Shown: positions 1-64,000 of the stretch, piece by piece | How positions within the stretch are numbered: position 1 is the first letter of the stretch | Layout of the letters: each line of letters opens with the position of its first letter | Assembly (NCBI GenBank): GCA_002205965.3 | Contig: NADL03000705.1 | Span: 682,001 to 746,000, forward strand | DNA from: Kappaphycus alvarezii | Lineage: Eukaryota > Rhodophyta > Florideophyceae > Gigartinales > Solieriaceae | Direction: 5' to 3' | Length of the DNA: 64,000 nucleotides | The notes under the pieces: model-generated | Told to the model about the DNA's origin: nothing | The model's input: the letters and a program-made list of their open reading frames with translations, nothing else | The model's database searches: none | Translations under genes and position numbers: made by a program

Positions 1-1
1 G

Positions 2-274
2 GTGTCTGAGACCAGTAATGGGGAAGTAAACTTTCGACGGGTTCAACCTCGTTGTAGTACTCCGCTTTTTGTCGATCTTCAAGAGCCAACTCAAGATCAC
101 ACTGGTAAAGGTGCAGCCCTTCTTATCTTGCCAGAGTTCCTGGCCCGAGACGCTCGAGATGCTTTGGAGGCAAGCTTCGAGATCTCTGGAGAGATGGGAT
201 GTGGCTTCACAACGTGGCCCGAGGGCGTGCAGTTCTTGTTAAGAACGTACGCGAAGGACCGCTACAAAGAGTAA
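2..274 (+). pseudogene. gag-like segment of the Ty3/gypsy element
   Basis: Open stretch of about 90 residues at the left edge, upstream of and on the same strand as the gypsy protease and polymerase. It contains a plausible helical segment (FLARDARDALEASF) and no recognised nucleic-acid-binding knuckle. The assignment to gag rests mainly on position, and the true start may lie outside the window. Low-complexity, charged sequence follows to about 1.4 kb with no recognisable domain. It is a fossil fragment. Confidence 0.4.
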
Positions 275-1439
275 GCCTCCGCGGAAATGGTTTAGATGAC
301 GCAGCGTCCGAATGAGGACCAGGTATTTTTTGCTACACGCCCTAACCGGCTCGATAACGCGTGCGGAGGAGTCTACACCGACCGTAACCGTATGACACGC
401 TTCATCCGTGGAGTCCGTCCAGACATCAAGCCACTTAGACGTCTGGCGATGATCGAATTGGTGGAAAAACGCCACCGAGATTGGCGATTCACACCGAACG
501 ATGAGGCCGGATAAGCCAGCTGAGAAGGAGATGACCTCTCGCAAGGTTTTGCGTGTGTCGGTCGACGAAATCAGAAGGAAAAAGATGGTCCCGTTGGACG
601 CTCGAGACGAAGGGGAATCTCCTTCGGATGAGTCCGAGGGGAAGACCGGAAAAAAGCAGGCAGCTCGTTCGAAGAGCGCTGTGATGCTCGCAGAGGAGGG
701 ACTATATCCGCCATCAGCGTCTCCTTCGATCACGGGAAGTTTGGGGACCACGTTGTACGAGAAGTCGTTAGAGACCCCTGGGGACGCATTTGTAGTGGTG
801 TCGAACCACAACCAGTGGATTCCGGCATATGCTCAATCAACGCGCCAACAGAGGCCGCGTTAGTTGTCCTTACCGTACTAGCCGAACGACATCTGCTTTT
901 AGTGTTTCTGCTTGGGACACAAGATAACCATCTGTAGCCATCATCAGAGGTTTTACCAGGAGCAACAGCACTTGGCATTTGTTCAGGAGAACTACTGGGC
1001 TCTATCGCAAGAGCAGGAGGACTGATTGGAGAACGCAGGCAGAACGCCGTCGTTCGCGTTACGAACTCCAACCGGAGGACAGGACTGCTCTCGCCTTCGT
1101 AAAGATCAGGACATGCCCAAGAAGGCCCAAGATGGTGGGAAGAGTCGAGTTAATTGCCATCCCCACCACCCTTAACACCGCAGCAGGCGCAAACATACCA
1201 GCAATACCTAACGCCTCCGAACCCTGAGGTTCCGAAAAAGCTAAGCAGGGGGGTCCCCCTCCATCACACATTTCGAAGCCGAGGTCCCTCTTTAGCAGGA
1301 CACGCCCCGAAACAGAGCAACCCGACACACCTACGTGCGTCATGAAACGTCCTTTCGGACTACCAGCTTCAATTACTACAGGAGAATACTTGGCAGACCC
1401 GGTGATGAGGTTTTCAAAGTGCAACTATAAAATTGAAGC

Positions 1440-1880
1440 GTCCATTGGACCGAGTTTGTCATGCATGACCCTCAGGTTGACGGTGTTTGACACCGGAGCA
1501 GGCCGAGTTTAGTTCGTGCGAACGTGTTGCAAGAAGAAGTCCTTCGGGACATGGATACATCTAGAGAGAGATGGTGAATCTCCGGTCCTCATCAAAGCAT
1601 GCGTTGCGAACGCTTGGCATCGTACGAATCACCTTACAGGTGGGAGCTTATTTGACTAAGCAACCATGCATCGCAGTACGTGAAATGGCCGCCGACGTCA
1701 TCCTCGGCTGTACGTTTACCGACTATCACGTCGACAACATCAGCATCCGCAAGCGGAAGGTGGTCCCCTTGGACGGAAGCACAGTCCCTATCCTACGCAG
1801 GAGGGACGGTATACCACAGAAATCCGTGCCATACAGGACTTACGCGTTCCGCCACCTCCACCAGAGGACCGGATCCTGAG
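1440..1880 (+). pseudogene. aspartic protease region of the Ty3/gypsy element
   Basis: The motif FDTGAG at about 1486-1503 is the D-T/S-G active-site signature of retroelement pepsin-like proteases, preceded by a hydrophobic strand (LRLTV), as the family requires. It lies between the gag-like part and reverse transcriptase on the same strand. The rest of the protease is less clear. The protease would cut the polyprotein into its working parts. This copy is a fossil and is not expected to act. Confidence 0.6.
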
Positions 1881-2475
1881 AATTTCGCGTACAACGATAC
1901 TACAACCGGAAACGTAGTCCTGGGTGGACGTCTTTGCGGAAATATCAGAAGTTCAGTTCTTGGAACTGAACGACAAGCTATTTGGTAGCCAATTGGTATC
2001 ACTGTCCCCAGTCATCTTGGAAGTTCAGAAGAATGTGCCCTTCAAAGTGAAATTCGCAAACTTCGCTTCGAATCCAACGCGTCTTTCGAGACTTCAACCA
2101 CTGGGATGGGTGGTACCAGCGCCGGAGAAGACGGCTGTGTTCGCTGTCAACTTCGAAGATGAAGTCTCGTCCGCTGTAAGTGACGAGGACCTCTAAAAGA
2201 GCACAGAGAAGGCGAAGAATAAATTGCCCGAATTGGAGGGGGAGGGGCTTGCTGCCGCTTTGTCGCCCGAAATCACTCATGACGGAGTCTGGCAAGTAAC
2301 TGACGTCCCTTCCGTGGAAGAAGAGGACTTGGATCATCTGCCGAGCTCGGCTCGGTGCGAGGGTTCGCAAGATGCTCCATCCTTTCGAGGACATGTGGAG
2401 CGGTAAGCTGGGCACCCTAGGGGTTACACAGCATTGCATTACGCTTAAAGATGTAGCTAAACCAGCCTACTAACA

Positions 2476-3742
2476 GCCTAACCGCGCAGGGCCAAAATCG
2501 CGCGAGATCGAGCGACAGGAGGTCGACAAGATGCTTAAGAAGGTGATCGAGCCGTCACAGTCTGAATGGGCTAGTCCGTTGGTGATAATCCCCAAGCCGG
2601 ACCGATCGTTGATATTCTGTGTCGACTACAGAAAGCTAACCTAGATCACGGTGAAAGACACTACACCCTCCCGAGGATGGACGAATGTCTAGAATCACTT
2701 GGAGATGTGGAGTACTTCACTGCGTTGGACTGTAACGCAGGTTACTGGCAGATGCCTATCGCACCGGAAGACAGGGAAAAGACGACCATCATCTACCACG
2801 CCGATTGTTATCAGTTCCACCGCATGTCCTTTGGGCTCTGTAACGCTCCCACGACCTTCCAACGTGCAGTCGATATCCTACTCTCTAAGTTCCGATGAAG
2901 AGCCTGTGTAGTGTATCTAGACGACATCATTGTCTTTTCAAAGACTTTCGAGGACCACCTCAAAGAAATTGAGGAGGTAATGCGCGTCCTCTGTGACGCT
3001 GGAGTCACTCTCAAGTTGAAGAAGTGTTCTTTCTTCGCCCAGTCAGTGGACTACTTGGGCATAGAATCCACCCGTGAAGCTAGAAGTAGCAATGAAGAAC
3101 TTGAATGCCGTCGAAGGCTTCAAGGAACCTGTGAACCAAACATAATTGAGATAATTAATCGGACTGTGTAACGTTTACAGAAGGTTCGTGCCGAAATTTC
3201 ACGCGTACCGCACCGCTGGCTGCGCTCCTGCAGAAAGGCCAGGACTCCGAGTTGAACCTGTTCAGCGAGGACGAGATAGAAGCATTCGAAATGCTGAAGA
3301 ATGCGCTCGCCAACCCGCCGATACTTCAGCTCCCCCGGATGGATCTTCCGTTCTCAGTCGACACCGACGCATGCGACTACCAGGTCGGTTGTGCGTTGAT
3401 GCAGACGCATGAAAACGGGAAGAGGTACCACGTCAGATTCTGGAGTAGAAAGCTCTCAGGAGCCGAGCTAAACTACTCCTTTAGAGAGAAGGAATGCCTA
3501 GCTATCATCTGGGCGTGCTAAATCCTGAGACTTTATCTCGAGCGTACGCTCTTCGATCTTTACACTGATCATCTGGCCCTGAAATGGCTCATGACGATAA
3601 CATATGCAGCTGGACGTCTCACAAGATGGATAATTCGTTTGTTGGAGTTCGACTTCACGGTACACTACCGTAAGGGGGCGAAGAACAACATCGCGGACGC
3701 CTTGACGCGGCTCCCTACTTGAGGATACACAGCGAAGGGTCC
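2476..3742 (+). pseudogene. reverse transcriptase and RNase H of the Ty3/gypsy element
   Basis: Clear Ty3/gypsy polymerase signatures follow in order: a region that binds primer and nucleotide (SEWASPLVIIPKPD, about 2560-2610), FTALDCNAGYWQMPI near 2717-2760, FGLCNAPTTFQR near 2830-2865, the YLDD catalytic box near 2915, and KKCSFF near 3018-3035. RNase H follows, with the D-T-D-A-C-D segment near 3360 and the A-D-A-L-T-R-L-P end near 3700. Known role: it copies element RNA into DNA and removes the RNA strand. The homology is strong although the copy is broken. Confidence 0.92.
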
Positions 3743-4129
3743 CGACCTGGACATTCCATCTCCTCATAGGAGCTGGGGATCCAGCTGATCAGGTCGATTG
3801 CCTCGAGGTCGAGCCGCTATGGGTCGTGAAACACGAAGAAGAAAAATGGGAAGTCGAACCACACGACTGAGAGGACGAGCACGAGTCCTAAAGTCCCCCG
3901 GGACCGGCGTGGGATGAGGTATCAGCCGTTGCTCGAGCCGGGCTGAGCTCGCTGAAGGTTGAAGACCCTCTGATGTCTCATGCTCGAGACTAGTATTGCC
4001 AAGAGTTAAAGAAGGTAATTGAGAGAAAGGAGCCGATATGGTTCAGGGAAGACTCGAGGGGTCTCATCCTAAGACTCTCGCCAGTCGACCGGGCCGTTCA
4101 AGTCGCCATACCGAAGGAATGACGTTCGA

Positions 4130-4990
4130 AGGTGCTGTATATGGCACACCACACAGCCCTCACAGGGCACCCCGGCGGTACAAGGATGTACCACACGTTA
4201 CGCCGGCAAGTCTACTTTCCGTCGATGTCGACCGATGTGGTCAAGACAACACGGAATTGCGCAAGGTGCGCTTAGGAGCGAGTCAAGTTATGCAAACATG
4301 TGTCGTTCTTGAAGCTGTTCCCAGCGACGCAGCCTCCGGAGTTCGTAGGCATTGACCTACTAGGTCCGTTACAACGCTCCTCGAGCGGGAAAGAGTACCT
4401 ACTATTCATAAACGAGAGGTTCTCCAAACTACCGAAGACTTGTGCCGCTTGCTACGGTTTCGGCCTACACGGTTGCAAAGGCATTTTGGGAACACTGGGT
4501 GTTACACTGTAGAATCTCAGGTTACGTCCTGTCGGAAAATGGTGGCAAATTCGCCTCGAAGTTCTTCCAAGCCGTGTGTACGAGCCTCGGGTGAGGAACC
4601 TCGTTACGTCCGCGTACCACCCGCAGACAATCGGACAAACAGAGCAGTTTAACCGCACCATCCTAGCCGGATCCGGCACTTTGTGGCTGAACACCAGCGG
4701 GACGGGATCAGTTCTCACCGGGGCTGACTTATACCTACAATACTACAGTAAATCGCGGAATCGGATGGCTACGTTCGATCTGGTCCTGAGTCGGCCCCCG
4801 AAACTGTTCTTCATGGAGAACGCCGAGGAAGTCTCGACTGAGAGACCCACGCCTCGAGAGGCTAAGTTGTTTTTTGGAAAGACTTGGACGGTTGATGGAG
4901 ACAGCGGTACCGAAGCTGAAAGCCACCCAAGCCCACAAGGCGAACTTTGACGCAAGAGTTCGTCCACCGAACTTTGAGTTCGTCCTCGGA
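4130..4990 (+). pseudogene. integrase of the Ty3/gypsy element
   Basis: The zinc-binding region (HTALTGHPGG, then the NCARC cysteine pair near 4255-4270) is followed by the catalytic core: FVGIDLLGP near 4340-4365, HPQTIGQTEQFNRT near 4617-4657 with the catalytic glutamate, and a typical FDLVLSRPP segment near 4775-4805. After it comes the ANFDARVRPPNFEFVLGQYVFLE-type C-terminal segment to about 5015. Integrase joins the DNA copy to host DNA. The copy has several breaks and is treated as a fossil. Confidence 0.9.
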
Positions 4991-6119
4991 CAGTATGTCT
5001 TCCTGGAACGGAGTCTAAGGTCGACGAACAGGAAGGGAACCTTTACACGAAAGCACTGGGTCCGTTCAAGGTCCTACGGACAGGAAGTAACACTGTTACT
5101 ATTTGTTGTCACGACAAAGACGACCAGCAGGATACATTATCTCTCGACCGCGTGGTGCCCGCGCCCACGCCGGAACCTCGGCTCCCTACGTTGGTAGAGG
5201 AGTCGGCAGACCGTACAGGAGAAGGAGGCATAGGGTCTCCCCGGGGAGCGCCCTCGCTCCCGAGAGCCTGAGATAGGCGTGGTAACTTGCTTAAGCCCGG
5301 TGAAGGACGAGGGTTCAGCGCAAGAACATGCGCCGGGGAGCCCTGCAGGGATTATGGAGAAGGATGGGGAGATCCTCTCCCAAGGCGTGGCGATGACGCT
5401 GCTAGGATCAGCAATGACGAGGTCCTCGCGGACAAGTCACCTCAGCTCGAGGCAGAGGAGTGAGAGTCTACGGTAGAAAACGAAGTTCAGTGAAAGGGCC
5501 TGCACAGGAAGAAGACAAGTGAACCAAGTCCCTGTCAGGGACAGTGCCGCGTCGCGTAAGCACGGCTTCGGTCGACGTTGAGTTGGACAAGGGGGAGCAG
5601 GAAGCTCCTGAAAAGGAAGGCACAAAAGTATCCCGGAAGGACAAGCAAGGCTCTGAGGTGCAAGATACACCGGCGGAGAAGGAAGTAACGGGGCCCCGCC
5701 CCAGGGCAGGGAAGTTTACAGTGAGAAGTCCAGCCAGGAACGCTATTCGCGGAAACGGTTCCGCACGGGTCGAACAAGCGACTGGGACACCCGTTACAGG
5801 AATTGCAGTAGGGGGCCACGTGATGACAGGAAGGGGGCACGTACCCCCAGGTATGACCTAAGGTCACGTGCCAAGTACAGTATGGGGTCTGTTGAGGATG
5901 GCTTTTCGGAAACAGCTCTCCCTCGGAGACCAGACCTGGCGCCTGATACTGGCACAAGCTTCCCGACCGCGCGGGGGCCTGAGGATCAGGAAGAGGGCCC
6001 TGGGGAGCAGTATCGGTCCGAAGCCCTACGCATGGGCGATGCCGTAGCTTTCAGAGAGGGGCCATCAGAAGACGATACCCCTCATGACACTACTGTAGCC
6101 GCGGCGCCTTGGCCGTTTT

Positions 6120-6290
6120 CCAGGTTCGAGAGGTCGCCCACCAACGCGGCGCGCGACTTCGTGTTCGACAATATCGTGGACTCCGACGGATAAAGCGGGC
6201 TTTACCGCGTCCGGTAGTTTAGATGCTCCGCCGAGGAGGACACGTGGGAGCCCCTACACCACTTGCCTCACAACATGGTATTGCGGTAGC
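6120..6290 (+). pseudogene. chromodomain-like end of the Ty3/gypsy element
   Basis: The plus strand reads DFVFDNIVDSDG near 6145-6190, followed by YRVR and then EEDTWEPLHHLPHNMV near 6235-6282. This is the layout of a chromodomain: an initial Y/F-x-V-x-x-I strand, then the W-E-P-x-x-x-L/N-L helix. Chromodomains at the integrase C-terminus define chromoviruses and are thought to steer integration to marked chromatin. Unusually, some 1.1 kb of low-complexity Glu/Gly/Pro-rich sequence separates it from the integrase core. Confidence 0.65.
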
Positions 6291-7900
6291 CCCGTAGACC
6301 CGAGTCCCTTCGACGGGAGAGATCCCTCGGGATGCCATGTCAGAAACCGACGTTGCAAGGTAATCCTCTTGAGGTAGCGAGCTGCGCCACTCCACGGTGT
6401 CCAAGTGCATCCAATCCCCACGGTCATAGACCGGAGTCTGGGTCTCTGTTAGGACAGGGAGATGACGTCTCGTTGCCGGAATACGGCTCCAATTGATAAT
6501 GGTAATTTCGTCCAGAAGGGCCTCCAGATCACAGGCATCACTCATTGTAGCACACAGCGCTGAGGTCCCCACACTGCGAATCAGGGCACGGAGGTCATGC
6601 TGAAGGAAGTGAAGGGTTCCTCCTTGAGCTTCATACATGAGTTCTTTAGCCACTTCGGCGGCCCATTACCAACCGAAAGCGCCCCATTGTTGGCTCTCGG
6701 GATCGCTCATGAGGTTTGAGCACAAGTACGTGACGATGCGTGGGGTCTCCACTGCAAGTCAGTAATTGACCTCCAATGGTGCAAACCAGTGTGGGACCGC
6801 CAAGTAGCGCTGCGAGAGTCGCTCACGGCGGACGCACATGGCTTCCTTACAATGCGTGGGGATGAAAAAACCAGTCTTGTGGCGGAGCTTGCGTTCCTCC
6901 CGCCGACCTGAGCGGGGCATATGGGTGTACCCGTTGTCCACGTTCGTTGGACTCTCGCAAGGGATGGCACTTGCTCTTAGCGAATGATAGGACGCCGCAT
7001 GGCGAACACAAGTGCCCAGCCCTTGGGGGACCGCCTTTTGAAACAAGCCAAGGCGCGGACGTACGACTCCTTGTATTCAAAACGACCGAAGGCCATGTCC
7101 AAGCCCCAATCCGGTGGAATCAGGAGACGTGTCCTGTGGAGCACTTGTAGACGGTTGCGGAGTGCCTTGTCCATGTTGAGCCCCGGAGGCTGATGCCGCT
7201 TCAGCGAGGAGTTTTTTTGGGCCATACGCACTACGAAACTGCCAGTCCCAAAACTGGGACACTGCACGAGACAATCCGGGGGCCACCTCCACAAAGTCGT
7301 CCAGAAATGACGACTCTTGTCCACTGGCACCGACGCCCGGGGTTCCATATCCTCCTGTGGCCTCCGCCTTGGGCTGAACCGGTTCACTCCGAGGCTCCAC
7401 TGGACTTCTCTTGTAGCATCGGCGGGCCCTGTAGGGGCTTGAGACAGCGAGAGACCAACGCACAAGGCGGGCTGAGAAGACGAAAAAGGAGTTGAAGTTC
7501 TAGCCGCCGGATACACGGAGGAGGCCGGGGGCCTTGTGTTGATGATTGAGGCCGTACCGGGGCGGGGACACGGAAGTCTGAACGTTAATTGGGAGGTTGA
7601 GAAGAGGAGCCAGTGCCCGGGACGGGCTGGTAAGAAGGGGGTGTAACGGCCGTCCTTTCGGCGCTGGAGTACTCATGTGACCGAGGAGGAATCGAGGTCC
7701 ACGGTCGCGAAGAAGTGGGATACGGGTTGGTCACCGCCTAATAGGGTCGTCCCGCCCGATAGAAGGGGGATCAACTAGAGGGCCGTGTCCTCGGTAGGAC
7801 TCCGGCGAACGCTCCTGACGGCGTCAATCCGCGTAGGGATCCGAATAAAACGGGTCGTAGCTTCTATACGAGGCTTCCGCCCGTGAAAAATGGGGCTCCG
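6219..7900 (-). pseudogene. gag-like relic of an unidentified retroelement family
   Basis: Minus-strand coding pieces between the plus-strand gypsy element and the minus-strand Copia element. A Pro/Ser/Tyr-rich front (about 7900-7150) is followed by a segment with PPDWGLDMAFGRFEY near 7130-7090, RLSQRYLAVPHW near 6815-6780, a long helical stretch ending in LEALLDEITIINW near 6535-6480, and a YDRGDWMH-type segment near 6430-6400. The same order and short motifs (PDW, RYLxVPxW, LxxLLxxI, YxxxGD) occur in the plus-strand gag-like region at 61.4-64 kb, so these are probably two copies of one family. It is broken in several places. No enzyme domain is present, so gag is an inference from composition and position. 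Confidence 0.5.
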
Positions 7901-8022
7901 AAGTCGAACAGGGCGAAAGGGAACGACATATTCTTCGCGATGTTCCTCCGCGAGGCGGCAGCTTGTCGGAAAGACGAAGGACGGTCTCCGTAAGGATCTT
8001 CGTACCTTGGAGTTGCCGAGGG

Positions 8023-8402
8023 CGCAGCATAGGGGTCCGCCACGCCGCTTTCACTGCTTTGTTGAATTCAGCCACTTTTCCATCTGACATCGCAGACTCT
8101 GTTACTTGTGCAGCTCTATTCACTGCACATGCAAGTGTAGGCAGTGAGGCGCAGCATAGGGGTCCGCCCCCCACTTTCACCGCTTTGTTGTATTCAGCCA
8201 CTTTTCCAGTTCCTTCCCCCTTAGGGTATCGGTATACCCTTTTTGAGTCGATTATGGTTGTCTGGAAAACCATGGGATAGATCGGATATACCTTCCAAGA
8301 GTAAAACACCCAAACGTTTCCCCCTTTTCCATCTGACATAGTAGACTCTGTTACATCTGCAGCTCTATTCACTGCACACGCAAGTGTAGGCAGTGATAAT
8401 AC
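8023..8402. repeat. local direct repeat within the Copia RNase H region
   Basis: The sequence GCGCAGCATAGGGGTCCGCC starts at 8024 and again at 8150. The segment reading CTCTATTCACTGCAC, with GCAAGTGTAGGCAGTGA after it, occurs near 8113-8145 and again near 8364-8397. Between the copies lies about 120 bp of different sequence (about 8206-8327) containing two small hairpins, GGGTAT-CGG-TATACCC-like and ATGGTT...AACCAT. The repeats show that the fossil has rearranged locally. Confidence 0.75.
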
Positions 8403-8405
8403 CAT

Positions 8406-9270
8406 CTAAGACAGCATTGCACGGTATCTCCTAAACATCTCGAATGAACATCCTTTCGGAGCTAGATGCAGTCTCTTAGCGTGGCGTTCTTGAGAAAGCA
8501 AAAACTCACCCTTTCTGAGGGTACTCACCATGCTGCCGAAGAACTCAAAATTATCATATACTCTAGGCTTTGAGTCGAATAGCGTTTTCAAACTTCTTTG
8601 TCCCTGAATTTAAGTTATCGTCCACGTAGATCCCCATGACTCCTTCTAATGTCCCATGCGATATCTTTAAGTAAAGAGCTGGATCGCAATACTGGCTTCC
8701 ATACCAAGGTCCTCGTCGACATGCAACTGCCCCGTGACACCCCCATAATCACCAGCATCGCATACCCGTACAGAGGGCGCAGCAATTCGAGCAGATCATC
8801 ACCAGAGATTCCAATGATCTCGAGGTCCTCTTTTTGGGCAGGACGAAGATCTTGCGACTCATGGGATCCTGGCTTTGCAGGTATGCTTGATTCACGTCAT
8901 GGGAGAAAACTCGGAATCCTTTGATAGAAGCAACGGAAAGGATGAGACGTATAGAAGATGCACGAAGGGTGGGGATGTCATGCACCATGTATGGCTTGTC
9001 CTTATCGGGGTGACCTTGGGCTACGAACCGTGCCTTGGGCTTCTCATTAGCGGATCCACTGTCTTTAAGGCAAGGGCAAACCTCCCACCTAATTTATTTG
9101 CCTCATGGGAAACTTCCGACTTTTGTACTACTTTCCAGACTTTTCGATTCTTCAAGCCAGTTATTTCATCGACTTCAGCCCTGTTGAACACCAGCGTCCG
9201 CCCTCTTGGGTCTCTTGGCTTAAGGACCTTTGTAATATGTACCCCGATGAATGCAAAATGGTTTGTTTAG
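8406..9270 (-). pseudogene. reverse transcriptase of the Copia-type element
   Basis: Characteristic Copia reverse-transcriptase text on the minus strand: DIPTLRASSIRLILSVAS near 8980-8925, DVNQAYLQSQ near 8900-8870, and LLELLRPLYGYADAGDYWG near 8795-8735, matching the family's K-A-Y-L-Q and L-Y-G-L-x-x-A-G/P-x-x-W blocks. An acidic linker (9473-9267) and a KNRKVWKVV-type front lie upstream in element orientation. It is broken and fossil. Confidence 0.8.
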
Positions 9271-9532
9271 TCGACATCCAGGGCATCTGCGATCCTCTTA
9301 CGTTCCAGTTCATTCTCCTTAATGCCTTCTAGAATTTGTAAAAGCTCGTCGTCCTCACCCTCAACCTGGGGCTCAGATGGATTTGGGTGTACCGTGCCAG
9401 GAGCCGATTCCTTCGGCAGCGTTACACCACCTTCATCATGCAACTTGGCAGAGGCGGAGTCGTCTACGTTCAAGCTCGTGGGCCCAGCCGGATAGGAAGG
9501 TTGCTTGCGTTCTCCGTTATTTGGGGAAGGTT

Positions 9533-10666
9533 CTAGGAGCGATCGTGGTATTGCCTGACCTTGTTGACGGAAGCCCTGAAGGAACGATCACAACTGTCCA
9601 AAGTGAGCATCTTTCCGTCCTTTTCTCGAATAACAAAGGGGCAAGTCCATTTTGCTACAGGTTTCTCGCGGTACATAAGTAATTCGTACCCTACGTCGTA
9701 CAGTAAATCTGTGGCAGCCGGAACATTAGACCGTAGAGCAGTATTGATGCGCGCCGCATGAAGATACGCTTCATCCTTCCGAGCATTATCAAGGGCCTTC
9801 ATTCTTGTGGCTTGGTCTTGCAACTTCTGTGGATACAAGGGAATCCGCGGGAGAACACCGAACACCAGCAGGGTCGGCACGAGACCAGAGGGGCCAGCAG
9901 TATCATTGACAGCTTTGACTGCCAGCTGGAGTGTGAGGTCTCGGTCTAAAGGGGGATTATCCGTACTTATCTTATTATACACACGACGAAGATAAGAGTG
10001 ATACCGTTCACCAGTCCCAATGGAATTACGGCTCTATACCCAGATGCCTTTGCAGAGATAACGGTCGTGTGGAGAATGCTTTCCCATTCATGTGATTGAA
10101 ACTGGGTTCCCTAGTCAGCTGCGATGTGGTCCGGGAATCCGACTAATTCGAAACCCAAATGCGCATAAATGCTTCCCAAACATCCCTAGTGGACTTCTTT
10201 CAAGAAAACAAGCGGAGTTGAATTTCGTTGCCCTATCCACGACATGTAGTGCCTGCTTGACGTCATTCCTTGTGAGGTCAAGGGACACGATTCGGTTGAA
10301 GACGCATTCCCCTTCCGGCACCGCTACACGAAAGCGGTGAGGAGGATCACCTTCCCTTTGGCACACGTCGCACGTAGATGTAATGCGTCTAAGATCTTTC
10401 ATTAAATCTGGCGTGGTAGAGATAGGGTCTACCCTACGCATGACTGCGTACAGTTTTCCTGGCTGCGGGTGATAGAAGTGGCGATGAATCTTTCGGAGTT
10501 CTGATTCTGTAAAATACATTTTCACAGGCCATTCAACATAGACATGACCGCGCTTTCGAATCAGTGGCAGCTTCCACCCATCGCGCTTGGAGACAACCTC
10601 GTCGGTGTCAAAGTCCAGAATGAGGCGCGCTTTAGTAAGAACGTCGAGACCTAATAACAGCGGCAA
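9533..10666 (-). pseudogene. protease end and integrase of the Copia-type element
   Basis: The minus strand begins with a protease C-terminal segment (GLDVLTKARLILDFDTDEV). A zinc-binding integrase front follows (HRHFYHPQPGKLYAVMRR, then CDVCQREG near 10375-10350), and then the catalytic front (FNRIVSLDL near 10280, HVVDRATKFNSACFL near 10245-10200). A later integrase segment at 9980-9535 reads LAVKAVNDTAGPSGLVPTLL and ends with a YREKPVAKWTCPFVI core. The H-H-C-C and D-x-n motifs support the call. This copy is broken. Confidence 0.8.
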
Positions 10667-11482
10667 ATCAATCTCAACAACCTATGCATGAATCACCATG
10701 AAAGTAATCAGTGGAAACGGGGATATTTATTATGATGTACCCAAGTCCTCTGTGCTTGGCGGCGCCAAAATTGAATATAGGCTTTCGTCCTTTCAACATG
10801 CTTTTAAGACTGGTGCCCAGGAGATAGCAATATGCATGCGCTTGCTTTATCCCAATGACTTTTTGTTGAGCTCCGGAGTCTACGCATGCCCTTGGAACTC
10901 TGAAGAGATGTCCTCCACCCAAGCAGAGGTCATGACGAAGATTTCGGCCTCTCTGAACTGTGCTTAGGTCGGCCATGCTCCGCGTTATCACTTGCATCAC
11001 TATTTTCCCCACGGATGCTGCGCGGTCGGCTAATGCTGCCTGGAAAATGCTAAGATCGTCCAAATCATCTTCGCCACAACCGTGATCTTCATCGTCGAGC
11101 TGAGTGCAAAAATCCGCCAAAACGAGGTGCACCGCGTTGCGATCTGAGCTTTTTTTCTTAAAGTATTCCAGTCTCATTGCGACAGCTCTTGCGGTATTGC
11201 GGGTTACTTAAAATATTTCAGCATGTGATTCCGATCTCCACAATTGAAACAGCCTACAATATCGAGGGGACTTTGATCTTTCCTGACGATCTGATGTTGC
11301 GACTACGCAAAAAACGAGGATCCTTAGCGTATCTTCCTTGTCCTGCGTAGTTGATCCCAACGACATCATCAGTGGAAAAAAGATTGTTTCTCAAGACTTG
11401 ATCTCGGGCTTGGGCGACCTTGCCTTCCTTGTCGAGTTGGAATACAGCATTTGAAAGTTCAAATTGTGCGTCGCAACCCTGC

Positions 11483-12359
11483 TTAGCGGTTCACGTGCCC
11501 ATTTGTACCAACGACTGCTAGATGTAAGAACTCTATTTTATGGCTGTCTCCCCGGTGCGAAGCAGGAACTTGACGAACCATCTTCGTAATTACTTTGTAA
11601 AATTTTGTCAAGGCAACAGAAAAATCAATACCTCTTTCAACATACTCGGACACACGCAAGGAGGCTAGGTAATTTTTGACCCTCGTTTGTCGGATGATGG
11701 AGTTGTATTCTTGGCTGATCATATCCACCGCTTGCTGATAAGTCTGGACATAAGGTTCCACTCTTCCAAGTAAAACATTTTAGGGTCGTTGGATAGAAGG
11801 TTGTGGAGGAGCTGCAGCTTTTGTTGCAGATTCAACCAGTAGTCACGTGCCACTTGCGAATATTCATCCACATACTCCATCCAAGACTCGCCTAGATCAC
11901 CTGAGAATTTCTATTATCATCCTTAAGACGCATAGCAATGTTGTGCACCAGGGCGTCCAATAGAGTGTTGTCTTTCGGAACCACTTTCGAGTGTGGGTGT
12001 GGTATTGACGCTTGACGAGGAGCATTATTCCTTAGGTCAGACCTCTTTCGTCTCCCAGCAGCAATGATAAGATTCGCCATCTCGACTGTGGCTTCCTGAT
12101 CTTACGCATGATCATAAATGCCATGGGCAAGTGTATTTATGACTCTGCGAGAAGAATGTGGGCTAGTTTGCTCCTCTTGCGTTATGAAAATTACGCAATT
12201 CAACCCAAACGGTTGGTAGATCGCAAATCTCTTTAGCAAAGAGGGAGGCAGGAGGAAGATCTCTGCTACATGAGCACGCAATTCATCTCCAGATAACGCA
12301 GGGTCAATGGACCTGATCGAGACAATAAAGCCCTTCTGTGTGCTTGTTAAAGAACTCAA
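11483..12359 (-). pseudogene. gag of the Copia-type element
   Basis: Three consecutive minus-strand stretches. The one near 11760-11480 reads as an alpha-helical capsid-like region, with VKNYLASLRVSEYVERGID, FYKVITKMVRQVPASHRG and KIEFLHLAVV. It lies directly upstream, in element orientation, of the zinc-knuckle-like and protease segments, which is the place for gag. The stretch near 12359-12105 is weaker. Gag would form the particle shell around the RNA. It is a fossil. Confidence 0.55.
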
Positions 12360-12504
12360 TGCACTATCTGAAATTCCTCGCTAAAGGCGTATCCCTCGTT
12401 CACAGACGTCGCAACTTCGCCCTCGTGGTAGTCATTCGGATTGTCCGCTTCTGTCACCAGGGAAATTTCCTCCTTACAGGTTGCCTTGTGTTGTTGACCT
12501 TACA

Positions 12505-12640
12505 GGGTACTCCGACCCAGGCGACAGTCCCCTACTGGTGGAGGGTTCGGGGTACTCCGACCCCTGGCGACCAGTCCCCTACTGGCGGAGGGTTCGGGTA
12601 TTGCCCTCGGCACAGGGTACCCTCACCCCGGCGAGGAGCC
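12505..12640. repeat. tandem repeat, ~45-bp unit
   Basis: Units beginning GGGTACTCCGACCC start at 12505 and 12550, with a diverged third start (GGGTATTGCCC) at 12596 and a related GGGTACCCTCACCCC at about 12616. Each full unit also contains AGTCCCCTACTGG and ends GGAGGGTTCG. A related GGGGTACTCCGTCGG lies at about 13746. It lies just right of the Copia gag and could belong to a decayed LTR or leader, but no second copy was found at the other end of that element. Confidence 0.75.
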
Positions 12641-13239
12641 TTTGCAGCAGTCTCCTCACACAGGCCGAGTGTGAGATGGTTAATAATTCCGTTCGGATAT
12701 CCCCCGGAGTTATCAAGTGATAACCTTAAACCCGGTCCTTACTCTATAAGAATGTTCACCGCGACTTTCCCCACAAGAAAACCTGATACACAGCCGATCA
12801 GTTACCTATGTGGATCTGCTTCAGATAGTACCCACAAAATATATAGTCACAGTGGGGAGGTAGCGTCTGCACTTCTGCAACTTAAATAAACCAACACTAC
12901 ACAAACGGCGCAGGCAGCAGAACTAATACAACTAATAACGGGAAACGGCGCAGTCTGATCACGACAAGCAATGACATACAATGAAGTTATTGCGGGAAAA
13001 GTGGCTGTGCGGGGAAGTGGGCGGGAGTGTGGATGCGGGGAAGTTTTTCTTGCAGTATAGTATGACTGTGCCAAATAAAGCCTTGGAACAGTCGGTCTAC
13101 TGCCCGCAGATATTGCAATAGATAATGAACGGTTGTTTCGTGCGGTAACATGGCGACGACGCACGGGGTGTCAAGACGTACTGCAGACCGGTAGAACAAC
13201 ACGCGAGCACAGAGGGAGGGGTACAGTACGCCGGCACGA

Positions 13240-13515
13240 GGTGACACTCCAGGGTGGGTAAGGGGCAGGGTATGCGGCAGGCCGGCCGAGGTGGCGGGGT
13301 GTGCGTTCAAAAAAGAAATGGGTGGGCCGTGGGTTGGGAAAGCGGGAGGAGCGTGGGGAGAGGAGGGAGAAGGGGGTGTGCGCGGGGTGGGGCATCGTAC
13401 GTAGGAGAGTATTGGGAGGGAATGGGCGTTGGTAGAGAAGGGGGCTCGTGGAGGGAGGTGGGGGAGGTGGAAGGGGTGTGGGCGGGGGAATGGGGAGGGA
13501 ATGAGCGTGGGTAAA
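13240..13515 (+). other. G-rich, purine-skewed tract
   Basis: About 275 bp with very strong G-over-C asymmetry and many runs of three to five Gs on the plus strand (for example GGGAGGTGGGGGAGG near 13454). Such a tract can form G-quadruplexes on the plus strand, or act as a polypyrimidine stretch on the minus strand. The Pro-rich minus-strand reading of the same bases is what any C-rich tract gives, and it is not accepted as a protein. The flanks from 12.65 to 14.55 kb show no recognised gene. Confidence 0.6.
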
Positions 13516-14589
13516 TAGGTGGGGACGGATGAAAAGTAGGTCACAACAAAAAAGGAACAGACCAAGCACTGAAATGGCGGCAATAGGAAAAGTGGAACAA
13601 TAGCACAATGGAACAACGGAACGACGGTGCAAGGTGACAGCGGTACAACGGAACAACGGTACTAATTAGTGGGGTTGTTTCGGGGGGGGGGATACGCTCG
13701 GAATTGCAGTAAGTAAGTCTTCGACCGGCTCAATTTATCGCTTGTGGGGTACTCCGTCGGCGGAGGTTGAACCAAAGCGATACTACGACAATACAAACGA
13801 ACGCGCCGGGAGAGGTGAGCGTCACATTTTCGGCCGGCCGTTTGGGCTTTATTCAGACCGGGGAGGGTGATCTAAAAAATGAAAGAAATCGATCATTACT
13901 AACCGAATCAAGCGACCCACAAACAGGCAAAAACCTGTCGCTTACAGAAAATTCACAACAGTACCATCTGTTGCTTAATCTCTTCCTTTATTTCATAATC
14001 GGACAAGCGTATCCTACCCTTCCTTTTCCGTTTGTGGTTGACATGGCACTTTACCGTATTTATACGGTACCATACCTGCCCCCTCGCTACCCTACTGTAC
14101 TGTGCGAGGGGGACCGCGCACTCACCTCGAGATATGGATGGCTTGAACACTAAGCACGTGTCCCAGCCACAAAATTCAAGGGTAATTACGCATTTTTGTG
14201 ATCATCGCTGGATCACGTAAAGTACAGCCTACAGTACACACAGTGTCCAAAGTTCGGAGTTGTGCTGAGTCATATATTCAGATGCAATGTCTCAAGATGG
14301 GTTTTTATGTGCTGGGAGTCGCACTGTATTCCGCCTGCAATGCTTAGAAACTTCATTGGAACTTTACTCCAAAAAAGGTCCAACTATTTGTAAAACACTA
14401 AAAACACAATAACGCACCTCTGAAAAAATGAAATTACAAACGATACAAGAAAAATTCGCGGCACAGTTAGCACCAATCCCGTTAAAAGAAATTGGAAAAA
14501 CATTAAATCGAGTTATAAAGAAAGAGCATACCTTACAAACCTCCAAACATAAAATAAACCATTCTTCACTTTACCTAATCATAACAAAA

Positions 14590-15545
14590 GGATAACACTT
14601 TAATGAAATTGAGCAAGGGCAGATTGTTGAAATGGAGAGGGGGCAAATTCCAGCTCGTGTTATCGAAGAGGCACTGGGAAGAAACACAGGAAACATAAAG
14701 AACTTTCTCATGAGGAAAACGTACTGTCGGAAGACAGAATCCCCAAAGAACGCGAAAATATTTTCGGAGCACGATAGTCGACAAATCTATTGTATGGCTT
14801 CGAGAGGTGATATAGCACTTCCGAAATACTAAGAGTGCTCAAATTGCCGATTACAGTTTGTCTTGTTCAGCAGATACTGTCGAACCCACCACATTTGCGT
14901 TACAGGAGAGTAAATTGAGTACCATCAATGACTGAAGATCAAAAAAGGAGGCTCAAGTGGGCTCGACGTTTCATTTCGAAAGGAAACAGCTTTTGGACCC
15001 ACAAAGTTTTTTTTGTGACGACAGAAAATTCAATCTCGACGGGCCGGATCGATTATGAATGTATTAAAATGATTTGAGATGAGAGCCACGTCGTTTTTCG
15101 ATGCGAAAAATGGAGATGGCTCCGTAATGATCTGGGCACTTAAAAACTGGGCTTTATTAAGTACAGCGAGACTATAGATGCTGATTTAATACCGCTGGCC
15201 GCTCAGGTTTTCGGCGAAATTACGACACGGACCTTTCAGCAGAATGACGCTAGTACTCGTCGCCCGCAGGAAACGCGTATTTTTTTATCTCAGCTCGGCG
15301 TTAAGGTTCTATCATAATCAGCTACGCTCGAAGACCTGAATATCATTGAAAAAGTCTGATGCTTGCTGTATTGTCGCGTTAACCCCCGCGGAAAGCGCTA
15401 CGAGACTGTTGCGGAATTGAAGACAGGGATTGAGGATGTGTGGCCGAAAATTGACAAAAATTTTATCTTAAAATTGTATCGTAGTCTCCCCAAGCGTATC
15501 CTAGCAGTTATTGACGTAAAGAGTGACCCCAAAAAGTACTGAGTT
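14590..15545 (+). pseudogene. Tc1/mariner-type transposase relic
   Basis: The N-terminal helix-turn-helix region reads EIEQGQIVEMERGQIPARVIEEALGR-like text near 14605-14680 (E-x-G-x-I plus a second helix) and NIKNFLMRK near 14690-14715. Further down come KRRLKWARRF near 14945-14975, FQQNDAS near 15235-15258 (matching the family's F-Q-Q-D-N-A-P block, here with N and D exchanged), EDLNIIEKV near 15330-15356 (matching S-P-D-L-N-P-I-E), and SLPKRILAVI near 15485-15515, a typical mariner/Tc1 C-terminus. Stops and frame changes interrupt the gene, for example TGA directly after EKV near 15357 and a stop near 15076, so it cannot encode a working transposase. The inverted repeats were not found. The relic is old. 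Confidence 0.75.
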
Positions 15546-15839
15546 ACGAGTAAAGGGAATTTTTGTTTCTTGTGTTATTTGAAATTTCGTCACTTAAGGG
15601 TGCGTATTTCTTGTTAAAGTGATTTGCCTGAGCAACTATATATTTTGAATATCTTCTACGTAATGATTTTGGCGCCTTTTGTTAGTCTAAATGAGGCCTT
15701 CATATTCAAATAAATTTTTCAGTATTGGAGAGGGAAGAGGTCGGTTTGACGTAGCACACAAATCTATTTTTCGCACACTGTATCTCTCGTTGCTCCAACC
15801 CACTGACCAAACATTAGAATATTAAATGCAGAAGACGCA

Positions 15840-17695
15840 GCGTCCGCATTGTACCTACTATCACACGCACAAATTGAACTCAAAGACAAATTCAACGCCT
15901 TTGACTCCGATGCGTCGCAAGACACTGAAAGTGAGAGTGAATCAATGATGAGACCGTACTTGAACAAGCTCTACAATAAAGGGGAAGCAAAAACCGCCAT
16001 TAACCTAAAACATTCACGGGTTCTGACTTCGAGCAAGTATGAAGCCATCTACAGGATTATGTCCCTAATTCGAAAAATGTTGGTCGTAGACAAAAAGCAG
16101 AATTTCGGGTCGAGACGGTTTTCTCATGGTTCCTGCAACCAATAAGCATAGAAGTAACTGAGATTTTCTGGAGCACAGTAGCCTCCTGGTTGGTGGTACC
16201 ATATGAAATAGGGCGAGCACAGTAACTACTGTAGGGTATAGAAGGTACTACATTATACAGAATTATACCGCGCGTGCCATTCTGCAGTATAATACAGTTG
16301 CAGATATCTAATCGGAGGATCATGAAAGTGAGACGGACGACTGATCCAGTTTAGTAAGTCCCTTGGTCGGTCCAAGAGGCGCGGAGAAACGGCATTACTG
16401 TAGTGAAGGTGGCAAAATATTCATATTGGTGTGACGGATTGGGGGTGGTAGATGGATCATGTGTCCTTTAGGGGCAGCACTACAGTATGGTAGCAATAGG
16501 GTAATTAGCCTTGTAAGGCGAGCAAAAGGAGGGAGGAAGTAAAAGTAAAGGAGAAAAGTACCATTTGGACTTCAAATTTCCGGTCTCCAAGTCGACGTCT
16601 CCTTCGGAGGTTTGTTTCATTTTTTACCCCTTCATGATCCACGACTACCTCTTTAAACTACGCTAAAACAGGCGCTATTTTCTGTTTTTATCCTATAGGT
16701 TAATTCTGAACATACCTTTCAGTATCGTACCGACTAGGCATATCTTCTGTTGTGACTTTTGAAGAAACTCAAAAGATATCCGCACCACACTTCATAACAA
16801 GAGTTTTCAAAATGAATACCCCAATATTTGAAAGCCTGTGCTCAAGATGTCAAGATATGTGACATATGTTTTAGAGTTCATGTACGAAAAGTTCTGTCGT
16901 CAAGTAGAAGGGTGCTACTGAATTTTGAAGTTGCATGATAGTGGACAGTGATTCAAGAAAATTACTGTAGCTCATTTTGATGCACTTGTAGCGTCTCAAA
17001 AGAGTTGTATAACCAGTGGATCGATTTAAGGAGGTAAGTTTTTTAGTTCCAATCACGACCTATAAGCGATGAAAGTGGAAGTTTCTTTTTTGCAAAAATA
17101 AATCGCCGTCGGTGCTTCAATGCATTTCACGAAATATCTCTCTGACGTCGACAATTTTCAGTGGCGGAGGGAATAGAATCCTTTCCATCTCAAGAACACA
17201 GAAAAATACGCTGAGCTACCAGATATAGAAGTGCACAGGGAAATTTTTTCAACTCGTGGAATGTTAGCTGACAAAAAGTTTCAAGGTATTATTGAGGTTT
17301 CGCGTGCTAAGTTCTTCTCTTCAAGAAGTTCGCCAACAGAAATGTATCCATGGATAAAGAGGCATTCAACCGTACAGTAAGCAGAGATCAAATTAAAGTG
17401 GAAAACTACTTTGATCGGCTTTGGCGAGCTCTCGAATTTAATAAACTGTGTACAAAGTGGAGGTGGTCAGATTATTCATATGAAGATTTTTATAAGAATT
17501 TAAATGCAAAGCTTAGGTACACATTAGGTGGCATGCATTGCGAAGCGATGAAACCAAAACTTCTCAGAAAAAATCGCACCCTTATTGCTTACGTTGCGAC
17601 TAAGAGAATCGAAAAACGTCGGCGTGTTTTACATCGTTACAAAAAGCGGGGTCGAGCTTATCTGAATAGTCAATTTAGACAGGTAAAATTTTGAG
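15840..17695 (+). pseudogene. PIF/Harbinger-like (DDE_Tnp_4 type) transposase relic
   Basis: The best part is 17350-17694: a segment with DQIKVENYFDRLWRALEF followed by KWRWSDYSYEDFY and a basic tail. This matches the C-terminal catalytic block of PIF/Harbinger-type transposases, where R-I-x-V-E-N/R-x-F-G-R-L-K carries the last acidic residue and K-x-R-W-x-x follows. Just upstream, near 17265-17330, DKKFQGIIE and a basic stretch fit the second-aspartate region. A Ser/Asp/Glu-rich piece at 15849-16145 may be an N-terminal remnant, but this is weak. The middle (16.2-17.1 kb) has no readable domain, so the copy is heavily decayed. Confidence 0.5.
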
Positions 17696-17699
17696 AGCG

Positions 17700-19300
17700 T
17701 CTGTGTTGTTTGGATTCCTGGATAAGAGATTTATTAATCGCATTTCTATTGTAGAATGAATGGAGAAAATCGTTACAGTTTTGAAACGGGGTATGGTGAA
17801 TGGATTTCTACAGTGAAGGATTAGTAGCAGATGGGATTGATGTATAGATACCTGCGTGCAGGTTGTGACGACAAGGGTCGCTTGAAGCCCCCTTGAACAG
17901 ATAAATGGCGTCATTATTGATGAGTACCGCCTTGTGACCAGCGAACATTGTTTGACGCCCATGATCAATCGGAAAGACTGCCTATTCGGAAATTCAAGTC
18001 GCCATTTGGTTGCAAAAGTACCAACTACCCGGGTACTAACCCAAGGCAATCCATAGGAACCTTTTTAATAACTTTTCGAATTGGGTGTCCTTGAAACGTT
18101 TAGCATAGTTAAAGGGTTTGCGTGGGCATCGCAAGAGGAAGGGGAGGCGGGCGTGGGGGAAGGGATCGACGAAAGTTACGTTGCAGTAGCCTATGACCTC
18201 GTTATATCTAAGCAAGTTGATGTATGGGTACACTGAATGGTAGGTAGAGTCGTAGGAGCTTGAGGACAGGGTTCTGGGTGGCTTTAAAGCAACATGCAGG
18301 CAAATATTTGGGGCTTCAAGTCATACTTTTACCCGCGGTCGTGTTCATGGGAACAGTACTGCGCTTGGTCAGCATAATGATCTATAAGTTTCATCTATCC
18401 CTCCTGTGACATTTCAAAGAGCTAGGAAAAAGTTTTACAAGGCAATATAACTATGAAAAAAGGCTTCTAATTAGGGTCTGAGATGTCAGTACCCAAGGCT
18501 GGATCCAGTTAACATGAAAGCTAGTCCTTAAAATGATCCGCTGAAGACTAGGGTCGCAATTTTAATACCCTCAAACTACCTTTGGCATACCTCTAAATGC
18601 CTTTCAACTGGAGCGGGTCGACACTACCCAAAAATCTTTAATGATTTGATGGACGTTATTTGATGGTTGGAAGCTGGATAACATTCTCCGATGGCACTTC
18701 TCTCTTCAACTTTCGGTGTTCTAGAACTGCAGAGCATTTGTCGGTAATATAGGGGGCAGGGTAGTAGCATCACTTTTTAAATATCGTATTTCCTGTACTG
18801 TACATTTTGAGACGGGATTTGAAATCTAAGGTAAGCTTCATTGTTCGCACTCGGAAATTAATTGCGTAAATGACATGTAAATTACATTTATGTAGTCTCA
18901 TTTAATATCTCAAAAATATGTTTGCCAGAAAAGAGAAAATTTTGTATGGAAGCACTAACCTGTGTTGCAGCAAAGCTACTATTCAGCTTTCAGTTTTTCA
19001 AGAAAAAAATGAATTTGCCTTTGTGATCCACAGTACAGTAATTTAATCAATATTATAGGGCTTTAAGTTCCGAAGACTTTCCATAAGACGCGATTTGTTT
19101 TGTTTCCTTCTCTACTCTTTCTTAGCTGCCTCTAGCAGGGGACGGCCCCGGAGATAGAACTACGACTGTGAAATTTAATTGAACCAGCTAGTTTTAGAGT
19201 GGTCTAGTGACATTTAGGCCGCAGTTTTACCTTCTCCCATAACATATTTTTAATGAGTAATATCTTGCTAGATGTAATCAGCTCCGAGAGAGAAGAGGGA
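17700..19300. other. unassigned intergenic or decayed sequence
   Basis: Both strands were read. Short open frames exist on the minus strand (18049-17675 and 18233-18036), but none shows a recognisable domain, start context or neighbour that would support a gene. The base composition falls towards the AT-rich block on the right. Nothing further is claimed. Confidence 0.5.
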
Positions 19301-22300
19301 TGAATAAATGCAAGTCACATACTACTTGAGAACTATCTGCATCGACTAAAGGTCAGTATTGTTCTTACACAGTGCGATGTGTAAGAAAAGTAATGATCTG
19401 TGCTTATCACTTCTAACAGATATTACATACATTGCTTGACAAGAGTAGTACAGAAAATTGTACACCATTATTTACTTGCCCTTCTTCGAAATAAGATTCC
19501 CATATAAATGAGGATTCGTCGTCAAATGTCCATGATTAATCTAACGACGGTATGAGAGAAGTTAGTTCAGTATTTTTGTATCGGATATAATCGCGATATA
19601 GTTTCGAGGCAAAAGCAGTAACCAAAAGATTAAGATTAGCTAGAGGTTGAATGTAGAGCCCAATTTCCGATAATGAGACTTATTAAGAGTTCGACTACCT
19701 AAAAGATAGATAAAATATCTGAGAATAATTAACAATTCTTGCTCCTACTATTTTACTACACTATCACCATATCAACCAGTAAGCCGAGCAATTTCCATAA
19801 ATTACACATGTGATAAATATGAACCTCTGACTTGGTGGTAATATAGAAGGATGTGGATGAGAATCCAAGCACCGAAGTTAATGTTGAAATAATGAGGTAC
19901 GTATAAAGGTCCGATACGAAGTCCATAAGAAGTCCACGATAATGTATTCGTGAAGAAATACACCATAAAAGTTTGTTTTGAAACAACTAAGAATATCTTT
20001 TTCTTCTATTTGAGCCTGAAAACTAAACTGGATCTGAAAATTGGTTTAGTTTTTTGTTTGACTTCATATCAACAGAATCTAACTAATCATTCTCCTGGAA
20101 TTTGTTCCCTAAAATTTTACGAGGAACTGAAAGTAGCCTCTTTGTATTCGTTTATCAACGGTACGATGAATGAGTCTTGAAGGAAAATATTTACGGTGCA
20201 GATAATATTCTTATCGACTAAAGTAATCTGACTGGAACGGCTTCGGAATGGATATATAGAGAGTGGGATGAAACAATTGTGGTAAATAGGTAGTTAAATT
20301 TTCGCTTGGCGTAGGCAATTTATTTGCGGATCCAGTATTTACACTATATCCCTGTCATTTTCGTTAAAATTTCCGATTATTATACATTCGATTCTTCAAT
20401 CGATGTTCGAAAGAGTCACCTAGATTATTTCATTAGTTTAAAGTATTCTTTCATATATTTTTCAGCTGAGTCCCGAATATTTCAAACGCATTCATTATGC
20501 AGTAAATCGGATATTTAATATAAATACTTGCAATATTCTGTAAAGAACAGTGTAAGTTTGTTGACTCATTTTCGCAATTGTTGTACGCAAAATTTAATCC
20601 AGTAGATATTTTTACCAGCCGGTTTGATCATAATCATTTAAAATGTTTGCATACATTATATGGTTCTAAGTGCTCTTTCATCGCTACCATATGTTTCAGG
20701 ATGAAAGGAAGTTGAAATATTGAGTCTTACATGTAGTAAAAGCTCTTTCTAGGTGGGCAGTAATGATTTTATATTTCTTTGTGAAATATTTTCGAAGTAT
20801 CGTCCGCAACATGATTCGACTCTAAAGAAATTAGTCGCTTATTTGCTGATATGTTCTGATAATGCTATTAATAGTAGTATACTTTCCGTCATTTCATGCA
20901 ACTTGAACTAAAAATCATTGAAATTTCCTCCCTTTTGAGCTTCGGAGGTAAAAATTTATGTAATAACCATAGGTTAATTTGGTTTAAGCTTATGGGATGT
21001 TAGAACTCTTCGCAACTATGAATATAAGCATAAATATCACTCCACATTGAAGCCAGTAATAGTGTCCCTTTATCAAGTATATAATCTTTATTGGACGCCT
21101 ATGAGCACCATATTTTGACTTGTGATTATCATGGGGAATAATGTGTCTATTTTTACCAATTTAGTACACATGGCTTGCTTTTTGGATACAGCATCTTTCC
21201 GTTTCGGCTGTAAATATATTTTGGATTAATGAAATTAAGTTTGAAATTTCTTCTTCGAGATATTCTTTCCTCAATATGTTCATATTTAAAGATATAATGT
21301 CCCACAGGTCTGGTTTAAGGACAGATATCTCTTTTTTTTCTTCTATCTTTTCTGCGAAAATGTTTGATATTATTATTTCTTCATATCCAGCTTCAAGAAT
21401 AATTCTTCATGAGGAAAATACGTTTTACTGTATCTACTTCTCGGATGAATACAACTGAAATAATTTTTTCAGTTCTTCATTCTATGGTATGAAAGTGTTA
21501 TCTACATACCCCTTACGTTAATAATTTTTTCGATTATTCTCAAATTTTCGCATTTTTAAACTTATATTCACGGTACTTTACTTTTGTTGCAGAGCTCGCT
21601 TATTTTTTCTGGCTTATTTTGTTATCTCGCAGCTTCTTATAAACTACTGCAGTATTTTTTGCAACAGAAACAGAATTTCAACAGCTACTGCACAATATAT
21701 TCCCAAATTTCTGCTTCTTTTCTGCTAAAGGTATTGATACGAATATTTTTCTAGGAGAAGAATTATTATTCTGCGAACCAGGATTTCTCTTCTTTGTATT
21801 TTGAATTTGGATCGGTGCAGGACCCGAATCAAATATATTGGCATTGTTATGTACTGTAGTCGTCCCTAACGTACTCATGATACGATCGAATCGGTCTGCG
21901 ATTTGCATCTTTTAATTGAAGCGGTTTGGTTGGGATTGTTACACCCCTATTTGAGAGCTTTCCTTGAATATTTTACAATAAGAGTAGTATTTTTTCATCG
22001 GTTTGAATGGTTGTAATCTCCAGTAAACCAATCACTTCAAAAATTCTTCATTACAGTCACTGTCTTTTTCTAAATCCCCACTTGTTTCAGTGCAATTAAA
22101 ATTTTTCGTACATTTGATTTAATATTTGAAGATTTAAATTAGTTAAAAAAATTGCTTGAAAATCGTTGTAAATTTCAAACTTAGTATGATGGAGTTGCTT
22201 TAACTCCCACCAATAAAGTTCATCTCCCTTCATGTAGACTTTCAGCATATATGATCTAATTGTGCTCTGTCGGGGCCACTGTCGGATAAAAAAATTTTTT

Positions 22301-25300
22301 CTGGACTCTTCGACAAATTACACGAATAAAGTCCTTAAAAGTATCAGATTCTACTTACTGTAGCAATGTTTGGTGATTGGTTCCCTGCTGTCGAAATTTT
22401 TGTAACTTTATTTACCATTGCAGATTCTGATTCTGCATTTTCAGCTTTTACACTTACTGCTGAATCTGCTGAATGTTTAATTAAAAATTTTCGAATTTTA
22501 GATCCATTTCAATCGGATCTCGATCATGCAGCTGATATTTGATATTCAGTTTCCCTGTTCCCATATTTCTTGATAACCATCTATTTTTTACTTATTTATG
22601 CTGAATACAATCGTTTGAAACCTTTCCGCAGTGAATATATGTATAAATACGGCCGTTTCAGAAATCGCTTATATGGCAAGGGCGCCATAAATTATTTCAA
22701 GCGCAAAAGAATTTAAGAAAAATAAAGACATTATCGCAAGGAAAGTATGAATGCACAGCTTCGCGCTGCTCAAATTCAGGCATTGCGCTGCAATCTGGTT
22801 TTAATATTTAATGTTTTTATGTCTTCGATGGTTCTTGTCTGGTTGAGTAAGGTGTAACTGCGTCTCAGGGTTATGGGAGCGCCTCAGTCCCTCCTGGGAT
22901 GGAAAGATAGAACTAGAGATGGAGGGAGCTGCTATAGAGCAAATTGAAAAACAGGCATAGGTTCGAGGAGTAAGACGTGATGGCTTGCAACAAGAGCTGG
23001 CGTGATAGAAAAATGCCAGTGACCGCTCGAGGGATCTGGTACCGAAGGGATTTGATATGGACTGGAGGCTACACTAGATTCAAGGGTTATTTCGCGCAGA
23101 GGAATAAGATTCTGAAATACATGCAGTCAGAGGAAGGCAATGCGATCTTTGGAAGGTTGTTTGACATTTACGGCATCCCTGAAAAGATGGATGAGCATGA
23201 GGAAAGCAGCTTAAAAAAAAGGGCCGGGGATGGATTGAAAGAAATGTAAAGGGTTAAGAGCCATGAGCATGATAAATTGGACTGGTAGAAAGAGAAGAGG
23301 AAATACAGGGGATCCGTGGGAATAGCAGGGGGATCATGACGGGGATGGCGGTGCTGAATGAGGCAGGATGGAGATTCGAGGCGGTAGGTGTGAAGGTGAA
23401 TGTGGTTACTGGTTGACTGCTATTATAGCTGTGGTAAATTAAATATTTGAAATATTTTGTATGCAGTAATATTTTAATTGTTTTCCAAATTTCTGCATTT
23501 TCATTTTCTAAAAACGATTTTCATATTTAATTGTAGTCATACATTTGTTTCCTTCTTATTTAAATCTGTTGGAGGGGCATGAATCCGTAAGTTAGCGCCT
23601 GAAGGATTGAAATATGCTCTGAAACGGAAGTGTGCAATGCATTGAGAGCGGATATCGTTAATGTACTGTGTAGGGCGGTACTGCAGGATAACAATAAAAT
23701 TTTATGTTTGGAATTTTTTAAAAACAAATATTTCTGGAAAATTGTTACTGTAAGCCATGAGATGGTTATCACAGGCTGAAGCTCGCCAAAAACGATATAA
23801 GAAAGCTATAAAAAGCTGCTTTTGTAAGTATTCTGTACACGAAAAATACTATAGTAAGTAGTTGTGTAGTTTGCTGCAAAGTCCAGTGAAAAAGATGCAC
23901 TTACAGCAGCTGGAGGCTGCTTATTGTTCTTGAAAAAATTACATCTTCTTCCTTGGAACAGTGTAACGAAAGTGCAAACGACATTTAATAAAACTAAATG
24001 GTAACTGCTTGAAAAAAACGGTCTCTACTCCATGGTACACCTAAGATGATTAAATTCCAGTTCAAGATCAGTGTTGCTACCAAAACTCAACAATATAATA
24101 AAATCACGTTTTCATGACCAATCCAATCAAGTGACTCAATTTACAATCATCCTGAATTTTGTAAACCAGTAACTTTTCCATAATTCTCATTCAACTCACA
24201 GGAAAAAAAATACATTATAGTATTTAAAAATTGTAAACGATTTACATCATCAATTTTGTGAGGTGTGTAATTAAGAAAAACGGTCTCAACGAAATTACAA
24301 TTTTGTCGAAAGTAAACACGAGGAACATCAAACTATATAAATTTGCTATTTTTTATCTAGTGAGTAGCTCTTATATGGTTGTAGAAATATTATGTTAGCA
24401 AATCAATAATATTATTAGAGTAGTGCTACCAATATTACATGATCTGCTGTATTCATTTCCCCTCAAAATTTTTTCAATTCAAAAATGCTTGTGTATAGTT
24501 TTGATCTCGATGATAAAAGCAAGCGCATGTGTCACTTTTTAAAACAAGTGCTGAAATGCCGATTGAAATTTACATTTCAAATGGCTAATCTCTGTGATTT
24601 ACTTCATAGTGACACCAAGACGATTCAAAACCATTTGGTTTATTTATAGAAATACAAACTTGTTTATCAGAGGAATAACAAAATTAAGTTGCCGGAATTA
24701 CAAAATTATCTCTTTTTGCTCTGCAAATATAGAAAAAAGTCTTGTGGTGAATTTTAAAAGTCTCGAAACGAAGCAAATTTTTCACTTGCAACATCAATAT
24801 CTGATGAGAGGCCGAGAAAAGAATAATCCATTAAAAGACTGTTTTTATCTGCTCTGCAAGAAAATTTTCCTTTTTTCTCTTACATACTTTCTAATGAAAA
24901 ATATGATCCAAAATTAGGGTGCAAGCAGGGCGAATAATGTTTGAAATATGCTGCCATTACCTGAAGCAAACGTGAATAATTAGACCGAAGTGACTTATAG
25001 CACGCCGTTTGCTATAAAAATTACTATTTAAGGACAATAAGCCAGGGTGATATTCTCGAAGACTTTTACACGTATCTTTCTTGCAGATTGAGAATTAACA
25101 TCAATTAATATATTTGATAGAAGTGAAAATAATTATGGTTCATCACATATACAATTTATGAAAGGAAAAAAGAAACTTTTAGAAATGTAAGATTTAATTT
25201 TACAAGCAATCCTTTTCGTAAAAATGTCCGAAAATATCCTAAATATATTTCAATTTTCTCAATTTTCTCTTCAAATACATAAAAGTTTAGAAAATCCTAT

Positions 25301-27600
25301 GGATAAATAATAATCGATGAGCAATCCATCCCTTGAGAATCAAATGAAAATTATCGCTCCACAACTAATTTCAGAGGCCATGTAAAAATTGCTTTACATT
25401 ACTTTCCTGTTTATTCTACCTATGAAACGAATGTAGATTAGTAAAAATTAAAATAACTATTATTAATCTTTTCGATTTTATTCATTTACAAATATATTTT
25501 ACAGACTTACAAATTAGTGAGAATAGTATTTTTCAAATAAGTTTTAGGAATATCACTGGGCGGTTAATCTACAGGATACATCCGTTTAGACCTTTTACGT
25601 ATGGTTAGGACTTGTGCATTCCTCCGTAGATACTGAATGCATTACACTTCTTCCAGATCATAATTAAACGTCCGTGTAATTGAAGTGATTTTGTTGACAT
25701 TTATATATCTCAATTTTTTACTATTTGTTACTTTTATATATTTAAAGTTCTTTTATACGAAAAAATCGTCAAATATTCCAATTAGCTCTGAATTAATCAT
25801 TATAAATTAAAAATGTTTTCTACATTACATTATTAGTAAAAAATTACGTTCAGTACTTAAAATAAAAAACAGTACAAAGATTTAGAGAGTTTTGAAACGG
25901 TGTTTTTTCAACTATCATGACCAGCGATTCATCAAACTTTGCGAGAATTTGCATTCAACCTTGGCTTAATTATGTAAAAATATAGTCAAATTAAAACTTA
26001 ATGTTTTAATTCCCCTTTGTGGTACGGGAATAAAGTGGATATCTTCAAAAAATTGGGCTCATAGCGAACGTTTCAAGTAAATTATTAGCGAAAGGTAATT
26101 TACGAAATTACCGTAAAGTTCAGAGCTTCACGTTTTTCAATGTATATTTTAGAATTGACAATTTCCCGTATATTTGAAATTTTTCCATAGAAAAACCCCA
26201 GACTCTTTTTCTTTACGATAATTAAACTTTTTTTAGGAGGAAAGAGATCAGCCAGAGACTTGTGCAGCTCTAAAATTGCTTTTGCTAATTTTGCTTTCAA
26301 TTTTGCAAAAATGTTTACCCCCACTCCACGAAAGCTTCAAAGCAAGCACTAAGTCAACTTTCGTACGATCATTACAAATTGATTCGTGAAAACATTTCTA
26401 TACTCAGAGTCTTGTATATAGTAGCAGGGACATTTTAATTTCACTATATTATGCATAAGATTCAAAATATAAATACTTCATAATCTACACAATCTATACT
26501 GCAGGGAAGTCACTTGAAGTCCGCGCTGATAAGATCAAATTCATCAAATTGCAAAAAAAACAGCTGGTGTAATTTGGTTGTTCCGGATGCATGAGAAGCA
26601 ACTTAAAATACTGTGAGCCGACTTTGTTGTCTAGATAACAACAACATCATGATGTTGTTCAAAAACAATTTGGTATGAAATAGGGGGATTATATGCAGTT
26701 AGCACAGTGCATTTCATAATAAAGTACGAACGACTCCAAAAAATAACAGAAGTAAAAAAACTTTTCCAAATCGAAAAGAGCCCTTGCAAAATATTAACTT
26801 ATCTTCTCATACTTTTTCGCATGGAATGGTACAAGAATGAAGCAGTTGCCCATTTGTGTTTTGGTACGATTGGGCTGAAACAAAAGACTGCCAACCAAAG
26901 TTACTGGTTGGTTTAATTCGGTTGAGTAGACAATAGTTTGTCCAAAGCCATCTTTCACTCCATTTTGCGCTACTTCTAGTTTAGAAAAAGGGTTGCATTG
27001 GTAAAATATCGATTAACACACTAGCAAGAAGTATTGATTTTGGTTTTCTGAAAATTTTCCGCAACAATGTTGCTAAAAATATTAGTTCTACAATTAAAAT
27101 TTTTCTATTTTCGATCATATGATTTGTAGGAATTAAGCATTTTGTTAAACATTGTCTTGCATGGCACGATAGGACAAGATTGTTTACTTGATCTAAAATC
27201 ATACGAAGGTCAATTTTATGCAAACGAGGTTGAGCTCGGGAATGATTCTGTTCCGCTAAAATTTAGGCATTGTGTATTCGATTTGATATTACATTGATGG
27301 AATAGTTTTCAGTAAGATGACTTTCACATATTTTTGCTCAATTATTATACTAAAATTCAATTCAGCTCCACAGTAAGTTACTTTTCTGACTTTTACTGCA
27401 GTTCCTAAGGATTTCACATAATACATTTTTATCCGCGGCAGTGTAGTCGGCTTCTAAAATTTTTTTAATCATGTAAAATTGATGTTCTCGCGCTGAAGTA
27501 TGAAGATATCGAAAATTGACCCTCAAACTTCTACAATAATAAAGTGAGCAGCTACGATTTACGAAGTCAGAATTATTCTAGACCGATAGCGTTAGATACG
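19300..27600. other. AT-rich block with no credible gene
   Basis: About 8.3 kb clearly richer in A and T than either flank, full of T- and A-runs and stop codons in all frames. The longest open frames (24594-24917, 107 codons; 21908-21678; 26324-26100) are rich in Phe, Lys, Asn and Ile and match nothing recognised. A GC-richer island near 22.75-23.4 kb contains a 90-codon open frame (22977-23249, with DLIWTGGYTRFKGYF) that could be a short decayed coding piece, unassigned. The motif TACTGTA still occurs but is sparse. The block may be old transposon-derived DNA or a different compositional domain. Confidence 0.6.
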
Positions 27601-28841
27601 TGGAGCTGGAGACAGTGCTTTTTTAATTCTACCTAGACTCCGTATTTTTAGAGTTCTGTCGAAGCCTCTAGCGCTCTATATGGTCTCAGTGCCACAGATA
27701 CTGCTTATTGTGCGTGTCGGCAATTTTTAGTGCAAATTCCGACTCCTTTCGTCGGTATACTTTACTGTAGCCTCTCTGGAGGCTACACGTGCATTCACCT
27801 GGAGATTTAGAGTACATGCAATTCTACCCACCAGCTTGACGTTGCACGCCTCACTCGACGCGCTACGCTCAATCATCCCAGAGGTAACTCCGCAATGCAC
27901 AGTGACCATCTCCTACAATGTCAAAGTTATGCGACCTACACCAACACGCCAGGTCCCGATAATTCAAGGAGTCAAATTTTCATCAGGACATCGGCTTCCA
28001 ATGGAGGCGCAAGACCGTGTCCGTATTGGTCTAAACCACGCAAAATGCCAATGATCATGAGAATGTCGCAATACAAACACCTGTTTTTAGATTCTTTGCC
28101 GCATTCTTTGCAAAGAAGGTGTACCGAAACGCAGAGCTGTCTAGCCAGGAATATACCACGACCGCGGACATTGATCTCTTCAGTGATGAAGGTTCCGCCA
28201 AATGGTAGTCACAATCGTGAAAATAGTCGCCGTAGACTCACTAATGGCTCTGGTAGACACTATAATTACACACTTTTACGATTAGCACTTGGAAGAAGAA
28301 GACCGAATTTATTTTTGAAGCCGATTCTAAGACTCAATACAAGCGTATGGGTCACATGGATGGCACTCTATGGTCGCAGGTCGGCCAGATTGTCGCAATC
28401 AAGCTATACATATCTCAAAGTTTGAAGAAAACACGCTTCCAACGTCAAGATGAACCTTATCAATAAGTCAAGGATAGCTATAAAAAGGGGAAAACCTCGG
28501 CAAAAAGATTTAGGTCTAGCACACGCAATGGATTTCGAGAAAAATGGAAGACTTCAAATAAAATTAAGAAAGTCGTATCCCCTTCTATAACAAAATATAG
28601 GCCAAACAATAGAACTTCCGAAGTGATTCGTAAATCTCGTCGTTTTATTTTCTCACCATCTCATTCTAGAGAGAAAAGCTTCTACGGAAGTCTCATCAGA
28701 TTAAACCGAATAGTAGTATTGAGTTATGGTACAGTTAGGGTTCATCCGTGCTACTTTGCGGACGTCTCCGGTTGCTAACGCGAGGATCTAGCTAGCGTGG
28801 TAGAGCACAGAGCCTAGGTCTTTTTTTCTGCGAGATTCCAC
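27600..28841. other. unassigned region left of the first MITE
   Basis: GC content rises again here. A plus-strand open frame of 176 codons (27895-28425) and basic stretches beyond it (to about 28700, rich in Arg, Lys and Ser) suggest decayed coding sequence, but no motif was recognised in any frame. The region could be transposon-derived. Confidence 0.3.
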
Positions 28842-29286
28842 CTAGTGTCTATTGGACCGTTGTCCTCATATGAGGACAACTTTTAGCCCTTTTTTTTCAA
28901 TACAATTCTTTTTTACCTCAGCGCATTTCTTGTCCCTCCGCATTAGTTCATGAGTGTAGATGGCCGATCAAAACAAACTTTTCAAGATTATTGACCTCGG
29001 TTAAGCCTAGAGCAATTTTCCCTCACCAGCTTCCGCTCTTCGCAAGAAGTTGTGAAAACGACTACGTTTTGGAAGGAAAAATAGTTCTTATTATCGTGGG
29101 GGTTTCAGAAACGAGGGCGCACGTACAGTAAATTACTGTACTGTAACTTAACATGAAAAACCTGTTTTCCAGTAAAAATTTCGGCCTTCCAAAACATTTA
29201 CCTTTCCAAAATGTAACGGAAACTGTCCTCATATGAGGACAAAGTGTGCCTCATATGAGGACAGAGCATGGTCGTATAGACACTAG
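28842..29286. mobile_element. MITE, copy 1 (445 bp, TIR CTAGTGTCTAT)
   Basis: A non-coding element with terminal inverted repeats: left CTAGTGTCTATTGGACC, right (complement) CTAGTGTCTATACGAC. Just inside the ends lie copies of the 16-bp perfect palindrome GTCCTCATATGAGGAC: one at the left (about 28862-28877) and one at the right (29225-29240), followed by a partial one (29246-29261). A nearly identical copy lies inverted at 52265-52707. The flanks read ATTCCAC on the left and TGGAAT on the right, so the target was itself near-palindromic, and CTAG may be the duplicated target. There is no transposase inside, so it must be moved by a partner elsewhere. Confidence 0.9.
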
Positions 29287-29639
29287 TGGAATGACAAGGG
29301 AAACACAAGGTAGAGTTCAGTTCACTCTCAGGACGAGTTGACCGGGCCTCAGTTGGGGAAAGTACGCTAAGACAGTGACGGCGCGATGGTAACTGAAAGA
29401 AACTAGTACCGGGCGGAGTAAGCGAAAGAAAAAAAGGAAGTAACAAAAGTAGACGGGTTGCTCCCGGGTGGAAAGGAGCTTATCTTTTCATTCACTGAAC
29501 CCGGAGGGATATCACAGTTAAAATATCCACCAAGCCCGCCTTGAATCCGATTTGGCTTCGCACTGGACCCTAATGGTCGTGTAAATGCTGACATCAATTT
29601 CCAAAACTACATACGCATTACACAAAAACCCTACAGTAA

Positions 29640-32580
29640 GTCGTACTGTTACTGTCTTTACCATACGATGTACACCCCTAGGTCTTTTCTACCTTTGCAC
29701 GGCATCCGAACATTACGCAAACATGGACAGCGCACTTGTATCGAACTTTTCTCTTTGGCATGTTTGAGTGGCACATGTGAATGTTGATGGCATCAAGCAG
29801 ATGGCTCAGAACGGTGTTGTGTGTGGTCTCAAGGTAGATGTGCAGCAGAAGCTGGATTTGTGTGACTCATGCGTTGTAGGAAAACGCACGCACACTACCT
29901 CTCCTAAGCAAGGGGGAAACGTGCCAAACACCCACTGGACGTTGTGCACTCGGACGTTTCTGGTCCGATGGAGCATGGCTTATTGGGAGGCTCGCGTTAC
30001 TTTGTCACATTCATCGATGAACAAACCAGGTATTGCTTCCTGTATATGCTTAATACCGAGAAAGAGGTGTTCCGGATGTTTATCAAGTGCCTCAATTTCG
30101 TTTAAAACCAGACTGGCACACATGTGAAGACCATCACGGCACGGTAAAGTGTGCTGCGCGCTCTGCGTACAGACAACGGTATTGATTATGTATCGCACAA
30201 GTTCTCAGCCGAACTTGAACGCCTGGGTGTTGAACATCAGCGAACGGTGCCGCCGTACAACCCACAGCAGAACAGATTGGCCGAAAGTTTAAGCCGAACA
30301 CTAATGGACTTGGGTCGCTCAATGTTGTATCACAAAAAGCTACCCAAGGCCTTCTGGGATGCAACAGTAAACGTTGCTGTGTATGCACGCACTAGAGCGA
30401 CTTGCAAAGCAATGCCGACTAACGTGACAACTTTCGAGCTTTGGAGTGAAAAAAAGCCTGACGTGAGCAATCTGCGAGTGTTTGGGAGCAAATGCTGGTA
30501 CAAGATGGTGGATCATAAGCTGAAGAAGCTAGAGTAACGTGCTAAAAAAACTGTCTTCATCGGGTACACTGTTGGATCACATGGGTACAAGCTGTGGGAT
30601 GAGCAGAGCAAGAAGGTGATAGTGTCATGGGATGTGAGGTTTGACGAACGCAGCTATTTGAATGACATATATGGGCATGAAAATGAAAAATACAATGCTC
30701 ATCCTGATCTTTCAGACAAGTTTGAGTCAACTAGAACCCTAAATCCCTCTTTAATCACTGAACACGAACAAAATGAGGCCTCCTCTCAAAAATTGATGCT
30801 TCCGCACCACCTCCAACAGTTGAAGATGCCCAGTATTCTTGACCAGACCGAGTTGATACATGTTCCCGTTGTGACAAAAGAGCCATGAACGCAGCCCCTG
30901 CGGAGATCCACTCGTGAACGAAAGAAGTCTACCTAGCGGTGGCCGACTCCGCCCTGCTTACTTCCAGTGATGATACTACGGGCTCGTACTCGGACGCAAT
31001 GTCACGTGCTGACTCCAATTCGTGTAAAAAATAAATGAAGAGTGAATACGAGTCTCTGATGGAGCACGGCACATGGGAGTTAGTACTGAGGCCAGCAGAC
31101 AGCAATAATATTTCATGCAAATGGTGATTGTCCAAAAGTACGAGGCGGCTCCATCCGGAGAACTTACGGTGAGTTACAAGGCTCTTGTAGTCGCTCGAGG
31201 GTTCCTGCAGATCGAGGGTGTATAATTCTGTGATACTTATGCACCAGTTGTAAAGTTCACGTCTGTGAGGATGATTCTGTCCATTGCTGCTGTCGAGGAC
31301 TACCATTAGCTCCAAATGGACAAAAAATTGCTTTTTGAACGGTGACCTCGAGGAGACTGTGTATATGGAGCAGCCAGAAGGAATTAAACAGGCAGGGGAC
31401 GAACATCTAGTATGTCGCTCGAAAAAGGCCATCTACGGGTTGCTTCAAGCACCGAGGCAATATTATGCAAAGATTAACTCGTTCCTTGTGCAGGAGATGA
31501 ATCTGAAAGCCAACGATGCAGACGAGTGTGTGTACAATGGAATGGTGCTTGGGTTGGTCGTGATCATTGCTCTGTACGTTGACGACTCGCTTATTGCGAG
31601 TCCAAGTATGGATACATTGAATCTCGTTAAGGCTGAGCTGTCGAAGCGTTTCCGCATGAAGGACCTCAAAGACGTGCGCATTGTATTTGGATTCGAGATC
31701 CGATGTGATCGGCCCAAAGGACTGTTGTGTTTGACTCAGCATGCTTACACGCGCAAGGTTTTGGAACGGTTTGGCATGCTGCAGTCAAAGCCAGTGGTCA
31801 CTCCCAGGGACTCCGGTGTGGATCTCAGCACAACTGAAGAGCCTCTCACACACATCCCATATCGCCAGGTGATTGGGTGTCTAATGTATCTCTCTGTAGC
31901 CATTCGACCGGATATATCGTTTGCATTGTCCAGACTTGCCAAGTATGTAGAGAAGCATGCAGAAATTCACTGGCAGGCACTAAAACGCGTTCTGCGATAC
32001 CTCAACGGTACCCTCTCCTTTGGTCTCATCTATGAATATATCGCAGATATTCAGCCTCATGGTTACGTTGACCCTTATTTGGCAGGCAACGCATCTAGTC
32101 GCAAGTCCACCAGTGGATTCATATTCATGATGTCGATGCTCCAGTTTGTTGGAGCTCGCGTCAGCAGGAAGAAGTTGCACTTTCCAGCGCTGAAGCAGAG
32201 TATGTGAGTCTATGCTCCGGGAGAAGAGAGGCAATCTGGCTGAGGCGACTGTGGAATGGAATCGGCAACGCAAGTGGTCTGCATGTGGACAACTGTTTTA
32301 TGCTATCAGTTGAGCCCACGACTACGTACGTGGACAACCAAGGGTGCATAGATCTCGCTCGAAATGGAGTTTTCAACAAGCGAACTAAATAGATCGATTT
32401 TCGCTTTCACTTCACCCGAGAGGCTCTGCCAGAAAAATCCATCGAGTTACAGTACTGTCCCATTGAAAAAATTATTGCTGACACGCTCACCAAACCACTT
32501 GGTCGTGTGAAAATATAGAAGTTCCGTAGCGACAGCGGCCTCATGCCACTTGACCTCTGAATTAAGTGACAGAGGGGATG
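29640..32580 (+). mobile_element. Copia LTR retrotransposon, plus strand, 5'-truncated and broken
   Basis: Parts in Copia order: GAG-pre-integrase and zinc region (SEHYANMDSAL near 29710-29740, LCDSCVVGKRTH near 29850-29890), integrase core (ALRTDNGIDYVS near 30155-30190, with PYNPQQNRLAESLSRTLMD near 30255-30312), a C-terminal integrase segment with FGSKCWYK near 30480-30503, reverse transcriptase (31140-31900: LYVDDSLIA near 31575-31600, LLQAPRQYY near 31440-31470) and RNase H (SRKSTSGFIF near 32098-32127; ADTLTKPLGR near 32478-32507). No gag or 5' LTR is seen left of 29.6 kb, so the front is missing. A purine-rich AGAGGGGATG at 32571-32580 precedes the putative 3' LTR. It has several breaks and is a fossil. 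Confidence 0.9.
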
Positions 32581-33085
32581 TGTCAGCGCAGGTGCCTGTG
32601 CTGTCACTGAAATATTCCAGGGAGCATGAGCTTTTGGAGGGTGCCTTTGCGAAAGCGCATATGCGCCTCTATGCAAATTCAATGTGAAACTAGCTTGGAT
32701 TGGCTACTGCAAATGTCCATATGCATTGGAGCGCGGACAGTGGCTGTGCAGTAGGTGCCTAGATTGCCACACCCACGTGGCCAACTAGTACATTTCTCCC
32801 AGTCCGAAATGTGTGCTGGGCATCCAGGTAGTATGTGGACACATGAAATAGGTTGAACAACAAGGTACATTGTAACGAGTGGTTGTGAATGAATTGCGTA
32901 TGTTTACGCGCGGGAGGTCTGTTGGCATATGAATTTGTGTTTGTCGCAGTAGTCACACATCTCGCGAATCAGTCACTGTAAGTATTTAACACTGTCGGCT
33001 ATCCGTGTCAGTATTACATGGAATGCAGCATATTGCATTCCCTCTCTGACCCTGAGGAGAGGACACCAACCGCGTGCATTCAGCA
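32581..33085 (+). repeat. putative 3' LTR of the plus-strand Copia element
   Basis: The sequence begins TGTCAGCGCAGG directly after a purine-rich tract and shortly after the end of RNase H, the usual Copia arrangement, and could end at TTCAGCA (33085), giving TG...CA ends. No matching 5' LTR is in the window, so the right boundary is a guess. A second TG start typical of Copia LTRs, TGTTGGAATTAG, lies at 33099 and may be the real junction of another element. Confidence 0.45.
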
Positions 33086-33555
33086 CCTGATGAGGGATGT
33101 TGGAATTAGTACTTAACGCTCGATTTCGCACAGTAAACTGCGTCCGAAGAGGGGAAGGAAAAAAAAATTTTACGGCAACAACCCAGCAACGAAGCGCTAT
33201 CGAGTAGACTACAGATTCCGGGACGTTTACAATCCGGGGTATTGCGTACTTAGCATCGGAGGCTTAGCACCGGTGGTGAAAGCGCACTGTTCGTGCGACC
33301 AGGTTGTAAGGCTGTTGTGTGGAAAGACGTAACTAATTACAGTTCGTAGGCATGAGCTGACATATTTTTGTGCACGGTTTTTGCGCAGTTTGATGAGTTG
33401 TTGTAATCATAGCCATGTTATGTTAGAGTGTGGATGGTTGTATTGAATGTCTCCGGTTGTTGGTTAGGGTTTACAGGGAGTTGGAGTTGGTGCTTGAAGT
33501 GAGTTTGAGTAGTACTTAAGGTGCGACTGCGGTACTCCCAAGTAAATTCCGAGCC
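33086..33555. other. unassigned spacer between Copia 3' end and LINE fragment
   Basis: About 470 bp with no recognisable coding sequence on either strand. It contains TGTTGGAATTAG at 33099 and an A-run near 33170. It may hold remains of an LTR or the decayed 3' part of the neighbouring LINE. Confidence 0.4.
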
Positions 33556-33559
33556 AGAG

Positions 33560-34437
33560 CTGGCGACCTTCTCTTGACTCCCCCATCTTCCTTATCCAAC
33601 CTTTTCTTCCGTTCCTTTACCTATAAGTTCTCCATAAAAGAGGTCGACCCAATAGGCGCACCGAGGAGGTAGATGCCCTTTTTAGAGAAATTCTCACGGG
33701 GTAAGTGACGTAGCAAAGACGATATCTAGTTGACGGGTTGGGACGGCCAGAAAAGGCGTATTTTGGCTGGGTTTAGAAAGAAGCCGCGGTCAGGTTCTTT
33801 GGAGCACAGTATCTCAACTGCCCTTTCTAGCTCCGTTTGGGTGTCTACTAGAGTTCAGTCTTCGGCGTACCAGCAATGGAGGCTTAGATGAGTGGTCTCT
33901 GCTATTGCTTTCGCCAAGGGGTGCACTACCAGGGAGAAAATAAGCATGCTAGCTGGTTCTCCTAGTTGCATTCCGGCTTTTCTGGGGATTTACGGTGTAG
34001 TTGCTGCCGGCAGGATCAGCGAAGGCGTTTGACGCGCGTAAACCATGTTCAAGACCGGCGGAGCGATGGTACCTTGGAGGGCAGCAGATCGATCAGCTGT
34101 TGTCTCGAGAACCGGTTGAATGCGTTGTGCGCATCGACAGAGATGAGAATGTAGGCATCGTTCTCGCCTCGGCTACCTACTTGCCTCCGTGCATCTTGAA
34201 CAATTGAGTCAAGGCCAGAAATGATACCATTGGCGAGTTGCAGCGGGGTGAGATAGTGTCGGGTGTCGTCCAGTGCTTGAGGTAAGATAACTTTCGTCAC
34301 CAGGCGCCGTAACGCTGTCCCAAATGCCATAGGGAGGATCCAATGTAGGTTCTTTGATACTGTGCCAATATTCCGGACAGTATAGATGCACTGCCACTTG
34401 TTTACCTAGTTGCTCGTTGTGCCAATCATGTTTCATG
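33560..34437 (-). pseudogene. LINE reverse-transcriptase fragment, interrupted by a Copia insertion
   Basis: Minus-strand reading: EYWHSIKEPTL near 34365-34330, then GTALRRLVTKVILPQAL (about 34320-34270), LTPLQLANGI near 34250-34220, ILISVDAHNAFNRFSRQQL near 34150-34095, SLVVHPLAKAIAE near 33935-33895, HCWYAED near 33883-33863 and a GFFLNPAK segment near 33790-33767. This is the order of a non-LTR reverse transcriptase: the D-A-x-N-A-F-N block carries the first aspartate, and W-Y-A-E-D stands where Y-A-D-D is usual. The 38987-39120 LTR and the TCATG repeats show that a Copia element landed in its N-terminal part. Stops interrupt it, for example directly after the W-Y-A-E-D box. It belongs with LINEs whose C-terminus carries a restriction-like endonuclease, fragments of which lie at 51.7-53.7 kb. 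Confidence 0.75.
34433..34437. repeat. target-site duplication TCATG, left
   Basis: TCATG directly precedes the left LTR and is repeated exactly at 39121-39125 directly after the right LTR. Five base pairs is the usual Copia duplication length. Confidence 0.85.
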
Positions 34438-34561
34438 TGTAATGGACACACTCTTAAGTCTTCCCTCTCCCATACAGCTGACCGTCGGCGGCGAGTATAT
34501 ATACTTTTATATTACCAATAACCTAGCTTTCTGATTACACTGTAACGCTGTCCTGATGACA
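34438..34561 (-). repeat. LTR, left copy (3' LTR of the minus-strand Copia)
   Basis: Begins TGTAATGGACACAC and ends CTGTCCTGATGACA on the plus strand, with the shared block CTGACCGTCGGCGGCGAGT inside. It matches 38987-39120 along its full length, with scattered differences and a small length difference. At about 124 bp it is short for an LTR. Confidence 0.9.
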
Positions 34562-37500
34562 TCCTGATGATTCTACTGCTTTGGCGCTCGGCTGGGTTTC
34601 GGTGTATATAACCATCTCCTGATGATAAGCCCCGTACAGTGAAGTCTCTGACGAGTGCCGGGGTCTGTTGTGGTAGGTCACGGCCTTTTAAGTGATATTC
34701 AGTCTCGTGGCCATTGCCGTGTAATTCGCTTTGTGAAGTGGTTTCGTCAACTCATCCGCTAATTGGTCGGCTGACGCAACATCGTCGAGCCTGATCTCTT
34801 TCTGGGTAAGCATTTCGCGCAGCCAGTGCTTCCGCAGCTGAATAAATTTTCTTTTCTTAGTTCCCGCAGTCTTCTGTGCGACCTGTATTGCCGCCTTGTT
34901 GTCGATTTTGAGTGGTGCGGGCCCTGTAGTAGGTTACGGAACGAAAATAGCCGCCGTAGCCATGTCGTTGTTTGGACGGACTGTGTGGCGGCGACATATT
35001 CTGCTTCGCATGTACTGAGGGTCTGCATGTATTGTTTTAGCGATAGCCATTCTAAGGGGCGCCGTTGATGGTGTGCACGTTTACCAGAGATTGACTTGCG
35101 GGTTGCGTTGTTCCTGGCTAAATCGGCGTCTGAGTAGGTTTGCAGCGGAGGAGAGGTGTTGTCCTTTGTATTCATTGAGTAATATGTGATACCTTGATTT
35201 ATGGTTTGCTTTGGGTATCGCATCCAGTGCTTCGTCAATAATCTATTCCTTTTTGTCGGATAATGAGCAGCTGCACCAAGTCTGTTCACATACAACGATA
35301 TGTCCGGTCGCGTGTAGTCCGCGATGTACCGTAGTGCTCCGATCACCTCCTGGCACTTGGCCTTACGTTAAGGGATCAAGTTGTCTGCGTCGTCCGGCCC
35401 GTGATACTGCATGCCGTCCACGTGTGGTAATGGGCGTCTATTACAGTCGGCCATGCGCACAGTCTGTAGCGCCTTGGAGATGTAGGATGGCTGACTGCTT
35501 TTGATAGCGCCATCGGTCTTGTGCTCGATGCGCCATCCCAAGTACTGTGACGGTGTACCTAGTCGCTTGTTTTTGTACTTTCCTTGAGCGCCTGCAGTAG
35601 TTTTTCTATGCACTCCTTGTGAGTGGTGACTATGAGGAAGTTGTCAAAGGTGAGAGCAAGTATGGTGAAGTCATTGGGTCCTTCAAACTTGGCGTACAAG
35701 CAGGTTCCTAATTCTCTGGTTGAATCCCTGATCCTTGAGGCATGATTCGGCGCCTTTTAGATATAAGTACCCTCCAGACGGCGTGCCGTATATGTTACGC
35801 GTGAGGACACCCGCTGGTTTGCCTGGATGTCGCAGGATACCATCAAACTTTGGGAGTTGCTCTATGAGGAAAGGCTTGGTGTTAGCCGTAATCCGTAATC
35901 CTCATGCAAAAATGCCGACTTGATGTCAAAGTGGTCGGAGTGCAGCCGACATGCTGCTATAAGAGCCAATGGCAGGCGGACCGTGGTCTTGTCAGTGGTA
36001 TGCGCCGCTGTGTGGTCCGGGTTGTAGTGGACATGGGCCACCATTTTGTCGACTCGTGCCGAGCACCCTGCCTTGCGTTCGATCAGCTGTCCGTTTGGCC
36101 TTCTCTTGTACCGGTAGGTCATTACGAGCGGCATTAGTTTCACATTGGCGGGAAAGGGTTCTTTGCTTAGCCATTTTATAGTGTGCTTGTTGTCGAGCTT
36201 TTGCAGCTCTTGATCGTGTTCGATGCCCCATAGGTTGCTGTCAGAGAATCTTCGTGCTTCGGTCGCGTTGCGGGGGGGTTGTGCGTGCTTTTCTCCTGTC
36301 GGCTTGGCGTTGCTGGCGTGCATGGCAGTTGAAGTTCAAGCCAAAATCGAGCGGACTGGGTCTTTGTCAGGTTGGTATGGTCGGAAATCGATAGCCCGAA
36401 TGCGTTGAATTTTTCCTGTTTGCAGTTCCCGTATCGCGATAATTGCCGTTGTGGCTGTACATAGATAGCGTGCAGGAAATGCACGCGAGTCCAGCTTGTG
36501 CACACGGTTGCGGTCCCTGTGGACATAGGCCGTCCGATTTGGCCGGAAGCATGGAGCTGTTGGATATGGGGTGCCTTTTCTGTCCACTTGGTGTGTGGAA
36601 GTTGGCCTGCAGTTGAGTGTCCAGTGATATTATACTTGAACACTACATCTTTCAACGCGTACTCCCAAAAAGTTTCGGGCACTTGGGCTTGATGCAGGGT
36701 TGCCCGTGCCGAGCACAACATTGACGGGGCCGAGCCCATCAATGTTGAGAAGATCCGCTCTGCTAATGAGTTCTGCTGCGGAGTGTGGGGGTTTGTCGGG
36801 TTCACCGTGATTCCGGCCTGGTCGTAAAGTTGCTGGAGGTCTTTCGAAAAATAACCCCTGGCATTGTCTGTTGTCAATGTGTTAGGGTAGCGCTTATGCC
36901 TTTTGTGAACGAGTGCTAGTGTGTCGCGCATGACCTTGTTCTGGTCACGTCGAGTTGGGATGAAATGGCATATGACATATCTTGAGGCAACATCCATAAA
37001 TGTCGCAACATGCTTGTTGCCTGTGTTGATCGCTTGAGGCATTGGCCCCATAACATACGAGCGCAATTACGGGCCCACCTTGTGGTCATGTGATGTGGGC
37101 TTGTGCAGTTGTGGCTTGCGCTTGCCATGTGTGCATCCTGAGCATGTTAGTTTGAGTGGCCTTTCTTTGAGTATCTCGAGAAATAGTATCAGGTCTTCTT
37201 TTTCCATTGTCTGGAGCGCATGCAAACTGATATGGTTAAAGATCAAGTGATACTTGTGAAACATTCGGTTTGTACGAGTTCTTTCCGTTGGAGTTGGAGC
37301 GCATGACGTTGGCAAGATAGTAGGGTTTATTTGCTCCCATTTTGACATGCAAGGTCTGAGTTTGAAAGCAGTTGTTGGTACTTGGTTTCCCCACCGTATA
37401 GATCGGTTTCTGTGGTTGCCGCTGCTTCATATGCGGTGGCTGAGGTCGCTGCTGCGTCCTTGCGCTGCGAACTTTGTTCCTCATGTTTTCATTTATGAAT

Positions 37501-38986
37501 TATTCTTTTTAGCTCATCGCTTCAATGCGTATGCTAGTTCCCATTTGTTTATCAAAGAAGTATGCTGCATCCGTGGTCATTAGCGCTGGTCCATTGTTTA
37601 AGGCGACATCTCTGACCGAGACCAAGTTAGCGGTCAGGTTTTTGTTGTATAAAGCTGGGACCTTAATAGGTGGGCACCTCGAAGGGTTTAGTGTCAGCTG
37701 CGTGGAATGCGTGCACAGTGTTTTTTGGTTAGTTTCGGAGTAAGTTGTCAGTAGTTTGCGGAGCTTCTTCATCCCTTAATGTTGTGGTTGATATGCGTTT
37801 GGTGCGCCCCGGAGTCTAGTATTAACTTACTGCTTTCCCCTTCATCGGCAGATGATATGTCTTCAGTTGCCTGGCTGAGGCGTAGCCTCGCTGGGCCCCT
37901 GGCTGTGCCGCCCTGTTTGCCTGATTTGGCGGCAGTCTTATTGTGATTGTCTGGCTGTGAAGTAGTGGCTGCCTGAACTAGGTTTGTGAGCTGCTCCATC
38001 TGTTTCTAGGAGAATCCTCCTTCTTGGCTCCGGGATGGTTGCATTCGCTGTGGATTTCCCTTCCCACCTTGGTACATATGGTAGCGGCGCCTGCTTTGGG
38101 AGGGCTGATCCCTTTCTTTGACTGGAGGGGCTCGCTTTTTCGGCATTAAGTCATCGTGACGTGATATGGAGTGCAGTGCTGCATGCATTTTGGCCAAAGT
38201 TGTAGGTGCTCCGTATAATGCAGCTCCCCTGGTGAGCCAGTCTTACTTGGTGTTCTGCCTGAGGCTCTGTAGCATAAAACTGACTGTTTTGCTTTCTTCT
38301 CGAATATCTGGGTAGTCGGCTGCTGGCATATTCGCACTTATTACCCTATGCTTTTCGTCGTAGTCCTCGATGGACATCATATCGGTGAGGCTGCAGTTTT
38401 TTGCCTCTCCTTCCAGCATTGAATACATCATCTATGAGTCACGTTCGAGTAGGGACTTCACTGTGTTTACTATGGTCGCGGGCAGCTGGCGGAAGGTGTC
38501 AGGGGCCAGTAATTGACTGACTTCCGTTGATATGCTAGTCATAATGAGCGCGGTGCATGAATCCTTGGCATTGCAGGGGTTGGTTTGGTCCTCTTGGGTT
38601 GGTGTGGATGGATCTGTATCGTCCAGCAATTGCAATACGTCGTGCTGCTCAAGTGTTAGCTCCAGCGCCCGAACCCATGCAGGGTAGTTCGTCTTGTACA
38701 GCGTCGGCCGTTTTCCACTGACCATCCATGGTTTGTTTGCTTGGGCGGGTAATTATTGGAGGATCGGGTTTGCTCGCTTGAGTCGGGGGCGGTTCGTCCC
38801 GACGGCTTGGAGATGTCATTGTTTGCTTGGCTTGTCGCCACAGATCTGACCAAACTTCGCTTGTGCTACGGTAGTGCCTGCGTTTACTCGGTGGCGTGAG
38901 TTGGTGGAAATGTTTGCCGTCCAATGTGACTACCGGCTTCGTTGATGATGATTTGGTTGCGCTGTTGAAGCGTAAGGTCCGTAATC

Positions 38987-39120
38987 TGTAATGGACACAC
39001 CCTTAGGTCGTCCCTCTTCCACACGGCTGACCGTCGGCGGCGAGTGTACTGTATATACGGGACTGTCATAATACCAGCAACCTAGCTATCTGATTACACT
39101 GTAAAGCTGTCCTGATGACA
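38987..39120 (-). repeat. LTR, right copy (5' LTR of the minus-strand Copia)
   Basis: Same ends as the left copy (TGTAATGGACACAC ... CTGTCCTGATGACA) and the same internal CTGACCGTCGGCGGCGAGT block. It is about 134 bp and includes a TACTGTATATA stretch that differs from the left copy. The gag-like frame begins some 60 bp to its left. Confidence 0.9.
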
Positions 39121-39125
39121 TCATG
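39121..39125. repeat. target-site duplication TCATG, right
   Basis: Exact match to 34433-34437 on the other side of the element. The LINE relic probably resumes to its right for a short distance, but no clear reading remains. Confidence 0.85.
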
Positions 39126-40797
39126 CGCTCCGGTTGACGACGACCTCCCAACAGTGTGCACTGTAGGGAATACAACTTAACTTACAGTGCAGATCATTGC
39201 TGTCAGTCAGTGCACCATGCAGACACAATTACACCAAAGATGTTACTGCTGATGTTACACATGTATGCAAAACAACGTCCAAATATATCCCAGCGAGAGC
39301 TGCAGTTCAACGACACATACGAGGGTGCAGCGCGAGATACTACCACGGGCAAGGCGCGGGCAAGGCGGCGGACAAGGCTGCTTAGAACCGAGACACCGTA
39401 ACGCCGGCTGCAAGGAGGGGTAGGTCCGAATATCCAAGGGAATCATCCAGGGGATGACCGTGTGCGTGGGTGAAGGTGAGGGAAGCAAGGGCAGCTTGCG
39501 TGGCGGGATTGTGTGGGTCGGCGATGGGGAAACTTGTGAAGGCGCACGAAGGACGAGAGTACTGCGCGTCCTCAGCAAAACTCATTGCATGAGCGACACG
39601 TTGGTTTTGAGTAGCCGTGTGGCGGGAAGGAACGGGTCGGTGAAAGGTCCGTTCGCATCTGGATCGGTCGGTCACGATGGCTTCATTCTTGAGCGCGGCA
39701 AGTTCGATGCCAGTGGCCGCTCGACAATTCGTTCACGAAGGGCATCGATTTGGCATGCCGGAGAGCGCCAACGGGGTTCACCGGGGAGGCAGCGCCGAGG
39801 AACCAAAGTGGGTAACATGCACAGTCGAGAAATATGATAGGAACCGCAGGGGAGTCCGTGACGGTGCTAGCCGAACGCACGAGTCGGATGAATTGGAGGA
39901 AAGCACTGTGAAGGGAAGAACCGGGAATAGAGTGAAAGAGGTCCGAAGGCGGAGAGGCATGGCCAACACATTCTGAAAACAGGGGAACGGAAGAGGGCGT
40001 GCGGGGGAAACCGTGAGGGCAGTAGGGGGGTCATGACCATGACGGCTATGTGGGGGATTGAGGGTGGCGGCCGGACTTTCCGCAACCGGGGCAGAGAGAT
40101 CAGGCGGAGCCAGGAGCATGGGTTTGTGTTGAGTGCAATCAGCGGCGGAGGAAAATTCGTGGCTGAAGAGATCATGAGGGCACCCACGTGGGACTGCCCC
40201 GTAGGATTGAGGAGTTACGAGCATTTCCGCTCATACGTCGTTCGTGGAGAGGAGGTGTTCGCGGAAGACGGGGCACCTGGGGGAGGAGGTTGAGGGAAAG
40301 GCCCTGGAGTTCCGCATGAAGCGGAGGAGGATGCGGATGGCACGTGCCGCTTTGAGCGGGATGAGTTTACAGGCGGGGGGAGGCGGATGGAAGCAGATGC
40401 AGCACCAGGAGCGACAGTAGGGGGCGACATGCGGCGGTGTAGAAGTTTGAGAAGCTGCGCGGGCATGGACGGGGCATCCGACTACAGTCTCTCAGTGGGC
40501 TGAGGGTGTAGCGGTGGGCCGAGAATGAATACCCATGCTGTGTAGACATTGTAAAATGCATTACAGTATTCATTACAGCATTCTTGAATTGAGCTAATCT
40601 TTTGCAAGTGCTTTATTTTGATGCTGATATCAGCTAATTTAAACGCAGTCTCATGAGCTTGAGATGAAGAACAGCTCGCGGTAATTTTATAACCAAAACA
40701 TGAAGTCATTCGGCAGTTGATAATGCTAAGGTCTGAGATCAACTGAGATCGCGATCTAGATACTGTACATTTGTTTTCTATTGTGAGGTTGTTGTCC

Positions 40798-40819
40798 AGT
40801 ACAGTACAGTACAGTACAT
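40798..40819. repeat. ACAGT/GTACAGTAC short tandem run
   Basis: Four successive GTACA-type steps (AGTACAGTACAGTACAGTAC), the longest pure run of the motif that recurs across 39-54 kb. The motif TACTGTA/TACAGTA is close to its own complement, so runs can pair internally. Confidence 0.8.
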
Positions 40820-43547
40820 GCAGGTGGCCTTGAAATTCAGAAGACTGCATTACGGTAACGGAACTGGAACATGGAATCTTTTCTTTCATCAGATAGGGTA
40901 TCGAAACTAGCGGTTCTAACTGGAAGCGATTTTGAAACAGTGGTCCTCTGGAGCTCATCCTCGATTCTTGTTTACAGTATTGACCAAAAGAAGTGCGGGA
41001 CTGTACAGTGCATGTCCGTTGAACGATCCGCAAACTTTATTTAGACAATGGTTCTTTGCTGAAGGTAATTACTGTTCAGGTCTGTAAACCAAATTCAAAA
41101 ACTTTTTGAAATATTCGTGAAAAAGTCGTATGACTTTGTTTGACGACCACCCCTCAAAGAAATAAATGGATGTTCTCTAAAAATATTCATATTTTGCTTC
41201 ATTTGCAGAGATGACATCCTCAATTCGTCCTTTATTTGAAGTTTTATTTGATGTCATGCATAGGATGTGTTTGAGCGTAGGGGGAGTGTCGTTTACAGTA
41301 TGATGCCAAATCACACTACACCTCTTTTCTTAACCGCAGTGTGCACACTGCAAAGTTTGCACCTGATATTACGAGCTCACCTCCTCGCCATCGATGATCG
41401 ACAGCCTCATCGAGAAGTTTTGTTACGTCTGATTCCACAGAATCCATAGCCCCCTGCCCACGCCACAGCATCGGCCTTTCTCGTTGAGTAAAATTAATTC
41501 ATCTACCCCCCTCTCGCTGTTGACTCATACTGGTGATTGTACCTTACAACCGCGGCCAACAGAAGCGGACAAAACGAGAGTTTTCATTGTATTCAGCATC
41601 TTGAGTTATGTAAGCCTGATTACTGTGAAAGTGAAGGACAGTAATTATGCTTCAATAAATGTACTGTCATGTGCAAGGAACACCATATAATCATGCCAGG
41701 GTGACTGCCTGGTGCTTGAATTGCTATTTGATGTAAACTTTGCAAACAATATACTGCGCTGTCAAATACAATACATCGCGGTAATTTTTTGGAAATTTTA
41801 GCAAACAATTTAAGTTATGTTTCAAGCTGAACGATGTAGTCACCCAATTCGTAATCGGCTCCGATTTTTGCTCCAGATTGCTATGAAATTTGTAGTTAAT
41901 ACACCATATCGCAGTGCACAGAACTGTCAGACACCGTTTTCCACATTGCCAAAACGGGGAAGACATAAGAGTGCGGAATGATTGGAGAGAGGAATAGTAG
42001 GCAGCATAGCAAGCTCAACTGTAGAAATTCCATGAGGTAGCAGAGGCGGGGGACGGTTAGAAATGCAACCAGATATGCCTTGCTGTGTTTAGAGTCGAGA
42101 GGAGAGGAGCTCGAGTTCATTGAGTGGCGTGATGGTCTGTGGTGAACGTTACAGGAGCAGTAAATTGGCCGCCGTTGTGATGTCGTAAAGACATGGAAAT
42201 TGTAACGATCACAGAACAAAAAGTCCATTGAAATCCGATAGCTTTACGTTCCTATCCCAAACGCTGAAGTGCGGTAGTCAATCCAAAGAATGTGCAGTGA
42301 CCAACTTCCTATGTGGCCACCAAAGTACTGTCAAGAATTGGCAAGTACCCAATAGTACCCAATACTTTGATGTGAAGCATCCGAACGCTTGTGCAAAATA
42401 TTAGCAATTGAAGAGGTAAATGGTCACTAAAATTGTGGCGTTAGTTATGATCTGTAAAGTGCATTCGAGGCAGTCTTGTCGCAAGCGAGATTTACGGGCA
42501 ACAGCACACGAAGCTAAGCCCTTTCGCAAATGGAGAGAAATGCATGTTGAAGGTCATCCACCTTGAGAGAACTATCTGTACATCTCGACACTTAAGCAGT
42601 GATCTACCATGAAAGCCTACGATACAAGGCATTGTAAGCGTAGTGCGTTCGCGCCAGTGCAACTATGGTGCCCGTTGACCACACGATGACTTTGTTTAGA
42701 GTCGGAGCGGAGAGAAAGTAAACAATGTGAAAGTTCACGTTCTCCGTCATGCTGTCAGTCTCGGATAGCCAGGCAGCCCAATCACAACAAGGGATGACGG
42801 CCGTGCGGTTGTCGTGACAGGACCATGCTGATGCTGTTAATTATGTCAGCCACAGATGAGAATGACAATTGCCTAATGAGAATGATAATGGTCTTCATTA
42901 GCCAAAAATGAGTGTTGAAAGGAAAGAGATGGATGGGAAGATTTTCATCACTTTACGCGTACAGTATCCAACGGTATCATGATACATTGTTGTAATTATA
43001 GTGTTTTGCTGGAGTTTTGGTTCCCTTAAAATCCTTTTAATATACTGGTTCTGTTCATTCGCAAGGCAAGCCGTCTACGTGCAGTCTCCGATTCGGCAGT
43101 TGCTCTTCTGCAACAGCACCCGACATCCGACCGGTCACTTACTAAAGCTTGAGGTGGCTAAACTTCTGTTTTGGTGCCCCAAGTGCCCAGTTGCGGCTAA
43201 ACGGGTGGTAGATACAGACGGTTTAGAACTTTTTCAATCTAGTTACTTCCCTCGTGACACAAACTACTGTACTCGAAATATATGCCACTCGCCATTCGTT
43301 ATATGGATCACACAGAGAATCAGTCATAATTGCTAGTGCAGACACCGCGCGTTAAAATAACAGGGCATGTGTCCCTCTTTTACTTGTCAAAGGCTACTAC
43401 TAACTTGGTTGTAGTTGCGACGCTGAGGCGAGAGGAGGACTGTACACGTAAAGGGCACAGAACTGTCGAATGGTCCTCGCGGGCGCTGAACTGTACTGCA
43501 CACCATCGTTTTAGGGTTATCACGAACGGAACAAGCCTTGTTCAACA

Positions 43548-43753
43548 AGTTACACAAGACTGTACATATGTACTGTACAATGCTGCAGGTCTCGAAAGGC
43601 AGAGATTATACGGTAATATTGAATATGCTCTTTGCCGTAGGGCCGTATGGTGCCTATACGAGGACTCAATTTGTACAGCACAGGAAATTGAGATCTCATC
43701 AGCACAGAGTACTGTACAGTACAGTTCAGTACAGTATAGTACAATATAATGCA
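43548..43753. repeat. cluster of TACTGTAC/GTACAGTAC motifs
   Basis: About 200 bp with repeated TGTACATATGTACTGTACA-like and TACTGTACAGTACAG-like strings, densest at 43710-43750. The two orientations alternate, giving overlapping palindromes. The function is unknown. It could be a microsatellite-like expansion or a family of binding sites. Confidence 0.7.
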
Positions 43754-44945
43754 GTGCAGAGGCCCAACTGGGTGAAAATACTGTACAATTTTATTGCTGT
43801 GGTTAAAGCCCAATACTACTACGGCAACACTGCTATTTGCCATCGAATCTGAAACAGGTGGCCCATGCCACGTGGTGCATAACATATGATTCGAGACATT
43901 TGACGAGCTAAGTTATCATAATTTATTGTATTGTACGGGAAAGCGACGTGGGAGGATACCATTGAGCGACTTTATCGCAAGGCGTTGAGAAACACCTCAG
44001 ATTGGGAATTTCTTTTGGTTCAATTGAATAAGAACAAAAAAATTTCCGTTTAAATATCTGCCACATATGGATCAGGAGTTGGGTGTCCAATGGACTGTAC
44101 AGCACAGTTCAGAGCGGTAAAGTGCAATAGTGCACAATTCTGCAGTGACCCTCTAATGGATTTGAACGTTCCAGAGGCGCTTACATTACAGGACTTGCGC
44201 TTGGAGGGCAAGGGATCATCTACTGTACTAGATCACAGGGCGCCACGGTATCAGCGTTTTCAGTTCAACATGCTTTCACCAAACCAAATAGGAGAGCAAT
44301 AACGGGAATTATTGAATTGTCAAGGAATATGAACATTGTTCAGTCCATTCTGGCAAAAGCTCGCACGTTCCCTCTTTTCATGCTACTGTACAGTACTCTA
44401 CATCCCCCACATCAACACCCTTAATCCCCCTCTGTGCACTGTACTTTAAAATTACTGTCCTGTACTGTACATAATGTACACATGAAGCCTCAGCCGTTTT
44501 GTGGGCCCGTCCAATCACCCCTTATCAACCGGTATCAACATTTGAGCCGAATTTCTCTTCCACTCCTTTTTCACTCACCAAAATTTAACCGCCCCGCCGT
44601 CGTCATATCCGCCCTGACCGCATCTCCCTCCCCTCCCACTTCACATCCATTCTGTACATATTCATCGTTTGCAATCCCCTCTTCGGCCGTAATCGGTTCC
44701 GCGTTCATCCACCTTCCTCCCCAACATCTCCAACCTCCTCGAGAACCCTTGTCAACCCCCCCCTGCCTATCTTCTGACATTCTTTTTCCACATTAAATTT
44801 GTTTCCGCCACATCTACACGTCGACTACTACACCACCACCTCTCGCTGTCATGATCTCACTACCGCTACTTCTCCTCATCTGCATTTGCCCATTAACGCC
44901 CAGCTCTCTTCGTTAACCACACGCCAAGCCTCCAACACCGTTTTT

Positions 44946-45481
44946 CCTCAATTCACGGAAGAGTCCTGTCTCTCCCTCCCCACTCTCGTATGCAACATCC
45001 AACCCACCGAAGGCTATACGACCGCCGGAGTTGTCTACTTTTCTCCGGCCTGGCGTCCCGTGAGCGGGGTTCCGACTTGTTTAGCTGTTTCACTCGCATC
45101 TTGGCCGAGATCTCGGGCCTTACGAGCCCTCTTCAAGGCATTCACGTCCACACCTATGGTGACCTTTCCGTCAAAGATGGTTCCAGCACTGGTGGTCATT
45201 TCACAAACCCTGCTGGTGACGATATCCCTCACGCCCTTCCCAACAATCAGGCCAGGCATTGGGGTGACTTTGGCAACCTGGTCAACGATGGAAACGGTTT
45301 CGCTTCTTATGAACGCATCGATCGTGTCATTCGCCTCGGCGGTGTCGTCGGCAGATCCATCACTATTCACGAGGGCCAGGATATGGGCCCCAAGGAACAA
45401 CCTTCTGGTGCTAGTGGACCTCGTGTAGGCTTCTGTGTCATCGGCTACTCTAATCCGGAAGTCCTTCAAGCTGCAACTTAG
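44946..45481 (+). CDS. Cu/Zn superoxide dismutase-like gene (possibly interrupted)
   Basis: Cu/Zn-SOD dismutates superoxide to peroxide and oxygen with copper and zinc. Nearly the whole metal site is present in the frame of 45085-45481: GIHVHTYGD (two Cu-binding His), GGHFTNP (bridging His), a His in IPHALP, RHWGDFGN (Zn-binding His and Asp), ITIHEGQD (last Cu-binding His) and GPRVGFCVIG with the substrate-guiding Arg. An N-terminal strand (LVCNIQPTEG, then AGVVYFSP) is readable at about 44983-45045, but in a different frame, so either an intron or a frameshift lies between about 45045 and 45095. The Cys usual before the bridging His (C57 of the bovine enzyme) is replaced by Ser/Gly, so the standard disulfide is probably absent. 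It ends at TAG 45479-45481. The start is not fixed, because a pyrimidine-rich region lies upstream and a longer N-terminus is possible. It is the only clear host-type gene in the window. Confidence 0.8.
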
Positions 45482-45489
45482 GCGCCCGC

Positions 45490-48400
45490 CCCGTGTTGAT
45501 ACTCTCAATCAGACCCTACCAGACATTTCTCGTGTTTGAGAGGATTTCGTGCAGAAGCCCTGTCCTGCTCGACTCGTGCCCTGCTCTTGAAGAGTTTCGT
45601 CGCACATGCTGTGCCCACATAACTGCAAGACATCTACGTTCTGACAAGTGGAAATTGTATCCTGCGCTGTCGACCGATTTTGCATGCCTCTTGGCTTTGA
45701 AATCACGGCCTCGATAGGACTAGTGCGAGCTATTTTCGAATGTCGCACTATCCTCTTGTCGATGCAATTCTCCAAGAGTGACTCCGATTACTGCTACGGA
45801 AATTTCTACCCTACCCGAACGACCGACAACTCTCGCATCTTTACCTCAAGTACAGAACATCAAGAAGAAGACGATGAGAGGCGTGTAAGAATGGTCTTGA
45901 CTGGCGTCCCCAACTGAGGTAAAAACTTAATCACGCGTACATTTCACGTAGCAATACGTCCCAGCTTCTACTGCTCTCCCCGTGCATTCGTCAACAGAAC
46001 TGATTGTCGGAAACCTTCCGAGCTTCCACACGGCATCGCCGTCCCCAGCCCGTTCCATCTGTCCACCTGATTCGACACTACTAACATTACAGTGCTCTTT
46101 TCCTGCCACGAGTCACTACCGCACCCGCTGATGGCAGTTGCATCTGCATGATATCACAATAAGCGTCATGCTACACATGCAGTTCCTGAATGCACACTCC
46201 GTATGAACTAAGACGGTAGCTACCTAGTGAAATTCGTCAGTATGGAAACGATACGACGACGAAACCATGTTCACGATCATTCAGGACGGCCAAGACAGCG
46301 GCAGTGGCAGCGTCAGAGTAGGATTTAAGACGTGCCCTGATCAAGAGTTTGAAAACAAGTCAAGTGAAGCGTGGATTTCTGGCTCTACCAAGTGGCGGCT
46401 TTTGCATTTCGTAGGATTTTGCGAGAGCAAGGAGTTGACGGGTACGAGCATAGGTGTGAAAGGTTCCATGGGAGTGTGGGATGAAAAGGATGCTCGTATT
46501 TGAGTGTGGAGGGCGGAGGAGGGCGCGCACAAACACGGGGACAATGGAAGGAGCGCGGCTGGAATGTGACTAGCGGGAGGGGTGCTGGAGGATAATGGGA
46601 CGATTGAACGAGGAACGAGGCAGTTTGTTGCAGAGATACTGAGGAAGAGATGTGCGAAAAGTTTAAGTGGCGATGGTGCCGGGTGGCTGAGTAAAGTTGT
46701 GGGATAGGTAAAAGACGGAGTGTATTGGAAGCAATTGTCGTTGTTACAATGGAACGGATGGATTGTTCAGGACGGCACTGTATTGTTTAGTGCTACTGTA
46801 CTGTACTGTATTCACGGCGGAGGTAAGAGATGAAGATGGGTCAGACTACAGTACTGTACTGTTATATTGAATTGTAATTTGCACCGCAGTTGTGTAAGCA
46901 ATGCAGTGAAACTTTCTACAGGACATGTACTGTAACCGGAAATGCCCTGCAGTTGCGATCTTACGATATGGCTCAATACTGTACTGCTGGGGTGTTTGGC
47001 TTTACAGTGCCTACAGAGCAGTACCGACGGTACTGGACAGTTTCTACTGTATGTACTGAACTGTGGGTGTAAGTATTGGAGTAAACCGTCTAATATGTAC
47101 TGTATGTATGGAGGAAATCCCCGTGTATTGGGCCCCGCTATCATTGTTTTAGACTATGGGGACCTAGCTTACACTTGGCATACTTGTAAGTCGCGGTGAG
47201 ATGGACAGCAGGGAAACACAACTGTAGTAAGGTGACTGTAAAGCCCCTACACATCGATTCAAAATAGAAACCCGAGTGGACACTGGCAGAAATGAACCGG
47301 TTGTCTAAGATCAGTCTTTGCTGGATATGCAGTTTGGTCATTATCTACAACATGGGCGTGCTGACCTTGCCACATTCCGTTGAACATGATCCATAATATA
47401 AATACACTGCAGTTGCTCGGAGGGGCGTCAAAGAAGTGAACACTAGAAGTACGAGATGCCACCGCACGTTGATTGATGAGGAAGCCACCTGGGAGTCTTC
47501 AGGCAGTCTGAGTTGGCCGTGCCTCTGCAGAAAGGAAGGGAGCTTGTCAGCGTCTGCAAGGTCAGATGCCCTGGAAATCTTCCTTGCGGCGCACCTCGTA
47601 TACTGTAAGGCAGGATGTAAAGGGAGCTTATAGTGTTGCAACAACCAGATGCCGTATCAAGGCGTGTCACCCTAGGGATCTATGGCCTCATCAAAATGAA
47701 GGCACCGGATTTGCGGTGATCAAATCTGTAAAGACATGCAAGTCGAGGTGACGATTGATTCTCATGGACAACACCTCGTCGTGGACACGGAAAAAGCAGA
47801 CGGGTAGGGACTGAGGACGGAAGAGGATCTAGGGGAAAAGGAGCGTTCCGGCGAGATTGGTGGCGGAAGGGCTTCGCGCTACAGTTGCTAGATTTGCGGT
47901 GAGCGGCCCATGGGTCGTCCCTCAATCAAGTGCCGGCGGAAACCGTATGCAGTACTTGAAATACCAACAATTTGGTACGCTCTGGATGCTGACCACGGAC
48001 CTGGGGTACGGACGAGTCCGGAAGTGAAGGTCCATAAACGCTTGAACAAGGGGGAGGTGGATTTTGGAGCGGGCATACGATCTGAAAGTTGTCAGTTTTA
48101 TTTCTTGCGAAAGTGGGAAGTCGAGGAGCGCATGGGGAAAGATGTGGTGGAAGCGCCTGGCTGAAGGGGTGATGCCGTGGAGATGGAACCGTGTCGGGCT
48201 ATCTATCGGGGACTGCGTCAAGAGAGCCGATTCTTGTGGGCAACGGTTAGTGGAGCACTGGTGCCGGTTTTGCAGTTAGAAGTGAGTGGTTGTCACTGAG
48301 AAAAACGCGGGGCTTCGCTTAGAAATGATGGCTGTCGCGCTCCGTGCGAGTTTTAGCAAGAGGTGCCATTTCATGCAAATATTGGGCCGAAGGGTACGAG

Positions 48401-51065
48401 ACTTGTGGAGGCGGCAGTTGTGTTGTGCACTTTTGGCCCATACGCCGGCAAGGTTCGGGCGCTCTGGCCGCTTCCTGAATACGACCAATCGGCGCGCTAT
48501 CATCGGCGTGCTTGGGTTCATGTACAGCTTCCACCAACGGAAAGCACGGCGGATGACCCGGAAAGAAGACCGACTCGCGAGGTCGCGTTGTTGCAACCCG
48601 TACTAGCCCCGACTGAATAAAGTTGAAGAAAACGGGCACGACAGCCGGCTGGATGTGTTACAATCTTCAAGGAGAGTTGAGTGCAATTTTCAACTGGCAG
48701 TGTGCCACCAGTGTACATCGTGCAGGGCCCGTGCAGGCATTTTGCATTAAATCAGTTGCAACGGTATACTATACTGTACTGTACAGTGCACACCTTGAAA
48801 TGATGATGGACTAGCAACCTGAACGGTATGATATCTTACCGAAACAATGACACTCGCCAAGAGGGGGGTCTTTTAATTCTAATGTGAACCATGCTGGTTA
48901 CAAAACGAACACAAATGAAATCAGACAGTAAAGAAAATGGAACAGCAATATTTTCTACGAATTGTACAGTCGTACGACTTGCAGTCGTAGAAATGATTAC
49001 TTTTCTCATCATCTTGACTGCATTGGAGCCTCCAAAAATTCAGACCTTGATTTGTGGTGCATTCACACAATACTAAGCAGCCAAAAAACTGAAGATGACC
49101 GTACAAATAAGTAGGACTGATGTGAGCGCCCGTACGGAAGGAATGAGAGGGCAAGAAGAATACCTTTTTATTTCACCGATCTAAGGGGGGATCAGGTATG
49201 AGCTTGGTTTGTCGGTCAGGTGGTGGGGTATGTGCGCAGCTTTTTGATTCAGCATTACCGCAGTGTACAGTACAGTAGAACAAAAGGCTGCAGAGTGTTT
49301 GAGGTACCAAAAGTTCTTCGCGCCTTCTCAAGTCTCAGCTCATCCCAATTCCTGTGTCCATACTCGGGGCCTAGCACCCGGACGCATATGCTGTGGCAAC
49401 GGACGTTGCTCGGATCGTAGCTGTTAGAGCGATGGAAATGTTCGGAAGGGTTTGTTCGGTGCTCAAGCAAAGACAGGCTGCAGCGGTTGTGACTTCAAAG
49501 ATGACTTAAAAGTTTAAAGTCACAAACGCTGCGTGCCTTATAGCCGGCCATACTACGGTATTCTGAGAGACACTGTGAGCGTCCTTTGAGGCCTTCCATC
49601 AGTGTCAAGGACCTCTCCCTCCCACGAAGCCTCCCGTTCCGTCCATGAAGAGATCACCTGTCACTTCCACCTCTCTGGGCTTTCCTCGTTACACTCATCA
49701 GTACCTACCGCCACTTCTCCGCCCCTTTTTACTGTCAGGCCTCTACTGCCTCACGGCTTCCGCCCCTTCTCAGTACTCCCATTGCCTCCCACCGTCCTCT
49801 TCACCTCCGGGAGGTCACGGCGAACGATGCTCGACCTTCGCTTAGGCAACCCATTATTCTGCGGCATCTCAGCGCTACCTTACCTGGGTTGAGCAGAATA
49901 AAAACAAAGCCAGACACGACGAAGCGAACAACTGGAGAACATGGTATAAGATCTGAGGCTTGTTCATGGAGGAGAGGAATATCCAGAGTCACTCCGCTTC
50001 TGCAGGGCTTTGAGGGCCAGAGAAGTGCATGCAGACGAGGGCAATCCGGGCTACCAAGGACCGTGACAGCATTCGAATAGAGGACTTCGCATGGCAGTTC
50101 AAGCGGAGGTCTCTCAGCACTAACCCCGGCAAAACGGCGGAAAAGAGGATACTGAGAGAAACCGTGTCGTGCCGAGGGTGTTGACCTTGTACCTATCGCC
50201 ATTGACATCTACGGACAAATTGGATCAATCAGTTATCGGGCTCTTCAAGACCTTGGTAGTTTGACGTTCCGTCGTTGAAGGAAGCAACTCGAAATAATCT
50301 TCATGCAAGCCTTCCAACCCCCCGAAAATATTAACAAAAGTTACCATGTAGTCAATTTCATACGACGTCGTCTTGTAAAAAATGCCAGCCAAGAACCACA
50401 TATCTACGCTTCGGTACAAATTTACTGGATACCAACCCACATATCCACCATAGTAAATTAACCCCCCATTTACAGTTTACAGAACCACAAATAACCACCA
50501 GTACGGCGTGCAGTACTGTACAGTACTGCGCACCGTACAGAACCTGGTGTGGCCGCTGAGCGCCAAGAGGGCCGAGTCGACCCACGCAGTGCTGTATGAT
50601 ACTTCGCGAATCAGTCAGATGCGAGGTGCGGTATCAACGAGCGGAGATGGGCGGTGCGGGGGAATTTGGATCAGGGACGGAGTGGAGGGAATGATCACAA
50701 TAACTCTATGCTCCGGTTTGTAGACGATCATCATACGGACCTTTCGGGTTTTTTTGTATCTCCTCACCCAAAACTGGCTTTTACATGAAACAAGCGTCAA
50801 TCGACGCAGTTCGTCGCGATGAATGCAACGACATAAAGTTTGATGGGGTTTGGGTTGTTCAGAAAGTTTAAGAGCCTCATGAAAAATTTGGCTTGGTCCT
50901 GTTTGTAACATTGGTCCAAAACTCACAAAAATACAATTTGCTAATCTCCAGTACATCATCTATTATTGCAATGAGACGAACATCTTGAAGTTGACTCTTA
51001 CAGAAGAATGAGAATTTAGAAGCACAACAGAAGATGTTCAACTCTTGCAGTCTCGGAAGGAAATT
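45490..51065. other. unassigned DNA right of the SOD gene
   Basis: Several GC-richer patches (45.5-46.5, 47.9-48.6, 49.6-50.2 kb) carry open frames of 80-135 codons on one or both strands. None has a recognisable domain, signal or repeat, and frames on the two strands overlap, so none is accepted. TACTGTAC motifs recur (46.79-46.81, 46.98, 47.09-47.11, 48.77-48.79, 49.26, 50.51 kb). It may be decayed transposon or host sequence. Confidence 0.5.
50511..50528. repeat. 18-bp perfect palindrome CAGTACTGTACAGTACTG
   Basis: The 18 bases equal their own reverse complement. This is the longest perfect example of the TACTGTAC motif class noted in the window. Possible roles are a cruciform or a dimer-binding site, and no neighbour supports either. 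Confidence 0.85.
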
Positions 51066-51070
51066 AACTA

Positions 51071-51580
51071 CAGTGCGCGTCATAAGTATGGAATCACCCG
51101 AAACTCGGGTACCAATAGTCGAAAGCAAAAATAAAGGGTACTGAAAGCAAGACATTTTATGCTGAATCCAAATTTATTAATAAAAATCCGTCCAATAAAC
51201 TCCCTTTGAACTTATTTATGGAAACGTGTTTTTGGCGCGTCAAAAGTATGGAATCAATTTTTGTTTTTGGCGTGCATACCTCTATGCACAGAAATTCCCG
51301 CCAAGACTATACCACTTTTCTTTAAAGAGCCAGAGCAATCGGCTGGGCGGCAGATTGGGGGTGGTAAGTACAAACAACCATGCCGAGCGGAACGGCTCTC
51401 ACGCCGGAAGAAAAAGGAACAATTAAGGCTTTTTCAGTGCCAACTTGTCCCATCGAGCAATCGCAAAGAAGATTGGGAGGTCACAAAAAGTTGTGAGCAG
51501 CTATTTAAAGAATCCTGATAAGTACGGGACTGCGAGGAGGCCAGGAAGGCCTACTAAATGTACTTACCCCTGTACCAAAA
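51071..51580 (+). mobile_element. Tc1-like transposon, 5' part, with IR/DR-type end
   Basis: The left end starts CAGTGCGCGTCATAAG. The string GTCATAAGTATGGAATCA at about 51079 returns as GTCAAAAGTATGGAATCA at about 51239, some 160 bp further in and in the same direction. That is the IR/DR arrangement of Sleeping Beauty-type Tc1 elements, where the transposase binds both repeats. The transposase start is at ATG 51380, reading MPSGTALTPEEKGTIKAF, a Tc1-type first helix. In another frame further on, VVSSYL-like and KNPDKYG-like text ends in GRPTK, the basic motif between the two DNA-binding halves, so the frame is broken. The gene is cut at 51581-51588 by the hAT-like insertion, and no catalytic part was recognised beyond 54344. 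Confidence 0.7.
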
Positions 51581-51588
51581 GGTACACG
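51581..51588. repeat. 8-bp target-site duplication, left (GGTACACG)
   Basis: GGTACACG stands directly before TAGTGATGG and matches GGTACACA after the other end (54336-54343) at seven of eight positions. Eight base pairs is the hAT duplication length. Confidence 0.7.
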
Positions 51589-51719
51589 TAGTGATGGCCG
51601 GTAAAAAAATATTCCATGACAGGCATTTAATAAATGAAAATATTCTATTACCAGGTAATTTAATTCCCTCCCGGACCAAAACAGGAATTATTACCTCAAA
51701 AGTAATCGTCCGCCCTTCG

Positions 51720-52062
51720 CATAGATCTTTTTATCCCTGGTGCATATGGCCTCGACCCGAAGGATATCGCTTTGGATGTCACAGTGGCCCATCCACAGGT
51801 CACTTCTCGCGTTTCCCAGTGTGCCCTATCTGGCGGCGCAGATGCCTCAATGGATGAACGTGCGAAACACACACAATACGGTCTAGTCTGTCACACGAAC
51901 GATATACGCCTTCTTCCTGTTGGTATTGATGTGTTAGGTGCCCTTGGGCGAGGGTGCGACTTTCTTCCGGCGCCTTTCTACGTTTGCTGCTGCCCGTCGA
52001 GGCACCACTCCCCAATGGGAGCTGCACCTCCTAATCACGCGCTTTGTGTTCTGCTTGCATGA
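51720..52062 (+). pseudogene. LINE C-terminal fragment, restriction-like endonuclease tail
   Basis: The plus strand reads LDVTVAHPQVTSRVSQ near 51768-51815, then ERAKHTQYG near 51859-51885 and IRLLPVGIDVLGALGRG near 51903-51955. LINEs of the R2/CRE type end in an endonuclease whose second motif is a V-D-V-T/A-x-x-H/x-P strand, followed by a basic K-x-x-K-Y segment and F-x-P-x-x-x-x-x-x-G-x-x-G. The order fits. Only this tail is present, on the strand opposite to the other LINE piece in this nest, so it comes from a separate insertion or an inversion. Confidence 0.5.
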
Positions 52063-52264
52063 GTTGCAAGCGCGTCAAGTTCTTACCAGATGAATTTCCG
52101 ATTAGTTCCTCTCTCATCCCCCTTCGCAAGTTAGTTTCTCTGTAATCCCCCTCAGCATGTTCTCTCACATGCTTTTTCCAAATTCCGTAAAGATTACACA
52201 CACATCAAAAGTAATTTATGAAGTCATAGTCATAATTATTTCTATGACTTCATATTTTAATGAC

Positions 52265-52707
52265 CTAGTGTCTATACGACCATGCTGTGTCCTCATATGA
52301 GGCACAATTTGTCCTCATATGAGGACAGTTTCCGTTACATTTTGGAAAGGTAAATGTTTTGGAAGGCCGAAATTTTACTGGAAAAAAAGGTTTTTCATGT
52401 TAAGGTACAGTACAGTAATTTTACTGTACGTGCGCCCTCGTTTCTGAAACCCCCGTGATAACGAACTATTTTTCCTTCCAAAATGTAGTCGTTTTCACAA
52501 CTTCTTGCGAAGAGCGGAAGCTGGTGAGTGAAAATTGCTCTAGGCTTAACCGAGGTCAACAATCTTGAAAAGTTTGTTTTGATCGGCCATCTACACTCAT
52601 GAACTAATGCGGAGGGACAAGAAATGCGCTGAGGTAAAAAGAATTGTATTGAAAAAAAAGGGCTAAAAGTTGTCCTCATATGAGGACAACGGTCCAATAG
52701 ACACTAG
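52265..52707. mobile_element. MITE, copy 2 (443 bp), inverted relative to copy 1
   Basis: The ends are CTAGTGTCTATACGACC on the left and GGTCCAATAGACACTAG on the right, with GTCCTCATATGAGGAC palindromes just inside both ends, as in copy 1. Base by base it follows the complement of 28842-29286 with only a handful of differences, so the two copies are closely related and recent compared with the elements around them. CTAG follows again at 52708-52711, consistent with a 4-bp target duplication. It interrupts the hAT-like element. Confidence 0.92.
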
Positions 52708-52910
52708 CTAGTCATAATTATGACCAGCTTGGTCATTAATTCCCCGAAAAAATTAATTCCCCGTGATGACAAACGGAATAGTTCCGCACTGTGCTATGCA
52801 GTACTGTACAGTGCATTACATTACAGTGTAAGGGCTGGGACGAAGGTGCAATATGGAGTGAAGATGAAGAAGTTTAATGCATTCAGTATCTACTGGGGAC
52901 TGCGCGCGTT

Positions 52911-53720
52911 CTAACTATATGGGTATGATCTAATCTGATGTATCTCGTCGTCCATGCGCATCGGGGCTCGGGACAGAATAGCTGAAGCAATAGATGACCA
53001 GAGGTTGCAACTCAGTCGCTGGTAGATACGACGGCGGATAACACCAAGTGTCAAATGACACTTGGGCGCGATCCGTAGAACTAACTCCTCGATAAATGCA
53101 ATCGTACTAGGACAAGGGTCACCCAGGGAATCAAACGCTAGAGGTCGAAACATGAAGTTCAGCGTGTAAAGCGCAGTAAAGCGTAGAAAAAGGTCCAACT
53201 GAGGGAGCGGGAGGCGTCGAGCGAGGATGCGTTTCAGAATTGTAACATTGTCGAGGGCCACCACTCAAGCAGCCCCACCGGCTACGTGGGTCGCCTTGGT
53301 GCGAACTGCGACCTTAAACGGTGAGAAACCAGTGATGTCACACGCAATAGGGCAACGTTGTGTCTTCCGGGTGAGATTGGTTATAAAAGGATATTGGCGG
53401 GCCGGCTTAGTGCCCGAAACGAGGAGCAAAGCCTCGTGCCAAGTATTCAGATCCGCGCGCGGCTAACCTTGTATCGCAACGGATACAGAGCGAGTCATGG
53501 TGGTGACTTCGGCCGAAACCAGGGCAGCATAGGTCGGCGGCGTGATCCCAGAGGGTCCAAGGGGTTGTCACAGTAGTGGCAGTTGAGGGGCATGGAGTCA
53601 TCATATACTGGTAGTCCGAGGTGAAGGCGGAGCATGGTCTGCCAGTTTGTGGTGTGCACCCTCATTGCTGCCGTTGTTGAGCGAAGATAAACGCCGCAGA
53701 GAGGCTGCGGCAAAACTCTA
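52911..53720 (-). pseudogene. LINE C-terminal fragment, zinc-finger part
   Basis: The minus strand carries NWQTMLRLHLGLPVYDDSM near 53650-53595, followed directly by CHYCDNPLDPLGDHAADLC-type text near 53585-53530 (two Cys pairs with a D-x-x-G-D-H-A core), then SHHHDSLC near 53510-53487. This is the Cys/His-rich block between reverse transcriptase and the endonuclease tail in R2/CRE-type LINEs. The continuation to about 52911 is mostly unreadable and contains stops. It is probably the same LINE family as 33.6-34.4 kb, by analogy and not by direct overlap. Confidence 0.55.
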
Positions 53721-54335
53721 AGCCATGGATGCGATGCCGACCGTCAGCATCGCGATGGCGGTCAGGTTCGATGAATTTGCCGAGGATTCGTCGTCCTAAT
53801 GTACTTTTGCCCGCACCTTTTCCTGCACGTGTTTGAAAAGGTTTAGAGTGTTGGTGAGTGATGTGGCTATTTGCATCTATGTTCAAACTGTGCCATTGTA
53901 GGCAATAGTACAGAATACTGTAAAATCATGACTTGCTAGGGATAGCAGGGTGGTCAAGTCATAAGTAATTAATTACTCTCCGGTCATGAAATTCTGGGTT
54001 TGCGGTAAGTGAATTTTTATTCCAGTAGAATGAGAGTAGTAATGCAGTCATTATTTTTAATGTAACAGTGCTGTATTTTATTGTAGGTAGGTAAGTAACT
54101 GTTAATAGTAGTAATTCTGCCATGGTACATTCTATTGCTCCCAGGTAATAATTTGGTAATCAAGTCATTAATTATTTTATTACTGTAGGAAGTCATTAAT
54201 TCCTTTTTGATTTCATATGCACAGGTAGGGAATAAAATGACAATTATTCTGGAATAATTCTAATACAGGGGATTGAAAATTTTTAAATTTTTATGTACTT
54301 AAAATTCTATGACCAATAATTCCCCGCCATCACTA

Positions 54336-54343
54336 GGTACACA
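54336..54343. repeat. 8-bp target-site duplication, right (GGTACACA)
   Basis: Directly follows CCATCACTA. It differs from the left copy in the last base only. Confidence 0.65.
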
Positions 54344-55105
54344 TATGTGAGCATTTTCCAATACGGAAATCATAACGACACATTGTGCTAGTACCGTCCA
54401 GTGACACTGTAATTTGTGAACCAAATAAGCATTAATGTACTCATCCCGTCTGAGAGTGTAGGGAATCATTTATTTCAAAAAATTAACGGGCCCGCTGCAA
54501 TTAACGGGTAGACGCTTCAGAAGTTGTCGATGTGGGACAGTCTACACAAGATACGGCATCCGGACAGCGTGGCTTGGGCATTAGAGGACCAGATCGAGTA
54601 GCTAAGATGCTGTCCGGTCCGGCGTTCGGCTTCGGCGTGCTTACGGGCGATTTAAAGGCGATGCGACCCAAATATATATTCGCAACAAGAACTAACTGCA
54701 CTACAATTTACGCCAATCTTGGTCTCACTCAAAAAGTCCTTTCAAAATCGTTGATATCTTCCCGAGAGGGCTATGCACGCTTCATTTTTGCCTTTGTATG
54801 CCAATCATTCCAACAAGCAGAGCAAATTGCTTGCCTGCAAGTGACGCTGCTCTGATTTTGCTTAGATCCTTTTCTTGTTACCTTGGGTTTATTCCCTTGC
54901 ACCCATCGCAAAGTCCAAGAACACATCACACAGTATGTTGGATGTGCGCAGGCTTTTATGTGTTCAATTCGCTTGCTCAGTCTCCTTGCCTTGTGAGGCC
55001 CATAATTATACTGGTTGGAAGCGTCCTTGCTGAAAATGGCATTATTATGTTGGACTGCTTGAATCTAGTTTTATCGGGTACGCCTTTGTCCCTTTTGGTA
55101 ACCCA
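54344..55105. other. unassigned region right of the hAT-like element
   Basis: The rest of the interrupted Tc1-like transposon would be expected here, but no catalytic transposase text was found. A 107-codon plus-strand frame (54532-54855) shows no recognised motif. Nothing further is claimed. Confidence 0.4.
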
Positions 55106-55109
55106 TGCA

Positions 55110-58020
55110 TGAGTTAGAGCCCTGAAAAATGGCCAAATGTCTCAGTCTGTGATAATCGATGCCAGAAACAGGCATATCCTCTGTTCTCTCTGTTTGATAG
55201 CCCATGTGTATGAGGTAAGATCTTGGCGGCTCTGGCAAGGTAAAATCTGCACACAAGAATTGCACTGCTTACTTGAATACATGGAAGCCGCCCAACAATT
55301 GAAACAAAAGGTTTCTCGCTTATGTTACAGCGGGCATTAGTCTTTATTTGATGAGATAACACGTCCACATCCCTTTCAAATGATTCCGGTACACAGTAGG
55401 CATTAATCGTATCATACGACGGGGGTATGGGAGTGCCTTTTGAAAACACTGTGCGACGCAAGGCCTAACTAAGGTTGTAGTAGGACATAAAACTGTAAGT
55501 ATTCGAAGCATGTGATTGCTTCAGTAGGGCATACTCCTTCGGAACATACTTCCCCTCTCCTCCGATCCATTCAAATGAAACTCGAAGGACACAGTCTAGA
55601 CAGCACTTTTACTTGTGTCTGAAAACTTCTGCGAACTGAATGACGCATGCATATATGCGTTCCTCTTTCATTGAACCTTCGGTAACAACTACAAACAATA
55701 CTCCGTTCACACCCAAAGTAGTGACATGATGGAGAACTTGAGCCCGGTACTGTGTAGTTGGACAACTTCTCTAAAGAACTCATTACAGGATTCATCGTGA
55801 CCAAATTCTTCAATAAATATCAATAACGGTACTTCTCGGATATCGGTTGCCGAAAAAAATAGTTCCTACGGCTTTCATAGTTCTGATTTCAACTGGAAAC
55901 GCAGTAAAATCATCGTTTTCATCTTAAATAGCAACGACAGCATCCGGACTATTAGTAAGGATTTCGTAACTTCTGCTCTCTACCAGTCCGACTTGGCGTA
56001 CATGTTAGATCGTAAAAGCCTTTGTGCTATCCAACAGAATAATGAGGAACCGTACGGCCTCGCATAAACCCATGCTGATCTGAGAAAAACGTAGGAAATG
56101 AATTTAGAATCTCTACCTCATTTAGACCCCTTCGCGCATTCTCATAGCTGCTTCCAGCGATTTCATGACCCAGGCGGAGAGAGATTGAACGATAATAACC
56201 TACTCTTCGAATAACCCGCTATTCTGTTTGCCATGTCCAATCGGGTGTTTGATTCTGTAATAACCTGTTTCTCTGTAATAACGTGTGTCCTCACTCCCAA
56301 TAAACAAAGGATAGAGGTCCAACGTTCTTTGATGAACTGCTCTGCTTCACAAGGGGAGGGATGGAAAGCTGATTCCCCAGGCGAGGCAATCATGCCCGCA
56401 AGTCCGAATGCAATGCCTTTCACGTACTGCTCGAAATGTCTAGCCAATGATAAGATAAAACCATGTCCAGTCCGTGATGTGAATCTTAATGCACGAAGCA
56501 GGAACCAGACGGGATCTTCAGACTGCAAATAAGTTAACTGTGACCTCACCCAAGCACTCAATCCACAATGTCCTCCCCAGTGCATCCTATTGGTGGCATC
56601 ATTGCTGCTCATGTTAGGGAAAGATCCTCAGAGTCATGCCCTGCTCTTCATCAAATACTTGGAGAACTTCGCTAATCTTAACTAAAAAGTGGTGTTCTTT
56701 AGGTGTCTTTGATAACCCCAGGTAATCTTCGTGATGAAAAGAGCGTAGAGTTATTATGCATCATCGCAGCGATCCTTCCAAAGCAAAACTCATTGTACAA
56801 GCTGGCCTGAACAGTCCTTGCGTGCCTATTTGATCCGGAACTTCGCAAACGAGCAGAATATATAGCCTGAAAACCCCGTTCCGACACCACCATACCACGA
56901 TTTCGTCTTGAAATCATGCCCTTCCCAAACAAAAAGGGGTACCACAAGTCTCTCTTGTGGGTACCAAGGAGACTCGCGCCTAACACATTAGAAACAAACG
57001 GAATCGTCTCCTTGGAATTGTAGCCGCGGTCTGCAGCTATCACTGCGTCATGAATCTGGCGCAATACTCCCGTTTTAGACGCCTCTTGGAGAAGTTGCAT
57101 CAATCGTTCCCATGAGTGTATTAGCTCCTCCCCTGATCTAGTAAAATGACAACCAATAAAGAATGGGTTCAAAGCTAAAGAATGCGCGCTCCCCACAGGA
57201 CCAAGACCCTTTTTAGGGTTATTGTGTTTCTGCATGTACGTAAGCTCTGTTACTGCTCTGGAAGTCATTCTCAGGTGGTCTTCATCAAGGGATAGAGCAA
57301 TTGCGTGTGGAAAATAAACAAGGTGCCTATTGATAGCAGCTGTTTCAGCCTCCATTTCCGTAATCATAGCAGTTGTCTGGTTTGCGCTACGGAACTATAC
57401 AGTGCTTGAGTAGTTATGGGTACTTAGTCTCTCCTTACATCCGCTCAAGGCTGCCAAAACCTCATGATAACGATCTGCTACGAATCACATCTGCGAGAAG
57501 TTGACCCGCTCATTCTCATTGCAAATTGCAGTTGGAGATTCATTGTGGGCTGTGCACAACACTTGCAGGATTACAACCCCTAATATTTATCTGCGTCGGT
57601 TTATCTTTTTCCTTGCTGATGCAATACACGGTTTGCGGAACATTTTAGTTTTTCTAAGAGTCAATCAGTTAAAAACGTCTGCACCAGGCTTAACGGGGTT
57701 AGTTCTTCGGATCAATTCACATCCCCAGTGCTAATGTTGTTCTGCCTTGCCTTAACTTCAGCTGTAACGTTTCCCAATACTGTATTTGCTTCGAAAACAA
57801 AACTTTCTCAGGAGTGTCATTGAAATCGCCAATATTGACTGGTACGTCCTCGAACGGATGGTTGCAGTTTCAATCTTCTAGTCCAACCTCTTGTTGGGAA
57901 GCTGCTCTACTTTAAAGTTCCTTCTCAGCAGTGTTTTCGCTTAATACTCTGATCGCTTCCTCCACGACTTCTTCCCAGACTGAACTAGTATATCTCTCAT
58001 CATCGAAGTCATGGAATATA
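55110..58020 (-). pseudogene. DDE transposase of a DNA transposon, D-R-G-Y type, superfamily uncertain
   Basis: Minus-strand coding text from about 58010 down. An N-terminal Lys/Arg-rich stretch is followed at 57367-56699 by 222 open residues with ALSLDEDHLRM (first acidic site) and AVIAADRGYNSKE (second, in the D-R-G-Y context seen in IS4-like and related eukaryotic transposases), then LGASLLGTHKRDLWYPF. The frame ends with FCFGRIAAMMHNNSTLFS. A further 149-residue stretch (56612-56163) and a shorter one (55461-55114, CVPESFERDVDVLSHQIK) continue the same strand in other frames, so the gene is interrupted by frame changes or introns. Terminal repeats were not found. It is not clearly Tc1, hAT, PIF or MULE. 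The right end abuts the stem-loop array. Confidence 0.6.
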
Positions 58021-58109
58021 CGTCTACGGAGGTCCTAGCAGAGTTAACTAGAAGATACGACAACCCTTGTGTGGTGCAACTGTCCTGCAAACCACTGGAC
58101 GGAAACCAA

Positions 58110-61100
58110 AACCAACACGAAGGTCACACAAACCTTCTAATCGAGTGGTGGAAGGACGAACCACGGGGCGTTCGAGTTCCCCCTTTCTTCTTTAAGGAGC
58201 TTTGCGAGCTCCAGTAGCTCTTACACACGCGGAGGTGTGTGGGTGGTAGAGATTGAAGGACGGCAGAGGTTGCCAGAGTGCCTTGACTGCACTTAGGCCG
58301 GGTTGTAAGGCCGATGGCCTTTGCGGTCCTTGAACTAATGGCGGTAACTAGCCACGGAGAGCAACCTCGGTGTTGATCGAAAGTACTCCTGCGGAGTGTT
58401 GGCACGCGGCCAACGATGAGAAACCTTGTGTCTCTACTGGACACCGTCCTGAGAAGGACACGGACCCACTTCCGAGGTATCGAACCTGTGCCATCGGCGA
58501 AGCACCTTCCTCACCCGGAGTCGCAACTCCGCTGTGAGGGCGTCGAGAAGTACGGGACGCACCCGTAAACCCGGTAACAGGGTAACGGTGAAAACCGTTA
58601 GTAAAAGAAAGGAAAGGCGAAAGCCTTTGTTGGAATGCAGTGGGACACCCAAAGGATTGGTGTATCGGTACACAAAGGGGACCGAGCCAAAAAGGCGTTG
58701 CAGAATGCCAAGGAAAGCTTTTTTTCTAGGAAAAGACTTTGACCAGAGGGTGCGACTCCCCCCCTCCCCGGTTCGTTTCAAGTCAAGTTGGTGAGCTCAC
58801 TTAAATAACCCCACTCGACACAAATACAAAAGGCCTCGCGACCTTTTTAGACTAACTAACACTAAAAGGTGTGTGGCACCTTACAAACAACTACAAAATT
58901 GGTGCCACCCACTGTAAAGTACATTACACTACACATGTACGACTATGCACTAAATACAGTGTGCCATCTTGGCCAAAATACAGTCCACCTGGGGCTTACC
59001 AGATTTTCTGCTAAGCCGTAAGCTGAGCTGTAGCGCTGGGGGAGGCCTAGCAGATTTTCAGAAAATCTGCTAGTGCATTGCACTACATATCCCCTTCTGA
59101 GCGTGCCCGTCGACATCGCCCATTCAGTCCAAACCAGCACACACAACCAAATTCACATCCATGGACACCAGTTTCCATTTCCCTTTTGGAGCCGGAAGGC
59201 TATTCTCCAACACGGAGAATGTCACTTGACATTGCGTAGTGAGCCTCGGTGATCAGCCGATATAATGCTCTGCATGACTCCCGGTTTCATGTAATAACAA
59301 TCATCCATCCACTTGGGTCGCAGGTCGCCAAGGACCGCGGTTCTTACCCCTTTCATCATTTCCATTTAGACGTAATGACAAAGTTGCACTGCCAACCTTC
59401 TTCAGAGTGCCATCGTGGCACTCGTTCGTCCAGAACGAACTGAATTGGGAAACAAACCGGTTTCCCCCCTTAAAAAGGGGGAAGCGGCCCTATGTGGGTT
59501 GCCTGGCGCGTGATGCTACGCATCTCCCATCCTCACGCTCGCCCGCAGGCGAGGCGACAAGGTCGCACGACCGGGGAGTACTATACTCCCCTCCACAGCC
59601 AGTATCCTTAGTAAAGTGGGCTGATCCTTCCCAAAGTGAGGGACCTCCAACGCGTGATACAGCGTATCCCCCCCCCGACTTACTCTCATGAATGAAGTAG
59701 ATGATCCCTCCCAAAGTGAGGGTTCTCCCAAAGCATGATGCTTCGATGCGTCCCCCCCAACAGTTAAGGCCAAAAAGTTCGCCTTGCCCCAGCCTGGGTC
59801 CCTCCCGACAAAGGGACCACCATCTCTTGTTGTCTTGCAACTCCCCCCCCAAACGTGTTGGCAATCCAAGCGATTGCAGGCCCCCGAATGGGTGGCCCAC
59901 TGCCCCTTTTAGATCTGGCGATGATATATGAGCGTAGTCCAAAATGACTCGCAGGGAGCCCATCCCCTAATGGCGCAAAGACCACCTTCGGTCTTGTGCC
60001 TTGCGCACTCATACCGAGGCTCGCAATGGAGTCCAGGCGAAAAGCCTCATATGTGGCTTCCAGCAAATCCTAACGGATTCGCGCACGGCGGCGGCTTGGG
60101 CACTACGGCGGCGATGCGTGCGCACACTGTACCGTGCACGCAACGTCGGCGAGGTGCCACGTCGTGTATACATATTCCAGGAGGGTGCGCTCCACCCTCG
60201 ACTTGTCAAGTCCATCGACTGTTGTGCACGCGACACAACTTGCTACTCTGCCTTCGACATCGTCAGTCGACTTTCTCATTGCTGCTAAGAAGCATAGGGC
60301 TTCTTCCTTATCACCTCCATCCGGCTCCGGCCAAGGTCCTCCGTGGCCTTCATGCTTCGCACGCGCCCCCAACTGCTTTTCCAACTTAGTGAGAAGGCAA
60401 CTTCTCACTGCGGAAATCCTTGTCTGCCTGGTACACCCTAGGAGATCCGTTCTCCTCAGGCCCATTACGGGTCTGCTTTTCCGCTCTTCTCTTCTCCGTT
60501 TGATCGGAGCTGGTGTCTTGCCACCAGGTGCACATCGCACAGTTTGCACTTTCGTGCGGGGTCTTTTGTGATCCTTCTCTTGGCTACTCTTCTTTTCCTC
60601 CTCCGTGAGAACTGTGGGTCATCGACGACTCACCTGCGCAGGGCAGCTTAGTTCTGCGAGAAACGACTGTTTCTCTCCCTTGTCTTTTGGCCATCTTGCC
60701 GAAGTGCTAAACGCACTTTTCTCTCGTCTTTCTCCCATGTTCATCTTGGATCTGCTCTCACACTTTCCTCGAACGAGGGAATGAGTCTTCTTTGGCTCAC
60801 ACGCACAGGTTTGGGTGATACGTTCTTCGAGAAGCACTGAGCTTCTCCCCATTTGATTCTCTCATAAAGCTTGGACTTAGAGCTTTCGCACTTTCGTGGA
60901 ATCATAAAAGGACTTAGTATACTTAATTACCTAGAGACGTTATCCCTGCGAGACTCCGACCTTGCCCCGGCTTCTTTTCCCTGTTTGGGAGTGTGTCCTT
61001 GCGGCACACTATCAAAAGTCCTCTAGTCGCTTGTGACTAAGACCACTTCGAGGGTCTACTTGAACCATTATCCACGGACAAAAAGGGTATTGCAAACCCT

Positions 61101-61345
61101 TACGTTTCGCCTAGGTTTGGCAGGACAGCTCGTTGTCCTTTGTGATAGACCCTTTCAAGTTCCACTGGAGAGCTTGCCCCGAAGTTAGTAGGGCACCCGT
61201 TTCCTAGGAATACGTGGTGAGCAAGTTCAAAAGTGAACTTGGGAGGTACATCCAAAGTCGCCGCCTTCAAGCGAAAAGCTTGAACTCTTGCTGAGGAGCT
61301 AACCTAAGGGAGTCGGTTTCCTTCCAAGTGAGTTGTCACACTTGT
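58110..61345. repeat. array of short, mutually different stem-loops
   Basis: By eye this 3.2 kb contains more than 30 perfect hairpins with stems of at least 6 bp and loops of 3-9 nt, where about six would be expected by chance. Examples: 58119-58137, 58196-58212, 58223-58240, 58307-58321, nested 58509-58539, 58583-58600, 58613-58628, 58866-58882, 59047-59073 (12-bp stem CTAGCAGATTTT, loop CAG), 59202-59220, 59465-59481, 59797-59818, 59861-59877, 60181-60199, 60287-60305, 60388-60409 (9-bp stem, loop GCAA), 60658-60675, 60829-60847, 61083-61101, 61122-61139, 61222-61241, 61266-61284, 61325-61344. Stem sequences differ, so this is not a simple repeat. It lies immediately upstream of the gag-like region and may be its LTR plus leader. 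Confidence 0.8.
59622..59850. repeat. three tandem units, each hairpin-hairpin-C run
   Basis: Units begin at 59622 (TGATCCTTCCCAAAGTGAGG), 59702 (TGATCCCTCCCAAAGTGAGG) and about 59796 (GGTCCCTCCCGACAAAGGGA). Each opens with a CCCTC/GAGGG-type stem-loop. A second, different small hairpin follows: GATAC-AGC-GTATC, AAGCA-TGA-TGCTT and GTTG-TCTTG-CAAC. Each then has a run of seven or more Cs. Flanks are conserved while the second stems differ, yet each still pairs. Confidence 0.75.
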
Positions 61346-61433
61346 TGTTTGGCGTGTTAGTTCACTCAGAACGAAATTGGACACTGCGACGTCGGCCAAT
61401 TTGTGTGTGCTATCACAGTCGACCATTTTGTGA

Positions 61434-64000
61434 TGTCGAACGGGGCACAAGACGCACCGATAGGGGAGATAAATAGGCGCGAGCCTAGAGCCAACGTAGG
61501 TTCCTCTGACGCATTTCATCAACGAGAAGCTCAGCTATTCCCCTACTCATCGTCTGAATCAAACGATTCGCCCAGCATTCCCCACATAACCCCACAAATG
61601 ACTCGCTCAACGCAGTTACAAGATCAGACTGATCTTCCCGCCGACACGCCAACTACACAAGACGCAATGTCTCGTCCTTCGTCTCGTCCTACTGACCCTC
61701 GTGGTCGGGACCCATACCAAAGGGTCACCTCAGCAGCTCCGTCAGCACTCTCGAGTGGCGGTCCGTCACAGCCTTCAGCAGCTGGAGGTTGGCATACCTC
61801 GTGCCCAGGAGATGGGGCCTATATGAGGGACCCCTATAGGAACTACGGCTCCTCGCCTTATGCCTCAGTTGCTCCGGCATATGCACCGCCGCGGTCCTAA
61901 GGCTATGAAGACAGTCCTCGGACTTGGTCGGCTCCCTCCGACTATAGGGAACTTCCGTCGATTCCTCGGGTCGACCCTTCTAGGAGCGTGTAAGCAGGCT
62001 CGAGTAATCAATATTACTCCTATGCACCATCTGGTTGGACCTCAGGCCAAGCCTATAGGCCTCAGGAGCCAGCTCCTGTGTATCCTGCAATAGCCCAATT
62101 CCAGGGTTATGTGTCCGTGAAAGAGAACCCGCTTCTCTTCTTCGGTGCTAAATGGTTTTGTCCGAACGGCTCACGCGATATCCAAGGAATCGCTTCAGAG
62201 TTTGCCGACTATGCAGGAAATCTTCCCTGTGGCATTCCCCTTGATGCCCTCTCCACACCGGACTGGCGTCTCCGCTTGGTGGTTTCGGCCTCAGACCTTA
62301 ACAGGCATAGCACATTCTCTGGTGCTACGATGATTATTCGGTTCATGTCGGCAGTGGACGACAGGCTTAGAATGCCTACGACCACCAGAATGATACCTGT
62401 TGATTATGGATCCGATACTTGGCAGTATCATACGGACGACGAGTCGTACTACTTGTCCGAGATGATGAGATGGGGTGAAGATAACCCATAGGCAAAGCCA
62501 ATGCCTGGTGGAATGGATATGACGGCGTCTCACAAGAAGCTATGTTCTGTACAAGGCCACTGGTGCCTTTGAATTTCAAACGCATTAGGCGTGAGGACAT
62601 CTTGTTCTTCACCAAGACGGTACGATTCGAACTACGTTTCCGTTCGGATAGCGGCTATTTTGTCGCTTACCAAATGGTAGAGGCTGCTCACTTCAATCGG
62701 GCAGCTTTAGCAAACCGATATTTGCATGTGCCTTCATGGTGGCAGGACTGCGAGGTCCCGCAAGGCTTCTGGGCAGAACTTCCGCCCGTGTACACCTAAT
62801 TCGGTACACGTCTGCAAGATCCCAAGTCCGGCTTGTGGACGGTCTTTATGACCGAATGGTGCCTTACCGGGGCCATTCACCTGGCCTGGGAAGTGCACGA
62901 CCTGTGGAGGTTGTGGTTTCTGCCCCCAGCTCTCATCAGGCTCATGGAACAGTTGGACTACTCCGGTCCATTTGGCTCTTCGGCCATGAAGGAAGAAATC
63001 CACAATCTCTTGAGGATTGTCAAGACCATCGAATGAAACTTCCTGTCGTCCCACAATTGTTCTAGGGATCCGGTTAACCCTTGCCCTAGCTTGTCGCCGG
63101 GGCTTTACCACACTGAGGCTGGTGACTATGTGTGGTTTAATCCTTCCACAGGGCAACGCTGCTCGAGGGAGGAAGCAGAGGGTGGTCGTGCACCCTGGCT
63201 TTCCAGGCGAGGACGCAGCCTCGCATATCGAGACTTGGACGCAATTCCGTCCTTTTCATCGTATCAGCGTCCTCAGGTCGCCGCTGGGCCTTCGACTCCC
63301 AACACTGCTCAACCAGAGCGGGAGCATGGAACTCCCATAGTAGAAGAACCGCCGTCTGAGAGGAATGCTTCCCCTCCTCCTGTACAAGACGAAGAAGTCC
63401 AGGAGATAGAGCATGTTACGGTTCCCAATGAACCGAATGCACCACCTCCGAGTGGTGGGGATTCCACCATGAATCCCCGTCAAGTGGACGCAGCTGGTGA
63501 ATCGAGCTCTGTGCCTGTGGATACTCTGATTCCCGTTCCCATTGAGGGAACACCCATGGCTCCATCGGCGGGTGAACCGGCGTCACCTCAGCGCCCTTCG
63601 TCCCCACTCCCACCTCGGCAGGTATCCCCGCGGGCTCTTATATCGCCCATCAGGAAAAACAGGCGTTATCTCAACGCCAGGTCAAGTCCTCGCTTGGCTC
63701 AGAAAGCCGCCACCCAGGCGGGAGCTCCAGTTCCAGGACCCAGTATTGCTGGTCCCTCCGAGCAGACTTCAAGTGGACAGACGGGGCGTTCACCTTTGGC
63801 TCCGAGGTCGAACTCACCGATGCCAATACCTGCATCCCCGGCCTCCGTGTCGTTGCAACAGGGGCAAATGGTTACCCCACCCACGACCTCTAGTGCTCTG
63901 GCACCAGGCTCAGGGAGTAACTCCCGAGGGGCTCGAAGTCCTCTCGCACTGGTGTACCGCCAGGCGCTTATGCGTCGTGGCGTGGACGTGAGTGCCTTGG
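61434..64000 (+). pseudogene. gag-like coding region of an unidentified retroelement, runs off right edge
   Basis: Plus-strand coding pieces start at ATG 61434 (MSNGAQDAPIGEI). A Ser/Pro/Tyr/Gly-rich, disordered front with DPYRNYGSSPYAS near 61815-61860 comes first. A folded part follows (LLFFGAKWFCPNGSRDIQG near 62120-62175, TPDWRLRLVV near 62255-62285, RYLHVPSWW near 62718-62745, HLAWEVHDL near 62880-62905), then a helical LEE/LLR segment to about 63036, a GDYVWFNPSTGQ segment near 63120-63155, and a long Pro/Ser-rich tail to the edge. Motif order matches the minus-strand relic at 6.2-7.9 kb. It is broken, with a few breaks. No protease or polymerase lies in the window, so gag is inferred from composition, paired copies and position behind a structured leader. 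Confidence 0.5.

What the first reader, a model, noticed from the sequence alone, without database searches (positions are those of the whole stretch)
58110..61345. Dense array of non-identical short hairpins
More than 30 perfect stem-loops with 6-12 bp stems lie in 3.2 kb, where about six are expected for random sequence (seven loop sizes x 4^-6 per position). About twelve have stems of 7 bp or more, where one or two are expected. Stems are unlike each other, so this is not one repeat family. Loop sizes are mostly 3-7 nt, as stable RNA hairpins prefer. I know of no LTR retroelement leader described this way. The pattern could serve packaging, dimerisation, dsRNA-sensor avoidance, translation control or copying.
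Basis: partly seen in the sequence, partly recalled or inferred. Interest (0 to 1): 0.88.

Follow-up and report, generated by a model that had tools for sequence, protein, structure and literature searches.

The report
Hairpin-packed RNA of a mobile element
A decayed, unclassified repeat element in what looks like a eukaryotic genome is packed with about a hundred short, mutually different hairpins, in its untranslated part and through its protein-coding part alike, much as RNA phage genomes are.

Summary
In 58110-61345 there are 42 perfect hairpins (stem 6 or more, loop 3-9) against 4.95 +/- 2.13 in dinucleotide shuffles; with stems of 7 or more, 16 against 1.4. Mirror and direct repeats show no excess. 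If one mismatch is allowed, the adjoining reading frame (61346-64000) is as dense as the leader, 13.1 against 11.6 extra stems per kb, and the excess survives codon shuffles that keep the protein (z 5.7 and 4.3; three other coding stretches of the window 0.6, 0.1, -0.8). So the array runs from about 58.1 kb to about 63.5 kb and uses synonymous sites. Seven single-stranded RNA phages have 5.4-9.8. My reading: the RNA of a mobile element folded along its length into short local hairpins; what selected for this (compaction, staying single-stranded) is inferred. 'LTR retroelement leader' is not shown: no LTR or reverse transcriptase was found for it here. The reading frame is broken. Covariation could not be tested: the own-genome search did not complete, and relatives exist only as three protein fragments.

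The parts
58110..61345 (+). Non-coding half of the array: 42 perfect hairpins (37 non-overlapping), mostly 6-7 bp stems with 3-6 nt loops; 61 non-overlapping hairpins if one mismatch is allowed
58119..58137 (.). First perfect hairpin (6 bp); 57001-58000 has none of 6 bp or more with loops 3-9, so the array starts abruptly near 58.1 kb
59047..59073 (.). Longest perfect hairpin, 12 bp stem, 3-nt loop
60388..60409 (.). 9-bp hairpin with GCAA loop
59622..59739 (+). Internal duplication (59622-59658 and 59702-59739, 84% identical); the second copy holds a one-mismatch hairpin (59703-59725)
60353..61432 (+). ATG-poor stretch before the reading frame: 2 ATG against 7.5 in dinucleotide shuffles (P 0.007), reverse-strand ATG 12 against 9.2; suggests a scanned 5' untranslated region in + orientation
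61433..63999 (+). Broken reading frame (probable start 61433, 88 nt after the last leader hairpin; runs off the window). Stops at 61898, 61991, 62797 and 63034 and a frame change near 62.49 kb (a stop at 62489 in the first frame). Matches protein fragments P0001, P0002, P0003
61346..64000 (+). Coding half of the array: 16 perfect stems of 6 or more (3.9 expected) and 47 one-mismatch stems of 7 or more (15.1 expected); 41 non-overlapping hairpins
6729..6902 (-). Remnant of a distant relative of the reading frame (34% over 58 aa, E 1e-6, with a stop inside)
1..5500 (.). Weaker hairpin excess near that remnant: 19 perfect stems of 6 or more against 8.5 (none of 300 shuffles reach it), no excess at 7 bp or more; may or may not belong to the same family

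Best explanation
This is a decayed copy of a mobile element whose RNA was folded, from its untranslated 5' part through its first gene, into a continuous series of short, separate, mutually different hairpins (about one per 58 nt, covering a third of the bases). Shown: the density, its run through the reading frame, the use of synonymous sites, the lack of a clear shared loop motif, and its absence from three other coding stretches of the window. Inferred: that selection acted on the element's single-stranded nucleic acid while it was active, for general local folding and not for one recognised sequence. The likeliest benefit, I think, is that such an RNA is compact enough to be packaged with the adjoining protein and stays single-stranded, without long duplexes against itself, its copies or its complement; stems of 6-9 bp are short enough for a scanning ribosome and a copying enzyme to melt.
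For: Hairpin excess 8-fold in the leader; similar total density in leader and ORF once one mismatch is allowed, 11.6 and 13.1 per kb; sliding scan places the excess at about 58.1-63.5 kb with its highest z (7.9) at 62001-63000, inside the ORF; codon-preserving shuffles leave z 5.7 and 4.3 in the two ORF pieces against 0.6, 0.1 and -0.8 in reverse transcriptase, integrase and superoxide dismutase ORFs of the window; codon-preserving folding energy z -7.1/-6.1 (two strands) for 62494-63999, against -10.4 to -11.7 for MS2 and Q-beta replicase genes; an LTR element in the window has no excess (2 against 5.7); no clear shared loop motif; one of 42 stems exceeds 9 bp. Q-beta work describes strong intramolecular structure as a way for single-stranded RNA to avoid duplex formation (PMC6913131, abstract).
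Against: One locus only; no covariation test. No strand signal that would prove RNA: one-mismatch stems with G-T are about as common as with A-C over leader plus ORF (20 and 17), and the plus-minus folding difference is also seen in two of three control stretches. Folding energy for 61433-62487 is weak (z -2.0/-0.8) and a control integrase ORF reaches -3.0 on one strand. The copia reverse transcriptase control, flat for stems of 7, has 4 perfect 6-bp stems against 1.6. Packaging is not shown; the protein has no known family and its predicted model is unusable (mean pLDDT 30.5).
Confidence: 0.5

Rival explanations
1. The hairpins are made by mutation: template switching (by the element's copying enzyme or the host polymerase) turns imperfect inverted repeats into perfect ones each cycle; they need have no function.
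For: In the leader, perfect stems are a larger share of the excess (0.40) than in any of the seven phages (0.16-0.32); stems are unrelated to each other; template switching can make perfect stems in one event (PMC8794818, abstract and Discussion read).
Against: In the ORF the excess is carried by synonymous choice while relatives still align with it at 54-75%; leader and ORF have similar density; an LTR element in the same window has none. The strand-fixed switching model in PMC8794818 favours G-C and U-A pairs, whereas 5' arms of the leader have G over C (83:47) but A over T (71:45).
Confidence: 0.15
2. Dispersed packaging signals: each hairpin is a degenerate binding site for the adjoining capsid-like protein, as proposed for MS2 and satellite tobacco necrosis virus.
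For: Many hairpins of similar size beside a possible structural protein; such systems are described for ssRNA viruses (PMC6281560, PMC4751978; search listing with the start of the abstract only).
Against: No loop motif stands out clearly among 102 hairpins: the best 3-mers are in 8-11 hairpins against 4-9 expected; the best 4-mer, ACGC, is in 4 against 0.6, one of 256 looked at. The protein is not shown to be a capsid.
Confidence: 0.15
3. Integrated DNA copy of an RNA virus or RNA replicon that copied both RNA strands, so both had to fold.
For: Density and strand symmetry resemble ssRNA phages; no reverse transcriptase found with it; sharp 5' border near 58.1 kb.
Against: No Pfam or PHROGs match that would show a polymerase or viral family; a 3.3 kb non-coding 5' part would be unusual (general knowledge); the relatives found are also short fragments of one long frame, as in an old repeat family.
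Confidence: 0.1
4. A DNA-level feature: hairpins act in single-stranded cDNA or extruded duplex DNA.
For: Perfect Watson-Crick stems serve both strands equally; no clear G-U preference.
Against: ATG depletion on one strand only before 61433 fits an mRNA; 6-bp stems are short for cruciform extrusion (general knowledge).
Confidence: 0.1

Closest known systems
Single-stranded RNA phage genomes (MS2, Q-beta, PP7, AP205, GA, SP, PRR1)
   Same: Many short local hairpins through coding sequence, beyond dinucleotide shuffles and, in 4 of 5 genes tested, beyond codon-preserving shuffles (PP7 replicase P 0.08); folding signal equal on both strands in the two genes tested
   Different: Lower density (5.4-9.8 against 11.6-13.1 extra stems per kb); smaller share of perfect stems than the leader, larger than the ORF here; 75 of 128 loops are 3-4 nt, while 5 nt is commonest here; no 5'-arm purine bias. 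No PHROGs match of the protein; the DNA was not compared
LTR retrotransposon genomic RNAs (Ty1, Ty3)
   Same: Structured RNA with a 5' untranslated part before the first gene
   Different: Ty1, Ty3 and HIV-1 RNAs are A-rich mosaics of structured and dynamic regions, highly structured parts up to 30% in Ty1 and Ty3 and about 40% in HIV-1 (PMC11381356, abstract and section 29 read); here no LTR was seen and hairpins run through leader and ORF
Palindromes in nematomorph mitochondrial genes
   Same: Many inverted repeats inside coding sequence (PMC6649704, search listing)
   Different: Those are up to 284 bp long; here stems are mostly 6-9 bp
Dispersed packaging signals (MS2, STNV, parechovirus)
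   Same: Multiple hairpins along one RNA (PMC6281560, PMC3662417, PMC5431903; listing only)
   Different: Those share a recognition motif (recalled); no clear one was found here

Membership tests
LTR retrotransposon | Two long terminal repeats flanking the element | tested here: inconclusive
   No direct repeat of 40 nt or more in 46000-64000, but the element runs off the window
LTR retrotransposon | Reverse transcriptase, RNase H, integrase, protease | tested here: inconclusive
   None in 58100-61669 in six frames nor in the ORF pieces; sequence beyond 64000 not available
LTR retrotransposon | Primer binding site complementary to a tRNA | not tested
   No test made
LTR retrotransposon | Gag/capsid protein | tested here: inconclusive
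   No Pfam match at E 0.01; Pro and Ser are the commonest residues; structure prediction pLDDT 30.5
Hairpin-packed RNA genome (as in ssRNA phages) | Local hairpins far beyond shuffled sequence | tested here: met
Hairpin-packed RNA genome (as in ssRNA phages) | Structure imposed on coding sequence through synonymous codons | tested here: met
   Hairpin count in both ORF pieces; folding energy clear in 62494-63999, weak in 61433-62487
Leviviricetes (actual membership) | Replicase, maturation and coat genes | tested here: not met
   ORF pieces and relatives: 0 PHROGs families in 8 proteins, no Pfam match at E 0.01; leader frames no Pfam match at E 1
Known structured RNA family | Match to an Rfam model at gathering score | tested here: not met
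   0 of 4227 families in the whole window; best weak match HgcC 24.8 bits against 50
Dispersed packaging signals | Shared loop or stem motif bound by the coat protein | tested here: not met
   No clear loop motif in 102 hairpins; best 4-mer in 4 of them. Binding itself not testable

The most novel reading that the evidence does not exclude
A lineage of eukaryotic mobile elements whose whole RNA, coding and non-coding, has evolved an RNA-phage-like fold of short local hairpins on both strands, denser than in any of the seven RNA phages measured here: a second, independent invention of genome-wide hairpin folding, in an element that lives as DNA in the host genome.
Probability: 0.3. Interest if true: 0.85.

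Novelty: new variant of a known kind. Interest (0 to 1): 0.62.

Why it matters
RNA-wide local folding is known from RNA viruses; the retroelement RNAs compared in PMC11381356 (Ty1, Ty3, HIV-1) are described as mosaics. An element with hairpins along its leader and first gene, laid into synonymous sites, would be a natural test of why RNA genomes fold: packaging, avoiding duplexes, or ease of copying. It also gives a simple sequence signature (perfect and one-mismatch stems with loops of 3-9 nt, against codon shuffles) for finding such elements even where no gene is recognised.

Tried and rejected
Rejected: low complexity or local composition (block, Markov, mirror and direct controls flat; unreversed complementary repeats are not). 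Rejected: one repeat family. Rejected: a hidden coding region in the leader (six frames with X at stops, no Pfam match at E 1). Rejected: known RNA families. Rejected: regular spacing (CV 0.66 against 0.76 random, P 0.20). Dropped: using mismatched stems to date the copy, because in the seven phages, which are not decaying, mismatched stems are an even larger share than in the leader. Plus-strand preference from folding was set aside because two of three control stretches show it too. The purine bias of 5' arms is strong for perfect leader stems (0.63, P 0.0003) but weaker when one-mismatch stems are added (leader P 0.03, ORF 0.23, both 0.011). Led nowhere: viral-contig scans for the ORF, its relatives and one hairpin and a genome-contig scan found no related DNA; structure prediction of one ORF piece.

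Full report
What was checked. With stems of 6 or more and loops of 3-9 nt I find 42 against 4.95 +/- 2.13 in 300 dinucleotide shuffles (maximum 11), 16 against 1.36 with stems of 7 or more and 5 against 0.32 with stems of 8 or more. Thirty-seven do not overlap. The excess sits in short loops: 6, 8, 14, 5, 3, 4 and 2 hairpins for loops of 3 to 9 nt, where each expects less than 1; over loops of 10-20 nt it is 12 against 7.3. Controls: 120-nt block shuffles expect 5.4, order-2 Markov sequences 5.1; mirror repeats are 6 against 5.0 and direct repeats 5 against 4.7; repeats complementary but not reversed are 12 against 4.3, which I cannot explain fully (perhaps purine and pyrimidine runs in the arms). 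Each of the eight 400-nt blocks is above expectation, the weakest being 59710-60109 (3 against 0.67, P 0.04).

Where it begins and ends. 57001-58000 holds no perfect hairpin of 6 bp; the first is at 58119. When stems with one internal mismatch are counted too (7 or more positions), a sliding scan of the whole window puts the excess from about 58.1 to about 63.5 kb, with z from 2.6 to 7.9, the highest at 62001-63000; the last block, 63001-64000, has z 1.7. The peak is inside a reading frame, not in the leader. In total, 61346-64000 has 4 perfect and 47 one-mismatch stems against 1.0 and 15.1, an excess of 13.1 per kb; the leader has 16 and 41 against 1.1 and 18.5, an excess of 11.6 per kb. The halves differ in perfection: perfect stems are 0.40 of the excess in the leader and 0.09 in the ORF. 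Together 102 non-overlapping hairpins cover 34% of the bases of 58110-64000. The scan also shows shorter rises elsewhere: 4.5-6 kb (z 2.5), 16-17.5 kb (2.8), 20.5-22 kb (3.3), 23-24 kb (3.4), 28.5-30 kb (3.3), 32-33 kb (3.2), 43-44.5 kb (4.0) and 51.5-55 kb (4.6), so rises of z 3-4.6 over 1-3 kb are not unique here; a run of 5.4 kb reaching 7.9 is.

The reading frame. It probably starts at 61433, 88 nt after the last leader hairpin, and runs off the window; stops interrupt it at 61898, 61991, 62797 and 63034, and the frame changes near 62.49 kb, where no relative is available for comparison. Three protein fragments from a source coded lgn match it: P0001 (54% over 61667-62284), P0002 (75% over 62848-63456) and P0003 (58% over 63337-63999). 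P0001 and P0003 both list a longest contig of 3228 bases, perhaps the same one. The relatives run through three of the interrupted places (61898, 61991 and 63034), so this copy is a decayed one; the relatives are themselves fragments of one long frame. None of the pieces or relatives matches Pfam at E 0.01 (one chance-level match at E 0.5) or PHROGs, and the structure prediction is unusable. A remnant related to 62623-62796 lies at 6902-6729 on the minus strand (34% over 58 residues, E 1e-6 against the window).

Structure laid over coding sequence. Shuffling synonymous codons, which keeps the protein and the codon usage, leaves 23 stems against 7.6 (z 5.7) in 61433-62487 and 25 against 11.3 (z 4.3) in 62494-63999. 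In the same window a reverse transcriptase ORF has 7 against 5.6, an integrase ORF 6 against 5.7 and a superoxide dismutase ORF 1 against 2.0 (perfect 6-bp stems: 4 against 1.6, 2 against 1.3, 0 against 0.4). RNA phage genes have z 3.2 to 4.0 (MS2 replicase and maturation, Q-beta replicase and maturation) and 1.6 (PP7 replicase). By folding energy against the same kind of shuffle, 62494-63999 has z -7.1 on the plus and -6.1 on the minus strand, 61433-62487 only -2.0 and -0.8; controls are reverse transcriptase -0.6/-0.3, integrase -3.0/+0.5, MS2 replicase -10.4/-10.4 and Q-beta replicase -10.8/-11.7. So the second ORF piece is clearly structured; the first is so by hairpin count but not convincingly by energy.

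Comparison with known structured RNAs. Perfect hairpins of 6 bp or more, observed and expected: leader 42 and 5.0; ORF part 16 and 3.9; MS2 13 and 4.9; Q-beta 23 and 5.8; PP7 24 and 5.3; AP205 21 and 6.8; GA 9 and 4.9; SP 20 and 6.2; PRR1 18 and 5.1; E. coli 16S 4 and 2.1; 23S 5 and 3.2; the LTR element at 34435-39125 2 and 5.7. Counting one-mismatch stems, the seven phages have 5.4 to 9.8 extra stems per kb, 16S 4.5 and 23S none. By this measure the element here is above the seven phages. Ty1, Ty3 and HIV-1 RNAs are described as A-rich mosaics of stable and dynamic regions (PMC11381356, abstract and section 29 read).

RNA or DNA, selection or mutation. A one-sided ATG depletion just before the frame (2 against 7.5, P 0.007, in 60353-61432; reverse strand 12 against 9.2) fits a scanned leader in plus orientation, but 59501-60350 is rich in ATG (15 against 9.3) and a stretch on the minus strand elsewhere is as poor, so this is moderate evidence. 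G-T and A-C mismatches in stems are about equal over both halves (leader 10 and 5, ORF 10 and 12), so the stems do not tell which strand matters; MS2, Q-beta, AP205, GA and PRR1 are near equal too, while SP (16 and 4) and PP7 (9 and 5) lean to G-T. The 5' arms of perfect leader stems are purine-rich (0.63, P 0.0003), which phage hairpins are not (0.44-0.51). This is not what the published template-switch model with fixed strand would give (G-C and U-A excess; PMC8794818, Discussion read), since A exceeds T here. The synonymous-site result speaks for selection and against a purely mutational origin. No loop motif is clearly shared, which speaks against a single recognised packaging signal.

Mechanism. 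I take the element's RNA to have been selected for general local folding. The likeliest gains are compactness for packaging and staying single-stranded while copied; intramolecular structure as protection against duplex formation is described for RNAs replicated by Q-beta replicase (PMC6913131, abstract). These steps are inferred. One of 42 stems is longer than 9 bp, which would let ribosomes and copying enzymes pass.

What is not known. The element's class is open: no LTR or polymerase was found with it, a primer site was not tested, and it runs off the window. Paper searches for hairpins in retrotransposon leaders and RNAs showed no title or abstract that describes such an array, but I saw only the listed rows: 12 of 12, 15 of 231, 12 of 1,060 and 10 of 23; the library lacks most subscription papers.

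Noticed in passing
window 6729-6902 (-) and 1-5500: Decayed distant relative of the element's reading frame (E 1e-6), with a weaker excess of 6-bp hairpins further along (19 against 8.5; in 1-5600, 10 of 19 non-overlapping ones have 3-nt loops; no excess in 5601-8000, 3 against 4.1). May be an older member of the same family.
   Followed up: partly
window 28842-29286 and 52265-52707: Two copies of one element in opposite orientation (pieces of 213, 157 and 72 nt, 91-100% complementary) carrying perfect palindromes of the type TGTCCTCATATGAGGACA.
   Followed up: no
window 34435-39125: LTR element with an integrase domain on the minus strand and end repeats 88% identical in two pieces; copia-type by eye. 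No hairpin excess, used as a control.
   Followed up: partly
window 31275-32204: Open reverse transcriptase frame of copia type (Pfam RVT_2) on the plus strand, 70% identical to P0004 over 83%.
   Followed up: no
window 44897-45478: Copper/zinc superoxide dismutase domain in one open frame (Pfam E 5e-25).
   Followed up: no
window 43001-44500 and 53501-54500: Further stretches with an excess of one-mismatch hairpins (z up to 4.0 and 4.6); relation to the element not tested beyond the protein and DNA self-searches.
   Followed up: no
window 58110-61345: Complementary but not reversed short repeats are also in excess (12 against 4.3); not explained.
   Followed up: no
window 9533-11207 (-): Remnant with an integrase zinc-binding match below cut-off (17.3 against 25.5 bits) and, by eye, a protease-like stretch; probably another retroelement.
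   Followed up: no
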